Assembly: GCF_041381155.1 (NCBI RefSeq)
Contig: NC_091139.1
Coordinates: 8,990,383-9,054,382, forward strand
Length of the DNA stretch: 64,000 nt
Origin: Argopecten irradians
Lineage: Eukaryota; Mollusca; Bivalvia; Pectinida; Pectinidae
Direction: 5' to 3'
Position 1 is the stretch's first letter. Every line of letters starts with the position of its first letter. Position numbers and translations under genes: made by a program. Below are positions 1-64,000 of this stretch, piece by piece. A model generated the notes under the pieces. The model was not told the DNA's origin. It saw only the letters and a list, made by a program, of their open reading frames with translations, and made no database searches.

Positions 1-147
1 GGCTGAGGTCAAAACCTGGATTCATTGGACCAAGAAAATTATATTGACCGAGGACGAAGTCCCTGTCACCACCTCTGCATCAGTCACCTCCCCAAGATCA
101 AGTCAATGGCGTCTAAACAAAGTTTTGCAAAATTGGCTAAGGCTTCC

Positions 148-150
<3 letters not shown>

Positions 151-187
<37 letters not shown>

Positions 188-204
188 TCAACCAAAAATG
201 GAGC

Positions 205-245
<41 letters not shown>

Positions 246-262
246 TCAACCAAAATCATGGA
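151..262. repeat. Duplicated (AG)16 microsatellite
   Basis: Two (AG)16 tracts (151-182 and 209-240) are each followed by the same flank (tggatcaaccaaaa, then ggagcag), so the microsatellite and its flank were duplicated as one unit of about 58 bp. Open frames across it only read Arg-Glu repeats and are not taken as genes. Confidence 0.9.
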
Positions 263-373
263 GCAGAATAAAGCGCTTGACAGACAAAACAACTTATGAA
301 TTTACAGGCAATACAGACAAAATTCAATAGAAATGCGTTTTAGAGAAATGCAATTAAAATTATTTGTTTGGGT

Positions 374-459
374 CTAAAGTACCTGGCGAGATTACATATA
401 GATAGCAAGGGATACTCTAAAGTACCTGGCGAGATTACATATAGATAGCAAGGGATACT
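374..459. repeat. 43-bp tandem duplication, two copies
   Basis: Units 374-416 and 417-459 are identical, starting ctaaagtacctggcgag and ending gggatact. Perfect identity suggests a recent duplication. No gene is seen around it. Confidence 0.9.
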
Positions 460-830
460 CTAGAACGATAAGTTTTTGAAAAAAAATAAAAGATAGACGT
501 CTTTTAAAACCAGAATGAGAAACTACAAACAGCTGAGCTTCCCTGGTTCAATGATCATATCATATCTATATATTAAATAATCAATTATCTACCAGCGATT
601 TATGTTACAACTAATACATGATGCTATCATATTTAACCTTTGAAAAAGAGAAGATACCTACAGTGAGAAAGAATATTATGAAAAATGTGAGAGAAAGTTT
701 CTCCCATAACTTTAATTCTATCTTTATGATATGGTTATCAAGAGATTTTCGTGTACATTTAGGGGAGCTAACTACCACATTTTGCCTCTTACGCTGCTGT
801 CATAAAAGTGGGAGTCAATAATGTGACTTT

Positions 831-890
831 TTATACTTTAAATAAGCTTTGGAAGTAAGTTTATACTTTAAATAAGCTTTGGAAGTAAGT
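831..890. repeat. 30-bp tandem duplication, two copies
   Basis: Units 831-860 and 861-890 are identical (ttatactttaaataagcttt followed by ggaagtaagt). Each carries a donor-like GTAAGT, but no exon is recognised nearby. From 460 to 1077 there is otherwise only AT-rich sequence in which I see no gene. Confidence 0.85.
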
Positions 891-1077
891 CGAAAATCGA
901 AAGCCTTATGCAACTTATCAAAATCAAAAGAATATGGAGGTGACCAATGGGAGGCACGGTAGGTGTTTCACGATAAACAACTGCTACGAAGTTTATCATA
1001 TGATTTTCCATTGCATATTTATGGGATGAACCAATCTTGTTCACTGTATGTCTACTTATTATATATCTATTACGTAT

Positions 1078-1245
1078 TGCATATTACAGAATTATCTGAA
1101 CTTGTGGTATTATCAAATGCTACTTAATGGGTTTATGAGCGTAACGTCAAAGGTTTTTTTGGAGAAAACGACGTAATATTTATCCGCAAAGAAATGACGT
1201 CACAATCGATACCTACATGCACTGTAAATGTCCCTGTAATATCCA
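1078..1245. mobile_element. CRE-bearing MITE, copy 1 (decayed)
   Basis: One of six dispersed copies of a short palindromic element. The ends read tgcatattacaga... and ...ctgtaatatcca, as inverted repeats. The right arm has TGACGTCA at 1195-1202 followed by caatcgatacctac, shared with the other copies at 11.4, 30.3, 34.7, 44.1 and 45.7 kb. No coding capacity, as expected of a non-autonomous DNA transposon derivative. The left arm is worn. Confidence 0.7.
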
Positions 1246-2659
1246 AAGACGAAATGACTTATTTAATGTAGTATATGTCTGCTACAACAATATGTTTCAT
1301 TTTTGTTGGTAAATCAAAATTCAGTGCTGACAGAAATATATGAAGATAATTACTTTGTGCATCCACAACTAGTAACAAATGTTGCTATAAACACACGCAG
1401 CCTTTCGGCAAAACTCTATAAAAACTAAAACAAATGACACTATTATTACTAATAATCAGTTTAATAGCTCTTAGCGGTGAACAGCTAACAATGAAACATT
1501 ATAAATAAAATAACAAACAAAAAAACGTGGCATCTGTGGCTTAACAACTTTTACATATGTACACAGAAATAATTGGAAGATTAATAAACTGATAAATACG
1601 CGTAAATAGCACATGTTAGCCTGGCCTATAAATCGTAGCCTTTATCCTGTTTTTACTACAGTAGAACGTTACAAACAATTATATCTGCTGTCACTATTGG
1701 ATATTTTTAAAGACTGTCCCCTATTGGATACGCTTGTAAAGAAGATGATTTATTTTGGATACGTCTTTTTTTCTCAAGTGAAAAATATATATTTTTCTGA
1801 TCGTCTCTCCCCCTCAAGCCAATGGTATATACGTAGTGCGATACCATCCCTGAAACACATCTTCGCAAAGTTAATCATCCCTCTAATACTGGTAATTTCA
1901 TTTTTGTATGCTAGATGAATTGTGACATTTTTATTGCGACAAAATGAATTAAGCCCTAGAAACAAATTGAAAAAGAACTAACGAACGAGGTAGAACATTT
2001 ATACGAATGAGTAAGTCCTTTGTAGATAAGAACATTTGTATTCATGACTCGTACATTCTTTTACCTCATTTAAACGATTCATTAAATAAAGTTTTGTACG
2101 CTTTGCCTTTGCATTAAGCTCAGCAAATATAGTGAGTGGGACGACTAGTTTGGGTGTTGTCTGTGTAAGATATATCGATTATGGACCTTTGCCGGGGTTC
2201 ATACGGTGCTATATACCAACCCGGTGTTGAACTAAATAATGACCGTAGTGCGCAGTCGAGGTCAATAGTTGATATTCTACTTGGACGGTACAACACCATA
2301 TTGACCGAAACAGCGGTCTTTACATTAGTTATGATAATTATTTCAAAAAGTAGGATACGTGCAAGAAGAATGACTGGATTACATCTAAATATCGCCCTTC
2401 ACATGACAGTGTAATAAGCAAATGAGAGAATAGTTCATTATGAATATTCTTCATGCATTTCTTTAATATTTAATATGAAGCCAACCTTTTATTCAAAAAT
2501 CATATCTAATATAAAAAACTTAATATCTTTGTTTCGGTCTTGTGGTAAAGGATCGGCTCACAAAAAATAAAAAGTTTCATAAAATCTCATATGAACTGTG
2601 TGGTACGTAGTTCGGTGTCTTTGGGAGGGTGTTTCAGTGAGAGAATACTATAATATAAG
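1246..2659. other. Intergenic, no gene recognised
   Basis: AT-rich sequence. Open frames up to about 100 codons occur (for instance 1613-1918 and 2181-2414), but none shows a domain, a signal peptide with flanking splice sites, or a codon pattern that persuades me. Confidence 0.5.
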
Positions 2660-3146
2660 ACTCTTTCATATGTGGATATGAAGGATAGGGATATTCTACC
2701 CGAGGGTCACAAAATGTAGTAAAACCCCAGGCTTGCCGAGGGTTTTACAACATTTTGTGATCCTGAGGGTAGAATATCCCTATCCTTCATATCCACTTAT
2801 GAAAGAGTATTTTTTCTTTCATACCTCGACGTTTTATTGCAATTTTACAATTATAATATCCCGCCATTTTGAAATAAATTCGAAGAAATCCACGACTGAA
2901 AGTTTATTTTTTATACATGAAAAATTACGTGATGCTTTTAACAGAAATTCCGTTGTTTGCATCTTTTACAGTAAAACCAGTCAAGTTTGTGAAAAAAAGT
3001 GTTAAAATTTTTACCGAGGAAATAGAAATTTTGTTGAAGCCGTGACGTCACGAGGCTTTATTGCATGGGTAGCCATGCAATACAGCCTCAGGCGACATAA
3101 ATGTATTGCCCAAGACCAGCCTTTATTACACGTGTAGGTATGAAAG
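2660..3146. mobile_element. Composite fold-back element, copy 1
   Basis: Positions 2660-2727 and 2740-2808 form a long hairpin: the left arm runs actctttcatatgtggatat..., the right arm ends atccacttatgaaagagt, and the loop is about 12 nt. Directly after it, 2816-3145 is bounded by inverted ends ctttcatacct and aggtatgaaag and holds a CRE-like gtgacgtcacgaggc (about 3043) and a second small hairpin (ttgcatgg / ccatgcaa, about 3061-3081). The same two-part arrangement recurs at 15945-16291, so this is a repeat family and not a gene terminator. No transposase frame is seen. Confidence 0.75.
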
Positions 3147-4842
3147 ACCATAGTATGCTATCTTCCAACTCTGTTTATACAGTGTGTAAATATATACGGA
3201 GGAGTTGTAGATTGGTTTTTCAAACCATCGGTAATTCTGATATGTTGTAACCTATATTGTGCATTAGAAAGTTAGAAGTCACTAGTTTTGTCATTTTTCA
3301 CATTTACATCGGAAAATGAACTTTTTTCTGATGTGAGCCTGATCATCACCTGGTGTTTAATTCCGTGCCACCAGATGGCGCGCCTTAAGTGAAAGTGTTT
3401 TATTTATAACACCTCGAGCTATGGATAATGATTAAAATGTCAAAACAATGTAGCAAGCTAATATCCTCTCACAAACTCACAATAAAGTTTATCTTCGACG
3501 AATTTTATTTCTTTGTTTTAGAATTACTTTGTTTTTAATGACATATAGATAATACAACATTGCTTATCGTAGCAGGAAATACTGAAAAAAATCGCATATT
3601 CACTTCCTTTCTTTCGAGATCGGATAGTGTGAAACAGAAAGTGGTTTATCTAAGTTCTAAAGAAGCGAATGCCTTATTTCCTTGACTCATAAATCTCCTC
3701 TCCGTAACAAAGCATTGTCTAGTCACTGGTGTAATATTAAAAAAACCCAATATATATTCAGGCAGGTAATAACAGAAGTGCAAAATCTATGAACAAAAAT
3801 GTTTTTTTTTTATCTATTTGTTACTATTATCTTACCATTTTTGTTAGCATGGTCATATCATAAAAACGAACACAAAGCCTTTTGTCATTTTTTTTTTTTT
3901 TTAACGTTTAAAAAAATGTATTCGTCATTATAATGAGTTACATGACCGCGTTCTTAATCTGATAAACGAGTGTTTAGGATTATCGTACAATCGACCGAAA
4001 ACGCATTTTAATTTAATAACATCTTATTTCTCACTAAACGCTTTATCTTTGAGCTGTTCAAGTCGCACTTTAACTGATTAATAATTGTTTTTTAAACTAA
4101 TTTTAATAAGTTGTATCTTAAATAAATAAATATTTCTCATGGTTATTGATAAATCTTTGGAGTTCCGAAACTGAACGGAAGGATGAAACAAGCAACAAAA
4201 ACCAGATAACTTCAAGAGACCAATTATTGTTTTAATGCTTCTGAAGTGTTAGAGAAAGTGTTAAAAATTATACAACATGTGATTACTTCCGAATGTTTGT
4301 TTAGTATCAAATTGTCAACAAATATTACTTTCTGGAAACAGCTGGCCAATGCACGACACTATCACAAAATCCACATTACATTTATTATTCAGGATTATAG
4401 CCATATGTCGCTACAGAACTGTACACGTTCGTTTGTCTTGGGAGTGTAAAATACTCCGGCTACATTATACAACAATGCGTCATAAAACAATTATGTCTTT
4501 GATGCTTGCGATCGCGACACATTTGTGACTCATGTATATGCAAAAAAAATCAAATTGTTCAAAAATATCACAACACGGGTTATTATATTCATAAATATGT
4601 AAAACATGTAAAAAATTATATAATATGGTATCAGATTGAATCTATAGTTGGAATGTCATCATGGTGCATTCTAAGCCGAAGTATTCGAGCGACGGGAACT
4701 GAGCATAATACAATCAATGGTATATGTTTACACGTAATTGATTTCGGTTACGCTCCATTTAACACAGTTACAGTTAGCATGCAATTTATAGATTTATCTA
4801 CAATTCACAATACCAATCACCATGGAAACAAAAACACGGAAA
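3147..4842. other. Intergenic, no gene recognised
   Basis: AT-rich sequence with homopolymer T and A runs (about 3801 and 3886-3903). I see no exon with paired splice sites and no domain pattern. The right end is presumably the 3' flank of the minus-strand gene that stops at 4843; I see no clear polyadenylation signal close to that stop. Confidence 0.45.
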
Positions 4843-5265
4843 CTAGCCTCGATATCGATTATCCACCACCAACCCAGCCCCGAGGTTTCCATTGTTGATA
4901 TTTAAATTGATTCCTAGCGCGTGTTTAACATGTTTCAAGTAGGATTGTCCAGACTTGCCGCTACCTATTATAATTACAATAAAGCCATCGTGGTTATATA
5001 TAACTAATGTCCGTCCTGTTACATAGTCCTGGCCAAGCACCGAGTCGCATCCTTTTACACAGGAAAACAATCCACAGCGCAACGAAAATTTAAATACAGA
5101 AATAGATCGTGTGTTGAAAATGACATTTGTAATTGTTTCCACAACAGTTGAAGCTTCGTCCCAAGTTTCCGATGATTTTAAAATCTCTCCTTCACAGTTT
5201 GATATAAGAATGCTTTGGATGTTTGGGAAACTGGTCAGTATGTCAAAGGCTGTTTGGTAATCCAT
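4843..5265 (-). CDS. Small roadblock/LC7-like protein (tentative), 140 aa
   Basis: Single coding exon on the minus strand. The start is taken at MDYQTAFDILTS (5265), the first ATG in the long frame; the frame itself opens 16 codons earlier at a TTG directly preceded by a stop. The protein has a hydrophobic strand with a turn (ILISNCEGEILKSS), a helix (STVVETITNVIFN), then two strand-rich segments ending GRTLVIYNHDGFIVIII. That order and spacing is what the roadblock/LC7 (profilin-like) fold shows in dynein light chain roadblock and LAMTOR subunits; 140 aa is somewhat longer than those (about 96-125 aa). The tail, with GSGKSGQSYLKHVKHALG, is not part of the family pattern. A likely acceptor (tttatacag) lies 5' of the exon at about 5322, and a short upstream ATG frame of six codons would precede the main start. 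Family assignment is by pattern only. Confidence 0.5.
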   Translation of the reverse strand: MDYQTAFDILTSFPNIQSILISNCEGEILKSSETWDEASTVVETITNVIFNTRSISVFKFSLRCGLFSCVKGCDSVLGQDYVTGRTLVIYNHDGFIVIIIGSGKSGQSYLKHVKHALGINLNINNGNLGAGLVVDNRYRG

Positions 5266-5762
5266 TTGGTCAGCTTTGGTCAGCTCAGTCGATTCGTCAA
5301 GTTTTCTCAGCAATCATTCTGTATAAATTGTAAATGCATTAAGATTATTATACATACATCGTAATTTTCGTTACAGAGATAAGAACAAGCAAAATATCGC
5401 TCTAATTAATACGAAAGTATTACATATTTATTACACAAGATTATTTTATCTTATAAAATATCAAATTATCGCTGAAACATGTCCGCCAGATAAAAAATCG
5501 CAAAAAACACCAATTAAATAATGTAATTATAGTGACTCTTGCTCATGCTAAAATAAACACAAACATATGCATATAACACTTTTACTGTACAATGTACACA
5601 TTTTATTATATGAAATAAAGCAAAATATTTCATTAGCAAATTAAACTTATTGGTACAAGCATAATGATTAGGTCTTACTGTTTAACTAAATCACAATGTG
5701 ATGTGAATAAGTAATTTCTTTATAATATCTATCAGTACGATACTAGTAATAATATACTCACC

Positions 5763-5916
5763 CTGTCAGAGTCGGCTATCGATACTATCTGATTTCGATT
5801 TCAGATTGCGCCTGACTCCGCGGTATTGATTTGTTGTATGTGTGTGTGTCGTTGCAGTGATGAAATGAACAGCTGTCTATTGCGTCGAGGCTATTGACAA
5901 CACGTGCTTTATACCC
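5763..5916 (-). promoter_or_regulatory. TATA promoter and non-coding first exon for the 4.8-5.3 kb gene
   Basis: On the minus strand a TATAAA (5913-5908) is followed at once by an E-box CACGTG (about 5905-5900). About 115 nt further on, a strong donor, CTGACAGG|gtgagtatatt, ends a stretch with no ATG (exon end about 5763). This suits a transcription start near 5880, a non-coding exon, then an intron to the acceptor near 5322. The assignment rests on position, consensus and the absence of any other gene here. Confidence 0.45.
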
Positions 5917-5929
5917 TTGAACTTTGCGC

Positions 5930-7599
5930 TGTTACGGCACCGGAGAAATATATCACTTACTTTGAAATAAGATAAGTCAATTGCCACTTTGACTTTTGAC
6001 CTGAATAACTACAAAGACATTAGTGAACTTGCGGACATTTACTTATAGAGCAAAAATACAATGATACACACGATATATAGAAGAAGATAGTGTTATCTTA
6101 ATCAGAATATTTACATATACGGAACATCCTTATCTACTTTTTACCAAACACCTTTACAGTTAAGCGTTTACGCAATGTCTAAGAAGACTATTCTTGATAA
6201 TGGTAGAGATATGGCGATTACATCTATGTTTAAATTTGAAGATCTTTGATTAGAAGATGTGTACACGTACAATGTATTAGTACGTATATAGTAAATCAGG
6301 TTAGCCCAGTGTCCCTTTGTCGTCAGACATCAGACTGGCAGATAGACGTCTGGTATCGACATCAGCCAAGCACCTGTCAGATTGTCTAAGTCTTGTGTCG
6401 GGGTCAAGAGAAATCCAGACTAACCAGTCAGAAGTGAGGGAGAGAAGACAAAAAATAGATATTTATACTGTTTTGATGAAATCTGCATAATAATAGAACC
6501 TAATTCAAATCATGATGTGATAACGTACTTAGCAGATTTGCTCAAATCTATGGAGATGATTTTTACCTACAAATGGATCTCTAAAGTATTCATTCATATA
6601 GTATCATGTGAAATCAAAACGACCAAACATTGACTTCAATTTATCTATTTGTACAATTTCTATTATAAGTAAACACATGGCAAGTGTGTACTTCCGGAGA
6701 ATAGAATTAAAAAAATACTACTAATAAAAAGCATAATGAATAATGCGATATCTTTTAATAATGCTGCATTTGTTGATAGTTCCTTCAGCATCATAAACAA
6801 TTTAGATGATGCGTAGATTTAAGAACATGTTTTAATGAAACAGTGAAGACATTATGTAGAGGCGTAGTCCCTGTGTCATCTCTTAAAACAATACACGGAT
6901 CGCGCGCAGGGGAAGTAACTCGAATATAGTAGAACAACTTTGAAGCCATCTGTAGAAGGTTGATGCGTCACCGTTGATGGCCATCCCAATATACTGCTAT
7001 ACAAAATCCGTTTGCAATAATAAACCAGTTATGTTTATACATATAGCAGTAACGATGCACGACCGGGCAAGTGTCCGAGAAAGAAAAATAAATTGACAGA
7101 TACTGTAGCAAAAATCCGAAATAAAACCGCTCATCAATGGTAGATGTAATGAAGTAAAATTGAACAAGTCTATATCACGGGATTCAAGTGGAAAGACAAA
7201 CCACTTTGGATCAACTTATTGAAGGAAGCAACAATTATATTAGCGTGAAACAAACCAATACACAGTAACTGGCCGGGACAGTTACAGAGAGAGTGTCGTA
7301 TACAGCTCGTGCACGACCGTTGACGATGGTGTAAGGCAGATCGATTTTCATCGAAACTTCGTATACAAAACACAATCTGTGCATGTTACAGTCGAAGGCA
7401 CAATAGACACACGGTGTAGGGGTTTGTTAATAAAAAAAATGAGATGTAGTTTTAATTTTATACATAATTATTTAATTCACCTATTTATTAATTTTAATTT
7501 AGATTTATTTACTTACTTATTTATTTGTTTTTGTATTGTATGTTGTAATGACTGGTAATACAAAAGTTAGCTAGATAGGATCCTGTTTAAGGTATAAAT
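5930..7599. other. Intergenic, no gene recognised
   Basis: AT-rich sequence without a convincing exon. A 67-codon minus-strand frame at 7170-7373 is Cys-rich but has no splice context and is not called. Confidence 0.4.
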
Positions 7600-7604
7600 A
7601 TCTT

Positions 7605-8062
7605 TCTTGTGTACAAACGTATATTTATTTTATATAAATGAATTTTTATTTCTTATGTCAAATGTATTTTTATTTTGTACAAATGTATTTTTTGTGTGTA
7701 CAAATGTATTTAATTTTGCATATATGTATTTTTGTTTCTTGTGTACAAATGATTTTTTTTTATTTTGTAGAAATGTATTTTATTTTGTGCAGATGTATTT
7801 TCATTCCTGTATGCAAATGTATTTTCGTTTTGTACAAATGTATTTTTCTATTTTGTGTACAAATGTATTTTACTTTCTTGTGTACAAATGTATTTGATGT
7901 TATACGAATGTAATTTTTCTTTCTTGTGTACAAATGCATTTTACTTTCTTGTGTATAAATGTATTTTTTCTTTCTTGTGTACAAATGTATTTTACTTTTT
8001 TTGTGTACAAATGTTTTTTTTATTTTGTACAAAAGCATTTTTAATTTGTACAAATGTTAACT
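7605..8062. repeat. Degenerate minisatellite (ttcttgtgtacaaatgtatt)
   Basis: About 16 imperfect copies of a 25-33 bp unit of the form tttctttcttgtgtacaaatgtatttt. Units vary in the T-run and in single bases, so the array is old. Frames on both strands run through it (repeating V-Q-M-Y-F or H-L-Y-T-R-K) only because the unit lacks stops; they are not genes. Confidence 0.85.
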
Positions 8063-9930
8063 CTTAATGACCCTTCTAAAACCCGGGTGTTGTTTTGTTG
8101 GGTACCACACACCGAGAACAGACACAAAGACACCGCGTAAATATCAAAATAAAACAATATAGTTCGCGTTGTCATAAATTTGCCGTTAATGTTGCACATC
8201 AACTCGGCCAAATTAGCAATATATATTGATTTGTAAGCTTAGACATCGGATTAGCCTTTAGTTCTGTTTAATTACCCACCATGGCTGTGTAGCTTCATTC
8301 AGCATGGCGAGATTTTAGCCCGAAACATGTCATAGTATATCTCGTTAATGTAAGATATATGTGTAAAAGCTTAAGCATGTATTATCCTTTGGCTACAATA
8401 TTCAAATACTGATTTATAGTGCGTTAATACAATACGGAGTATAAAGCTTGATCCATCGTCTTGACATGTGTAAACTAAGCATACATTGTGAACACCATAG
8501 TTTGTGCTGACTGTTTAATGTTTTGGATCGAGTATTTTATATACTTTTCCAGATGTTGATTGTGAGAGGGCCCCAAACCTCTGGCGAGTCGATGTTCTCG
8601 TAGATTCACTTGTTCCCTAGACGGCCTTTTGATTAAGACATATCTGTCCAATTTTTATCCTGCTACATTGATTACCGATATTTGTCTATTTGGTTCCCAG
8701 TAGAAATAAGAAATCCCTGACCGGCATGTATCGTTGGATGACTACGGCGCCTGTTTGTTGTGTATGTTGGCTTGTTGGCGTCAGTATGTACTGTATAGCG
8801 TAACAAAAATTGTCCAGGATGAAAATAAGAACATAGATTAACCATTATCTCGATATGTTTTGTTTTAGCTTGTTTGTTGTTATTTTCATCCCTTTCGTTG
8901 TCATTTTTTTCGGCAACGTTATGAATTTTACCGGACTGAAACGTGGCGTTTATCGAGTAACTCCAGCTGTATTACATTATTTAATCAAACGACTATTCAA
9001 TGTGAATGGTTATCAAAAGTTTGTGTATTAAAACATAGGCGACTAAATTACCATCGCACAGTTTTTCATTTTGCACAAAATTAAAATTATTTGTCTGCAT
9101 GTACTGACGTACTTGTTTTGGATAAAAGTTAAATAGTTACCTCATTTTAAGAACAGTGCGGAGTCTATCTTTTATATGAAGCCCCTAACATCACTGACGA
9201 GCCCTGTCCCTTTTATTACATCAAGAGTCCCTTACTGAACATTATGATGTCCGTACAATCGCTCAATGCATTTTTAAAACGATTACTTTTTGTAATGATG
9301 ATTTACAGTTACGATGATTTTTGTAACTGAAGAAAAATGCTGACTCACCTGCTTCTGTTTTTGATAGAGAAAAATACCATTTGTTAGCGGTGTAGCATCT
9401 TTAAAGAGATATTTGATTGTATGTTATTGTAATATCTGCGTTGCAGGCCCGGTTTCAGTAATACAGAAATATGTCCAAGTGAATCCAATCAAATAACATT
9501 GGTAGCTGATAAATTAACTTTGACTTGAAGATAGATAAGATCTGACGGTATGGCTATTAAATTATTTCAAAATTATAAGTAAGCCTATAAAATGATAGCC
9601 ATTTTAGCCTTGTAGTCGATACAAATATTGTTTGTACGGTAACCATGACGTTTGGGGCACTCTGCATGTAGCAGCATGTGTAGGAAGATAAGGGTTTGAG
9701 AGCACTAGAGCAAAGTAGACACCGAATTCACCAGCAATATTTCTCATCATTATCGATTCTAAACAAGGCATCGTCAGCCACAAATAACATCAGTCATCAA
9801 AATTTATTTATTAGGGGTTAGCTGTGGGTTGTAATGGTAACGCTGGTTTTAACTGGTGTAAGTGCCTCCTAGACTGTGTGGTATGATGTTATTGATGATC
9901 ACAGACGCCGACAACACATCACGCAATACT
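8063..9930. other. Intergenic, 5' flank of the lectin gene
   Basis: AT-rich sequence with no gene recognised. A TATAAAA at 9586-9592 lies about 340 bp before the lectin start codon and could serve a promoter with a long leader, but there is no further support. Confidence 0.4.
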
Positions 9931-12900
9931 ATGGCGGCTATACTTCAACTCACCATTGTTCTAACCAGTGCAAGCTTGTGTGTCGGTGAGTCCATTTTTT
10001 TATTCTATAAAAAACAAGCCATATTTTTTTTTTTGGGAAAACAGTTGTAACAATGTAATTTCTATCAAAGTTGTAATGATCACATTTTGTGAAGTCAAAT
10101 AATTATATAGATATTAATGATAAAATGCATAAACATCTATAATATCCGTGATGCTATCAATTGATAATGACCGTGCATTTTGAAGTTGAAATAAAAAGTA
10201 AACAACAATTTTAGTCGTAAAAGAATCTTCAGAATGGTTAAAGAAATTTGGCGCAGGTTGTTAATTGTTCGAACGTATTTTGAATGAAGATATCTTGATA
10301 TCTTACAGGCACGAGTATGACAAAAGAAGGGTGTACTTTGGGCTGGACCCATTACAAACACTTTTGTTACCAGTTCAATCCTCATCCAGTCCAGTTTGTG
10401 ACGGCTAAGGAGATCTGCAGCACAAAGGATGCACAACTAGTCAGTATCTGGAACTTCGCCGAGGAGGAATTCATACTGAAGGAACTTTGGCAGGTAAGTG
10501 ATATCAGAATATGGAACGTCCCCGAGAAAGAGTTTATATTAAGAAGGTACGTATTATCAGAATATTAAATGTCGCCGAGGAAGGGTTTATACTGAGGAGG
10601 TACAGTACGTTTTACCAGAATTTTGAACGTCGCCGAGGAAGAGTCTATATTAAGAAGGTACGTATTATCATAAAAAATGGAATGTCGCCGAGGAAGAGCT
10701 TATACTGAGGAGGTACAGTACAGTGTACGTATTATCAGTATCTAAAAACGTCGCCGAAGATGAGTTCATGCTGAAGAGGTACGTATTATCAGGATCCAGA
10801 ACGTCGCCGAGGATGAGTTTATACTGAGGAGGTACGTTTTATCAGAAAAATGGAATGTCGGCGAGGAAGTGTTTATACTGATATGCAAATACAGAAAAGG
10901 CTTTCAAATCAATATATAATGCTTCATAAACCCAACAGAAATCGAGAATAATGTTAATAATATAATTGCAATATTTCGGTGTGGCATTAATTACACTTTA
11001 ATTTTCGTGCTTATACTTACTTTTGCTATAAATCAAATTCAATTGTCACCCATTTAAATCTTAGCCAATAGTTTAGTTTTTTTTAAATTTCTCGCTAATC
11101 ATTCTTGTATGGCGTCATAATACCCGACGTACAAATCTTTCCGGTTATGTAAAAATGAGACCAATCATCACCAATAGCAATGAGTGTAACATTTTAAATA
11201 TTTATCATATGTCAAAATAGTTACAATTTATCGCGCAATGTTTAGAGCGTGTAAAACAATTTTTGTATTAGAGACACTCTAAGAACATTGGAAATAGTTA
11301 ATTGTGATATATTAAGCTGATGTTTCCAATACTTATTATCTCATGACCCAATTCTGTATTTGCATGTTACAGAGTGATCTGCCCTTGCGGGTAGGTAGGT
11401 ATTGATAATGACGTCATGTAATTGCGAACGTAACGTCTTACTTTTCGGAGAAAACAACGTGAATTGCGCTCACAACACAATCGATACCTATCCGGAAGGG
11501 AGCTAACTCTGTAATATGCAAAGGCCAAATAAATACATTTTTATTAAAATTATTTACAAAAAATTAAATTTAAAATTTATTACTATTGAGTAAACAAGAA
11601 ATGATGCCTTAATAACTCGACCGAACCCAAAGACGAAATCACCACAAGGACAATACAGTACAGTTTTATAAGAATGGACCACAATGCTTACCCATTTCCA
11701 CCATTTTGAGTTGAGTTAATTTACCTGTATCCACCAAAAATATCTTTTATACTAAATTACTTTTTTCATTCAAGGGGACAGACAAGTCTCATCTGTCCTG
11801 GTTGGGTTTTTCTTTCGACCCGGATGATAGGAAACAGCGGTATAATTGGATTGATGGATCTCTGTCAGACTACTTTGATAAAGGTAAGAAGAAATTAAAA
11901 TAATGATAATAAAAAAATAATTCCGATCCCGGGGAAGTCTTTTTTTATTGACTCCCTGTTCATTAACTCATTCGCCATTGTTTCAGCCAATAAGATGACG
12001 AGACTTTTTAAGTTTTACGATATGATAACACATTTTTTCTCATTTTTGGTTTATTTGTAGACCATATTTTATTTTGGTAGAAAGATTGTTTTACATGTAA
12101 TTCCATATGCACATACCTTATTGTTTATATGTGTCGTAATTTTCATACTCACTAAAGAAGAAGAGCGTAATTACCGACATGTTAAGAAGAAGAGCGTAAT
12201 TACCGACATGTTAAGAAATTCATTTGTGTACAATACAAACACTGCATAGGTTTCACAATAACTAACAAAGGTTTAAAATGAGTTTCGGCAGTACTACCAA
12301 AAATCATTGTATCCTCACACAGGAGGAGATTCATTCAACACATATATACTTTTTTCACTCAACCTTATCTACTTTATATATTATTTAACCTTACTGTTTG
12401 TTTGATATATCATTTAAATAAAATCCATGTACACATCTATAGAAACATAGTACCTCTCAACACCATCCACTATCCTCATGATAACTTCACAGATGGTTCA
12501 TGCTCTGGTGCTGAAAATGTGCCTATTATCTCCGATATTTTTGGACAATGCTCTGAACAAACTGTTTGTACTATAATATTTTCTGAACATAACGATATTT
12601 TTTTATTTGGATTATAATTGCTATTTGTAAGTAGCATACAACCACGATTTGGTTTGAAGCTCAAATGTGTGTTTGAGATGAGAGAAAGTTACAATGTGTA
12701 TAACATAGAATATGAGGAATTCACGGCGCAATGAAACTGGAACACAAGTTTAACTGTTGAAAGGGAGGCAACTTCAAGATGACAGGAACATATCTGCCAG
12801 AGGTTCAACACGAGTTACATTTTATTTTGATTTCTTAAATCAATTAAGTTCATTTCAGCACTCTCCGTGATGATATCTTAATACAATTACGGATAGTTTT

Positions 12901-15584
12901 TTTATGTCTGTGAACAAGATTTGTGAGTTTTTTTCAGACATGCCGGAGACCAGCATAGCTCTGTGTGCAACTCTTAGTGGTACAGGAGAACGACAATTCT
13001 GGGACTGTGAGGACCGCGTGTCCTCATTCATCTGCAAAAAATGTAAGTATGACTTCAATGTCGGTGTGAGTATCTAAAAATGTAAGTATGACTTCAATGT
13101 CGGTGTGAGTATATAGATATGTAAGTATGACTTCAATGTCGGTGTGAGTATCTAAATATGTAAGTATGACTTCAATGTCGGTGTGAGTATATAAATATGT
13201 AAGTATGACTTCAATGTCGGTGTGAGTATATAAATATGTAAGTATGACTTCAATGTCGGTGTGAGTATATAAATATGTAAGTATGACTTCAATGTCGGTG
13301 TGAGTATCTAAAAATGTAAGTATGACTTCAATGTCGGTGTGAGTATCTTAATATGTACGTATGACTTCAATATCGGTGTGAGTATATAAATATGTAAGTA
13401 TGACTTCAATGTCGGTTGTGAGTATCTAAAAATGTAAGTATGACTTCAATGTCGTGTGAGTATATTAATATGTAAGTATGACTTTAATGTCGATGTGAGT
13501 ATATTAATATGTAAGTATGACTTCATATCGGTGTGAGTATATAAATATGTAAGTATGACTTCAATGTCGGTGTGAGTTGTGTATATAAATATGTAAGTAT
13601 GACTTCAATGTCGGTGTGAGTATTAAAATGTAATATGACTTCAATGTCGGTGTAGTATTAAAAATGTAAGTATGACTTCATTGTCGTGTGAGTATATAAA
13701 TATGTAAGTATGACTTCAATGTCGGTGTGAGTATAAAAATGTAAGTATGACTTCAATGTCGTGTGATCTAAATATGTAAGTATGACTTCAAAGTCTAAAT
13801 ATGTAAGTAGACTTCAATGTCGGTGTGAGTATCAAAATGTAAGTATGACTTCAATGTCGGTGTGAGTATATAAATATGTAAGTATGACTTCAATGTCGGT
13901 GTGAGTATATAAATATGTAAGTATGACTTCAATGTCGGTGTGAGTATATAAATATGTAAGTATGACTTCAATGTCGGTGTGAGTATATAAATATGTAAGT
14001 ATGACTTCAATGTCGGTGTGAGTATATAAATATGTAAGTATGACTTCAATGTCGGTGTGAGTATCTAAAATGTAAGTATGACTTCAATGTCGTGTGAGTA
14101 TATATATGTAAGTATGACTTAATGTGTAAGTATGACTTCAATATCGGTTGTAAATATGTAAGTATGACTTCAATGTCGGTGTGATTGAGTATATAAATAT
14201 GTAAGTATGACTTCAATGTCGCGTGACTCTGTGGTAGTATCTAAATATGTAAGTATGATTCACGTGTGAGTATAATATGAATACTCATGTCGTGTGAGTA
14301 TTAAATATGTAAGTATGACTTCAATGTCGTGTGAGTATTAATATGTAAGTATGACTTAATGTCGGGTGAGTATATAAATATGTAAGTATGACTTCAATGT
14401 CGGTGTGAGTATCTAAAATGTAAGTATGACTTCAATGTCGGTGTGAGTATCTAAAAATGTAAGTATGACTTCATTGTCGGTGGATCTAAAAAGGTATAGG
14501 AGGATAAAGTTAGAAATACAGTAAACCAATTTTCTTTCCCTGCTATTAAATTTCGGGATTTCTATTTCAAAACCAGTTAGCGAAGACTAACATTTGCAGA
14601 TTTAAAAAGAATTCCGATAGTTCTATAATCAATGTTGTAAATGTTCATTTGCGGAGAAAAACTTTAGCTAATTAACAAGAGTCGTTAAATTCGCGAAAGT
14701 AAATCGCACACGAAAGAAGGTTGGTTTATAGTATCCTTATAATTGATAAAATGGATTGATAGGTATGAATTACATTGATTCACCGAACAGGTATCGATCG
14801 CTGGTCTTCGACGAGAGAATTCCGTAATCTAAGCAAGTTACACCGACCCACATTTAACTGGTAACATATATGTGATCAGTACAATGAAAGATACATTAAA
14901 ATCCCTATTATGAATTTGACGGCAAAAAATGAAAGTTCTTCGTACTGTATATTAATATTTCTGATGAGTTCTTCTTTGCTTAATTTGGTTCAATCCAATA
15001 CAGTTTTGACACGACGAAATAGATAGAACACGTACATGTGCTTGTCTAAAAATCCTTTGATTGAACTTATCCACAAGTTAAATTTTCCTATCTTTAGCAG
15101 AACCATTTTATCTATTCCGACGAATTTAAGCATACATTTTTGCGCGTGGCATACAAAAAAAATCAAATGCCCTGAAAAAAACATAAAATGACCTTAAAAG
15201 AGAAAGAAATTACTCAATGGAAAAAATATATATTTTCTTGCATACTTCATATAGCATGTTGAATATGAATTTGAGACAAGTGAACTTTCCTTTGCAGCTC
15301 TTCAAATGGCTTATGTTGTTAGTGAAGTATTCAATACCAGTTACGTCGATATGTACAGATCGGAGGACCCCGAAAGAATGTTGTTTGAACGTGTTTGGCC
15401 ACCAAAGCTCGAGGAGGTTCCGAAACACCTGACACACATAGCTACTACGCAGGTCGGTCAGGAAACGGATTGTGCTAACCGGTGTTTCCATGTGGATGAC
15501 TGTCGCGGGTTTACGCTGACATGCGTGTTCGCCTGGAAATGTAACCAGTTTACGTGCGATCTGTATCAGCCTGCGAACAACTAA
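9931..15584 (+). CDS. Secreted C-type lectin with C-terminal PAN/apple-like domain, 246 aa
   Basis: Five exons with continuous phase: 9931-9985, 10309-10493, 11775-11883, 12938-13042 and 15298-15584 (TAA). Exon 1 is a signal peptide (MAAILQLTIVLTSASLCVG); earlier in-frame ATGs exist but this start gives the clean signal. Residues about 27-151 form a C-type lectin domain: C27 and C38 of the long form, QLVSIWNFAEEEFIL, WLGFSFDP, WIDGS, then C...FWDCED..SSFICKK. The usual calcium and sugar residues are not visible: there is no EPN or QPD, and WND is replaced by W-D-C. Calcium-dependent sugar binding is therefore doubtful. Residues 152-246, all on exon 5, have a PAN/apple-like Cys pattern (DCANRCFHVDDCRGFTLTC, then CNQFTCDLY). 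Such soluble lectins are commonly immune or mucus recognition proteins in bivalves; function here is inferred. Introns 2 and 4 begin with tandem repeats that contain the donor site. Confidence 0.85.
10439..10881 (+). repeat. Minisatellite seeded by the end of lectin exon 2
   Basis: The last 55 nt of exon 2 plus its donor (ending ...actttggcag|gtaagt at 10493/10494) are followed by seven degenerate copies of 41-68 bp starting near 10502, 10555, 10612, 10665, 10733, 10787 and 10840. Copies keep the exon core gtcgccgaggaagagtttat (encoding N-V-A-E-E-E-F-I-L). Those before the last, incomplete one end in aggtacgt or aggtacag in place of the true gtaagt. The exon is thus the first unit of the array. 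Confidence 0.85.
11361..11520. mobile_element. CRE-bearing MITE, copy 2, in lectin intron 2
   Basis: A 160-bp palindromic element with ends tgcatgttacagag and ctctgtaatatgca as inverted repeats, inner arms gcccttgcgggtaggta / tacctatccggaagggagc, and TGACGTCA at 11409-11416. It is the cleanest copy of the family in the window. No coding capacity. Confidence 0.8.
12155..12214. repeat. Short tandem duplication (aagaagagcgtaattaccga), two copies
   Basis: Two adjacent copies of about 28 bp (aagaagagcgtaattaccga followed by catgtt) inside lectin intron 3. The rest of this intron is AT-rich with nothing recognised. Confidence 0.8.
13043..14490 (+). repeat. 39-bp minisatellite starting at the donor of lectin exon 4
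   Basis: About 38 or 39 copies of a 39-bp unit (taagtatgacttcaatgtcg then gtgtgagtatataaatatg) begin exactly at the exon 4 donor, AAAAAAT|gtaagtatgac at 13042/13043. Most units restate aaatatgtaagtatgac, which is a good donor consensus. Copies at 13860-14050 are near identical, whereas 13430-13830 and 14090-14345 are ragged, pointing to recent expansion inside an older array. Minus-strand frames reading H-I-Y-I-L-T-P-T-L-K-S-Y-L are artefacts of the repeat. Confidence 0.92.
14518..14734. mobile_element. MITE-like palindromic element (acagtaaacc ends), in lectin intron 4
   Basis: Left end acagtaaaccaattttcttt and right end cgaaagaaggttggtttata are inverted repeats. The same ends and a Cg-rich interior (ttcgcgaa) recur at 22054-22260 and 38108-38338. 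Non-coding. Confidence 0.6.
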
Positions 15585-15737
15585 AATGGCGCCTTCTGTG
15601 CGTAATGTTATCCGTCCGTAATCATTCCAGGGTCTATTGAGGATGATGGCGTGTTTCTATTAGTCTGTAACCAACTCAAGGATTCAATAAGAAGACTACC
15701 GAGAAGACAGTGCTATTATTTTCTCTGAAATTTTCTA

Positions 15738-15763
15738 AATAAAGAAAATATATACAAAATAAA
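15738..15763 (+). terminator. Polyadenylation signals of the lectin gene
   Basis: AATAAA at 15738-15743 and again at 15758-15763, about 155-180 bp after the lectin stop codon. This fits a short 3' UTR. Confidence 0.6.
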
Positions 15764-15944
15764 GTTGTATCGACGTCGATGGCTGCACAAAATGACTACC
15801 TCGAGTTAAGTATCATCTTCGAGTTATCATGTTTCGATAGAAGTTTGATAGATTTGTTTTATTGTGAGCAGGAAATTGTCACATTCTTAATGTCTTTTGC
15901 TATTTTACTGGTGATACCTTAGGTTAAAGGAGTTATACTATAAG

Positions 15945-16291
15945 ACTCTTTCATATGTGGATATGAAGGATAGGGATAATCTACCCGAGGGTCACAAAAT
16001 GTTGTAAAACCCGAGGCTTGCTGGGGGTTTTACAACATTTTGTGATGCCGAGGAGAGAGTAATCCCATCCTTCATATCCACGTATGAAAGATTATTTTTC
16101 TCTCATATCTGGACGTTTTATTGCAAGTAAATCATGTCTAGTTTCTAAAGACATGTTAAGATTTTAACGTAAAAATAGTAATTTTGTTAACGCTGTGACG
16201 TCACGAGCCTTAATTTATTCGTGCAATACAGCCTCAGGCGACATGAATGTAGTGCCCTAGACCAGCCAGTATTGCACGTGTAGGTATGAGA
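15945..16291. mobile_element. Composite fold-back element, copy 2
   Basis: Hairpin 15945-16092 with the same arms as the element at 2660-2808 (actctttcatatgtggatat ... tatccacgtatgaaag). It is followed by a part bounded by ctctcatatct and aggtatgagag that holds gtgacgtcacgagcc (about 16196) and the cagcctcaggcgacatgaat block also seen at 3081. The second half is shorter than in copy 1. Confidence 0.75.
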
Positions 16292-17529
16292 GAAATATAT
16301 GTATATATATCCTGGGTAATTCAGGGTCCTTACAAACGTATGTCTGTAGGATACGAATCACGTAATTGTGGGCGAAGAAGTACCCATAATCGTGTAGACA
16401 TAATTTTCCATGTCAAATTTTCAATACATTATTTGATAGAAGCACCAAGCATATATATCCTTTCAAACTATATTTTAGTTTAAGGGACATTAACTGCAAT
16501 TGGGAATTGTAAGGTTAGGTATATCCTTAGTAAATACTTTAAAGTTGGAAGTTGACAAGTCATGTAAAAATGGCGTGATTCAGCGCTTTTATGTATATCA
16601 TTGCAGAAAAAAAAAGATAATAAATACTTGTAATTATTATACGAGTAAATAAACTTTTTGTTTTATTATAGGAAGTAACACGCATTTGGGAACAGCAGGG
16701 AAATTAAAGTGTATCATGTATATAACTCTGGTTTTAGTGAAATAACTTGATCACTTAAAAACTGTAAACGCTTGAATCACTACACTGGCAAAATCGGTTT
16801 TACGACTGCAATATCCATAACAACGACAGAACACTGCGAGATGTTTTTATTAGTAAAAAGCTCTAAAATGTAATCAGAAGCACAGACATTAATGTGAGAT
16901 AATTAAATATAATTATTGGTTTTTCATTAAATAAGCACAGCAATATTCACGGTGGGAACACTTCTATTGGTAACAATGGCTAGACTCATGGAGGGCAATA
17001 AAACAGCCATGTTTGACAAACAGACTGTACATTGAGACATTATGAGAACAAACAACTGGAGTATTCTGTACCGATATTAAGCATCTACAGCTCTCGTCAA
17101 TATATTCAAAGAGGCGATATGATATAAAACATATAGATACCATGTAGTCGGTTATTTTTGGGTGGGGGGAGGGGTATTTTTCTCGATTTCGCAGAACATT
17201 GCCACGATCGCAAAAAAGATCCGCAAAACGAAAATGGTTGATTCACTTAATAAGACTCTTAAAGCCAGATTGTTTAAAACCGCTAAAATTTTATTTCCTC
17301 TTTCCTTTGTTTAAATCGCAAAAATTTTGCACCTCGAAAATAACCGGCTATTTGGAAATACTGATATACAATAATACACGATAACAGAGCGTTAGCTTGG
17401 ACAGGAGCTTGAAAAATAAAGCGTGTAATATGTTATACTTTGTATAACTTAGGATATTAGTTGAAAGTTTGTAAATATAATTGAATGAGAGGCGCAAAAC
17501 ACATTTGATCAAATGTGAGAAAATACATT
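16292..17529. other. Intergenic, with a worn palindromic repeat at about 17145-17360
   Basis: No gene recognised. Around 17150 gtcggttatttttg and around 17335 cgaaaataaccggctatt are inverted ends like those of the element at 28848-29069, with a G-rich insertion (ggtggggggaggggtatttt) near the left end. The segment is the 3' flank of the minus-strand membrane protein gene; a TTTATT near 17290 could be its polyadenylation signal. Confidence 0.4.
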
Positions 17530-19964
17530 TTATGATGCACTTCCCTTATGTCGTCTCCAGAATGTTTTGATAGTTTCCGTGACGTACTGGGTATGCTCTT
17601 CCTTAACAACGCCCCTCTTACTCCTAGAAACCAGAGCGTGAACAGCACGTGGTATGATTCCAACAACCAGAACGGAAATGACGTGCATGAGTCCCCCTAC
17701 ATCTGCCGATTTATTGTGTTTGGAGACTAAATATAGAGAGATGAACGCCAGAGCACAAATGAAAACAATCTGAACCAGTGAATAGCACATGGTTATGTAA
17801 ATAGGCTTCATGTAGCGAACAATTTCCTCAAAAAGTTGGCTGGGAATACCAGGACAATTATGAAGATATTTAACGTATTCATGATTGTCATTGGTCGTTA
17901 AAAATGGTATCTCGGATCCTTTCAGACTGATTTCGAAGCCGTTTAGATTGACACGATTCACTGAATGTAAGTTCATGTTAATATTTAGCGTTTCATTTTC
18001 AATATAAGCCTTGTTATCTTCTCGCAATTCTTGTTGCAATTTCAATGATATTTCGATGATTTGACGTAGTAAGCGTAAGTATCTCTCCCGAAATGACGTG
18101 ACGATTTCTGTAATGTAGTAAGCAGTTGTCCCAACAAAGAAAATGTAGGCAAATGAGTAGGAAGGGTATACTAGTATCGACAGATACACATATATACACA
18201 CATTAGCAACGAAAGTAGAACTATTGATGAAAATCAAGCTGAAAGCAAATATGAAACATGACATACACAATGTAACAAATATGCCTAGGACAGTACGAAG
18301 GGGTCTTCGCTGATTTCTGGCGCCACCAGAAACAGCTGCATAATACGCCTTGAGAGAAAGCAACAAGAAATGTATAACAGGTAGGCATTGTACACATACA
18401 ACAACGATAAGTTCAACAACACAAATACATATATACAAAACCAGCCCTAAACATTTGATGATGACAAGAGGAAACCTTGTGAAGCAAGGAAACCAGAAGA
18501 AATATTTTGAAACGCATAAACGCCATCTTTGTGTCTGCCAACACAGAAGCCAGAGCCACGTTTGTGGGTTGAACATCATAAACAATTTGGCTTGTATAAC
18601 TGTGCATACCTTAGTATAACCTGTGAACTGGGAACATTTTAACAAAGACAGTTGTTCGACAGCGTTCATGTTCATCTGCAGCAATGTAGACGACGGTTTC
18701 ATGTCTTCAAAAGAAGGTAAAACATTCTCCAAATGGAACGATAGCTTCTCTGGTATCACCAACAGGAAAACTCCTATAAGGAAATACAAGGATAACACCA
18801 TGAATGGTCCTCCAAGATAAGGCAAGAAGTTCCCACGGCTCTCTTGAACGCCTCCCAACATGGATAAGAATCCAATCGGTAATTTACGATCCAATGCTGC
18901 ATGAATAACATCGCCGAAGTACTTATTATACACAGCAAGTTTGATGTATATGACTACAGGCGAGAGAAACACAAACAGCAGACGTCGTAATCTTGAGGCT
19001 AAAACCGGAAATTTGTCAGATACTGTACAAAACGTAAACATATATTTAGAAAAACTGACTGGACCATTAGAGTTCAGAAACGTCCATTGCAATCCGTCAT
19101 TGACCATTCCGTGTTGTCCTTCCTCCTCTCCGGAAGTCGTCGTCTCGATTTCCCCGTAGTCCTTGTAGTGACGTGAGAGATGTAACCCGTCATACGTCTC
19201 CATACAGTGGGCAAAGCGCATTAAAAGTATTGGGAAGTAGGCGAATAGTACCGCTCCGAAAATAAAGGGAACCAATGTAGATTCTGTTGAATATGTCGAT
19301 ACGAAGTTGTTACAATGATAGTAAAATCGAAAAGTCCGTAGATTTTTCCTCTGCTTACAGCACTTGTAACCGACCGCAATTCCTGGAAATAGTAGGTGTC
19401 TTCCGATATTGTACAATGTTGAATTTTCAAATCCTTCAATTTCCGAATAATAACACCATATGCTATACTTCCTGTCCGCCTTGAAATAATGTGTTGTGAA
19501 ATTTAACATGGCTTCTGATATCAATTTTGAGTTATTTTTTGAGCCGAGTACCATTGGACAATCCGTTGAAGTCACATTTAGGTAAAGTTTGACCTCTTTA
19601 TGAAGCGAATGTCCATCCAAAAGGCCCAGAGAAAGTATATTAAAATCTATGGGCCATTTGGTGTAACGGAAGGATTCTTTACTCGAGACGTATGTCCAGA
19701 TAATCTTGCGCGGTAAAACAACATCTGAAGTATGGTTGATATGCGCAATGATTCCAGTATTGTTCACGAATTCCAGTTTGAGGTGAGCCAAGTTAGCATC
19801 CAGATTGGTGACCCAATCTGCGAAGTAAGCTGCAGAGTATGGTAAGATCTCGAGTTTACATGGAAGTGACGTTATTGGCATGTGTATCCGATGTCTTTCC
19901 TTCCGAGCGTAAGACAGAGATGGAAGAATCAGTACCACAAGGATACCAATAGTCACTTTAAAAC
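17530..19964 (-). CDS. Large multi-pass membrane protein, family not recognised
   Basis: One exon with an open frame of about 810 codons on the minus strand, ending TAA at 17530. The frame opens further up at a TTG (20004), but ttttaacag|GTTTTAAAGTG at 19965/19964 is a good acceptor entering in phase 1, so a short 5' exon carrying the ATG is likely and was not located. Numbering from 20004: a hydrophobic leader (17-33), a roughly 200-residue outer segment with several N-glycosylation sites and Cys (149, 184, 215-216, 231), then membrane segments near 244-266, 342-358, 398-417, 510-553 (probably two), 571-593, 598-632 (two), 736-760 and 771-791. The tail is basic (RSKRG, FWRRHKGSAS). Large loops lie at about 270-330 and 635-735. 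I cannot name the family; DC-STAMP-like proteins were considered and not supported. Being nearly intronless among intron-rich neighbours suggests an old retrocopy or an intron-poor lineage-specific family. Confidence 0.8.
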
Positions 19965-21230
19965 CTGTTAAAAGATAATTACTTTCAGATTTTGTTAAAT
20001 TCAAACAGGAAAGTCTAATAGTATAACCAAAAAGGTTCTTTGATTATAAAAAAGACATTCAACGATAGTATAGCTCACTTGGTAGTTACCCTTAAATACA
20101 CTTAACATTAAAATAAAAACTAAATACAGAAAGCTAGCAGTGAACTGTGCACATAAAATGTCATTAAAATTGTTGAAATGAAATGAAATGAAAAGAAAAT
20201 GAAAGAATTGAACAAATAACACCCCAAATATATTTACTATTGCTTTTCCCGTGTTTAATTAAATTTTGACAATTGTACAACCACATTAAGCATATCCTGA
20301 CTGTTTTATGATAAACCCACTGTCTCTATATCGGCCACCTTTTAGATTATAATGGCAAAATATTTTCTAGACAATTTTACAATATACATATGTACTCAAA
20401 GCATGTACATATAGTAGCGAAATTGGTGTCCAAATATTGTCAAAAGGAACAAAATAATATCACATAAACGCTTGTAAAATTGTTATATATGGAAATAATT
20501 CAATACTGCTTACAACGTATATCTTCATTGGCTAAAATGTTTGTTTTTTCGAGTCGATAAGCTGTTGACTCCAGAAAAAATTCGTTTCTGATTGACTTTT
20601 ACAACGACGTAAAGATTTCATAGAAAAAAGAGTCTCTCAGAATTGGAATTTGGAAGAGATTATCAATATCAGATTGAATAATAAAGATGATTTTCTGAGG
20701 ACACACAGTTTTGTATGTGTTATATATTCTTCTTTTACCTGACAAAACCTTTATAAAGGAAACCAAAAACAAGCACCCTATCTTATTTATAATACTAATA
20801 ATAACACAAACAGAATGAACCCTAAACAAATATAAAATGTGATACGTGCCTAGTGTCCAATGTAACATGTCGTCAGCTCGAGCGGCACACGGAAAATTGA
20901 AAATTAATTACTCTTGTCGAGGAAACAAAAGAAAATAAATGATATCAATGATAATTAATCCCTTTTGACATGTTCATTGAAAGATAGACCCTACAGGTAC
21001 GACACACAGGGAAACGCTAACAGTTTGATATAGTATCATCAAATATTTCAATATTGACATTCGTCATATTGAAATATTTCCTTTTACCGTACGTTGAAAG
21101 GTCGTATTTCTATACAAGATACCCTAATCGGGGAAGGAGTATGTATTTAGTCCGTTTGAGGAAGTATAAACTGTATACCGGCAGGTACACCGCATGACAC
21201 CAGGCTCCAGGATCAGAAAATAACCTCGAC

Positions 21231-21308
21231 TTAAGTTAAGACTTAGCCAATCATAAATGACATAACTCTTTGTAACGTCATCTTTGATTGGATAAGTCTT
21301 AACTTAAA
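21231..21308. mobile_element. Short palindromic MITE-like element
   Basis: Inverted arms ttaagttaagacttagccaa and ttggataagtcttaacttaa enclose a core with cataactctttgtaacgtca. The arms pair over about 34 bp with few mismatches. A small fold-back repeat without coding capacity. Confidence 0.65.
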
Positions 21309-22053
21309 GAAAGCTTTGGACTACAACATAAATTAGTTTCACCATTGAAGACAGAAGCCATGCGTTATGTAACTTATTATATTTCATGAAACTTACACTT
21401 TCTCTCAATTATTTTTTTTTAAAATCTTCCGACAGATGTGCACGTAACAGCTAGCGCGCACGCTTCTCCTATCCACGAGTGATATCTTCGGCTTTCTCCG
21501 TTTGTTTAATGGCAAACATTTTACCGACATAAAACATTAAATATATTGCTTGTCGGTACATAAAAAAATTGTAATTGTAAGAAGGTGTAATTTTGAGGAT
21601 ATGTTATAAGTTGCATAACGCTTGACTATTGTTTTCAACAGTGAAATCTTAAGTTATAGTCCCTTCAAGATTGTTTAGTTAAAACGAAGCCATCTCTGTA
21701 TCCAAAGATATAAAGTGTATGCTGTTGTATGGGTTATTTAATTGAAATAAGTAGGGACGTTATATATATTACTAATGTAGGATGTATAACACTGATGATG
21801 ACGAAACCAATACAAATGTACGCATTAATAGTTATTCTCATCATTATGGGCCAATGAAGTAATATTAACGGTTTTTGTCATATAATGCCGGATCCTTATA
21901 AACATATGTCTGTATGATACGAATTACTTGAAGTAGTAAATATATTGCAAAGAAGTCATTATAACACTGCGGACAAAAATATTGTCAAATGTTATCAGCG
22001 GTCAAAACAATTACAATGTACTCATGAATAATTATCCTTATCATTAGATATAG

Positions 22054-22260
22054 TTACTGTAAACAATTTTCTTTAGCGTGCGATTTGTTTTCGCGAATTC
22101 CGCGATTAAGGTAAATTCGCGAAAGTTTATCTTCACAGTTATTTTCCACAATTCTTTCACAATTAAATTCAAAGATGTTGCAGTTCAATTTCTACATGAA
22201 AATGTTTAGAAATTGAAATCGCGAAATTTAATAGCCGCGAAAGAAAGTTGGTGTACAGCA
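22054..22260. mobile_element. MITE-like palindromic element (ttactgtaaac ends)
   Basis: Left end ttactgtaaacaattttctt and right end cgaaagaaagttggtgtaca are inverted repeats. The interior has ttcgcgaattccgcg and its mirror. Same family as 38108-38338 and, reversed, 14518-14734. Confidence 0.65.
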
Positions 22261-22995
22261 GTTTGAAATAAATGCCTATATATTTACTTAATTAACATGT
22301 GTGTAATTATGCGTACAAAATAACACGAGCAACACCTGACATTAAACATGAAGATAAGTACATGATTATAAGAATGTTTGGTTGCTACGCAAATAAATCT
22401 CAATTGCAACATAATTTTCCGACATAGACATAAAAGTATTATTTACTACTCTCTGGTGTTGACAAATTTTACATGTATCGAATTTTCACAGCACCTCATA
22501 TAAACTAAATACATACATTTTGAAAGTGGTAGTTCTGTATTAATTCCAAGCATATTCTATCATACATAAACATAGTTATTTTTCTTCACCTTTTATCTTT
22601 GAGAATTACAGATAGAATCACGTGTCACATGTCAGCTGTCAATTTAAAACAGCAAGCGTTGATCTCAAAATCTTCTATAAAATGGAATAATTTCACTTGG
22701 GCTAAACGTTATGGATATTCATCAAAATTCAGATTTTGTTGTAGACTTATACTATTTTGGCATTTATAATTATATAGACACGAAAAGTAGATAATGATTA
22801 ATTAACATATCAATATATATCCTATATAGGATCTCCCCACACCCTAGGGCTGCCGACATGGACCTTGAATCATGTCAACGATACTCTTATCGGCTCCCAA
22901 AGTTGATTTACATCCCTTTGTAAGATATATTTGCGTTTTACCCGATCGTGACCGGGATAAAACTTGTAAAGACTGTATTAATTTCTCCTATCCTC

Positions 22996-23906
22996 AGAAA
23001 TGGCTGTTGATGATACTATCACTGTACCATGCAGTGTACTAGTATGGTGACGATTGGAGGAGGCGGACATGTCACTCAAAGTGACTGACAAGCCATCCAC
23101 ATACCCGGAACGTTGATGTTTGTACGAGCGGGTGATGTGATCCCCGGACATTAATGAGGCTATAAAGACCATTTACCTGGACATGTCTCGTGACTACCCA
23201 CAGGTAAGTCACTGTTTGTACTAACTTAGTCAGGTACGGGTATTTATTTAATCTGGCAAGTGATTGAAATAATTCAGGAAAACATTGCCCGTAGTACACA
23301 TGAGGAACATAAAATCATTTTATCATTTTGACATTTGATAATTTATGATTTTGAATATCCAGTGTCTATATAAATGTTGTTTCTTATCCCATAATTATTG
23401 CCTTGTATCTTATGGCTGTATTTTATATCATTATGCGTGTTCCTTGTTAAATTGTGGATTAGTCAAACTGACCAGATATATAAAATCATCAAAAATCATA
23501 AAAATTCATTTCAGAATGGATGCCTTAATTGGTCTTTAATCGTTCATATCGATACAAATACGCGTAATATTTCCCAGCATCAGTGTGTACAGGGCAAAAG
23601 ACATACGCATTTATATCATCGTTTTTTTATCGACAACATATCACATTGTTTAATTCAAAAACGTTAAACACGATCTTTCCTTTTTTTACTTCCTTTAATG
23701 ATATTCCAGATATGCTCGACTTTAATGTGCCACACCACAGAGAGTACAACTTTTATGTCACTGCACTGACGTCGTTGGGATACATATTCTGGTTTAATTG
23801 CTCTACAAATTTATTACTATTGTGTGTTATTATAAACACTGCCCTATCTCACGGTGATAATGTTGGCCCGAGTATCCGCTTTTCAAACCGACACCGTCAG
23901 ACATAA
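22996..23906 (+). pseudogene. Possible gene remnant with an exon-like end and a TM7-like frame
   Basis: Two exon-like pieces. The first ends SPDINEAIKTIYLDMSRDYP-Q before gtaagt (23213), but the frame is closed a few codons upstream. The second, about 23709-23906, follows a ttccag acceptor-like site and reads DMLDFNVPHHREYNFYVTAL and then LGYIFWFNCSTNLLLLCVI before a stop. That hydrophobic run resembles the seventh helix of peptide-receptor GPCRs (N-x-S-x-N-x-x-x-x-C), without the Pro and Tyr of NPxxY. Phases of the two pieces do not match, so they may be unrelated or decayed. Confidence 0.25.
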
Positions 23907-24469
23907 AACACATCATTTCTTTTCATTGTAATAAAGTCTTATTGGGTGGTAATTAAATTGTAGTATTTTCAGAAATGTACACGCCCTCTTTTCAAACCAA
24001 TTGTCTTTCACTTAAAAATATGATAAAAATGTCTGAAAATATTATATAAAAATTGTATTTTGTACTTGTTAACCGATATTTCTCATGGTCATTTCTAATT
24101 GTAATTTGAAACACATGTTGTCACAAAAATAAAACTGAAACGCTCAGCAATGATGTTCAATGGCGTTCTGTGGGGTTAGATTCGTCTATTTCATACAAAC
24201 ATTTCACATTTACCTTCCATACAAATCCCTACAAAGAATAAGACGTATTTACTTGACACACAAATATCAGTAGATGTTGTTCATTTCATTGGTTTTAGTT
24301 ATTAAAATCAATATAATAACGATCTAATTGACATATAATGATTTTGACTGTCAAAAGCAGAAAAAATGACAGCAGGTACTGATAGCACTAATCTTAAGCT
24401 AACAGCAACCTCTTTCAGTCATAATCTACCGTAATCTGGTATCCCTTTCGAAATGTTATCTAATTAGAA

Positions 24470-25612
24470 ATAGTGAACATTAATCTTACAAATATTATTG
24501 TGTATCAATCTTTCAAATATTATTTTGTCTCTGTCTTGCATTTTACAAATATTGTGTCGTCCCCTTACACATTGTGTGCTTTCATCTTACAAATAGTGTC
24601 TATTAATCTTACAAACAATGTGATTTCATCTTACAAATATTTGTTTTTTTTAATTTTACAAACATTGTATCTTTATCTTACAAATAATGTTTATCAATCT
24701 TACAAATAATGTTATTTAATCTTACAAACATTGTGTCTTCATCTTACAAATAATGTCTATTAATCTTACAAACATAGTGTCTTCATCTTACAAACAATGA
24801 CTATCAATCTTACAAACATTGTGTATTGATCATACAAATAATGTTTATTGATCATACAAAGATTGACTGTGTATTGATATTACAAATATTGTGTATCAAT
24901 CCTCAAAATATCGTGCATTATTCTTACAACTATTGGGACTAAATCTTAGAAATATTGTGTCTTTATGTTTCAAATATTGTGCATTAATCTTACAAATATT
25001 TATTTTGTATTCATCTTACAAATATTGTGTTTTAATCACCCAAATATTTATTTTGTATTCATCTTACAAATATTGTGTATTAATCTCCCAAATATTGTAC
25101 ATATTAAATATTAATCATACAAATATTGTACATTAATCATAAACATATTGTGTAATAATTTTACAAATAGTGTGTATTAATCACCCAAATATTTATTTTA
25201 TATTCATCTTACAAATATTGTGTATTAATCTCCCAAATATTGTACATATTAAATATTAATCATACAAATATTGTGCATTAATCATAAACATATTGTGTAT
25301 AATCTTACAAATATGTGTATTAATCTACAAATTTGTTATTAATTGTCATTAATCATACAAAATTGTATTAATCTAAAATTGTATAATTTAAAATGTGTGT
25401 ATTAATCTCACAAACATTGTACATTAATCATACATTGTATATAATCTACAATATTGTATATTAAATATTGTGTATTAATCTACAAATGTTGTGTATTAAT
25501 CTCACAAACATTGTACATTAATCATACAAAATGTTACTATATATATCTTACAAATATTAATTTAATCTTACAAATATTACATCTTAATCTTACAGATATT
25601 GTCATTGTGAGC
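24470..25612. repeat. Degenerate minisatellite of about 20-22 bp (aatcttacaaatattgtgta)
   Basis: More than forty imperfect copies of a unit like ttaatcttacaaatattgtg tat. Variants replace ttacaaat by tcccaaat, atacaaat or ataaacat. A larger block (cacccaaatatttattttgt with its neighbours) is repeated around 25036 and 25180, showing duplication of groups of units. Frames through it are repeat artefacts. From 23907 to 24469 I see only AT-rich sequence. Confidence 0.85.
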
Positions 25613-27508
25613 TTGTACTCCCTCTTAATACATTTGAGTATTGTAAAGACAACATTTGTGTTATTTCTCTGACGCTGCAGGTAATGTTTAATGGAATATG
25701 ACTTATTTTAACAAAAAGTGATACCGTAGTTTCTATTAATAATTTGCTCTCCATGAATAGGCTTGTCCCTTTCAAAAATTTCTTCCAGTTTTTACGTAAA
25801 TAATTCAAAATAATGAACAATGTCTAAATTGTGTATATACCACCCTATCCTTAAATATCAAGTTATTGTTTTGAATACGGGCCCACATAAGAAGCAGGCA
25901 GTGAAAGCGTGAATGTTACATAACATAAATGTAGCGGTGCTGTCAATCCCAAGATACACTGAGGTTGGTCTTATATTAATGTATATTAAACCAATTAGGT
26001 TTGAAAAAAGATTTTCTTTGTTCTGCACTCCAAATAATTGTTTTTGTCGATGAAATTAATAAAAGAAATACCATATATCTAAATTCAATAAGAAAAACAA
26101 TTGAAATTTCAGACACATAGTAGTTTAAATGTGCAAGAGATAATGCTAATCTGCAAATATAATGCTTGGGTTATCTTCTTATTGCTTTGATACAGTTACT
26201 GTTATGTTTCTCATTTAAACAGAAACCAAATCCTTACAGACACTAAAAACACTAGTGATTGTATCCAATTAGCCAAATAACCATCCTATATTATCGAAGT
26301 CAGTAGACACAAGCTTGTTAGCAATGAAAGCGTATTTTATCACCGAAACTCGGCCACTCAAGTTCCTTCTATCTCAACTCATTACACATTGGATTTGAAC
26401 TCCGACCCAGAGTCGAGGACATTTTAACCACTCGGTCACTGCAGCCCCTTCTATCTGAACTCCTTACACATGGGATTCGAACTCACCTCTAAGAGGTGAA
26501 GGTTTTGAGGTAATATGTCTGGACATGTTAACCAGTCGGTCACTACAACCCCTTTTGAGTGGTGACACAGTAATTATCACCCATATCTTTTTTTCAGATT
26601 GAAGCATCATGTCGGCGCCTGCTCTAACACAATTTCCCTATAGAAATACGACACACGACATTGTACGTGTCAAATAAAATGTCACGACCACCCCAGGTAC
26701 AGAAAAAAACGCCCGGATGTTATGACAAATTCACGGGATATTATCTGCGAGGAAGATTTACATACAAAAATAGCCACTTAAAAATGATAATTAGTTTCGT
26801 AATTTACATTAGGTGCATTCGATTCACGTGTCATCTCTACATATATATATACTACAGATATATATGAAGTTTAATTGGACTGAAATCTAACCACAATTTC
26901 GTATGAAAAAGACATCTGCATCAATCTTCGGATGGGCGGTTTCAAATTGTATATTCTTATTCAAATAAGATTATGAGATTTAAATCCGATGGATTGACTT
27001 TAATCTGTGATTTTCAAACAACAAATGACAAGCTATTTTTCCTGCATAATCATATTCACAGGCATTCTATTTACAGACACATTTTAATTCATTATGCAAA
27101 AATTCTGAAAAGATTTTTAAGAAATAATACGATGTTATATTCAGCTGTGCCATCTATTTAAATTTTATCTAGCTAACATACATAAAAACCCGCATATTAT
27201 TCCGTCAAAATATTTGACACAATATTGTCTGCGCATACATTTTAAGGAGGCACGTCTATGTATGCTTAGGACATATTGAAACCCATCCTATCAGGAACGG
27301 GATTCAAATCACATGTCCTAGGTGTGCCTTTTTAAGTGATTATGATGTGTGATTGGGATTTTTAACGATTTTTTCATTTTCTTTTGTATCTAGGTTTACT
27401 TTCTTTAAATCCGTTGAGTATGCTCATTCTAATAAAAAAACAATTCTTAGACCATTGTGCCTACATTTTGTGTTACATTACTAGGACATTGGGAGAGAGG
27501 CTTGGTGC
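25613..27508. other. Intergenic, with tRNA-derived SINE fragments
   Basis: No gene recognised. At about 26375-26450 and 26455-26560 two adjacent segments on the minus strand each have a tRNA-like A box (accgagtggttaaaatgtcc, gtgaccgactggttaacatg) and a T-arm-like gagttcaaatcc or gagttcgaatccc, as expected for a tRNA-derived SINE, probably two head-to-tail copies. A third trace (gggattcaaatcacatgtcc) lies near 27299. Confidence 0.5.
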
Positions 27509-30500
27509 ATGAGATGGCTTGGAGTGCTCCTCCTTGTGTTCAGCAAGGTAAATCATTGGAACATGAAATAGACTTTTTTTCTAGACATTTACTAATTATT
27601 TTATTCCATTTCATTTTCTATTTAATTGCAAGTCTGCTGTAACGATTTTGAAGAACTTTCTTTTCCATACAGATTGTTCTATTGTTGTTAAAAAACATAA
27701 GACAAATTTTAGTTATTAGTATCTATATGAGATGTCTCTTACACATATTATGCTTAATTTGATTAATGAAAATATTGACACAATTCTACACATGTATCTA
27801 ACACAGCGTGTACATGTAAGAAAACCCATGGTAGTCGTATTGAAATCCATTACAGATACTTCGTGTCATTGGCCTAATATTCCATAAAACACGATATGAT
27901 TTAAAGTTCCTTCCATATATATATGTATCACATTGATAATTTCATGATAGACTCAATCAATTATTTGGTACATAAAGATATATTCTACCAAATTTTAAAA
28001 ACCATCTTTGTTTGAACAGTACATTGTATATATACTTTACGACTTTTTAACTTGATATGCTACTCCCTGCGATAGACTTCATGCAGTGAGCTACTAATCA
28101 TGTTATGAACCCACAAACTAACATGACATTTGTAAATATTAATTTAAAATATATCTTTTCTAGGGGATGTAAATTCGTTGATTTTTGTGAAAAAACGAAA
28201 TCCACGAAAATTAAACCCCCACGAAAATTAATTATTTCACAGTAACACATGTCTATAAAGTTAACGTGTTTCGTTATTTCAGAACGTATCAGCAGTAACC
28301 CGGACACAGCAGGGTAAGTGTTGCTATGATTAACTGTTTTGGTTAATGCTGGCTGGATTTACTGTTTACTGTTATAAGCCATTACTTTAAGATTTATTGA
28401 GTTTTGTTACTACGATGTTATTGTTTATTACAATTATGTTATGTAATGCACACTTTCAGAATCGGATGGAGAATTTATAGAAATAACGATGAAGTAAACT
28501 CGGGATTATTTAATGTTTTAATACTCATGTAACATATGATGCTGTTTACAATCTTATTAATATTAGAGGGTAGTTTGACTATTCGATACACTCAAAGTAT
28601 TGCAACGTATCGAGGAGAACGGAAGTGGAGCGTAGGTACAAACGTATTCTTAGGTAGATTGCTGTTATTCACAAACAAACGAATAACAGTACAACAATGT
28701 TCTATACAGAACAAAAGAAAGACAACAATGACACTGTGAACGCCGCAATTTAAGTCGATACCGTCAAGATTGGAAATATTCTTATCAATTTGAGATTGGT
28801 GCCTAATATGAACTGTTTCGTGTATCAATGGGAAATGCAAAGTAAAATACCGTATAGCTGGTTCTTTTCGCGGATCAAAGTTTTCGCGATTTGATCTAAA
28901 AACGAGAGAATCATATATTAGGGATTAAGAGTTTTCGCGATATGGATTTAAAGGTAGATATCATTTAACCATTTCTCATAATTTCGCGGATCAAATTTTC
29001 CGATCATAGCAAAGTGCCGCGAAATTGCAAAAATATCATCCCCGCGGAAATAACCGGCTTTACGGTATACATAATTATGCAAACTGACCAGGGACGCTAA
29101 AAGGTTTTATTCGTTTATTACAGTCACATTCCTGTGTTTCGGTAACGATTCCGACAGCAGCCTTCTTCACTTTACCTTCAGGGTCTTGTCCAATCAGGAC
29201 CCTGTGATAGACCTCGTGCCATATGACGCCAGCGCTACCACCCTGGGCGTGGGTAAGAAAACCGGATGTACCTCCGTTAAGGGGGACGGTACGGCGTTCA
29301 GTCCCTTCGAGTTGACCATCACCATAGATACCGATGACCCTACATCTGTCATCAGTTTGACCAACACGTGTGGCATTCAGGAAGTATGGCTTGACTTCTG
29401 TAGCTTTTGTCATGATAATATGTTCATGGTTTGTGTAAGTTTGGTTTTAAATTGCTTTAAATATAAATATATATATATATATTTAATGCAAGTAAACAAT
29501 CTTACATTATATAGCAATTGTTAGGTAAATGTTTGCAACAGTATTATTTCATTTAAAATTATATTTAAAATATCTAAATTATCGTTATTTACAGATAACT
29601 GTTGAAACCCTATTTAAGTTTCGAATTCGGACCATTGGTGACCTTAAACTTGACCTTGGAACAGATGCCTACTACGATTGCCAATGCGATGTGGGAAATC
29701 TTCTAAGAGGTTGGCAAACGGTTGGTCCAGCTTTCGTTGTGTAAGTATATATACCACGGCTTGGATGCATTATGTCATAGATTGTTAAGGTTTGTAGCTG
29801 GTTGCTGGAACTAAAAAAACGAATTTTACTAATCAAAGAAGGAATCGCTCTTCGTGTACATTTCCTTATATCAATCATCTTTTGAATTTTTACGACTTAC
29901 AACAGCTTTCTAACTAATGGGTTGCTAGGGGTTTGACATCCCTGACGATACAGGAGGTCCGAGTAGGAGCTGCACTGAGACTTGTGGACAAGGCTACAGA
30001 CCTCCCCGTTTCTGTGGTGGAACTTGGTGCCGAGGTTTACCTCCAGGTGGTGTATAACCCTCAGACACAAGACAACAACGGTAAGGCTCTACAGTCCACA
30101 CAGAAAAATATCAATGGAAAGTGAAATTAAAAAATTATAAGAAATTTTATGACAGGAAAGACGAAGTATTTAGTAAACAGCCAACAAAATGAAATGAAGC
30201 GGAATTAATTACATATTCCGTCTTTGCATATTACAGAGTTAGCTCCCTTGCGGGTAAGTATCCATTGCGACGTCATTGGTTTTTTTTTTTGGGGGGGGAG
30301 GGCGCGGTTCACGTCGTTTTCTCCGAAAGCTATGACGTTACGCTCCCAAACACATGACGTCACAATCAATACCTACCGGCAGGGCCAGATAACTCTATAA
30401 TATGCACACACAGAATGGAAAGCATGACTGTATAGATTATGTGTCTTGGATACGGATGTGTCTTCTGATTCTGTTAATCATGGTTTTAGTTCCTTAACGA

Positions 30501-33500
30501 TTGTAAACAAACACATGCATAATAAGTACAAAAGCAAAAATTGGTTTGACGATGTTCATTTTATTTGTAACAGCATATGACTCATGTGGAACGTCGTTTT
30601 GGATAGTGTTTGACAGTTCATCACCACAGATAGTTCGAACATACGAATTTTACGTCATAAGTGCCACTCCACTGACGTCACATGTTTCTTTTTGGAACAG
30701 CAGCACGAGTAACGTAGTGGATTCCATAACAGTAGGTCCGTCTTCAGTCGCACGTGTAGATGTTCCTATCGAGATTGCGACGGGTACAGCACTGCTCGTC
30801 ACTGCGACCGAGAAAGTCTATCTCATGGCGTATATCTCCACCTCTGGGGCCAAGTCTATAGCGACAGTGTACCCCGCCGATACTCTAGGAGATGAATACT
30901 ATTTGTCTTCCGCAGATTTCGCCATAGTGATTACCAAGGAGGACGATACCAGAGTCGAAGTTACTTCGACAAGCTATCCTTTATTGATTGACGGTGTCAG
31001 TATATCTGGGGGGTATGTAACCCCTAATAACATAAACAAATTTGACGTCATTCATATTACTAGTAACAACAGTCTCTTGAGTACTATCATAACATCAACT
31101 AAACCAGTGGCTGTGTTTATGGGATTTGATACATCACTTTCCTCGAATAATTACAGAATTGAACAGGCTACAAGTCTACAGAAGTTAGGCACGTCCTTTA
31201 TAGTTCCCTCGGGGTTTGGAGACGTCCAATGTGTCGCTATACGTCCAGGAACAACCGATATATGGTTCCCGTCTAATCAGACGGGATCTTCTGATAACTT
31301 CATTCAGTTAAATCAGCATGGAACGCTTACTTTAACCACTGAAGACGCGTCTTTCATTGAAGTGAGGTCTAGTGAGGCGGTGCTGTGTACGAAATACTAC
31401 CGTGATTCTACTGTCACGTCAATACCACCCATACAACAGTGGTCGACCTTCTATGTGCTGGATGTCGACAGTGCTGACATTGGCTTAGCATTCATTTACA
31501 TCGTGATATTGAATGGAACTGAATCTGAATTACTGTTGAACCAGGAGAGGTTTACGGCACAGAGCACTGAAGTTCAGCATTTAATCTCAGGTAAAATACT
31601 TAATCGAAACTTGTAGCAGTTAGAATATTGAAAATTAAAATCATTAAAGCTATTCTTTTGACATCTTGACATTTTTGACATGTAAAATATGGTTGATAAG
31701 TATGAGAACGAGTAGATAAGTAACCAGACTAAATTCCAGTTTATAATATTTATTGCTTCTCTTTCGATGCGATTTTCCTGTAATGTGACGCAGTTCAGGT
31801 GTCATCAGTCTATAACTGAAACAACCTATATTTAATGTATATATAGAACACATATTGCATGAAAAGTGTGACCGGCTTAGTCAATCAGAAATCGGATGCT
31901 TTGGTTAATTATTGTACGCAATACGATATTTTTTTATTTATTAAAAGTAACATCTTAATAAATTAACTCTGATATATCATTGAATCTCCATATAACAAAG
32001 CAACAATTTGAAAGAAATTGATGAAATGTACAACGCGTTTGTTTTCAGACTCCAACGCTGAAGGTTTGGTTGCAATGAATGTCAGCCTTCCCGTCAACAT
32101 AGCTCTACCTGTGACAGTGTCCCATCCTTCACAGCCGTTTCTAGCCTTATTAGTACTTAACAATGGCTCGCAATTTATGGCTGCCACTGTGCTTCCGGGG
32201 ATTCATTTATCTGACCTGTTTCTCAATGGTGATGTAAGCTACTTCATAAAAACGACACACTATCTATAAAAGAAGACATTTGTACAATAGAATGCCATAA
32301 CGTGGTGCTCATCACTGCCACGATGAATCATTTCAACCGCCTTATATATATGAAAACATGATTTTTGAAATTCTGTATTGCGTTAAATGAAACGATTATC
32401 ATCTTTTATTTAATTAATTTGTCTACCAAAACTCCACCTGATGCTGTCAAATATTTTACGCTTGCCAGTGCTGTTGCTATCTATAATTTGATTCAAACAT
32501 ATTGGACATCACCATGTAAATACTGGACCGCCAAAGGTTATATACTGGGCTACGGTAGGCTAGGTCTGTGAGTTTTGTGTGGCATTTTACTCGAATCTCC
32601 GAGGTATCTGAGGTATCCGGTTGCCTTCTAAACAAAATTCCCTCTTGTGCTTCCAAGGTCATTATATTATAAATAATGACGAAATTGAAATTTGTTGTAA
32701 ATTGATCATTTCTTGTTAAGTTATTTCTAAATACACTAGTTTTGATATCATAACTTACAGATAGAAGATCATGCATGGATTTCTTTGTGGTGTGAAGTTT
32801 ATCAAACGAATTTAATCATTTGATATGGCACGAGCTTTAGGCGAGTGCCATGTCAAACTATTTAACGAATTTTCTAAAATTTCATATCACATAGTCACGA
32901 GTGTAAGATTCTGTTTATCACATAAGTTTATTAATAAAAATTTAAGTAAAAAAATCGTCTCTATATAAAAATAGTAAAAATCAGGCTTGGATATAACGTT
33001 TACTGGGATAATCATGCAACGTCATATATAGATTATGTCTTCAAAACTACTTGTGACGTCGTAATAGTGTTATTACACGTGTGTCTTACGATAGTTGTGA
33101 CATAGTCGTATGACATGGTTGGACGAGCCAGTTATGCGACAAAGTCAATTATACTTATTATTTTCTAGTCACTCAATAAACAATTGCTTTTCAGTACAAG
33201 ATTCTAGTCAATGAAAATGTGAAAATGAGACTGATTATTTATGTTTTTAGCCGTGGTGTTCCCAGACATCGGGCTATAGGGGTGATTTAGTAGATAATGA
33301 CTGTGACGGCTGGGTAGATGAGGAGACGGAATCAGACACTGGTAAATATGTACAGAATCTACTAATAACTCCCTAAAAGCATGCCACCGGAGCTGCCGTT
33401 TAGGCGCTTAATTTTTACTTGAAGCATTTAAAATATCGTATTGATTTATAGAGGAGTTAGGAAGAATAATGATTTTTTTTTTAATCGGCGTTATTTCCAT

Positions 33501-35818
33501 TGTAGTTTTAGTCGATGTAATTTTTTCATATTCATTTGATATTTTTCATGAGTTTGAATATTGACATGCATTGATTTCTAAAGTGAAGATGAACTAATAA
33601 TTTTTTTTTATCACCAGGTAATCCTTATCCTGACTTACCGGCAACCCTGATAGGTAATGTTGCTTTATATTTTTATCCTACGCGAAACGCTTTTGCGGGG
33701 AATATTGTTTTGGGCTCCGTCCGTCCGTTCGTCCGAGATGATTTTCCGGGCTATAACTCCTAAACCGTTTAACGTAGCTCTATGACACTTTCTGAATATG
33801 TCAAACAAGTACCGTAGTTGTGCCTTTTGCTATTTTGGACATTCCATTTTGGGAAGTTTTCCGTTACCATGGAAACTTAGTAAAAAATACCAAATGACTG
33901 TTTCTTTTTGTTTCCGGACTATAACTCCAAAACCGTTTAACGCAGCTCCATGAAAATGTCTATATAAGACAAGTGTTGTGCCCTTGTTGTTCCTTTTGCT
34001 AATGCGGACCTTCAATTTTTGAATTTTTTTTCTGTTACCATGGAAATTTGGTCAAAAATACTTAAGTACATTTTCTTTTTGTTATCTGCTGTTATTTCTT
34101 TTTGCAGTTTTACAATACTATTTACATACATTTAAAGATATACTTGAATAGTTGTTACTTTGACCTTGTTGTATTTGGGTTTCATTCCAACTGCCGGGCG
34201 CGGGAGATAATGCCAAGCTGTGTGGCTCCATGTTTCTTTACATTTTGATATATATTGATGACATGAGAATAAATAGAGGATATACCTTGTTTCTTGATAA
34301 ATACTAGTTATATTTCATCGAGTGAGGTTGAAACTTTGATATTTATTTTTTTTTTTAAAGTTTCCACCTCACGAGTATTTATTAAGATGCCATGTAAATG
34401 TCTGTGTAATAACGTGATCTTGTATTTAGATAACCTCCACCCAGTGCGAGTAAGGCCAGTTGAGTGTGTTGCTAAACCTAACGACGTCTGGTTGGACGAG
34501 GACATATCAAAGATGATTATACAAACATCTGGGTATGTTGTAAAGAATAAATTTTCTGCAAGTAATTTTCAATAAAGAACTGTCCCATTAAAAAATAGAA
34601 AACATGCTAAATAATGTTGATTTAGTAGAAAACTGTTTTTTATCAGTATTTTTTTTTGCATATTATAAAGTTATCTGGCATTGTGAGTATGTATTGATTA
34701 TGACGTCATGTGTTTGAGATCGTAACGCCATATTTTGTAGTGAAAACGGCGTTTGATTTGCTCAGAAAATAATGACCTAACGATTTATAATTCCTTATCA
34801 TGCAAAGACATAATACTACATCCAGAAGATGATTTTGATAAATCGTTAATTTTATCACGTGACTTAGATGCCTACCCACCGGACGTGATGTCTCACCATT
34901 TACTCCATCGTCAACATTTAATATGACCAGTGACCAAGCACCCTTTCCAGTCGTATACAACACCGGAAGTTTCTATATGCCTCGATTTGAAAATCAAGCG
35001 GATGTATATATGAGATGCAGACTAGAGTTTTGTTTTCATTCTGACGACAGTTCATGTACAACGGTAAATACATTAATTTTCAACTGTTAACAGAGAAATG
35101 CAATAAGCTTTTGGATTTATATTGTTGAAATTGATAATTATTAAAAACAATAATTGTGCAGTTTTTTTTAATTTCATGCCTTGGTTTAGAATTGCGTTTC
35201 GCGTATATAGAGTTAAGATTTCAACCATAGAACTTTTTTCTCTTAGTTTTTTGAATGTGTTGTTGAATGTTTTAAGAATAGGGTAAAAGAAATGTTTTCG
35301 AAAAAGGATTATTGGTTTTTTTTTATATAGGATTTATGTCAGGGTAGAAGGCGCCGTAATGCAGACAGTGATTCTGGCTCCCAGGTTATAGGACTACACG
35401 TCACCGTTACCGGGAAACAACTAAATAAATCTGGTATTCCATCAGGTAATTAATATGTCGTTAATCCATGTACTAACCATGTTTTCTAGCTTTAAAACAT
35501 TTATTCAAAATCAACTCTCAACTTTATGTGATTTGTTCAGTCTTGCGCTGATTAATAACAAACTAAAGGAAACTTATTTATGAAAAAATACAATTCGACA
35601 ATGTCGTGTTTATGTATGTTGACAACATCGTTTGCATTACCGTTTAACCGGCCATTAACTGTGTTATTGTTGCAGACTCGGCTGACTCCGTCCAGGAATA
35701 TTGTTTAGAGGACAGACGATTTCTAGGCGTGATTGGTGTTCTTGGCTTCCTGACTCTAACGGCGCTATCGATAACTTTGTATCTTTACTGTAGAGTTCAA
35801 AGACGATATAAACAGTAA
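27509..35818 (+). CDS. ZP-domain membrane protein with an IgGFc-binding block inside ZP-C, 854 aa
   Basis: Thirteen exons join in frame: 27509-27547, 28283-28313, 29124-29434, 29595-29740, 29929-30080, 30574-31590, 32049-32233, 33251-33341, 33618-33653, 34430-34532, 34868-35063, 35331-35445 and 35676-35818 (TAA). Exon 1 is a signal peptide start (MRWLGVLLLVFSK). Exons 3-5 carry a ZP-N-like part (FELTITI, TCGIQ, ITVETLFKFRIRTIGD, AYYDCQC) and the first strand of ZP-C (VVELGAEVYLQVV). Exon 6 (residues about 227-565) is an IgGFc-binding N-terminal domain, starting YDSCGTSFWIVFDSSSP. Exon 8 has the calcium-loop motif DNDCDGWVDEE. Exons 10-12 continue ZP-C: VRVRPVECVAKPND, GCLPTG, ADVYMRCRLEFCF, C..C, then a furin-type site GRRRRN. 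Exon 13 has a transmembrane helix and a short basic tail. ZP modules polymerise at cell surfaces or matrix after furin-type cleavage, and IgGFc-binding domains occur in mucus proteins; the combined role is inferred. Exon phases match the minus-strand paralog. Confidence 0.8.
28848..29069. mobile_element. MITE-like palindromic element (taccgtatagc ends)
   Basis: Left end taccgtatagctggttcttt and right end aaataaccggctttacggta are inverted repeats, with ttcgcgg and cgcgaa motifs inside. It lies in intron 2 of the ZP-IgGFc gene, about 55 bp before exon 3. Related ends occur at 17145-17360. Confidence 0.65.
30225..30406. mobile_element. CRE-bearing MITE, copy 3, in the intron before the IgGFc exon
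   Basis: Ends tgcatattacagagttagct and agataactctataatatgca are inverted, with TGACGTCA at 30355-30362 and gcgacgtcat near 30269. A T-run then G-run (about 30280-30300) sits inside. It lies in the intron that joins the ZP-C first strand to the inserted block. Confidence 0.8.
30574..33653 (+). other. Four-exon IgGFc/calcium-loop block within the ZP gene
   Basis: Exons 30574-31590 (1017 nt), 32049-32233 (185), 33251-33341 (91) and 33618-33653 (36) sum to 1329 nt, exactly 443 codons, and are phase 1 at both outer edges. They encode the IgGFc-binding domain, a beta-rich extension (DSNAEGLVAMNVSLPVNIAL...), PWCSQTSGYRGDLVDNDCDG with WVDEE, and the linker GNPYPDLPATLI. Splicing exon 5 (30080) straight to exon 10 (34430) would restore an uninterrupted ZP-C. 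The block could be a fixed domain insertion, an alternative cassette, or the exons of a nested gene. No separate signal peptide exon or promoter for it was found. Confidence 0.7.
33690..34065. repeat. Two-copy repeat with ctataactcc(a/t)aaaccgttt
   Basis: Two copies about 168 bp apart (from 33746 and 33914) share ctataactccaaaaccgttt followed by aacgcagctc, then ccttttgct and ccgttaccatggaaa. A ccgtccgtccgttcgtcc stretch precedes them. It lies in intron 9 of the ZP-IgGFc gene and looks like a dispersed molluscan repeat; non-coding. Confidence 0.65.
34657..34804. mobile_element. CRE-bearing MITE, copy 4, in the intron after exon 10
   Basis: Ends tgcatattataaagttatct and the worn taattccttatcatgca, with TGACGTCA at 34701-34708 and the shared ttgctcagaaaataatgacc. 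The right arm has lost its second CRE. It ends about 60 bp before the next ZP-C exon. Confidence 0.7.
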
Positions 35819-36354
35819 GTGTTTAAGACATATTTACAAAGGTTGTCAAGTTGAAAATGTACTTTGATTGAACCACAATATAAGATGAGTTTTTTTTATC
35901 CCATGATGTTGGCACCAAATTGATGTGTGAATGCAAATCTAATTATAGTCACTGGTGCATAGTTTTTTTAACACAAACAAAACTGTTTATGCGAAAGTGA
36001 TATTTCAGAAAAAGTATATGCCCAAGCTATTTTTAAAATGATGTGTAGAGCTTAATTACGCATGTGCAAAAGTAGTAACAACGTGTGAAAAGAGCGAATA
36101 TTACAAGTGAAGGCTGTGTTCAATTATTTTAAATCAAAGATGTTTTTGTTTTAAAAGAATCGCATTGTTATGTTTTATATGTTTTGACAATTGTTTATTT
36201 TTTAAGATCTATTTCATTTTTATTGATAGAAATACTACTAATACTATAATATCAATGTACATGGAATCAATATTTAAAATATTTTACATGTCGTACTTTG
36301 CTATACAATGTTAATTCTTATATTTTGATTACATTTATTTACAGTGTACATTAA

Positions 36355-36466
36355 AATAAATTACAATGAATTTCAGTTATGACTTAAGTATCTCTTAATC
36401 ATGTGTTATTGTTAAAATAAAAAAAGTAAATCCGTCAAAATTGTTTTGTGTTAACAGAAATTTATT
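36355..36466. terminator. Facing polyadenylation signals of the two ZP genes
   Basis: AATAAA at 36355-36360 on the plus strand, about 540 bp after the ZP-IgGFc stop, and AATAAA on the minus strand at 36466-36461, about 180 bp after the other ZP gene's stop. The two transcripts would end within roughly 100 bp of each other, so the genes are tail to tail with nearly touching 3' ends. Confidence 0.5.
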
Positions 36467-36641
36467 TAACAGAATAAAAAAATTAAACAACACAACAAAT
36501 AAAACATATAACATATGACACGATAATATAACAGGCAGTGTGTCTTGTTTAGAAGTAACAGGAGGCTCTCAGCCATACGAGAGTATGCCATCCCGGGTTT
36601 TCCCATGGTTTATCACTGACTGTCGTTCAATTTCTCGTCCA

Positions 36642-39600
36642 TTAGAAGTATGAGGTTGCCATCCCGGTATTAATTCTAGGGTATATTAATGTTGGTCTTT
36701 TTATCCGTCGTTCACGCGTTAAACCTTTCAATTGTCTTACAAGGTAGGCGATGACAAGCCCATCCAGGAAAAGAATAAAGAAAACAGTACCAGCCACGGC
36801 AGCGAACATCCACGTCACAAAACAATTAGGTGATTCTTCTAGATCTAAACAAAAAGATTTATTATGATACATATAATAGTTTTAGATATGCTGTCAATAT
36901 GAAAAGATACAATGTTTTCTAAAGAGACATGGAAAACTGTACACATATGACCATATGAATTCGAAATCACATGACTTCAAAGCAGTAAAGCTTTTTTTAA
37001 TGCTTCTATCATATCAGATACACTCGTATTAGGCCAAGGAATTCCTTAACTTGACATTCTCAATAGGAAAGCGTTATAGAACTCAAGAGGAGTTATTTAG
37101 CTAAAGTTTTCCCTTTTAAAGTCAATGCCTTTCTACCGGGGAACTTTTTTTTTCTTCATATGAGTCGAATTATTTTTTATTAAAATTAAGTTGTCCACAT
37201 ATTCAAACGCTTAGGTCATAAATAGAGAATGATATATCACACATATAAAAACAATCAACATTACAACTGTAGTATTACCCGAATACCATCTATACGGGTA
37301 CCTTGAGAATTTAATGTATCTAAAAATATGATGACTCAACTACAATTACCACAAGAGATCCCAGAGGGATATTGGGACCACCATAGAATTGTCTGTCAGA
37401 TAAGGGAAAGAAAGGTCTTTTCTCTGTCTTTCTCTTCCTTGTTTATCAATTAAATCATTTTAAAACGTGGTAAAACTACATTTAAAAGATAACTCTGAAA
37501 ACATCAAAATGTCCGTCCGTATGTAAGATTATTTTTCGATTACAGTACTAACGAGGAACTTTATTTTATAGGGATTTCCTATTAATTAGGACTATTGATG
37601 AAAATGGTGCTTGGTATGATAAGTAATAATAGGACTATTGGTAAAATATTTGTCCTCATGGTATTTAAAAGTGTATTCTCGATGATGAAATAGTAAGTAA
37701 TCTTACTAATGGGAAACTGAAAAGTTATTGAAAAAATAGTGATTTTTTGTTGTCTTTTTGAATAATTTATAGGGACTATTTCTTATCACTTTGAACATGG
37801 CTGTTCAGGGTATATGGCTGAAGGAGGTAATTCAAATTTTAACTGGCATCTAATGTATGTTTTACACTGAAATATAACAAGTTAGATGCAAATATAACAA
37901 TAAAAGGATTGTTAGATTGCAATTATTGGAGATATGAATGCAATCTGAATGTCAGATAAATGTTCATAGCATACAAAAGGTCGCTATTCTATTTATCTGC
38001 CACCCAGATTGCATTTACATCTCCAAAGATTGCAATCTAACAATCCTTGAATTCTGAATGAAACATATTTTCTAGGCAATTCCAGGCTAATGTAACGCGT
38101 TGTTCATTACTGTAAACCAACGTTCTTTCGCGTGCGTTTTATTTTCGCGAATTTCGCGATCCAAATAAATTCACGAAAGTTTATCTCCGCAAACGTCCAT
38201 CTACATCATTGATAGTGATAGGAATGTCCAGTTAACTTTTAAAATCCGCGAATGTTAATCTTCTTGAATTTGTTTTGAAATGAAAATCGTGAAATCAAGT
38301 AGCCGCGAAAGAACGTTAGTTTACAGTAAATTTATTTCTATCAATAAAAAAGAAACAAATGATTACTACCTGTGTTATTGATATGTGTGCTGACGTCCTG
38401 TGGCTGGTATACATTTATTTTAGTCGAGGTTCGCACTTCCACCACTCCGTCTGCTGAGCGCTTCTGACGGGGCATGCACATATCCTGGAAAGGATAAAAG
38501 TTATCATCACAAACTGCCTCTATATTCTCCTACAAAAATAAATCTAGAATACACTTTCATCGAAATTGTTAGTATCTAATGTTATACAACTCACCGTGAA
38601 GCACGAACCTGATGATGACGTACAGTATTCAATGGTGACTATAAAGTTAACTTCAAAAGAGTCAGCAAATCGTCCTATTTCAAATACTGGTGAAAAGGCT
38701 ATAAAAGGTGACGATCCGTTGGATTCTGTGGTAAATGGTCCCGATAGTGCTAATGCCTTTTCTGTATAATTAACAGCACATCTGAAACAATTATAATGCC
38801 AAATTAAATATTTTGGCATTGAAAAGACTGAACGATTTAAAAAAAAGTGACGATTTAAAAAAAAGTGACAGGACATCAAAGAGTTTGCCGTCCAAATTTG
38901 GTATATCAGTTTGTCATGTCAAAGGGAATGTGGTGGGGTGGAATATCGCTTATTACGAATAATATTTCAAACATAAGGTAAATTGAAAAATATAACATAC
39001 TTGTGATGATATTAATCCTAAATTGACATTTGAAGAAAAATGTAACGAAATGAAACGCCTGTGGCTAAAGAAGTATATGCTTCAATTTACTGTCTTCTTA
39101 ATAAATACTTGTCTGCAGTACCACTGTCATTAGAGAGGACTTCAGAAATACACTTACCACGACCGCGCTCATTTTATTATTGATCTTACAGGGATTAATG
39201 ATGTTCCTTCGTCGACAGAGCATAAACGATACTCATCATTTGAACAGTAATTGGTGTTTAATCATGGATATATGTCTAATTTACACAAACTGAATATAAA
39301 ATAATATATTTTGCTTTTGGAACATGCGCAGATAGTACTTCATTCTCTATAGGGCATAGTGTCACAGATGTATTTTGGGACGCAATAAATCATTTTTAAT
39401 ATTTTTATCTTGAAGTAAAATTAGAACCTCAAACTGTTCAATGGTAGTAATGGTATAAAGTAAGAAACTTTGTAATATGTTTTTGATAGTTGAAAAAAAT
39501 CGTTTGGCAGCGGTGGAAAATCGTTAAATGGTAAATATAATTTGATAAAAAAAGGGGTGTCATACCAGCGCCTGTCTAAAATAAATATAACTATGAATAA

Positions 39601-42600
39601 ACAATAAAATTATTTCAATTACACATACGTATCAGTGGACGATGTAAAAAAGATAAGGTGAAGCAAAAATAATTCACCCATTTTCGTCGATCATAGTCCG
39701 TCTTATTGGTTGAAATGTATCCGAGGGGGAACATATCAGATTTGTTAGTCGTACACCAAGGACGTCGATGTTTTCTGGAAGGAAAGGTAACCATTGAAAC
39801 AGCTTCTAACGCTCTGTTATTGAAAAGCATAGTGGCGTGCATGTATTCATATTTTGGTCAGTTTCATATTGTATAAGGACAACAAATTCACGAAGGTATT
39901 ATAGTGCAATGCCATTATGTGATGCTCTATATTTGAATACAAAATAAATACGAACCCAATAATGCCCTAGGATTAGTACCGTATGGGGATCTTAAATTTA
40001 ATTTCGTGAGATGTAGTGGTTTTATATGCACACGAGGCTTTTGGTATGGCGAGGAACCTGGTGTTGGCTATGAACTAATTATTTAACAATTAAAGCTTTT
40101 TATCGAGTTTTATGAACATTTAAGAGATGTATTTGAAACATTATTTTACATTTGGATTGTTAAAGACAAAAATACCCACCGACAGCACTCGTAAAAGTCA
40201 TGGTGAATTTGAACCGCACAAGGTCACCCAGGTAGGCTAAAAATACAGGACTGTTGGTATCTATGGAGACTATCTCCAATAATGTGCTCCTAGAACTGGT
40301 TAGATTCAGCAGGTCCACACTTCTGGAATAAACGTTACATATCTACCTAGATAATGTAAGGATAAAAGTGCATACTAATTATACAGCCATGCCTCCTTTT
40401 GCTCATAAAGATAACGTTTAGTAGAAACAAATAGACATGTAAAAGGTGTGAAATTTCAAAAGAAAAAAAAACCCACACTTATTACAAATTTTTGGTTACA
40501 ATTCAGTGCAACTGCATGCATTAAAAACTTTTTTGTAAAAACAGATTTTCGCTGGTAAAACTTTTCCCCTATTTATTTAGTCGTATATTAATATTTTTAT
40601 TGTCATGAAACATGCCGGTACTCTTTAAATGTAAATCTCAGTGAATTCTGCCATGACCTTATAATCAATCGTTCTACCGACAATGATAAACCATTCCTTC
40701 ACTCCCCACCTCATAACCAATCCAGCTAAAATATCCAGATGTGACATTGCTCCTTCATCTGGCACGATAAATCAACAACGGAGTTACTTACCCGACACTT
40801 ATACCGGAAGTTGATACCCATGGACTGATAACTCTTGTTGGATCACATTTGAACTCATACAGTCTATCTGTATAAGAAACTAGACCACTGCTAGCCTCAG
40901 AACGAATCTTAAGCTGGTACCACCCGTCTGTGGTCTGGGAAAAATAATAGGAAATAAATATTGTGATTACAAAACACAATTAACAACTCAAAAACAAATA
41001 AATTGTCCCATTTTGATCATTTTCCGACGCATTAATTTTGAAATAAACACATGTATGAACATGTATAAAACGTATGTCGGAATTCTGATGCATACTGTCA
41101 GAAAACTGCTGTTAAAGTCAATGACTGGTTAGGGCCTATTTCATTTTCATCACAACAATTTTAGGTCGTTAGTTTGTAAACGTTAAAACCACTTACAATA
41201 GTCATACCACATGGTGACGACGGGAACGTTTGGGTGCCATTAAAAAAAGTCATTCGTAATTTGTAAGTCAAACCGCCATCATCACTGGTTCCTGCACAGT
41301 TAGGAAGCTCATTTGCATATACTGACGTCACGATATCATATTTCCTGTCCAGTATAAAATCTACATGTATAACACTGCTGTTTTGATGATCTTCTAAACA
41401 CAGGAAACTGGCTGTTAACAAAATAAGATAAATACATTATATTACTTTCCGCGGTTTGGATTGGTATATTATAATTACGTCCTATTAATAGCCGGGGTCA
41501 TCAAGGATGGTCTATCGTGTATGTGTTGTTGTGTGTCTGTGCAGTGCGAGGTGCTGGAGTGAAAGACTATGGTATATCCCTGTCGTGTCTTTTTGTATAG
41601 TGGTACTCTTATCCTTTTTTATAGTGCTATATAACCAAAGCATACCGTCGAGGACGGCAAGGAACATACCCCATATAAACATGATTTACTATTACTTAAA
41701 CTAATCGATAGTGTTAATTGTTATAATTGTAAAAGAACAGGGAAAATACATAGAAATTCCTGTCGAGTGTCAAGACCAGGAATCGAACCCGGGTCCCCGG
41801 GTAATAGAGACGATATTTAGCACTGTACAAATTACACCAAACCGCTCCTTTTACACAACTTTATTGTTCACCCATAGTTGTTTTTTCCTGATCTCGTTTA
41901 TGAAACAACATTGTGCATTTTGTATAATGTGAGTTTTAAAATATATATGCTAGATAAATACCACAAGCATAAGATACAAAACACAAATTATTTAATTTCT
42001 TACATTTCGGATATTGAACCATGAAAGGTTGGTGGAGGACGTGTGAATTATATGTATTTATTCTAGCCCTTGGCAATGTCGATCAATCAAAGCGACATTG
42101 ACAGGTAAACTACGTGAAGCGGATGGTCTCACATACTTTATATACGTTAAATCAAAGTTGATTATTTAGAAAACATGTGAATATGAGAAAACCATCCAAA
42201 ACAGAAACCGTGATAGCAACACATGATAAACCCTAAAGTACAGCTGACTTACACGCCCTTCAATGCTCTCTTTAAACATGTACCTCAATTTAAATTCTGA
42301 TATTTAGTTTGTTAAAGCGATAGCAGTTAATGCATTCAGGATGATAAAAATGATTAGTGTCAATCAAAATCAAAATTGACGTTTTCTGTTATTAAATATT
42401 CATTGCAAGCCATAACAACAAAAGTCTTTTGAGAAGTCTTGGGTAAACATGACTAGTTATTTATAAGAAACCTCTCTATGAATCACTTATGTTGTGTACT
42501 TTAACTGTACCCTATGCATGTAGTTAGGAATACAACTCCCAACAGTCTCTATTGACTAATTTAGCCTTTATAATCACAAAAACTCCACTCAGGTTGGTAT

Positions 42601-44697
42601 TTTAAGTACCCAAACTCTCATAGCCAGCACATTCATTACTAAAATATATAATATTTTTTTTATCTGACTAAAGTATAAATTGTTAGTATATCTCCGTTCC
42701 ATAGAGGATCTGACAACATACATTTGGGGTCACGATTTAATACCTTTTTACTCCCAGTATTCATTTCATATGCCTGTTCCGTTCCATGGACGAAAATTAT
42801 ATAAAAAAAATATAAATTATCCACGACATCATTTTTGCTTGATATCGATGTTATTAAAAACATCAAATGCGATGATGTTGTGTATCATTCTCCTAAAACA
42901 TATTAAACTCTATACTCGATTTTACATATTTTGAAGACCAGAATATACTATGGTACGTTCATCTTTTGAGAATCATTCACATAAGCTCTAAAAACAACAG
43001 TTAAGAATTTTCTCCAAAAATATGGTTTATTTACATTTACATATCAATATATATATATTCAATTTTACAAAGACCACAGTATCATATTTTTGTTTTAATT
43101 ATCATTCACACAAGCTGTTAAACTAATGTTAACCAAAGGAAGCACGTTGATGAGGATCAACATCCGTCCGATGTGATGTCAGACCAGACTTATTCAGTGC
43201 TTCGGTTTGCCTAGGATAAACTTCAACTGGTACTTTTCTCTGGATTAATTTTTACGTAGATATGAAGTTTGGTCACATAGAAGACATAGAACACTAACTC
43301 TGTGATTTCAGTTTGGTATTTTATGTTGTTCTTATGAGGTTAACGAGAAACATCCACACATCTAATTCTACTATTTTGATTTTAATTTTGAATAAAGTTT
43401 TCGTAGACTGACACTATCCTGTGAATGTTTTATTCAGCTAACCATATGCACCATGTCAATATCCAACATGTCTCATAGAATATATATTAATACCTTGCGA
43501 GTATTATTCTTCAACCGCATAATTAAAATATTGTTATACAAACTATATCAATTATGCATTCAGCACTCTCAGCAAAGATCAAAATGCAGGCAACCCAAAT
43601 GAATCGTAAGGATATGTTATACTGTAAAAATAACAACTGAATAATAAAATAGTCCATCACATTCAAATAAAATAATGGTATTACGGTTGAATTTCCTTTA
43701 ATGACAATCTAAAATATCAAATTACACATGTAGGTTTGCAGTTGACAAATTGCTTTCAGATGTTTGTGTGACAGCCAGGGCGTTCCTGGGAAATTCACAC
43801 TTCACTTACAAAACTCTCATCCTCTTATAATAGTGTGCACTTAATTACCTTTTAAATTTTATTATTGTAAAATCCATGATACAGACTGATTTTCAAATGT
43901 CAGGCATTCTTTTTGCGCTGAATAATCGACAGAAAATACACTAGGTATGATACAATTTATTATCTAAAATCATTAGATATTTCAAGTTTGAAATTCACTT
44001 TCAGTTTTGAATATCAGAAGTACGTGTGGTGAAAAAAAATCCGTGGATGTTTCTTTTCAACTTACAGTATTCTGTATTTATATATTACATAGTTATCTAC
44101 CCTTGTGGGTTGGGTAGCTATTAATGGTGACGTCATGTGATTGCAAGCATAAGGTCAGAAAAGACGTGAATTGCGCTCAGAAAATAATGACGTCACAAAT
44201 ACCTAGGTGAATCTGTAATATGCAAAACATATTGTCTACAACTTTTAAAATGACAAAATGCTCCTGAATTTTGAATCAAGGAACATACATTAAAAACTGT
44301 ATTTTATTTCAAATAGTTATTATATTTCAGGCATAGTTTTAATTAAGAAATAAAAATGAAATCGACGTATTCATTAAATTTTGCTCTCAAAGCCAAACTA
44401 TAAAATGTTCAAGGCGTTAAATCAAAGTTTCCTGTTATTGTTGTGAACCCGACGATTATCGGCTTTATTGTTAAATAACTTATTTATATTTTCTAACTGT
44501 AGAGCAAAGTGAAATTATAAAACATAAATTATATAAATCATTGATAATATGTTCCTTAAAGATCTACTACCTTTCCGGAGTAAAACATCATCATTGGTAA
44601 CATCAGAAAATATATACCGATGACATAAGCTGAGGTTAAAACACCAAACAAATGCAAGAATTCCTGCGTAATACATGATTGTACAGTGGAGAGTCAT
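36642..44697 (-). CDS. ZP-domain membrane protein, 409 aa, paralog of the plus-strand gene
   Basis: Eight minus-strand exons in continuous phase: 44697-44571, 41411-41197, 40934-40792, 40322-40180, 39774-39678, 38781-38595, 38484-38370 and 36844-36642 (TAA), 1230 nt in all. Exon 1 gives a signal peptide (MYYAGILAFVWCFNLSLC within its first 25 residues). Exons 2-4 form a ZP-N-like part (LTYKLRMTFFNGT, SPCGMTI, TDGWYQLKIRS, RLYEFKC) and start ZP-C (LGDLVRFKFTMTF). Exons 5-6 complete it (IDVLGVRLTNLICSPSD, MIDENGCAVNY, FEVNFIVTIEYC, GSCFT). Exon 7 begins DMCMPRQKRSAD, a furin-type site, and exon 8 carries a transmembrane helix (TWMFAAVAGTVFFILFLDGL) and a basic tail. Six introns match the plus-strand gene in place and phase, but this gene lacks the IgGFc block. 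It is probably a secreted or cell-surface polymerising protein. The first intron (3.2 kb) is the least certain join. Confidence 0.8.
38108..38338. mobile_element. MITE-like palindromic element (tactgtaaacc ends), intact-looking
   Basis: Left end tactgtaaaccaacgttctt and right end aagaacgttagtttacagta are near-perfect inverted repeats, with ttcgcgaatttcgcg and its mirror inside. It lies in the last intron of the 409-aa ZP gene and is the best preserved copy of its family here. Confidence 0.75.
41465..41815. repeat. tRNA-derived SINE fragments
   Basis: About 41477-41510 reads cgtcctattaatagccgggg followed by tcatcaagga, the body motif also seen near 53261. About 41768-41815 has gaatcgaacccgggtc, the reverse of a T-arm, then caaattacaccaaaccgctc. 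Both are short, worn pieces in the first intron of the 409-aa ZP gene. The rest of that intron (41816-44080) is AT-rich with no gene recognised. Confidence 0.4.
44081..44224. mobile_element. CRE-bearing MITE, copy 5, in ZP gene intron 1
   Basis: Ends tatattacatagttatcta and gtgaatctgtaatatgca as worn inverted repeats, with two CREs, TGACGTCA at 44128-44135 and 44188-44195, and the shared gacgtgaattgcgctcag core. It lies about 350 bp from the 3' end of the signal-peptide exon. Confidence 0.8.
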
Positions 44698-45665
44698 TTC
44701 GCCGTTTTGGCGCTGTGAAAGTCAACTACCGCGCGGAATTTAGGACACGGCGGGTAACATAACACGTAATGAAAATTAACATTTTATTAATTTAATCAAA
44801 TTTTTCAGAAAGTGAAAATACGTGTAGTAGTAACGGTGAGCTACTCTAGAAAATTATCGATCTCGTTTTTCATTACCATTTTAAAAATTAATAGCCGTTT
44901 CGGGAAGGTAGTGGGCCTTTAATCAATCATTGGTATCTTGCATTATAAGTAATAATGCGTTTTATACAAAGTTAGTATTTTTAGATATTATTTGCTCTGA
45001 AATGAAAAAAAAATAAATAAGAATAACTAGATGTTTAGTAACATTTTGTAGGATACTATTAAGTCTACTGATTAGAACTAATTATAGCAAACCCCTTCAT
45101 ATTTTTACTTCTGAAAAGTCCTCATACACTATTGACAAAGCAGTTACAGGTTACACTATAGTGTTACCTATCTGTGTGGCTTCCTGTGACGCAGCAGGAA
45201 GTATTGTCTGTAACGAAAGCAAAATTACATTAGGTTAAATTGTAAATTATATGAATATAATATATGATAGGTGACATATAATATTTTTAATATGAGATAT
45301 TCTTATTTAGGTTCATACATCATGTAGTAAACAATAAGACAATAGTAATGTTTCTTACAAATACTTCCTACATTTCTACAGGTTTTTCACTGTCATACTA
45401 TAAATCGGAGGAAGTCATAGATTTCCGATTTAAAAGCATCGAGTCGACATAACTAATATGATAGAAATTAACGATAAAAGAATTTTATATGTAGAAGACA
45501 CTTTTCAATCGTTTTTGATAAGTTGTCTTTGTAAATTAGATGTGTAAAATATTCAACTTACCACAGACAACAAAACGAAAAGACAAAGCGAAGAAATCAA
45601 CTACAAGAAAAAACAAGAATAAAAAAAGATAAAATAATGAGAAAAACAGTGTTTAAGAATATAAA

Positions 45666-45825
45666 ATCAGTTGTCAGTCATTGCGGGTAAGCATTGATTT
45701 TGACGTCAAATATTTGCCAGTGCGACGTCATATTTTTAAGAGAAAAAGACGTGAATTGCACTCACAAAATAATGACGTCACAATCGATACCTTCCCACAG
45801 GGAGATAACTATGTAATATTCAAAG
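45666..45825. mobile_element. CRE-bearing MITE, copy 6, upstream of the 409-aa ZP gene
   Basis: Two full CREs, TGACGTCA at 45701-45708 and 45773-45780, flank the family core aaaagacgtgaattgcactc. The left terminal arm is worn and the right ends gggagataactatgtaatat. It is about 1 kb upstream of the minus-strand ZP start, so it could act on that promoter; this is inference. Confidence 0.75.
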
Positions 45826-46769
45826 ACAGCATATGAACAACCGAAGTCAGTTTAATTTTTATAGTGTTTTATGAATAAAAAAATATATCATTTTATGATC
45901 AAATGGGATATCTTGCAGCGGAATGAATGATAATTAATGTCCAATTAGTAATGTATGTGTTTTATAATCAGTGTGCTTGTTAAAATTATACCTTATGCGA
46001 TGTTATGCGCTGAAACATGTTATAAACGATGATATGATTATGAGGTAATTAACATAATAAAGAAATCAACATGTCTATGTTTAGTCGTAAACTCTATATG
46101 GATAGTGTTGTATGTTTTTTATGTAAAAAAACACAGACACAATTTTGTTGGTCTTTGGATGTTTGTTGTGTACAAATTAATTTGGGAAAAATTTATGCAT
46201 AAAAAAGTTAAAAGACGTACTAAGACTTTATCCCAGGGTACATCACATTTTTAGATAAGATGGTGGACAATAAAAGCCATGATTTTCCTATAAAATCATT
46301 TAATGGTGTATTGTTAGAATGATTTATGTATTCGTATATTTAATTATTTCGTGATGTGATCACGTGCCCGGATCTTAGCTTTGTAAACATTATGTTTTGT
46401 AATATCAGTTTATGGCCTGGGGGAGATTTATGTTGGGCCGACGTTATGATTTTATAGAGGGTGGGTTACGTCTTCGTTCGTGATACGGACACAGGTGTCG
46501 TGTCGAATTACTGCCGCGCAGGATTGTCATACATCACGGCATTACAGGTGTTACAGACATATCAAATGTACGAATATTCTCTAATTAAAGTTTAAATTCA
46601 TAAATACTTATGGACTTGGTACAATGTTTTTTTTTGCTATATGGTCTAATACATGTGTCATAAATAGACCAAATGCCATTTTCTATCAATTTTCTAGTCG
46701 TTATGACGTAAATGACGCTATTGAACTTACAATGAATTTATATTTTGTGCTATCGTCACTGATTAAAGG

Positions 46770-48175
46770 CGTCATAAATTTGTCGTATTATCATAATAAG
46801 CTGTACCTTATTTATCATATTGTCATCATAAGCCGTCACATATTTGTCGTATAGTCATTATAATCAGTTATACATAATTTGTCACAATGTCATTATAAGT
46901 CGTCTATAATCTGTTGTATTGTCATTATATGCCGTACATAATTTGTTGTATTGTCATTAAGCCGTACATATTTTTTCGTATTGTCATTACATGACTGAAA
47001 TAATTTGTCGTATTGTCATTATATACCGTACATAATTTGTTGTATTGTCATTATAAGCCGTACACATTTTTTCGTATTGTCATTACATGACTGAAATAAT
47101 TTGTCGTATTGTCATTATATGCCATACATAATTTGTTTTATTGTCATTAAGCCGTACTCATTTTTTCGTATTGTCATTACATGACTGAAATAATTTGTCG
47201 TATTGTCATTATATACCGTACATAATTTGTTGTATTGTCATTAAGCCGTACACATTTTTTCGTATTGTCATTACATGACTGAAATAATTTGTTGTATTGT
47301 CATTATATACCGTACATAATTTGTTGTATTGTCATTATAAGCCGTACACAATTTTTCGTATTGTCATTACATGACTGAAATAATTTGTCGTATTGTCATT
47401 ATATGCCATATATAATTTGTTGTATTGTCATTAAGCCGTACACATTTTTTCGTATTGTCATTACATGACTCAAATAATTTGTCGTATTGTCATTATATGC
47501 CATACATAATTTGTTTTATTGTCATAAAGCCGTACACATTTTTTCGTATTGTCATTACATGACTGAAATAATTTGTCGTATTGTCATTATATACCGTACA
47601 TGATTTGTTGTATTGTCATTAAACCGTGCACATTTTTTCGTATTGTCATTACATGACTGAAATAATTTGTCGTATTGTCATTATATACCGTACATAATTT
47701 GTTGTATTGTCATTATAAGCCGTACACATTTTTTCGTATTGTCATTACATGACTGAAATAATTTGTCGTATTGTCATTATATGCCGTACATAATTTGTTG
47801 TATTGTCATTATGAGCCGTACACATTTTTTCGTATTGTCATTACATGACTGAAATAATTTGTCGTATTGTCATTATATACCGTACATAATTTGTTGTATT
47901 GTCATTATAAGCCGTACACATTTTTTTCGTACTGTCATTAGATGACTGAAATAATTTGTCGTATTGTCATTATATACCGTACATAATTTGTTGTATTGTC
48001 ATTATAAGCCGTACACAATTTTTCGTATTGTCATTACATGACTTAAATAATTTGTCATATTGTCATTATATGTTATAAATAATCCGTCGTATTGTCAAGA
48101 TGTCCCGTAAATAATTTGTCGTATTTTCATTATAAGCCGTACATAATTTGTCATATTGTCATTATAAGCAACATT
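46770..48175. repeat. Higher-order tandem array, 94-97 bp units of three monomers
   Basis: Monomers of about 32 bp share aatttgtcgtattgtcatta and come in a fixed order: catgactgaaataatttgtc, tataccgtacataatttgtt, then taagccgtacacattttttc. This triplet repeats about twelve times; starts of catgactgaaataat fall near 46990, 47086, 47180, 47274, 47370, 47464, 47558, 47652, 47748, 47844, 47941 and 48038. Unit length switches between 94 and 96-97 bp by presence of at in cattaagcc or cattataagcc. Outer flanks (46770-46980, 48045-48175) hold unordered monomers. Confidence 0.92.
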
Positions 48176-48499
48176 TCTTTTTTCAAAACATCAGGAAGGG
48201 GTTATCAAAATACATTACATATAACACATTTTTACAAGGAGAGAACGCAGAAATCAATACATCATCAACTTATGTGTATGACGTATCGATCCTGTTAGCT
48301 TTGGTCATGTAATTACTAATAGAGCTGATTCATTAACAACAGATATTATGGCATTTGACAGACAACGCAAATGAATATGTAAAGGGTATATACAGAACTT
48401 GTCGGTAACAGCTAACTCATCTTAATAGATTGATGATGAGAGTAATGAGCACCGTAGCTCACATTTACAAACGACAAACGTTTCATTTATGAAATAATA

Positions 48500-48680
48500 A
48501 TTTATTTTTCGTTATTTTCATACCAAATTTGACATTATGATTGGCCTATTCATTTTTTCATACCACTATGAAATATGACGGGAAATTGCGACGTTGTCTT
48601 TACGTCGCAATGGAAACATTGCGCGGATTCCGCTGGATTTTGTAACACATTTTGGCGTTACAATTCTTAAAAACGAGGTT
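48500..48680. repeat. Dispersed repeat (ttttcataccaaatttgaca)
   Basis: It starts ttttcataccaaatttgaca and holds a small hairpin (gcgacgttgtctttacgtcgc). A diverged relative sits at about 58322-58450 in GGCX intron 4 (ttttcatactaaatctgact). Elsewhere between 48180 and 52700 I see AT-rich intergenic DNA with no gene. Confidence 0.35.
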
Positions 48681-51600
48681 GATGAAGTTATATGATAAAA
48701 TATCTTAAATCATATTATTTTCTTATGGAATTTCATGAAATTCGTCTCGAAGGTTTTAATCTTTAAATTTTAAATTGAAAAAGCAACTTCTAATATTTGT
48801 TTTATAAAACATGACATTTTAGAGATATTATGTATGAAATATACATAGTAAATTGAACTTAGGACTTGACCTGGAACGAATTTTATTGGATTGTCCGGTA
48901 GGAAAATCCATTGTGACGTCATGATACATTCAGTGACATGACATCACGATACAATGCTGGCGTGACGTAAAGGCTGCTTTGACTTGATTTCCGTAAACCT
49001 TTTATACATTAAATACATTTATGCTTGCTCCACATAAGACTCAAAGACAATATGAATTGAAATGGCCATCTTATAAAGATGACAATTTATTATAAAGAAC
49101 CATATTATTATATTTTTCAAAATTTATCATGTGGAAATACAACTTTTGCACAATATATTACAACAGTTTACATCCTGTGGTGGGGATTCCACAGAATTAC
49201 GCCACACAGCGAGCTAGATGAAAACAAGTTCGCAGCCCCTCCAAAAGGAGATGCATGTTTGTAAAGTTATTTAATAAATGTTTTTTCAAATTTGAGGTTT
49301 AATATCACAAACGTGGTCTACATGTTTGAGAGAAAAATAATCATCCACTCGAAAATGAAGCATTGTTGTTTGCCAACTCAGTTTAACGCGTTACAATTGT
49401 AGGTGATATCACAATTATATCATTAATCAAAAATACGCTACGGGAATTCTTTGTCCATGTTTTAGTTGTTGAAGCAATTAAAATCCGGGAAAGCAGTTTT
49501 AGTGTGACGATTTGCTTACAACAAATATAGCATTTAATAAATAATATCTGCCATTTCATTATCCATATTTTTTCGCTAAAGATAGATGTGATCTATTAAT
49601 TTGTGTGAAAATGTACAAAAGTAGTTAAAAAGGAGAAAAAATAACTATCAAAGTACTGATTGTCAATCATCACATATTTATAAGTTACTTATCTATATTT
49701 AATTGTTCTGGTATTTTAAACACAAAAACGATAGGGTACTGTTTAAATGTGTACAAATCGAACTTCTTAGCATGCATGTTTTGAAATGTAATTTAATTGT
49801 TTATAACTTGAAATTCACCTACATATGACATGTGTTAACCACCAATAACCAGTATAGAAATGAAAATAAAATTTCAATCATTAAATGTTAGATTTTACAG
49901 AAGATAACAACATTATATAGAAATGTTAAACAAATGTCACAAAAAAACTACCTGGATAACAAAAAGGTAAATGTATTACTTATACTCCACCATGCGTTCT
50001 GGTGGAGTGAAGTCGTATATAAATGTAAATTTTATAATGAATATAATTAATACTAATACTGACTGCATAACAATTTACATATTCTGCTAATCTTTGATAA
50101 GCAAAATACTGATATTTCATTTTATTGCCATTAAAAAAACTGTTACTAACACATGCGGGTCAGATTAAGCTTTAACTAGTTTTATGCATCTCTAAGGTCT
50201 ATTCCTAGATGCACAGAGTCCTGTGAAAAAGCCATCAATCACGATGTTAATTTTCTAACATAAATCATGTTTTAATAAAGGAGATAGTGTAAGGTGATAT
50301 GTAATGTATAAATCATTATAACATGGCTAAATTATATGGTTTTGTGTATTTCAATAGCGATTTGATATTCAAACATTATTGTAAACTGTTAGACACCCGA
50401 GCGACTCAATGGGTCGGTCCCGATTACGTTTGCCATTAGTGTACAGTGTGTATGTAATGATATAATGAATATTATCGCCATTTTACGTCAACTTTAAACG
50501 CGGTTGATGAAAAATGAGCGCGATTTAACGCGAGTTCTTGATGGAAAAAAATACAGAATACGCAAATTAACACCTGCTTGTTAAATGAATTCGTTTTGTT
50601 TTTCGAACAATTTTTCTGTCTTAAAAGTTTCCTTTTATTTGCAATAATGAATATTAATGATATCTCTAAATGATACGCTTGGACAAAATAAAACATTATT
50701 TGTTATTATACAAAATAACGTCAAGGTAGATGAGTAAACTTCGACATAAGATTGAAAAATGATGCTACTGCAGATCGATTAATCATATTCAAGTATATTC
50801 AATGGTATTCAAATATATATCTGGCAAGCTTAAATATCAATACTTAAAAGCAAGCCCGTAGTTACGCATTTAGCAGACAAATGCCATAAAAACAGACAAA
50901 CAGAATATAAAAAACAGCAACTTTTCTCTTTTCCTATAACTGATTTGCTCCTTTCCACGAAAAAAAATCCATGTCGGTGTTAGTAGAATTGCATTCATGG
51001 AAAGATACGAAATACACATTATTGATTATTTAATTCGAATCACAGTTTCAATAAATAACGTGAAATTTTAAAGTGATATTTCACTCAACGTTAACATGAC
51101 GTTTGCTTTCCTTACAACTTTACGGTTCCATCATATTTGAGTCGGGATATTATCGATAATATTAAATATTATTGGTTTTACATCAATAACAACCTGTCAA
51201 AACATATATCTATGTAATAATTATTACAATGAATCTAAGCTACATATATTTTGCGCTACCTTAATATTCTTTTTTAAATTTAATGGACATATAGTAATTT
51301 ATATGGTATTTTAATGGTTTTCTCCCGAAATAAAAGATGTATTAGGCTATTGTAAGGTAATGATATATTGACTTTTATTTAGTGCGTTGTGCTACTTTGT
51401 GGTATTATGATGCTAACTTATTTTTTGTGATCTTTTTTAAGCAATGCAATGTAGGATTTTTAAAAAGTATTTTGAGAAATTTGTATTAATGATTTTTAAT
51501 GTACCTTTAGTATTTTTATATTGATCATCTACAACTCTTTCTGCTATATGTTGACAGTTTCTTGCAGTTATGATTCCTTTAAATATTTTATGGTATTCTG

Positions 51601-52701
51601 TGATAATCTGATACCTATAATTTCTTTGATCACGCAACTTTTAAAATCAAAATGTATCAATCACAAATTATGTTATGAAATTTTTTAATTTTCAATAATG
51701 AAAAAAAGAAAGATGATGTCATAAGCTATTATAACTTGCTTAATAACAACTACCAAACCTTGAGATAATGGATATATCTACTTCAATTAAACGACATTTT
51801 GAATTTCTTAAAACTTATGACCTAACTGTAATACGATCGGTTCTTTGATTATTCTCATTCCAACTACAGTCTATTTCGTTAAATTTGAAGTTAGTCTATT
51901 TTAGAGTCAGTAAATAAATTTCAGTAGTTCAATGTTTATTTTAAGAATATATCGTCTTTTGTTGTCATTTAGTTAAACAATAGAGAGATGCACATTTTAT
52001 ACGTACTACAAAAGACGAGATAAATATAATAATAAAAGTTAAGATGTGTCATCATATTTATATTTTATTTGCAGCTTTTCTGTAAAACACTCAATTTTTA
52101 TAAGCGATTATTCGGTACAAACCACTAAATGTCCATTCGTTTCTATCAAACAAAAAATTGGATACCAGATAATACAAGAGTACGCTGTGTTTGGCCTTTT
52201 AGAATTAATCGTTAAACAGGATCGAGGGAAGGGGTTGGGTGTAACAGTAAGGAAAGCATTTTAAAATATATATATTTTTGTTGTATTACCAATTTTTTAC
52301 TCAATGAGAAATTGCGTATCTCCGGAACTTTTTACAAAAGGTATTGTTTCATATTGTCTTTTCTATTCGATCATCACATAGTATGCACATATATATATAT
52401 TCGTATTGTTTTAATGCAATTAGTTTGCAGGAGCATGATTATGTTGTTTCGAGTAATTAGCTTCATTGATTTATAAAAAAACCTAGATCACATTAGACTT
52501 AATTCATTTACATTCTTTAAACATAAGACATATATGACAAAAATCTTGTTTGAAAAGAAAAAGACGAATTTTTGTCTAACTATGATATGGTACATTCTGA
52601 GTGTCCTTACTTTTAATTTACTGTTTTCCTGACGCGAGTAGATCATGTAAACAAAACGAAACGTGACCACAAACACAACATACTTTTCATCCCTTCCCTA
52701 G

Positions 52702-52769
52702 GTAGACTTGTCTTACCTGTGGTCCCATTTCTCCTTGTATGTATCCTCAGACACCCCAGAATATACCAG
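52702..52769 (+). other. Orphan exon-like segment
   Basis: The segment is preceded by a strong acceptor (cttttcatcccttccctag) and followed by a strong donor (ACCAG|gtaaga). In between, one frame stays open and reads VDLSYLWSHFSLYVSSDTPE-YT. It has no partner exon that I can find on either side. It could be an alternative upstream exon of GGCX, a stray exon of an undetected gene, or chance. Confidence 0.3.
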
Positions 52770-53244
52770 GTAAGATGAACACTGCTATTTCACACACAGG
52801 TACGCAGAAAGGTCATGGAAGACTGCACTCAATGATAACTTATATCGTCGTCTAAAAGACATCTAATATACCTAGAACCGCCCCCTGTATAAGACAGACC
52901 ATGCCTTCTTCGTTTTGATAACTAAAAGGCCAGGTGTTAAAAATCTGACTCTCTGTTGGATCTTATTTGTTTAATCTCATTACTTAGTATTGTTCTGTTT
53001 GACATTAATCATATCATTTATCTTTACAAATCTACATCGAAATGGATTAATGAATAAACATTTAAAAAAAATTAAAAAAGACATCATGGAATTATCATTT
53101 TCAAATAGCTTTGACATTAATACAAAACATGTAAAGGGATTTGTTGGATGTATGGAGTCGTGAATTGTTTGGCATAAAGTACTGAAAGCTGGTAATTGTT
53201 TTACCTAACAAACTGTAGCTTGTGTAATCCACACGGTTATCGGT

Positions 53245-53655
53245 ACATGTATTATTAGTTTAACGTCCTGTTAACAGCCAGGGTCATGTAAGGACTTGTC
53301 ATGGTTGTTCGTGGAGGAAAGCAGGCGTACCTCAAAAAAACCCACCGACCAACGGTCAGTATATGGCATTCGAACTCGCGACCCAGAGGTTGTGTGGTAA
53401 TATGCCGATACATCATAACCTCTCGGGCACCGTTATGTCAAATTACTAACATCTGAAAACCCATACCCGTAGACAATAACCCCTATATTTTACTATAGTT
53501 ATTTTACAACGGTCGTGGAACAAGTTCTAAAAGCACACTTGGTCCTGATAGTACCGTGTAAGAAATCGTAATGGAAGAGAAATTTTATCGGGAATTTGAA
53601 CCCCGGTTGTGCTGGTGAAAGGCTAGTGCAATACCGCCGTACCATTTGACCACCC
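53245..53655. repeat. tRNA-derived SINE copies
   Basis: 53255-53435 contains the body motif gtttaacgtcctgttaacag with ccagggtcatgtaagg, then gtggaggaaagcaggcgtac, then a reversed T-arm gcattcgaactcgcgaccca and a reversed A box region. 53560-53655 is a second tRNA-like piece (gggaatttgaaccccggttg ... taccatttgaccaccccaat). This layout is typical of SINEs spread through bivalve genomes. Flanking sequence 52770-53244 and 53656-54037 holds nothing else I recognise. Confidence 0.6.
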
Positions 53656-54037
53656 CAATGCTAGCATGTGTGTAGACATTAGATCATATTATCATTATCA
53701 TCTGACTTGAACTTCAGGGTATCAGCCTGTAACACTATTTATTAATGCTGTTATATATTAAACCGTGAATCGTAAAATAAGTAATAGAAGGGGAGTAACT
53801 GTCTGATAGATTATCATATGAAATACTCTATGTCAGGCTTTTAGTTCTGATTTCGAAAACCTTTTTGGTATGCTGCATTTTTTTTACCTTTTCAACAATG
53901 CACATCAAAAGATTTGATTGATCGAATACCGGAAAAGCTATGTTTTCTTTGGTGATCGGCGTCGCTCCTTTGTAATGTTTAAAATATGAGTAGTCCGGTT
54001 TTATATTTAATGGGATATATATATATATTATTGCCTT

Positions 54038-54153
54038 GTTGAGAGGGCATTATTGCCTCATAGTATTGTCGAGGGATGGAATAGTGCCCTCGCCTCCGGC
54101 TCGAGCACTATCCCATAACGAGACAATACTATGAGGCAATAGTGCCCTCTCAA
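54038..54153. mobile_element. Perfect-looking fold-back palindrome
   Basis: Left arm 54038-54091 (gttgagagggcattattgcc ... atagtgccctcg) and right arm 54102-54153 (cgagcactatcccataacga ... agtgccctctcaac) pair over about 50 bp around a 10-nt loop. Inside each arm, agggca...tgcc motifs form smaller mirror units. No coding potential. Likely a solitary fold-back or MITE copy. Confidence 0.7.
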
Positions 54154-54566
54154 CCTGGCCATAATGGGTTTAGTACATCACCCTCACACGAGACCCGTTT
54201 TTATGTCATTGTAACAGAAGCACGTCAAGCGATACCTCGCAACGCTATCTTCATTTCCACACCACGTTATTACATTAAAAGTACAACATATGCATTTTCG
54301 CAGAAATCTGTGTTTCTATGAAACGAGATTCAGCTGCATGAAGATTAAAGTAGATCAATATAGAACATGAGTAAACTGTCTTCTGTAGAAAAGCAACATT
54401 TGATTCCATCCCCACACACAACACGTGTCCGCCATTTTGACGTCTTGGTCGAAGCGCAACGTTATAATGACGTCATGTAATGGTGACGTCGTTATGTTGG
54501 CACATAGGAAACTGTTCTTTTCGCCTTTCCCATATGTCCGAAAACCCACAGCTGCTTGTGAACAGC

Positions 54567-54703
54567 ACACGTATCTGATAATAAGTTATTTATTATCGTA
54601 TCTGATAATAAGTTATTTATTATATAATCATGGACCCACCAGAATGCCTCAAGACCATTTTAAGACGATGGGAGGTCTAGACAAAAAAAAAAAAAAAAAA
54701 AAA
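54567..54703. repeat. 27-bp tandem duplication and a poly-A tract
   Basis: Two copies of cgtatctgataataagttat (plus ttattat) lie at about 54570-54622, followed by a run of some 21 A at 54682-54702. The A-run could be the tail of a retroposed sequence, but no body is recognised next to it. Confidence 0.6.
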
Positions 54704-55429
54704 ATAGAAGAGATTTTTGGTTTCGGTTTTCGTCTCCGTATGATTTATTGGACTCGTAATTCTTTCTCTATTGATAAAACCAAAATCGAATTCTTCAGAA
54801 ACAGAAATTAAATATGGAAATGAGATAGAGATTGATAATGGTGAAAAATAAATAATAAATTGTTTCTGAATGACGTGGAACGTTTTTGTTGTTTTGTTTT
54901 ACATGTATCAATAAACTTAGAACAACTAGGAAAATTATCGTAGCTCACGCTGGTTCCAGGAAAGGTTTGCGTATTAAATCTCAAAGTTGGGAGGAAGACA
55001 ACTATAACTTACAACTATAATTTTTTTTTTTATAGATTTATACAATTCAGATAATGAATATTACAGTATTGGAAAACCATTTCTGTAAAGTACCGTAATG
55101 GATGCAATTTTAGAATCAATTTTAGGAAGTGTGTGCTATCGATCTTCGCAACATATATACCAACTATCGTTGTACATGTTTATTATTTAATGACATATGC
55201 ATTGCCCATCGTTGACAATGGATTTCACTAGTCTTAAATTCATTCTTGTTCATTTCTGATTCTAGAAATAACTCTAGATCTAATGTTTCAAATGTTATCC
55301 CGTTAAAAGGAACTTTTAAATCGTTAAAAGTGTGTTTAACGCGTTAAATGTTAACGCGTTAAATTATCTCGTTTCTGACATGAACGGCCTTTCATAAAAG
55401 TGACACTTGAAGGCTGATGATAGACTAGG

Positions 55430-55760
55430 GGTGGATATGATGACAGTGATAGAAACCCCTGTAGGTGTTCAGGGTAGGGTGGTAGTTCAGGGGTAGATAA
55501 AACGACAATGATAATAATCCATAGAGGCAGTTAATAATTCATGAGTTGATATAACGATAATGATAGTAACCCATTGACACTAAGGAAAGTCCCGGAATCG
55601 GTATAACGACAGTGACAGTAACCCCTGGAGGCGGAGGATAGTCTGGAAGTTGGTAAAACGACAGTGAAAGTAACCCCTGGAGGCCGAGGATAGGCTGGGC
55701 GTTGGTATAACGACAGTGAAAGATAACGACAATGAAAGTAACCCCTGGAGGCCAGTGAAT
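55430..55760. repeat. Degenerate minisatellite of about 60 bp (acgacagtgaaagtaacccc)
   Basis: About six imperfect units of the form ggtataacgacagtgaaagt then aacccctggaggccgaggat. The 3' copies are closer to each other than the 5' ones. It lies upstream of GGCX. A minus-strand frame through it is a repeat artefact. Confidence 0.75.
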
Positions 55761-55894
55761 GTCATCCGTCAGGGCAATAAGGCATCAAGGTATCCTAACG
55801 ATGCAATTGGCTTCAACTGAAATCACGCGAACGTGGAAAACAACACACACAGCCATATAAAATAACCACTTCCTACCTGATACCTGCTTAAGAA

Positions 55895-56030
55895 CACGTG
55901 TACACGTGTGTAGTGTACCCAGGTGTGATTGATGGGACCGCGAATACTAACCACATACGTTAAGGAATACTGTGTGAATTACAAGTGGCATTTACTATTG
56001 GCAAAGGTTTGAAAGACGTGTATATAATCC
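55895..56030 (+). promoter_or_regulatory. Candidate GGCX promoter
   Basis: TATATAAT at 56021-56028, about 110 bp before the GGCX start codon, with two E-boxes CACGTG at 55895-55900 and 55903-55908. The spacing would allow a leader of about 85 nt. This rests on motif and position alone. Confidence 0.35.
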
Positions 56031-56135
56031 CAGCGTTACACGTCAGTAATGGGCATTTGCTAAAATTGGTAAATCCAAATATAAAATATAACTGAACTTA
56101 CCGGTCAATGATAATTACAGAAAATATACGCAGAC

Positions 56136-59100
56136 ATGCAAGTTATTCGCCAACGAAAGGAGACAGGGACGAATAATGTTCAAGGCAGTAAGAAAATGGC
56201 CGGTTTGGAAAGGAAATATTCCTCTTCTACAGAACAACATGGCAGACAAGAGAAGCTGTTTGGATTTTCGTTTACTGAACTGGCATCCTGGAATTCGTTT
56301 GTAAAGTTAATGAGTCGTCCCACCGATCCGGCCGCGCTAGGGGTACTGAGATTTTTATACGGTAGGCGTTATATTCCTTTTTTATAATTTCATACAGTTC
56401 CTCTGGTATTTTTGTTACCCTACTCTAAATACCTACCGATTTAAAACTATTGGAAATACAAAGACTTACAATGTGACTTTTCCCCCTTTTATTGTCATTA
56501 TGGAATTTGAATGTAAATACTCGTTGTTATTTAAGACTACTGTATTATCGTATGTAATGCTTGTATCTATTCGAATAATATGCGAACAAAAATATCGATG
56601 AAAAAATCCGACAGTTATCAATATTTTTTTCTTTCGTTTTTATTCGAGAATGTTACTCATTACAGTATTCTAGTCTGGTTTACTGATCGTGTTCTTATTA
56701 TTTTCGTTTCCAAAATCTATCCGTTTCTTGATTCTATATTTTTTGCACAATTACAAACCTTTCTACCATAATCTTAATTGATACAGAGTGATGTATTTCC
56801 AGGTATACTATTGATGATTGACACCTTAGAGAAGAAAGGGCTAGGGACTATGTCGTTTAGGAAATGGGAGAAGTGTACATTTCCAGTACTGTATTTTCTC
56901 AAGCCCTTACCACTGGACTGGATGTACCTAATCCACTTCATTCTGTTTATAAGTGAGTGTACGAATAAAAGTAGGCGAATCAACGTTGCATTTGTTCATA
57001 AATAAGAATAATTCCAGTTGTTTGTTGCATAACTTCTCTTCTCATACAATGTCAAGTCTTTGTACTGAAGGTTTAATACATAAACACTAAATACCATACA
57101 GAAGAATGCAACTGAAGCAATCCTAAACTTTTACGAACTGCTACTGTGAATTGTCCTCTAACTGATGGCATGCATGTGTGAAAGTGTTCATATAGAATAT
57201 TTGCACAGACTAGGTTCATCTTATTTGGCACCAACTCGTATTTTTCACATTGCTGCATTGATAATGAAACAGAAGTTGTAATTGCGTTAATTTCACTTAA
57301 TGCAATATCAATTTCTGTGCAATAAACATTTATATTGATTGTTTGTTCTAACAGCTACCATCGGAATAGCTCTAGGGTTTATGTACCGATGGTGTCTAGT
57401 CATCTTTAACGTCATCTACTGGTATATACATCTACTAGACATGCAGAAATGGAATAACCATAGTTACCTGTTTGGTCTTCTCTCATTCCTTCTACTTACC
57501 GCCGACGGTAACAGATATTTGTGAGTAGCGCAAATTATACTTCAAATTATCATCTGATTTTTATCAATCAGAATATATTGCATTATTACGTACATGCATC
57601 TTAATTAGAAGAAGATGATGCTTTTCATCAGGTTGTAATTCACTTAATAAAGAGGCTGACTAATTGATTCTTTTAAAAGATAGAATTTAAAATTTCATAA
57701 TGTTTTTTTAAGATGTTAATACAAAGAGAATTATATAGAGAATAGATAACAAGCAATTCCTATATTAGCCTTCTCCCGGTAACTACATGAATAAATGTAC
57801 AATACAATGTACAAAAATCCACAACTAGACAATATATGTAGTATAACATTGATGATAACGATTAAACAGGTTGGAGATCCTTACAACTATTGTCAGACAA
57901 TCCATTGTACATTATAAACGTTCACACTTAGTTGATAAGTCTAAAATGTCACACAATGTCAATTACATCTTATATAAAGCGTCTGCTACCTCTTAATGCC
58001 TTTATTCCGGTACAACTCTCAATAATTTTGCATATGAGTTAAAGCATTGACTACTTTATTAACGGAACCTAAGATATTGAAATCTTCATATAATCTAAAT
58101 GCTCAGTCTTGATGAAAATATTTCTATTAATCACGTGTGTGCTAGAAGCTTGTAGAAATGGTGTCATTGAGTATGTATATGGACATCTTGTTTTACAGGT
58201 CAATCGACAGTATCGTGTGGCCAAAACTTCGTAACCAGGCAGTACCGTTATGGAATTATACACTATTTAGATTCCAGGTAAGTAAAATGATTGGGTTTAT
58301 TTGTAAATAACTATTGTTTCTTTGTTTTCATACTAAATCTGACTTTCTGATCGGTCGATATTTTTCCCCAAAGCGAATGTTGCGAAAACGCGATGTTTTA
58401 GTGGCGTCATATAAAGATGTTGCGTATTGATTTCACTTGAGAAATCAATGGCATAATACATTAAACGTACTTCATTTGTTTTGAAGCAGCCCTAAAATAG
58501 TTATTTGTCCATCTGTAAACGTCTGCAAACATTTTTTTCCGTATACGCATGTACCCATGGAGTTAAACAAATTTAAATTCAATTCTTAAATGTATATCTT
58601 TACTATCGAGTAGATTTAGCGTGTATGATGTAGAAATGTGTGCTACTTTATTCATCTGGTCATGTAACCATGTATGTAAAAATAAATGTATGTTTCGAAT
58701 ACTTTTGTTATCAACTAAGCCAAGCATAACAATATACACTGATACAATCCCACTTATTTTATAGTTAACATGGACACAACATTTTCATACGTCTTTGCAA
58801 ATAATATCTATATTCCATGCACGTAAGAATGTCGTATTTCTAACATGATGGGTTTTTTCGAAGCCACCATTTAGGCAGACAGTACATTAATTATCGAATC
58901 GTATATATGCGTATATATAAAGTCAAGGTGCATATGCTTTGTAGGTATTTTTGCTGTACTTTTTCGCTGGGATAAAGAAATTGGATGCAGAATGGCTTTA
59001 TGGTTACTCTGAGAAAGGCTTGTCTAAGCACTGGGTGTTCGATGTATTCAGGTAATAGCTGGACGTATGCTCTGTTGCTTATATTTAAACAAAACAGCAC

Positions 59101-62100
59101 TGAGAGACAAACTATATATGTATATGATTACCTTTTATTTAGTCCATTTTACTATAGCGTCGTGCAAAGAAGTTTTGTTTAAATAAAAAAAACGTTTAAA
59201 TTAAAAGCAATATGATACTTGAATAATGTCCATCTATAGACTTATTTCTAATGGAGAGGATGGTAATTCATATTTTTTAAAATTAATAATAACAATTTTT
59301 ACTTTAAGTATTTTTTCTTGGCTCCAAAAAACGTGTTTGGAAAAAAAAAATGACGAAAATGTTTATCGACAAATTTTTTAAAAGCTGGGGTAAACTTTGG
59401 CAAACTGATAAATTATAAGGTTGATGTTTTTTACATTCTATAAAAAAATCTGTTTCCTTTCAGACCTTTTCTAAGCAATGAAATGATAGATTTGTACATC
59501 GTCCATCGCTTTGGTTTCCTACTCGACCTGACCCTGGGCTTTATCCTCTTCTTTGATAAATCACGGAAAACTGGCATATTGATGGCCTTGTCATTTCATG
59601 CAATGAATTCACAGATATTCTTTATAGGTATGTTTGTTTTGTGTATAATTCAATATTTGTACAAAGTCGGTGTTAGTCAGCTCTATACTGTCATTAAATC
59701 TTTCAGGCAACGTGTTTATCGGATCTATACTGTATACTTACTTATTTTCGCAGATACTTAATTTTGCGTTTTGATACTTTCGCGGAGATTTGAATTTGCA
59801 TTCTAGACTTCTGGAGTTCTACCGTTTCACAGATATTTGTATTTGCGATCTAGACTTCTGGAGTTCTACCGTTTCGCGGAGATTTATTTTCGCTTATTCT
59901 AATCGCCCGCGAAATCCGCTAAATTATATCGCCAGAGACACTAAGTTCATTTAGAGTAATGCAATGTTTGTCAGCGTGTCAGGCAGCTTTTCTTGCTCTT
60001 CTTTCATTCAATATTTCACGAAACGTCCTTGTCAAAGGTAACATTTTTGAGTTAAAGATACAATTTTGCTAAAATATTTTTTAGATAATATCGTTTTTGC
60101 TTATTATCGCATCATAAAAACAGTACACCGTAGCTACAGCATCAAATATATATAAGAAGCCAAAGCTGAATGGCCTATTCGGAATGAGATTTCAAATACA
60201 TGACATACTTAGAAGTAAAATAGGAAAGTAAAAATAGATCATAGCGTCGTATATATTCAGGGATGGTCATCAATTAAAAATTAACAAATTCATTATCATT
60301 AAAGATATCTGAATATTTTTTCAGGGATGTTCCCATATATTGGAATCGCTACGGTTTCTATATTTTGCTACCCTGACTGGCCAAGAAAAGTCATGAGCCG
60401 GATTTTATTTTGGAAAAGCCGTCCCCCTGTATATCTTAAATACAATCACCATTGTTTGTATGGTGACGATGGGAAGGCTTATAAGGTAGGAATAATTATT
60501 AACCTTAATGAATTTCAATAAAATCTCATTCATTTATAGTAATTCCGACTAATTGCAAATTAGATAAATTTTACTACGATAAGTTAACTATAGACAGTGC
60601 ACAAAGCATTAAAAATAAACGAAATTATAAAATTAGTTCTTACAAAAAAATCCATTCATTTTGCAGAATGATTATGATTGATTAATTTGGCACATTTATT
60701 TTCATTTAAGGAAAATGGTGATCAAATGATACACGTGAATGGGCGTAAACAGAAGGACACCAGTAAATCATTACGACCTGGAGCCTACCATGTATTGTGT
60801 ACGGTGTTTGTAATACTGTATATAGCAGAGCAGATCTTCCTCCCATTCTCGCTGGGTATACTATTCAAGGTAAATATCATCGTAATTAAACCTTACGCAA
60901 ACATTACTAATTAATCCATTTTTTTCTTTTTTTTGGGGGGGGGGGGGATATTCTAGGTAGATATTGTAATTAAAATTTATTGTTTATGCGGACATTAGTA
61001 GTATATTTTTATTGACATGTCCTTACATTTAATGATTATATCAAGATTTCGGTATTTATATATATGCAAATTATTGCATGCAGATCTAATAAAACGGTCG
61101 TATACTGATGTATATGAGGTCTTAAACAATAAGATTCTATATTTTAAGTTTTTTTTAAAGATGACCATCACTTGTTCTGTACTGTATAGCTGCAAGTTTT
61201 AGTAAGAGTTATTTCAGCTTTAGTATTGTTTTTACTAATTTCCACGAATTGTAACACCAGCGATAAATGACGTTATAAAGGCATACATGCAGTATCGTAT
61301 CGATGCTGATATAAATAAATATCAATACAACGTTACATTAATTTAACTCACATTTTGTTATCACAGTAGTTATCTTTTTCAAGTTTCCCACCCAGGACGC
61401 TAAAAATGAAAGAAATAAAGGGGCGTTTAATAGAACCAAATGTGTTCAAACCTATTTTGTCATGAATGTACAAAGTAAGCAATTGATCATTTTGAAAAAA
61501 ATCAATAAGATATCTACAGTTTTCATATTTCCAGCCTGCATTTAATTTGAGGCGTAAATGAAGTTGATGCCTCAAAAAAATTGAAAGGCGCTTATACGGG
61601 CACTTATTGGGTCGAATACGATAACTAAAAAACCCATTTATTTTAAAATATAAGAATGCAGTTTTCTCTGTTACTAGGGGCTAAAAACATGGGGTGGAGA
61701 GCTTTACGGCTTTACATGGAATATGATGATTGAGAAACATATAGCAGACGTGTCCATCTTTGTAAAAGATCTCGAGACTGGCGAAAGGGTTGATATGTCA
61801 CAATCTGTAAGTTATATGTAATATGTAAAACCAAGACATATTGTGCATGCTTGATGATTAATATTGTTTTAGTAAAAATCAATATTTTAAGCTAGTTGTA
61901 GACGATAGAAATTGTCTTTTTTACCATATTGTTATTATACCGTTCTGTGTTTCAGATAACAAAGCTAGGGGAAGACTAGAAAAGTTGTCGTTTGTTAACG
62001 AAAATTCGTTGTTTTTTCCGTTCTTTGTCTTAGATGACAAATCTTATTGTAGGTTATAGAAGTTGATCTTTGTTTATGAGATTTTAAAACTATGCTGTTC

Positions 62101-63446
62101 TTTGTTTCAGATGTTAAAGTTCGGTGTAGGCAATAGATGGGCATATACACCAGTGATGCTCACCCAATTTACACAATGCATACCGAAAAGACTACAAGCA
62201 CAAGGACATAGCAATTTCGCAATCAACTACGATGTATGGTTAGCGTTAAATCATAGATTTAGGCAAAGGTAATGTCAAGTGAATATCCTATAATCTGTCT
62301 AATAATGCAGAAGAAAATCAACTATCCAAAGTTAGTTATATCATATATAGATATAGGTATATTGTATCATATTTTCTTACACATTTTTTTTAAACATTTT
62401 TTTATTCAACATTGCATGTAAATATCAATATATGTTCCTATTTCCATATTTCATGATTTTATTTTTAAACAATCTAACATCTCTCTCTCTTTATTGCGAA
62501 CCATCCATCCAAATCCCCTTAATATAAATAAACGCATTTTTAAAAGAAAAAAATATATCAAGAAAGACAATTCTTTGTGAAGTAAAATAAAAAAAATAAA
62601 ATAATCTATATTAAATGTGATCAAACATTTTTCACCAATTCTGTTTACTCTATAAATTTCGACTCTTTATTGTTTTCTGCAGAGTTGTTGACCCGAACAA
62701 AGACATCATGACCGCTCGATGGAACCTATTTGAGGACACAGATTGGTGGATGCCAGTAACAGAGGGGTTCTGGGAAATGAGGAAAGTGAAAAATCGTATG
62801 CAGAAAGAAAAAGACGAAACGACAACAAAATCATACATAGCTGACTTTCCGGGTAAGAAATGTGGAACATTGAAGGCCTACTCTTGAGCTACACATATAG
62901 AGTACATTAAAATCTGCGTTAGTGGCCATCTCTGTACAAAGACCACCCGTTTATTAAGATCACTTTATCGAGGTCCTAAAATAGTAATTTTGCCCTGTGT
63001 ATAAAGACCACTTGGCTAAAAGGACCATTTTGCTTTGATTCCTTTGTGTGGTCTTGACAGATAGGTTTGCCTGTATATTAAGTTATTCTTAACGAATGTA
63101 GGCCACGGAATATCGATAACCACCATAGATATTATTAAATGATGTGTTATTTCTAGACATCATGAATAGTTGTTGTAAGCAAGACTTAAATATAAACTGA
63201 CAACGCACTATTAAAAGAGCATTATTATCTCTGACAGGTTTAATTTAAATACAGTGACACTACTAAGCAAACAGTTTTATTTATTTATTGGAACTGTATA
63301 GTTTTATTTTCTTTACAGGAAACCATACATCGTTCTCCATAAATGATATCAACGCTATAAATTCTATGGAATTGCTGAAGGGCACTGTTATATTAGAGAC
63401 CATTGGACAAGCAAATGTCACTTTTGAAGCTGGGGGGAAAGCCGAG
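56136..63446 (+). CDS. GGCX: Vitamin K-dependent gamma-glutamyl carboxylase (3' end beyond window)
   Basis: Twelve exons, 599 codons, phase-continuous: 56136-56361, 56803-56952, 57355-57520, 58199-58277, 58945-59051, 59464-59627, 60325-60485, 60711-60869, 61678-61806, 62111-62268, 62683-62852 and 63319-63446. The enzyme is an ER multi-pass protein that carboxylates Glu residues using reduced vitamin K, CO2 and O2. It follows human GGCX throughout: LSRPTDPA-like MSRPTDPAALGVLRFLYG, PLPLDWMYLIHFILF, WNNHSYLFGLLSF (His161, equivalent to human His160), AGIKKLDAEW (Lys219, equivalent to the active-site Lys218), SFHAMNSQIFF, PDWPRK, AEQIFLPFS, LYGFTWNMM, INYDVWLALNHRFRQR and YIADFPG. Cys100 and the Cys in TQCIPKRL match the known C99-C450 disulfide. 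Human GGCX is 758 aa, so roughly 150 residues remain to the right. The next exon start (LLSGKDYRIHT, like human LPAGEYHKVYT) is caught in a 63-bp array. Intron 9 ends in worn copies of the exon 10 acceptor. Confidence 0.93.
59700..59940. repeat. Palindromic-type repeat with internal 57-bp duplication, GGCX intron 6
   Basis: Contains ttttcgcag, ctttcgcgg and cgcccgcgaaatccgc motifs like the Cg-rich MITEs at 17.1 and 28.9 kb. Inside, ctagacttctggagttctac with cgtttc occurs twice (about 59803 and 59860). Ends are not clear, so element borders are approximate. Confidence 0.45.
61872..62140 (+). repeat. Worn tandem copies of the GGCX exon 10 acceptor
   Basis: The true acceptor gttctttgtttcag|ATGTTAAAG (62110/62111) is preceded by acceptor-like gttctttgtcttag at 62033, cgttctgtgtttcag at 61955 and attgttttag at 61872, spaced 77, 78 and 83 bp. 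Downstream of each, remnants of the exon start are visible: atgacaaatcttattgtagg then ttatagaa matches ATGTTAAAGTTCGGTGTAGG then CAATAGAT. The upstream copies are diverged and out of frame. Confidence 0.65.
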
Positions 63447-63640
63447 GTAGGTCTTGAAGTTTATTTTCCACATATTTTTATATATCTTATATAGGTCTGG
63501 TGACCTTAGTAAAGTGATATAAAGATCAAATTCTGCGTTTGAATACATTATTCGTTTAAAATGGCCAAGTTCGTACAGTAGAACCATACACTCTAACTAC
63601 ATTGCAAATTTTAACCGCCGTTAGATAAGTATGCAATAAA

Positions 63641-64000
63641 TTGTGTCTCAGTTACTATCTGGAAAAGACTATAAGTAAAGTATAGAATGTATTGTGTTTC
63701 AGTTGCTCTCTGGAAAAGACTATAGGATCCATACTATATAATGTATAGAATGTATTGTGTTTCAGTTGCTATCTGGAAAAGACTATTAGATCCATACTAT
63801 ATAATGTATAGAATGTATTGTGTTTCAGTTGCTATCTGGAAAAGACTATTAGATCCATACTATATAATGTATAGAATGTATTGTGTTTCAGTTGCTATCT
63901 GGAAAAGACTATAGGATCCATACTATATAATGTATAGAATGTATTGTGTTTCAGTTGCTATCTGGAAAAGACTATTAGATCCATACTATATAATGCATAG
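63641..64000 (+). repeat. 63-bp array repeating the GGCX exon 13 acceptor
   Basis: Six acceptor copies fall at 63651, 63702, 63765, 63828, 63891 and 63954; the last five are exactly 63 bp apart. Each unit reads tgtattgtgtttcag then ttgctatctggaaaagacta with ttagatcc or taggatcc. The post-acceptor sequence decodes as L-L-S-G-K-D-Y in the phase left by exon 12. In units with tatagg the frame goes on as R-I-H-T-I before a stop; in the tattag units it stops at once. The functional exon is presumably the last unit, beyond the window. From 63447 to 63640 is ordinary intron. Confidence 0.88.

Follow-up and report, generated by a model that had tools for sequence, protein, structure and literature searches.

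A ZP-module-like gene in which an IgGFc_binding domain is probably spliced into the B-C loop of ZP-C

Two paralogous genes and their exons

The window analysed here is a stretch of DNA of 64,000 nucleotides, whose plus strand holds, between 27509 and 35818, a 13-exon gene that was spliced by hand, with GT-AG introns and a frame open over 854 codons. A paralog lies nearby on the minus strand, and the spliced genes show the DNA to be eukaryotic. Open frames and GT/AG signals were used to place the exon ends by hand; each ZP gene also helped to place those of the other, and the phase agreement between the two genes is therefore not blind. The features are the following.

Exon 1, 27509 to 27547, plus strand: start codon and hydrophobic signal-peptide-like core MRWLGVLLLVFSK, with a GT donor and an open frame
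Exon 2, 28283 to 28313, plus strand: ends in phase 1
Exon 3, 29124 to 29434, plus strand: first half of the ZP-N-like region, phase 1 to 0; pairs with minus 41411-41197 (Z 4.9 against shuffles)
Exon 4, 29595 to 29740, plus strand: second half of the ZP-N-like region and linker, phase 0 to 2; pairs with minus 40934-40792 (Z 7.1)
Exon 5, 29929 to 30080, plus strand: putative ZP-C strands A and B, phase 2 to 1, within the PF00100 match; pairs with minus 40322-40180
Exon 6 (insert), 30574 to 31590, plus strand: bulk of the IgGFc_binding domain, phase 1 to 1, 339 codons; PF17517 at 69.0 bits
Exon 7 (insert), 32049 to 32233, plus strand: end of the IgGFc_binding domain, phase 1 to 0, weak donor
Exon 8 (insert), 33251 to 33341, plus strand: metal-binding-like loop DNDCDGWVDEE, phase 0 to 1; PF11617 below cut-off
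Exon 9 (insert, tentative), 33618 to 33653, plus strand: 12-aa linker, phase 1 to 1; splice-score rank 10 of 3611
Exon 10, 34430 to 34532, plus strand: ZP-C strand C with Cys5, phase 1 to 2, within the PF00100 match; pairs with minus 39774-39678 (Z 4.3)
Exon 11, 34868 to 35063, plus strand: remainder of ZP-C with Cys6, an xRF motif, Cys7, CysA and CysB, within the PF00100 match; pairs with minus 38781-38595 (Z 4.8)
Exon 12, 35331 to 35445, plus strand: Cys8, the basic cleavage-like site RRRR and a hydrophobic patch; pairs with minus 38484-38370, which has RQKR (Z 3.8)
Exon 13, 35676 to 35818, plus strand: transmembrane-like segment, short tail and stop; pairs with minus 36844-36642 (Z 2.8)
Paralog without the insert, 36642 to 45207, minus strand: eight rebuilt exons coding for 380 aa, with the first exon missing

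Exons 6 to 9 (30574-33653) total 1329 nt, or 443 codons, and both outer edges of this block are in phase 1. Exon 5 ends in phase 1 at 30080 with the donor GTAAGG, exon 10 starts in phase 1 at 34430, and joining the two directly gives a product of 411 aa that is still in frame, beside the full product of 854 aa. Within the block, the exon 7/8 junction is in phase 0, and exon 6, exons 7 and 8 taken together, and exon 9 each form a phase 1-1 unit. The initial annotation, which had reported the two phases, the size of the block and the 411-aa product, was right in nearly every number, and these were all recovered at the same positions. Its exon 5 end was correct in phase and shorter in sequence than the one found here, which runs ...NPQTQDNN+G, and the 409 aa that it assigned to the paralog could not be recovered, as the eight rebuilt exons encode 380 aa and no signal-peptide first exon turned up when that gene was scanned for one.

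Splice-score ranks among 3611 open candidate readings were 4 for exon 6, 274 for exon 7, 26 for exon 8 and 10 for exon 9. Exon 7 has the poorest splice sites of the insert exons, with a weak donor (score 0.8, rank 156 of 546); the exon 5 acceptor is also weak (rank 111 of 412), while the exon 5 donor and the exon 10 acceptor score well (rank 6 of 546 and 6 of 412, both being part of the set on which the matrix was trained). Exon 9 is the insert exon with the least independent support and seems doubtful; the frame stays intact without it and, scoring 13.7, it competes with a phase 1-1 candidate of 33 nt at 34361-34393 that scores 13.2. In-frame codon scores were 0.37, 0.36, 0.52 and 0.50 bits per codon for exons 6, 7, 8 and 9, to be compared with random 61-codon intron windows in which stops were kept (mean -0.55, 99th percentile -0.07), a yardstick that is fair for exons 6 and 7 only; exons 8 and 9 are short, and exon 9 also scores 0.34 in a wrong frame. 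By this measure, the codon use of exons 6 and 7 appears clearly to resemble that of the ZP exons.

In the minus-strand paralog, exons 41411-41197, 40934-40792, 40322-40180, 39774-39678, 38781-38595, 38484-38370 and 36844-36642 pair one to one with plus-strand exons 3, 4, 5 and 10 to 13, and the phase is identical at all six shared junctions (0, 2, 1, 2, 0, 1). The two proteins are 27% identical overall, and all seven exon pairs exceed the mean of their shuffles (2000 each; Z 2.1 to 7.1, p 0.0005 to 0.028); the weakest is exon 5 with minus 40322-40180 (Z 2.1, p 0.028), for which order and phase nonetheless agree. The junction between strands betaB and betaC of the paralog, 40180/39774, is in phase 1 and carries no insert, which bears out the earlier observation that the paralog joins the same two ZP-C strands directly. 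No second copy of the block was found in the window by tblastn at E up to 1; however, the same search also fails to connect the two ZP paralogs with each other, so a block remnant as diverged as they are may escape it. Since a ZP-C without an insert is the normal state in the family, the insert is taken as derived.

Identity of the block and its position in ZP-C

The block is identified by profile as an IgGFc_binding domain, and the match is nearly complete. In a Pfam scan of the full 854-aa protein, PF17517 was found at E 6.3e-19; against a cut-off of 25.6 bits, exon 6 alone scores 69.0 bits and exons 6 and 7 together 71.2 bits, with exon 7 lengthening the match from position 254 to position 277 of 297, so that the two exons cover positions 5-277. 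Because its addition raises and extends the match, exon 7 is counted as part of the domain despite its poor splice sites. The PF17517 match begins at residue 99 of the block, which itself begins SCGTSFW. Among 198 Bacteroidota genomes searched, 45 contain PF17517 above its cut-off, and a GxEFW-like motif, G-x-[ED]-F-[WY], follows the signal-peptide region in 11 of 12 bacterial sequences inspected and is lacking in one. Moreover, a profile of 30 bacterial proteins, chosen by similarity to the insert, aligns to block residues 4 to 330 from profile position 26 onward. The likeness of the bacterial start to that of the block suggests that exon 6 begins near the natural N-terminus of the domain.

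The initial annotation had described an IgGFc-binding and calcium-loop block, of which the first half agrees with the PF17517 match. The DNDCDG-type loop of exon 8, DNDCDGWVDEE, matches only PF11617 (Cu-binding_MopE) at E 0.06-0.15 and 12.8-14 bits, under the cut-off of 27, and the 'calcium' label thus seems weak. The insert has five cysteines, an odd number, and six N-glycosylation sequons, the latter fitting a secreted domain. AlphaFold gave a poor model for exon 6 taken by itself (pLDDT 38.8), in which a plausible beta sandwich is confined to about the first 80 residues. Searches for relatives of exon 6 gave no pattern match in viral contigs, none in plasmids, and 21 pattern matches in genome contigs, none of them confirmed; an alignment of bacterial IgGFc sequences gave 60 pattern matches in viral contigs, again none confirmed. 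A search of NCBIfam gave no match, and sequence searches of the PDB with the 411-aa form, the 443-aa block, the joined ZP-C and a two-paralog profile found no ZP or IgGFc relative.

The ZP-C profile, PF00100, is broken by the block. With the insert in place the match covers profile positions 47-133 at 20.7 bits, under the cut-off of 24.6, whereas with exon 5 joined to exon 10 it covers positions 26-133 at 28.6 bits, over the cut-off; the block therefore interrupts the profile near position 46. The gain is moderate evidence that exon 5 belongs to ZP-C, as in a shuffle control the joined ZP-C fragment was the best of 10 at 31.6 bits, with one exon 5 shuffle at 31.1 and the other eight at 24.3 to 28.5. 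Since this control leaves the profile alone short of proof, much of the case for exon 5 as ZP-C rests on the paralog, which itself has no Pfam match at E up to 10. ZP-N has no Pfam match in either gene, in a library that may lack a ZP-N model sensitive enough for members so diverged, and the N-terminal region is called ZP-N-like from its position and its cysteines.

Six cysteines after the insert, at residues 682, 705, 754, 759, 767 and 772, fit ZP-C cysteines 5, 6, 7, 8, A and B, named by pattern after part of PMC7456536; the minus paralog has Val where Cys7 is expected. After ZP-C there follow in order, as judged by eye, GRRRR, SQVIGLHVTV and FLGVIGVLGFLTLTALSITLYLY, which would be a basic cleavage-like site, a hydrophobic patch and a membrane anchor. 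The FXF motif, described in part of the uromodulin work PMC7737619 as a conserved motif of the ZP-C ef loop, reads by eye MPRF in the plus gene and IGRF in the minus gene, with the second F alone kept in both. Because this motif is only half kept, the plus gene is not classed as a proven polymerising ZP protein. ZP membership is taken from a marginal ZP-C match together with the layout and the cleavage and membrane features.

Uromodulin numbering was fixed by a piece of uromodulin that matches solved uromodulin chains exactly. By an ungapped count made by hand backward from Cys5, the insertion site falls about between G493 and G494 of uromodulin, in the betaB-betaC loop. The profile and this placement together support an insertion point within the B-C loop of ZP-C, as the initial annotation had proposed in placing the insert inside this subdomain. 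Uromodulin L491 and F499, which stand on either side of the loop, belong to the interface A patch on ZP-C in the parts of PMC7486124 consulted, and the insert would hence lie at the edge of a filament contact. According to the same parts of PMC7486124, uromodulin assembly involves the departure of strand A from ZP-C and the loss of the C-terminal propeptide. The propeptide falls outside the insert, as do strand A, the linker and strand G, the moving parts in uromodulin filament formation. Since interface residues of uromodulin flank the loop, a point absent from the initial annotation, the insert could block or reshape the filament as well as decorate it.

Proposed protein, its origin and alternative readings

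The best explanation of the locus, and one that we consider probable on the DNA alone, is a spliced ZP/IgGFc fusion, with which the readings of a splicing switch and of a blocked filament, set out below, overlap. The precursor would be ZP-module-like, with a signal peptide, a ZP-N-like region, ZP-C, a basic cleavage-like site, a hydrophobic patch and a transmembrane segment, and splicing would place a self-contained IgGFc_binding domain with its metal-loop-like tail in the loop that joins strands B and C of ZP-C. If exons 6 to 9 are included in the mRNA, the inserted domain would most likely fold alone and hang from this loop; cleavage at RRRR would then let the ZP core polymerise with the domain displayed as a side group, in the manner of the N-terminal arms of uromodulin. 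The product would thus be a membrane-bound ZP precursor whose sole side domain hangs from ZP-C. Molluscs are not known to have IgG and, if the animal is a mollusc, the name of the domain is therefore uninformative on its ligand, for which a glycan, mucus or microbial nature is a guess.

As to its origin, a phase 1-1 domain would have been shuffled into a pre-existing phase-1 intron that the paralog retains empty. Exon shuffling into a shared symmetrical intron, already suggested in the initial annotation, is well supported by the same phase-1 intron being empty in the paralog and by the block starting near the start of the domain. An inverted repeat flanking the block (30311-30406 / 34657-34752) was considered as the insertion vehicle and rejected: exon 10 falls between its two arms, and the element is also present at other places in the window.

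The DNA is equally compatible with a constant fusion and with a cassette. Exons 6 to 9 could be an alternative cassette, yielding plain 411-aa and domain-bearing 854-aa forms of which the plain one would do most of the polymer work. Both products are in frame, exon 6, exons 7 and 8, and exon 9 are each phase 1-1 units, the plain form exceeds the ZP-C cut-off and the full form does not, and the exon 5 donor and exon 10 acceptor are strong, though both are in the training set. However, this splicing switch needs four exons to be skipped jointly across 4.35 kb, and it is regarded as possible and, on balance, unlikely.

The position of the insert raises the different possibility that the domain, at the filament interface, halts polymerisation, so that the protein would act as a filament cap or as a receptor, either membrane-bound or shed. 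The flanking of the loop by the positions of L491 and F499 and the loss of the first F of FXF in both paralogs (MPRF and IGRF, read by eye) agree with this, whereas the retained cleavage-like site, hydrophobic patch and transmembrane segment speak against it, and short linkers flanking the insert may let the domain swing clear. A protein blocked in this way is a rather doubtful outcome. Similarly tentative is the combination of both ideas, in which a ZP-C carrying a B-C-loop domain beside the filament interface would be made from an alternatively spliced phase 1-1 block, giving a plain subunit or a domain-bearing or polymer-capping one.

The IgGFc exons could also belong to another mRNA, either nested or started from the ZP signal exons, with the ZP message splicing from exon 5 to exon 10. 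Exon 2 ends and exon 13 starts in phase 1, so the joins of exon 2 to exon 6 and of exon 9 to exon 13 are in frame and a soluble or membrane-bound IgGFc product from the ZP promoter may be possible. The frame of exon 6 stays open upstream and has an ATG at 30552; that of exon 9 runs on to a stop that ends at 33763, and a single poly-A-like hexamer lies at 34268. However, that ATG is the sole one in frame upstream and yields MFILFVTA, the translated pyrimidine tract of the acceptor, and such hexamers occur at about 3 per kb in the window, so that one in 1.1 kb amounts to no signal. A loose test for signal-peptide first exons joinable in phase 1 gave 2, 9 and 2 candidates in introns 1, 2 and 9, respectively, and none in introns 5-8. 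A start within intron 5 thus seems unlikely and a start in introns 1 or 2 possible, which weakens the nested mRNA that the initial annotation had named as its refuting case where it would lie wholly in intron 5, and leaves candidates for it in introns 1 and 2. Moreover, nothing would oblige a nested gene to match the ZP exons with phase-1 outer edges, and a separate or shared-promoter transcript appears quite improbable. That a fragment of an IgGFc gene was misjoined into a ZP intron during assembly is highly improbable, as the four exons share the strand of the ZP gene, have GT-AG sites and agree with it in their outer phases, and the block opens close to a domain boundary, a fit that a random join would rarely give.

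ZP proteins are the building material of egg coats, inner-ear matrix, urinary filaments and cuticles, and the well-known members, as the uromodulin papers illustrate, carry their extra domains outside the Ig-like subdomains. If the spliced fusion is real, it would be a natural, intron-guided large insertion in ZP-C that shows which loop tolerates cargo. It would also be a clean example of exon shuffling within a domain, the paralog next to it having kept the empty site, and would make it possible to test how cargo is accepted or rejected at a filament interface. The insertion alone would leave the known chemistry of ZP assembly unchanged.

Comparison with known ZP and IgGFc-binding proteins

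In FCGBP, the IgGFc domain is combined with vWF-D repeats. No vWF-D was found in the plus-strand protein when its full length was scanned with Pfam at E up to 1. Bacteroidota IgGFc_binding proteins share the domain and, in 11 of the 12 inspected, the GxEFW-like start after the signal-peptide region, but they are large bacterial proteins.

Molluscan proteins annotated as IgGFc-binding are secreted, mucus, shell or immune-responsive proteins in the parts consulted of work on oyster (PMC6337334), abalone (PMC6003135), snail (PMC4023409) and clam (PMC7430831). They are likened to the insert by annotation name and not by PF17517, and the domains stated for them in those parts are vWF-D, EGF, chitin-binding, Sushi and lectin-like ones, without ZP. 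In the abalone and snail shell proteins (PMC6003135, PMC4023409), the IgGFc-binding annotation goes with chitin-binding domains, and the gene of a Manila clam IgGFc-binding protein changes upon challenge with LPS and peptidoglycan (PMC7430831), as far as the sections consulted go. PF17517 itself annotates one strongly changed mussel gene in an excerpt of published work. In the open-access literature searched, mostly at listing level, no ZP protein with an IgGFc domain was seen to be described, nor was anything found there that joins IgGFc, zona pellucida and bivalves. In the portions of the IgGFc literature checked for both terms, zona pellucida occurs only as the ligand of zonadhesin and in references; a mussel zona pellucida transcript is named without IgGFc in part of PMC3144882. 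An annotated orthologue may well exist in subscription papers or protein databases, beyond the reach of an open-access search.

Additions to ZP subdomains have precedents. Lineage-specific insertions in arthropod egg-coat proteins are mentioned, without details, in the part of PMC13361971 consulted. C. elegans CUTL-9 resembles the present case in carrying a large loop insertion in an Ig-like ZP subdomain, but that insertion is in the DE loop of ZP-N and not in the B-C loop of ZP-C, and the part of PMC7456536 consulted does not describe for it a known domain or an intron-phase origin. The ZP-C subdomain of ZP3 and the AB-loop expansion of fish VE alpha/beta, from the same part of PMC7456536, are likewise lineage-specific additions in ZP-C; however, these are cysteine-bearing expansions, whereas the plus-strand gene would place a foreign domain of 443 residues in the BC loop. 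Finally, uromodulin and GP2, as presented in the parts of the literature consulted, share with the plus-strand protein the ZP module, the cleavage site, the hydrophobic patches and a ZP precursor that carries extra domains. In uromodulin, the arms are N-terminal to the ZP module, whereas in the plus-strand protein the ZP-N-like region follows the signal peptide with little or no sequence in between, and the extra domain would sit inside ZP-C.

Repeats in and around the ZP gene

A short repeat with inverted ends of ~30 nt recurs in the window:
30215-30416, short repeat
11351-11531, copy
34657-34815, copy
44069-44188, copy
45686-45825, copy

Introns 5 and 10 of the plus-strand ZP gene, which precede the IgGFc_binding-bearing block and follow exon 10, respectively, each hold a copy of this repeat, in opposite orientations. 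Moreover, intron 9, at the end of the block, contains a tandem duplication of a 168-base unit (33743-34083), and large minisatellites are found elsewhere:
13037-14482, unit of ~39 bases
24543-25343, unit of ~22/44 bases
46777-48166, unit of ~32/94 bases
63676-64000, unit of ~63 bases, running up to the window end

Other open frames and domain matches

Further candidate coding features lie on both strands:
17530-20043 (-), open frame of 837 codons
59444-59761 (+), open frame whose Pfam match (PF05090, E 7e-18) covers the end of an HTTM domain
15255-15584 (+), weak PAN-domain match under the cut-off (E 0.006)

The 837-codon frame looks membrane-spanning by eye, and a Pfam search of it with E up to 10 returned zero matches. 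Since the frame at 59444-59761 carries the HTTM domain end, it forms part of another gene.

ZP-C cysteines of the minus-strand paralog

In the related ZP-like gene on the minus strand, Val occupies the expected position of Cys7 (exon 38781-38595), while Cys5 is retained and, thus, a core ZP-C disulfide seems to have been lost in this paralog.
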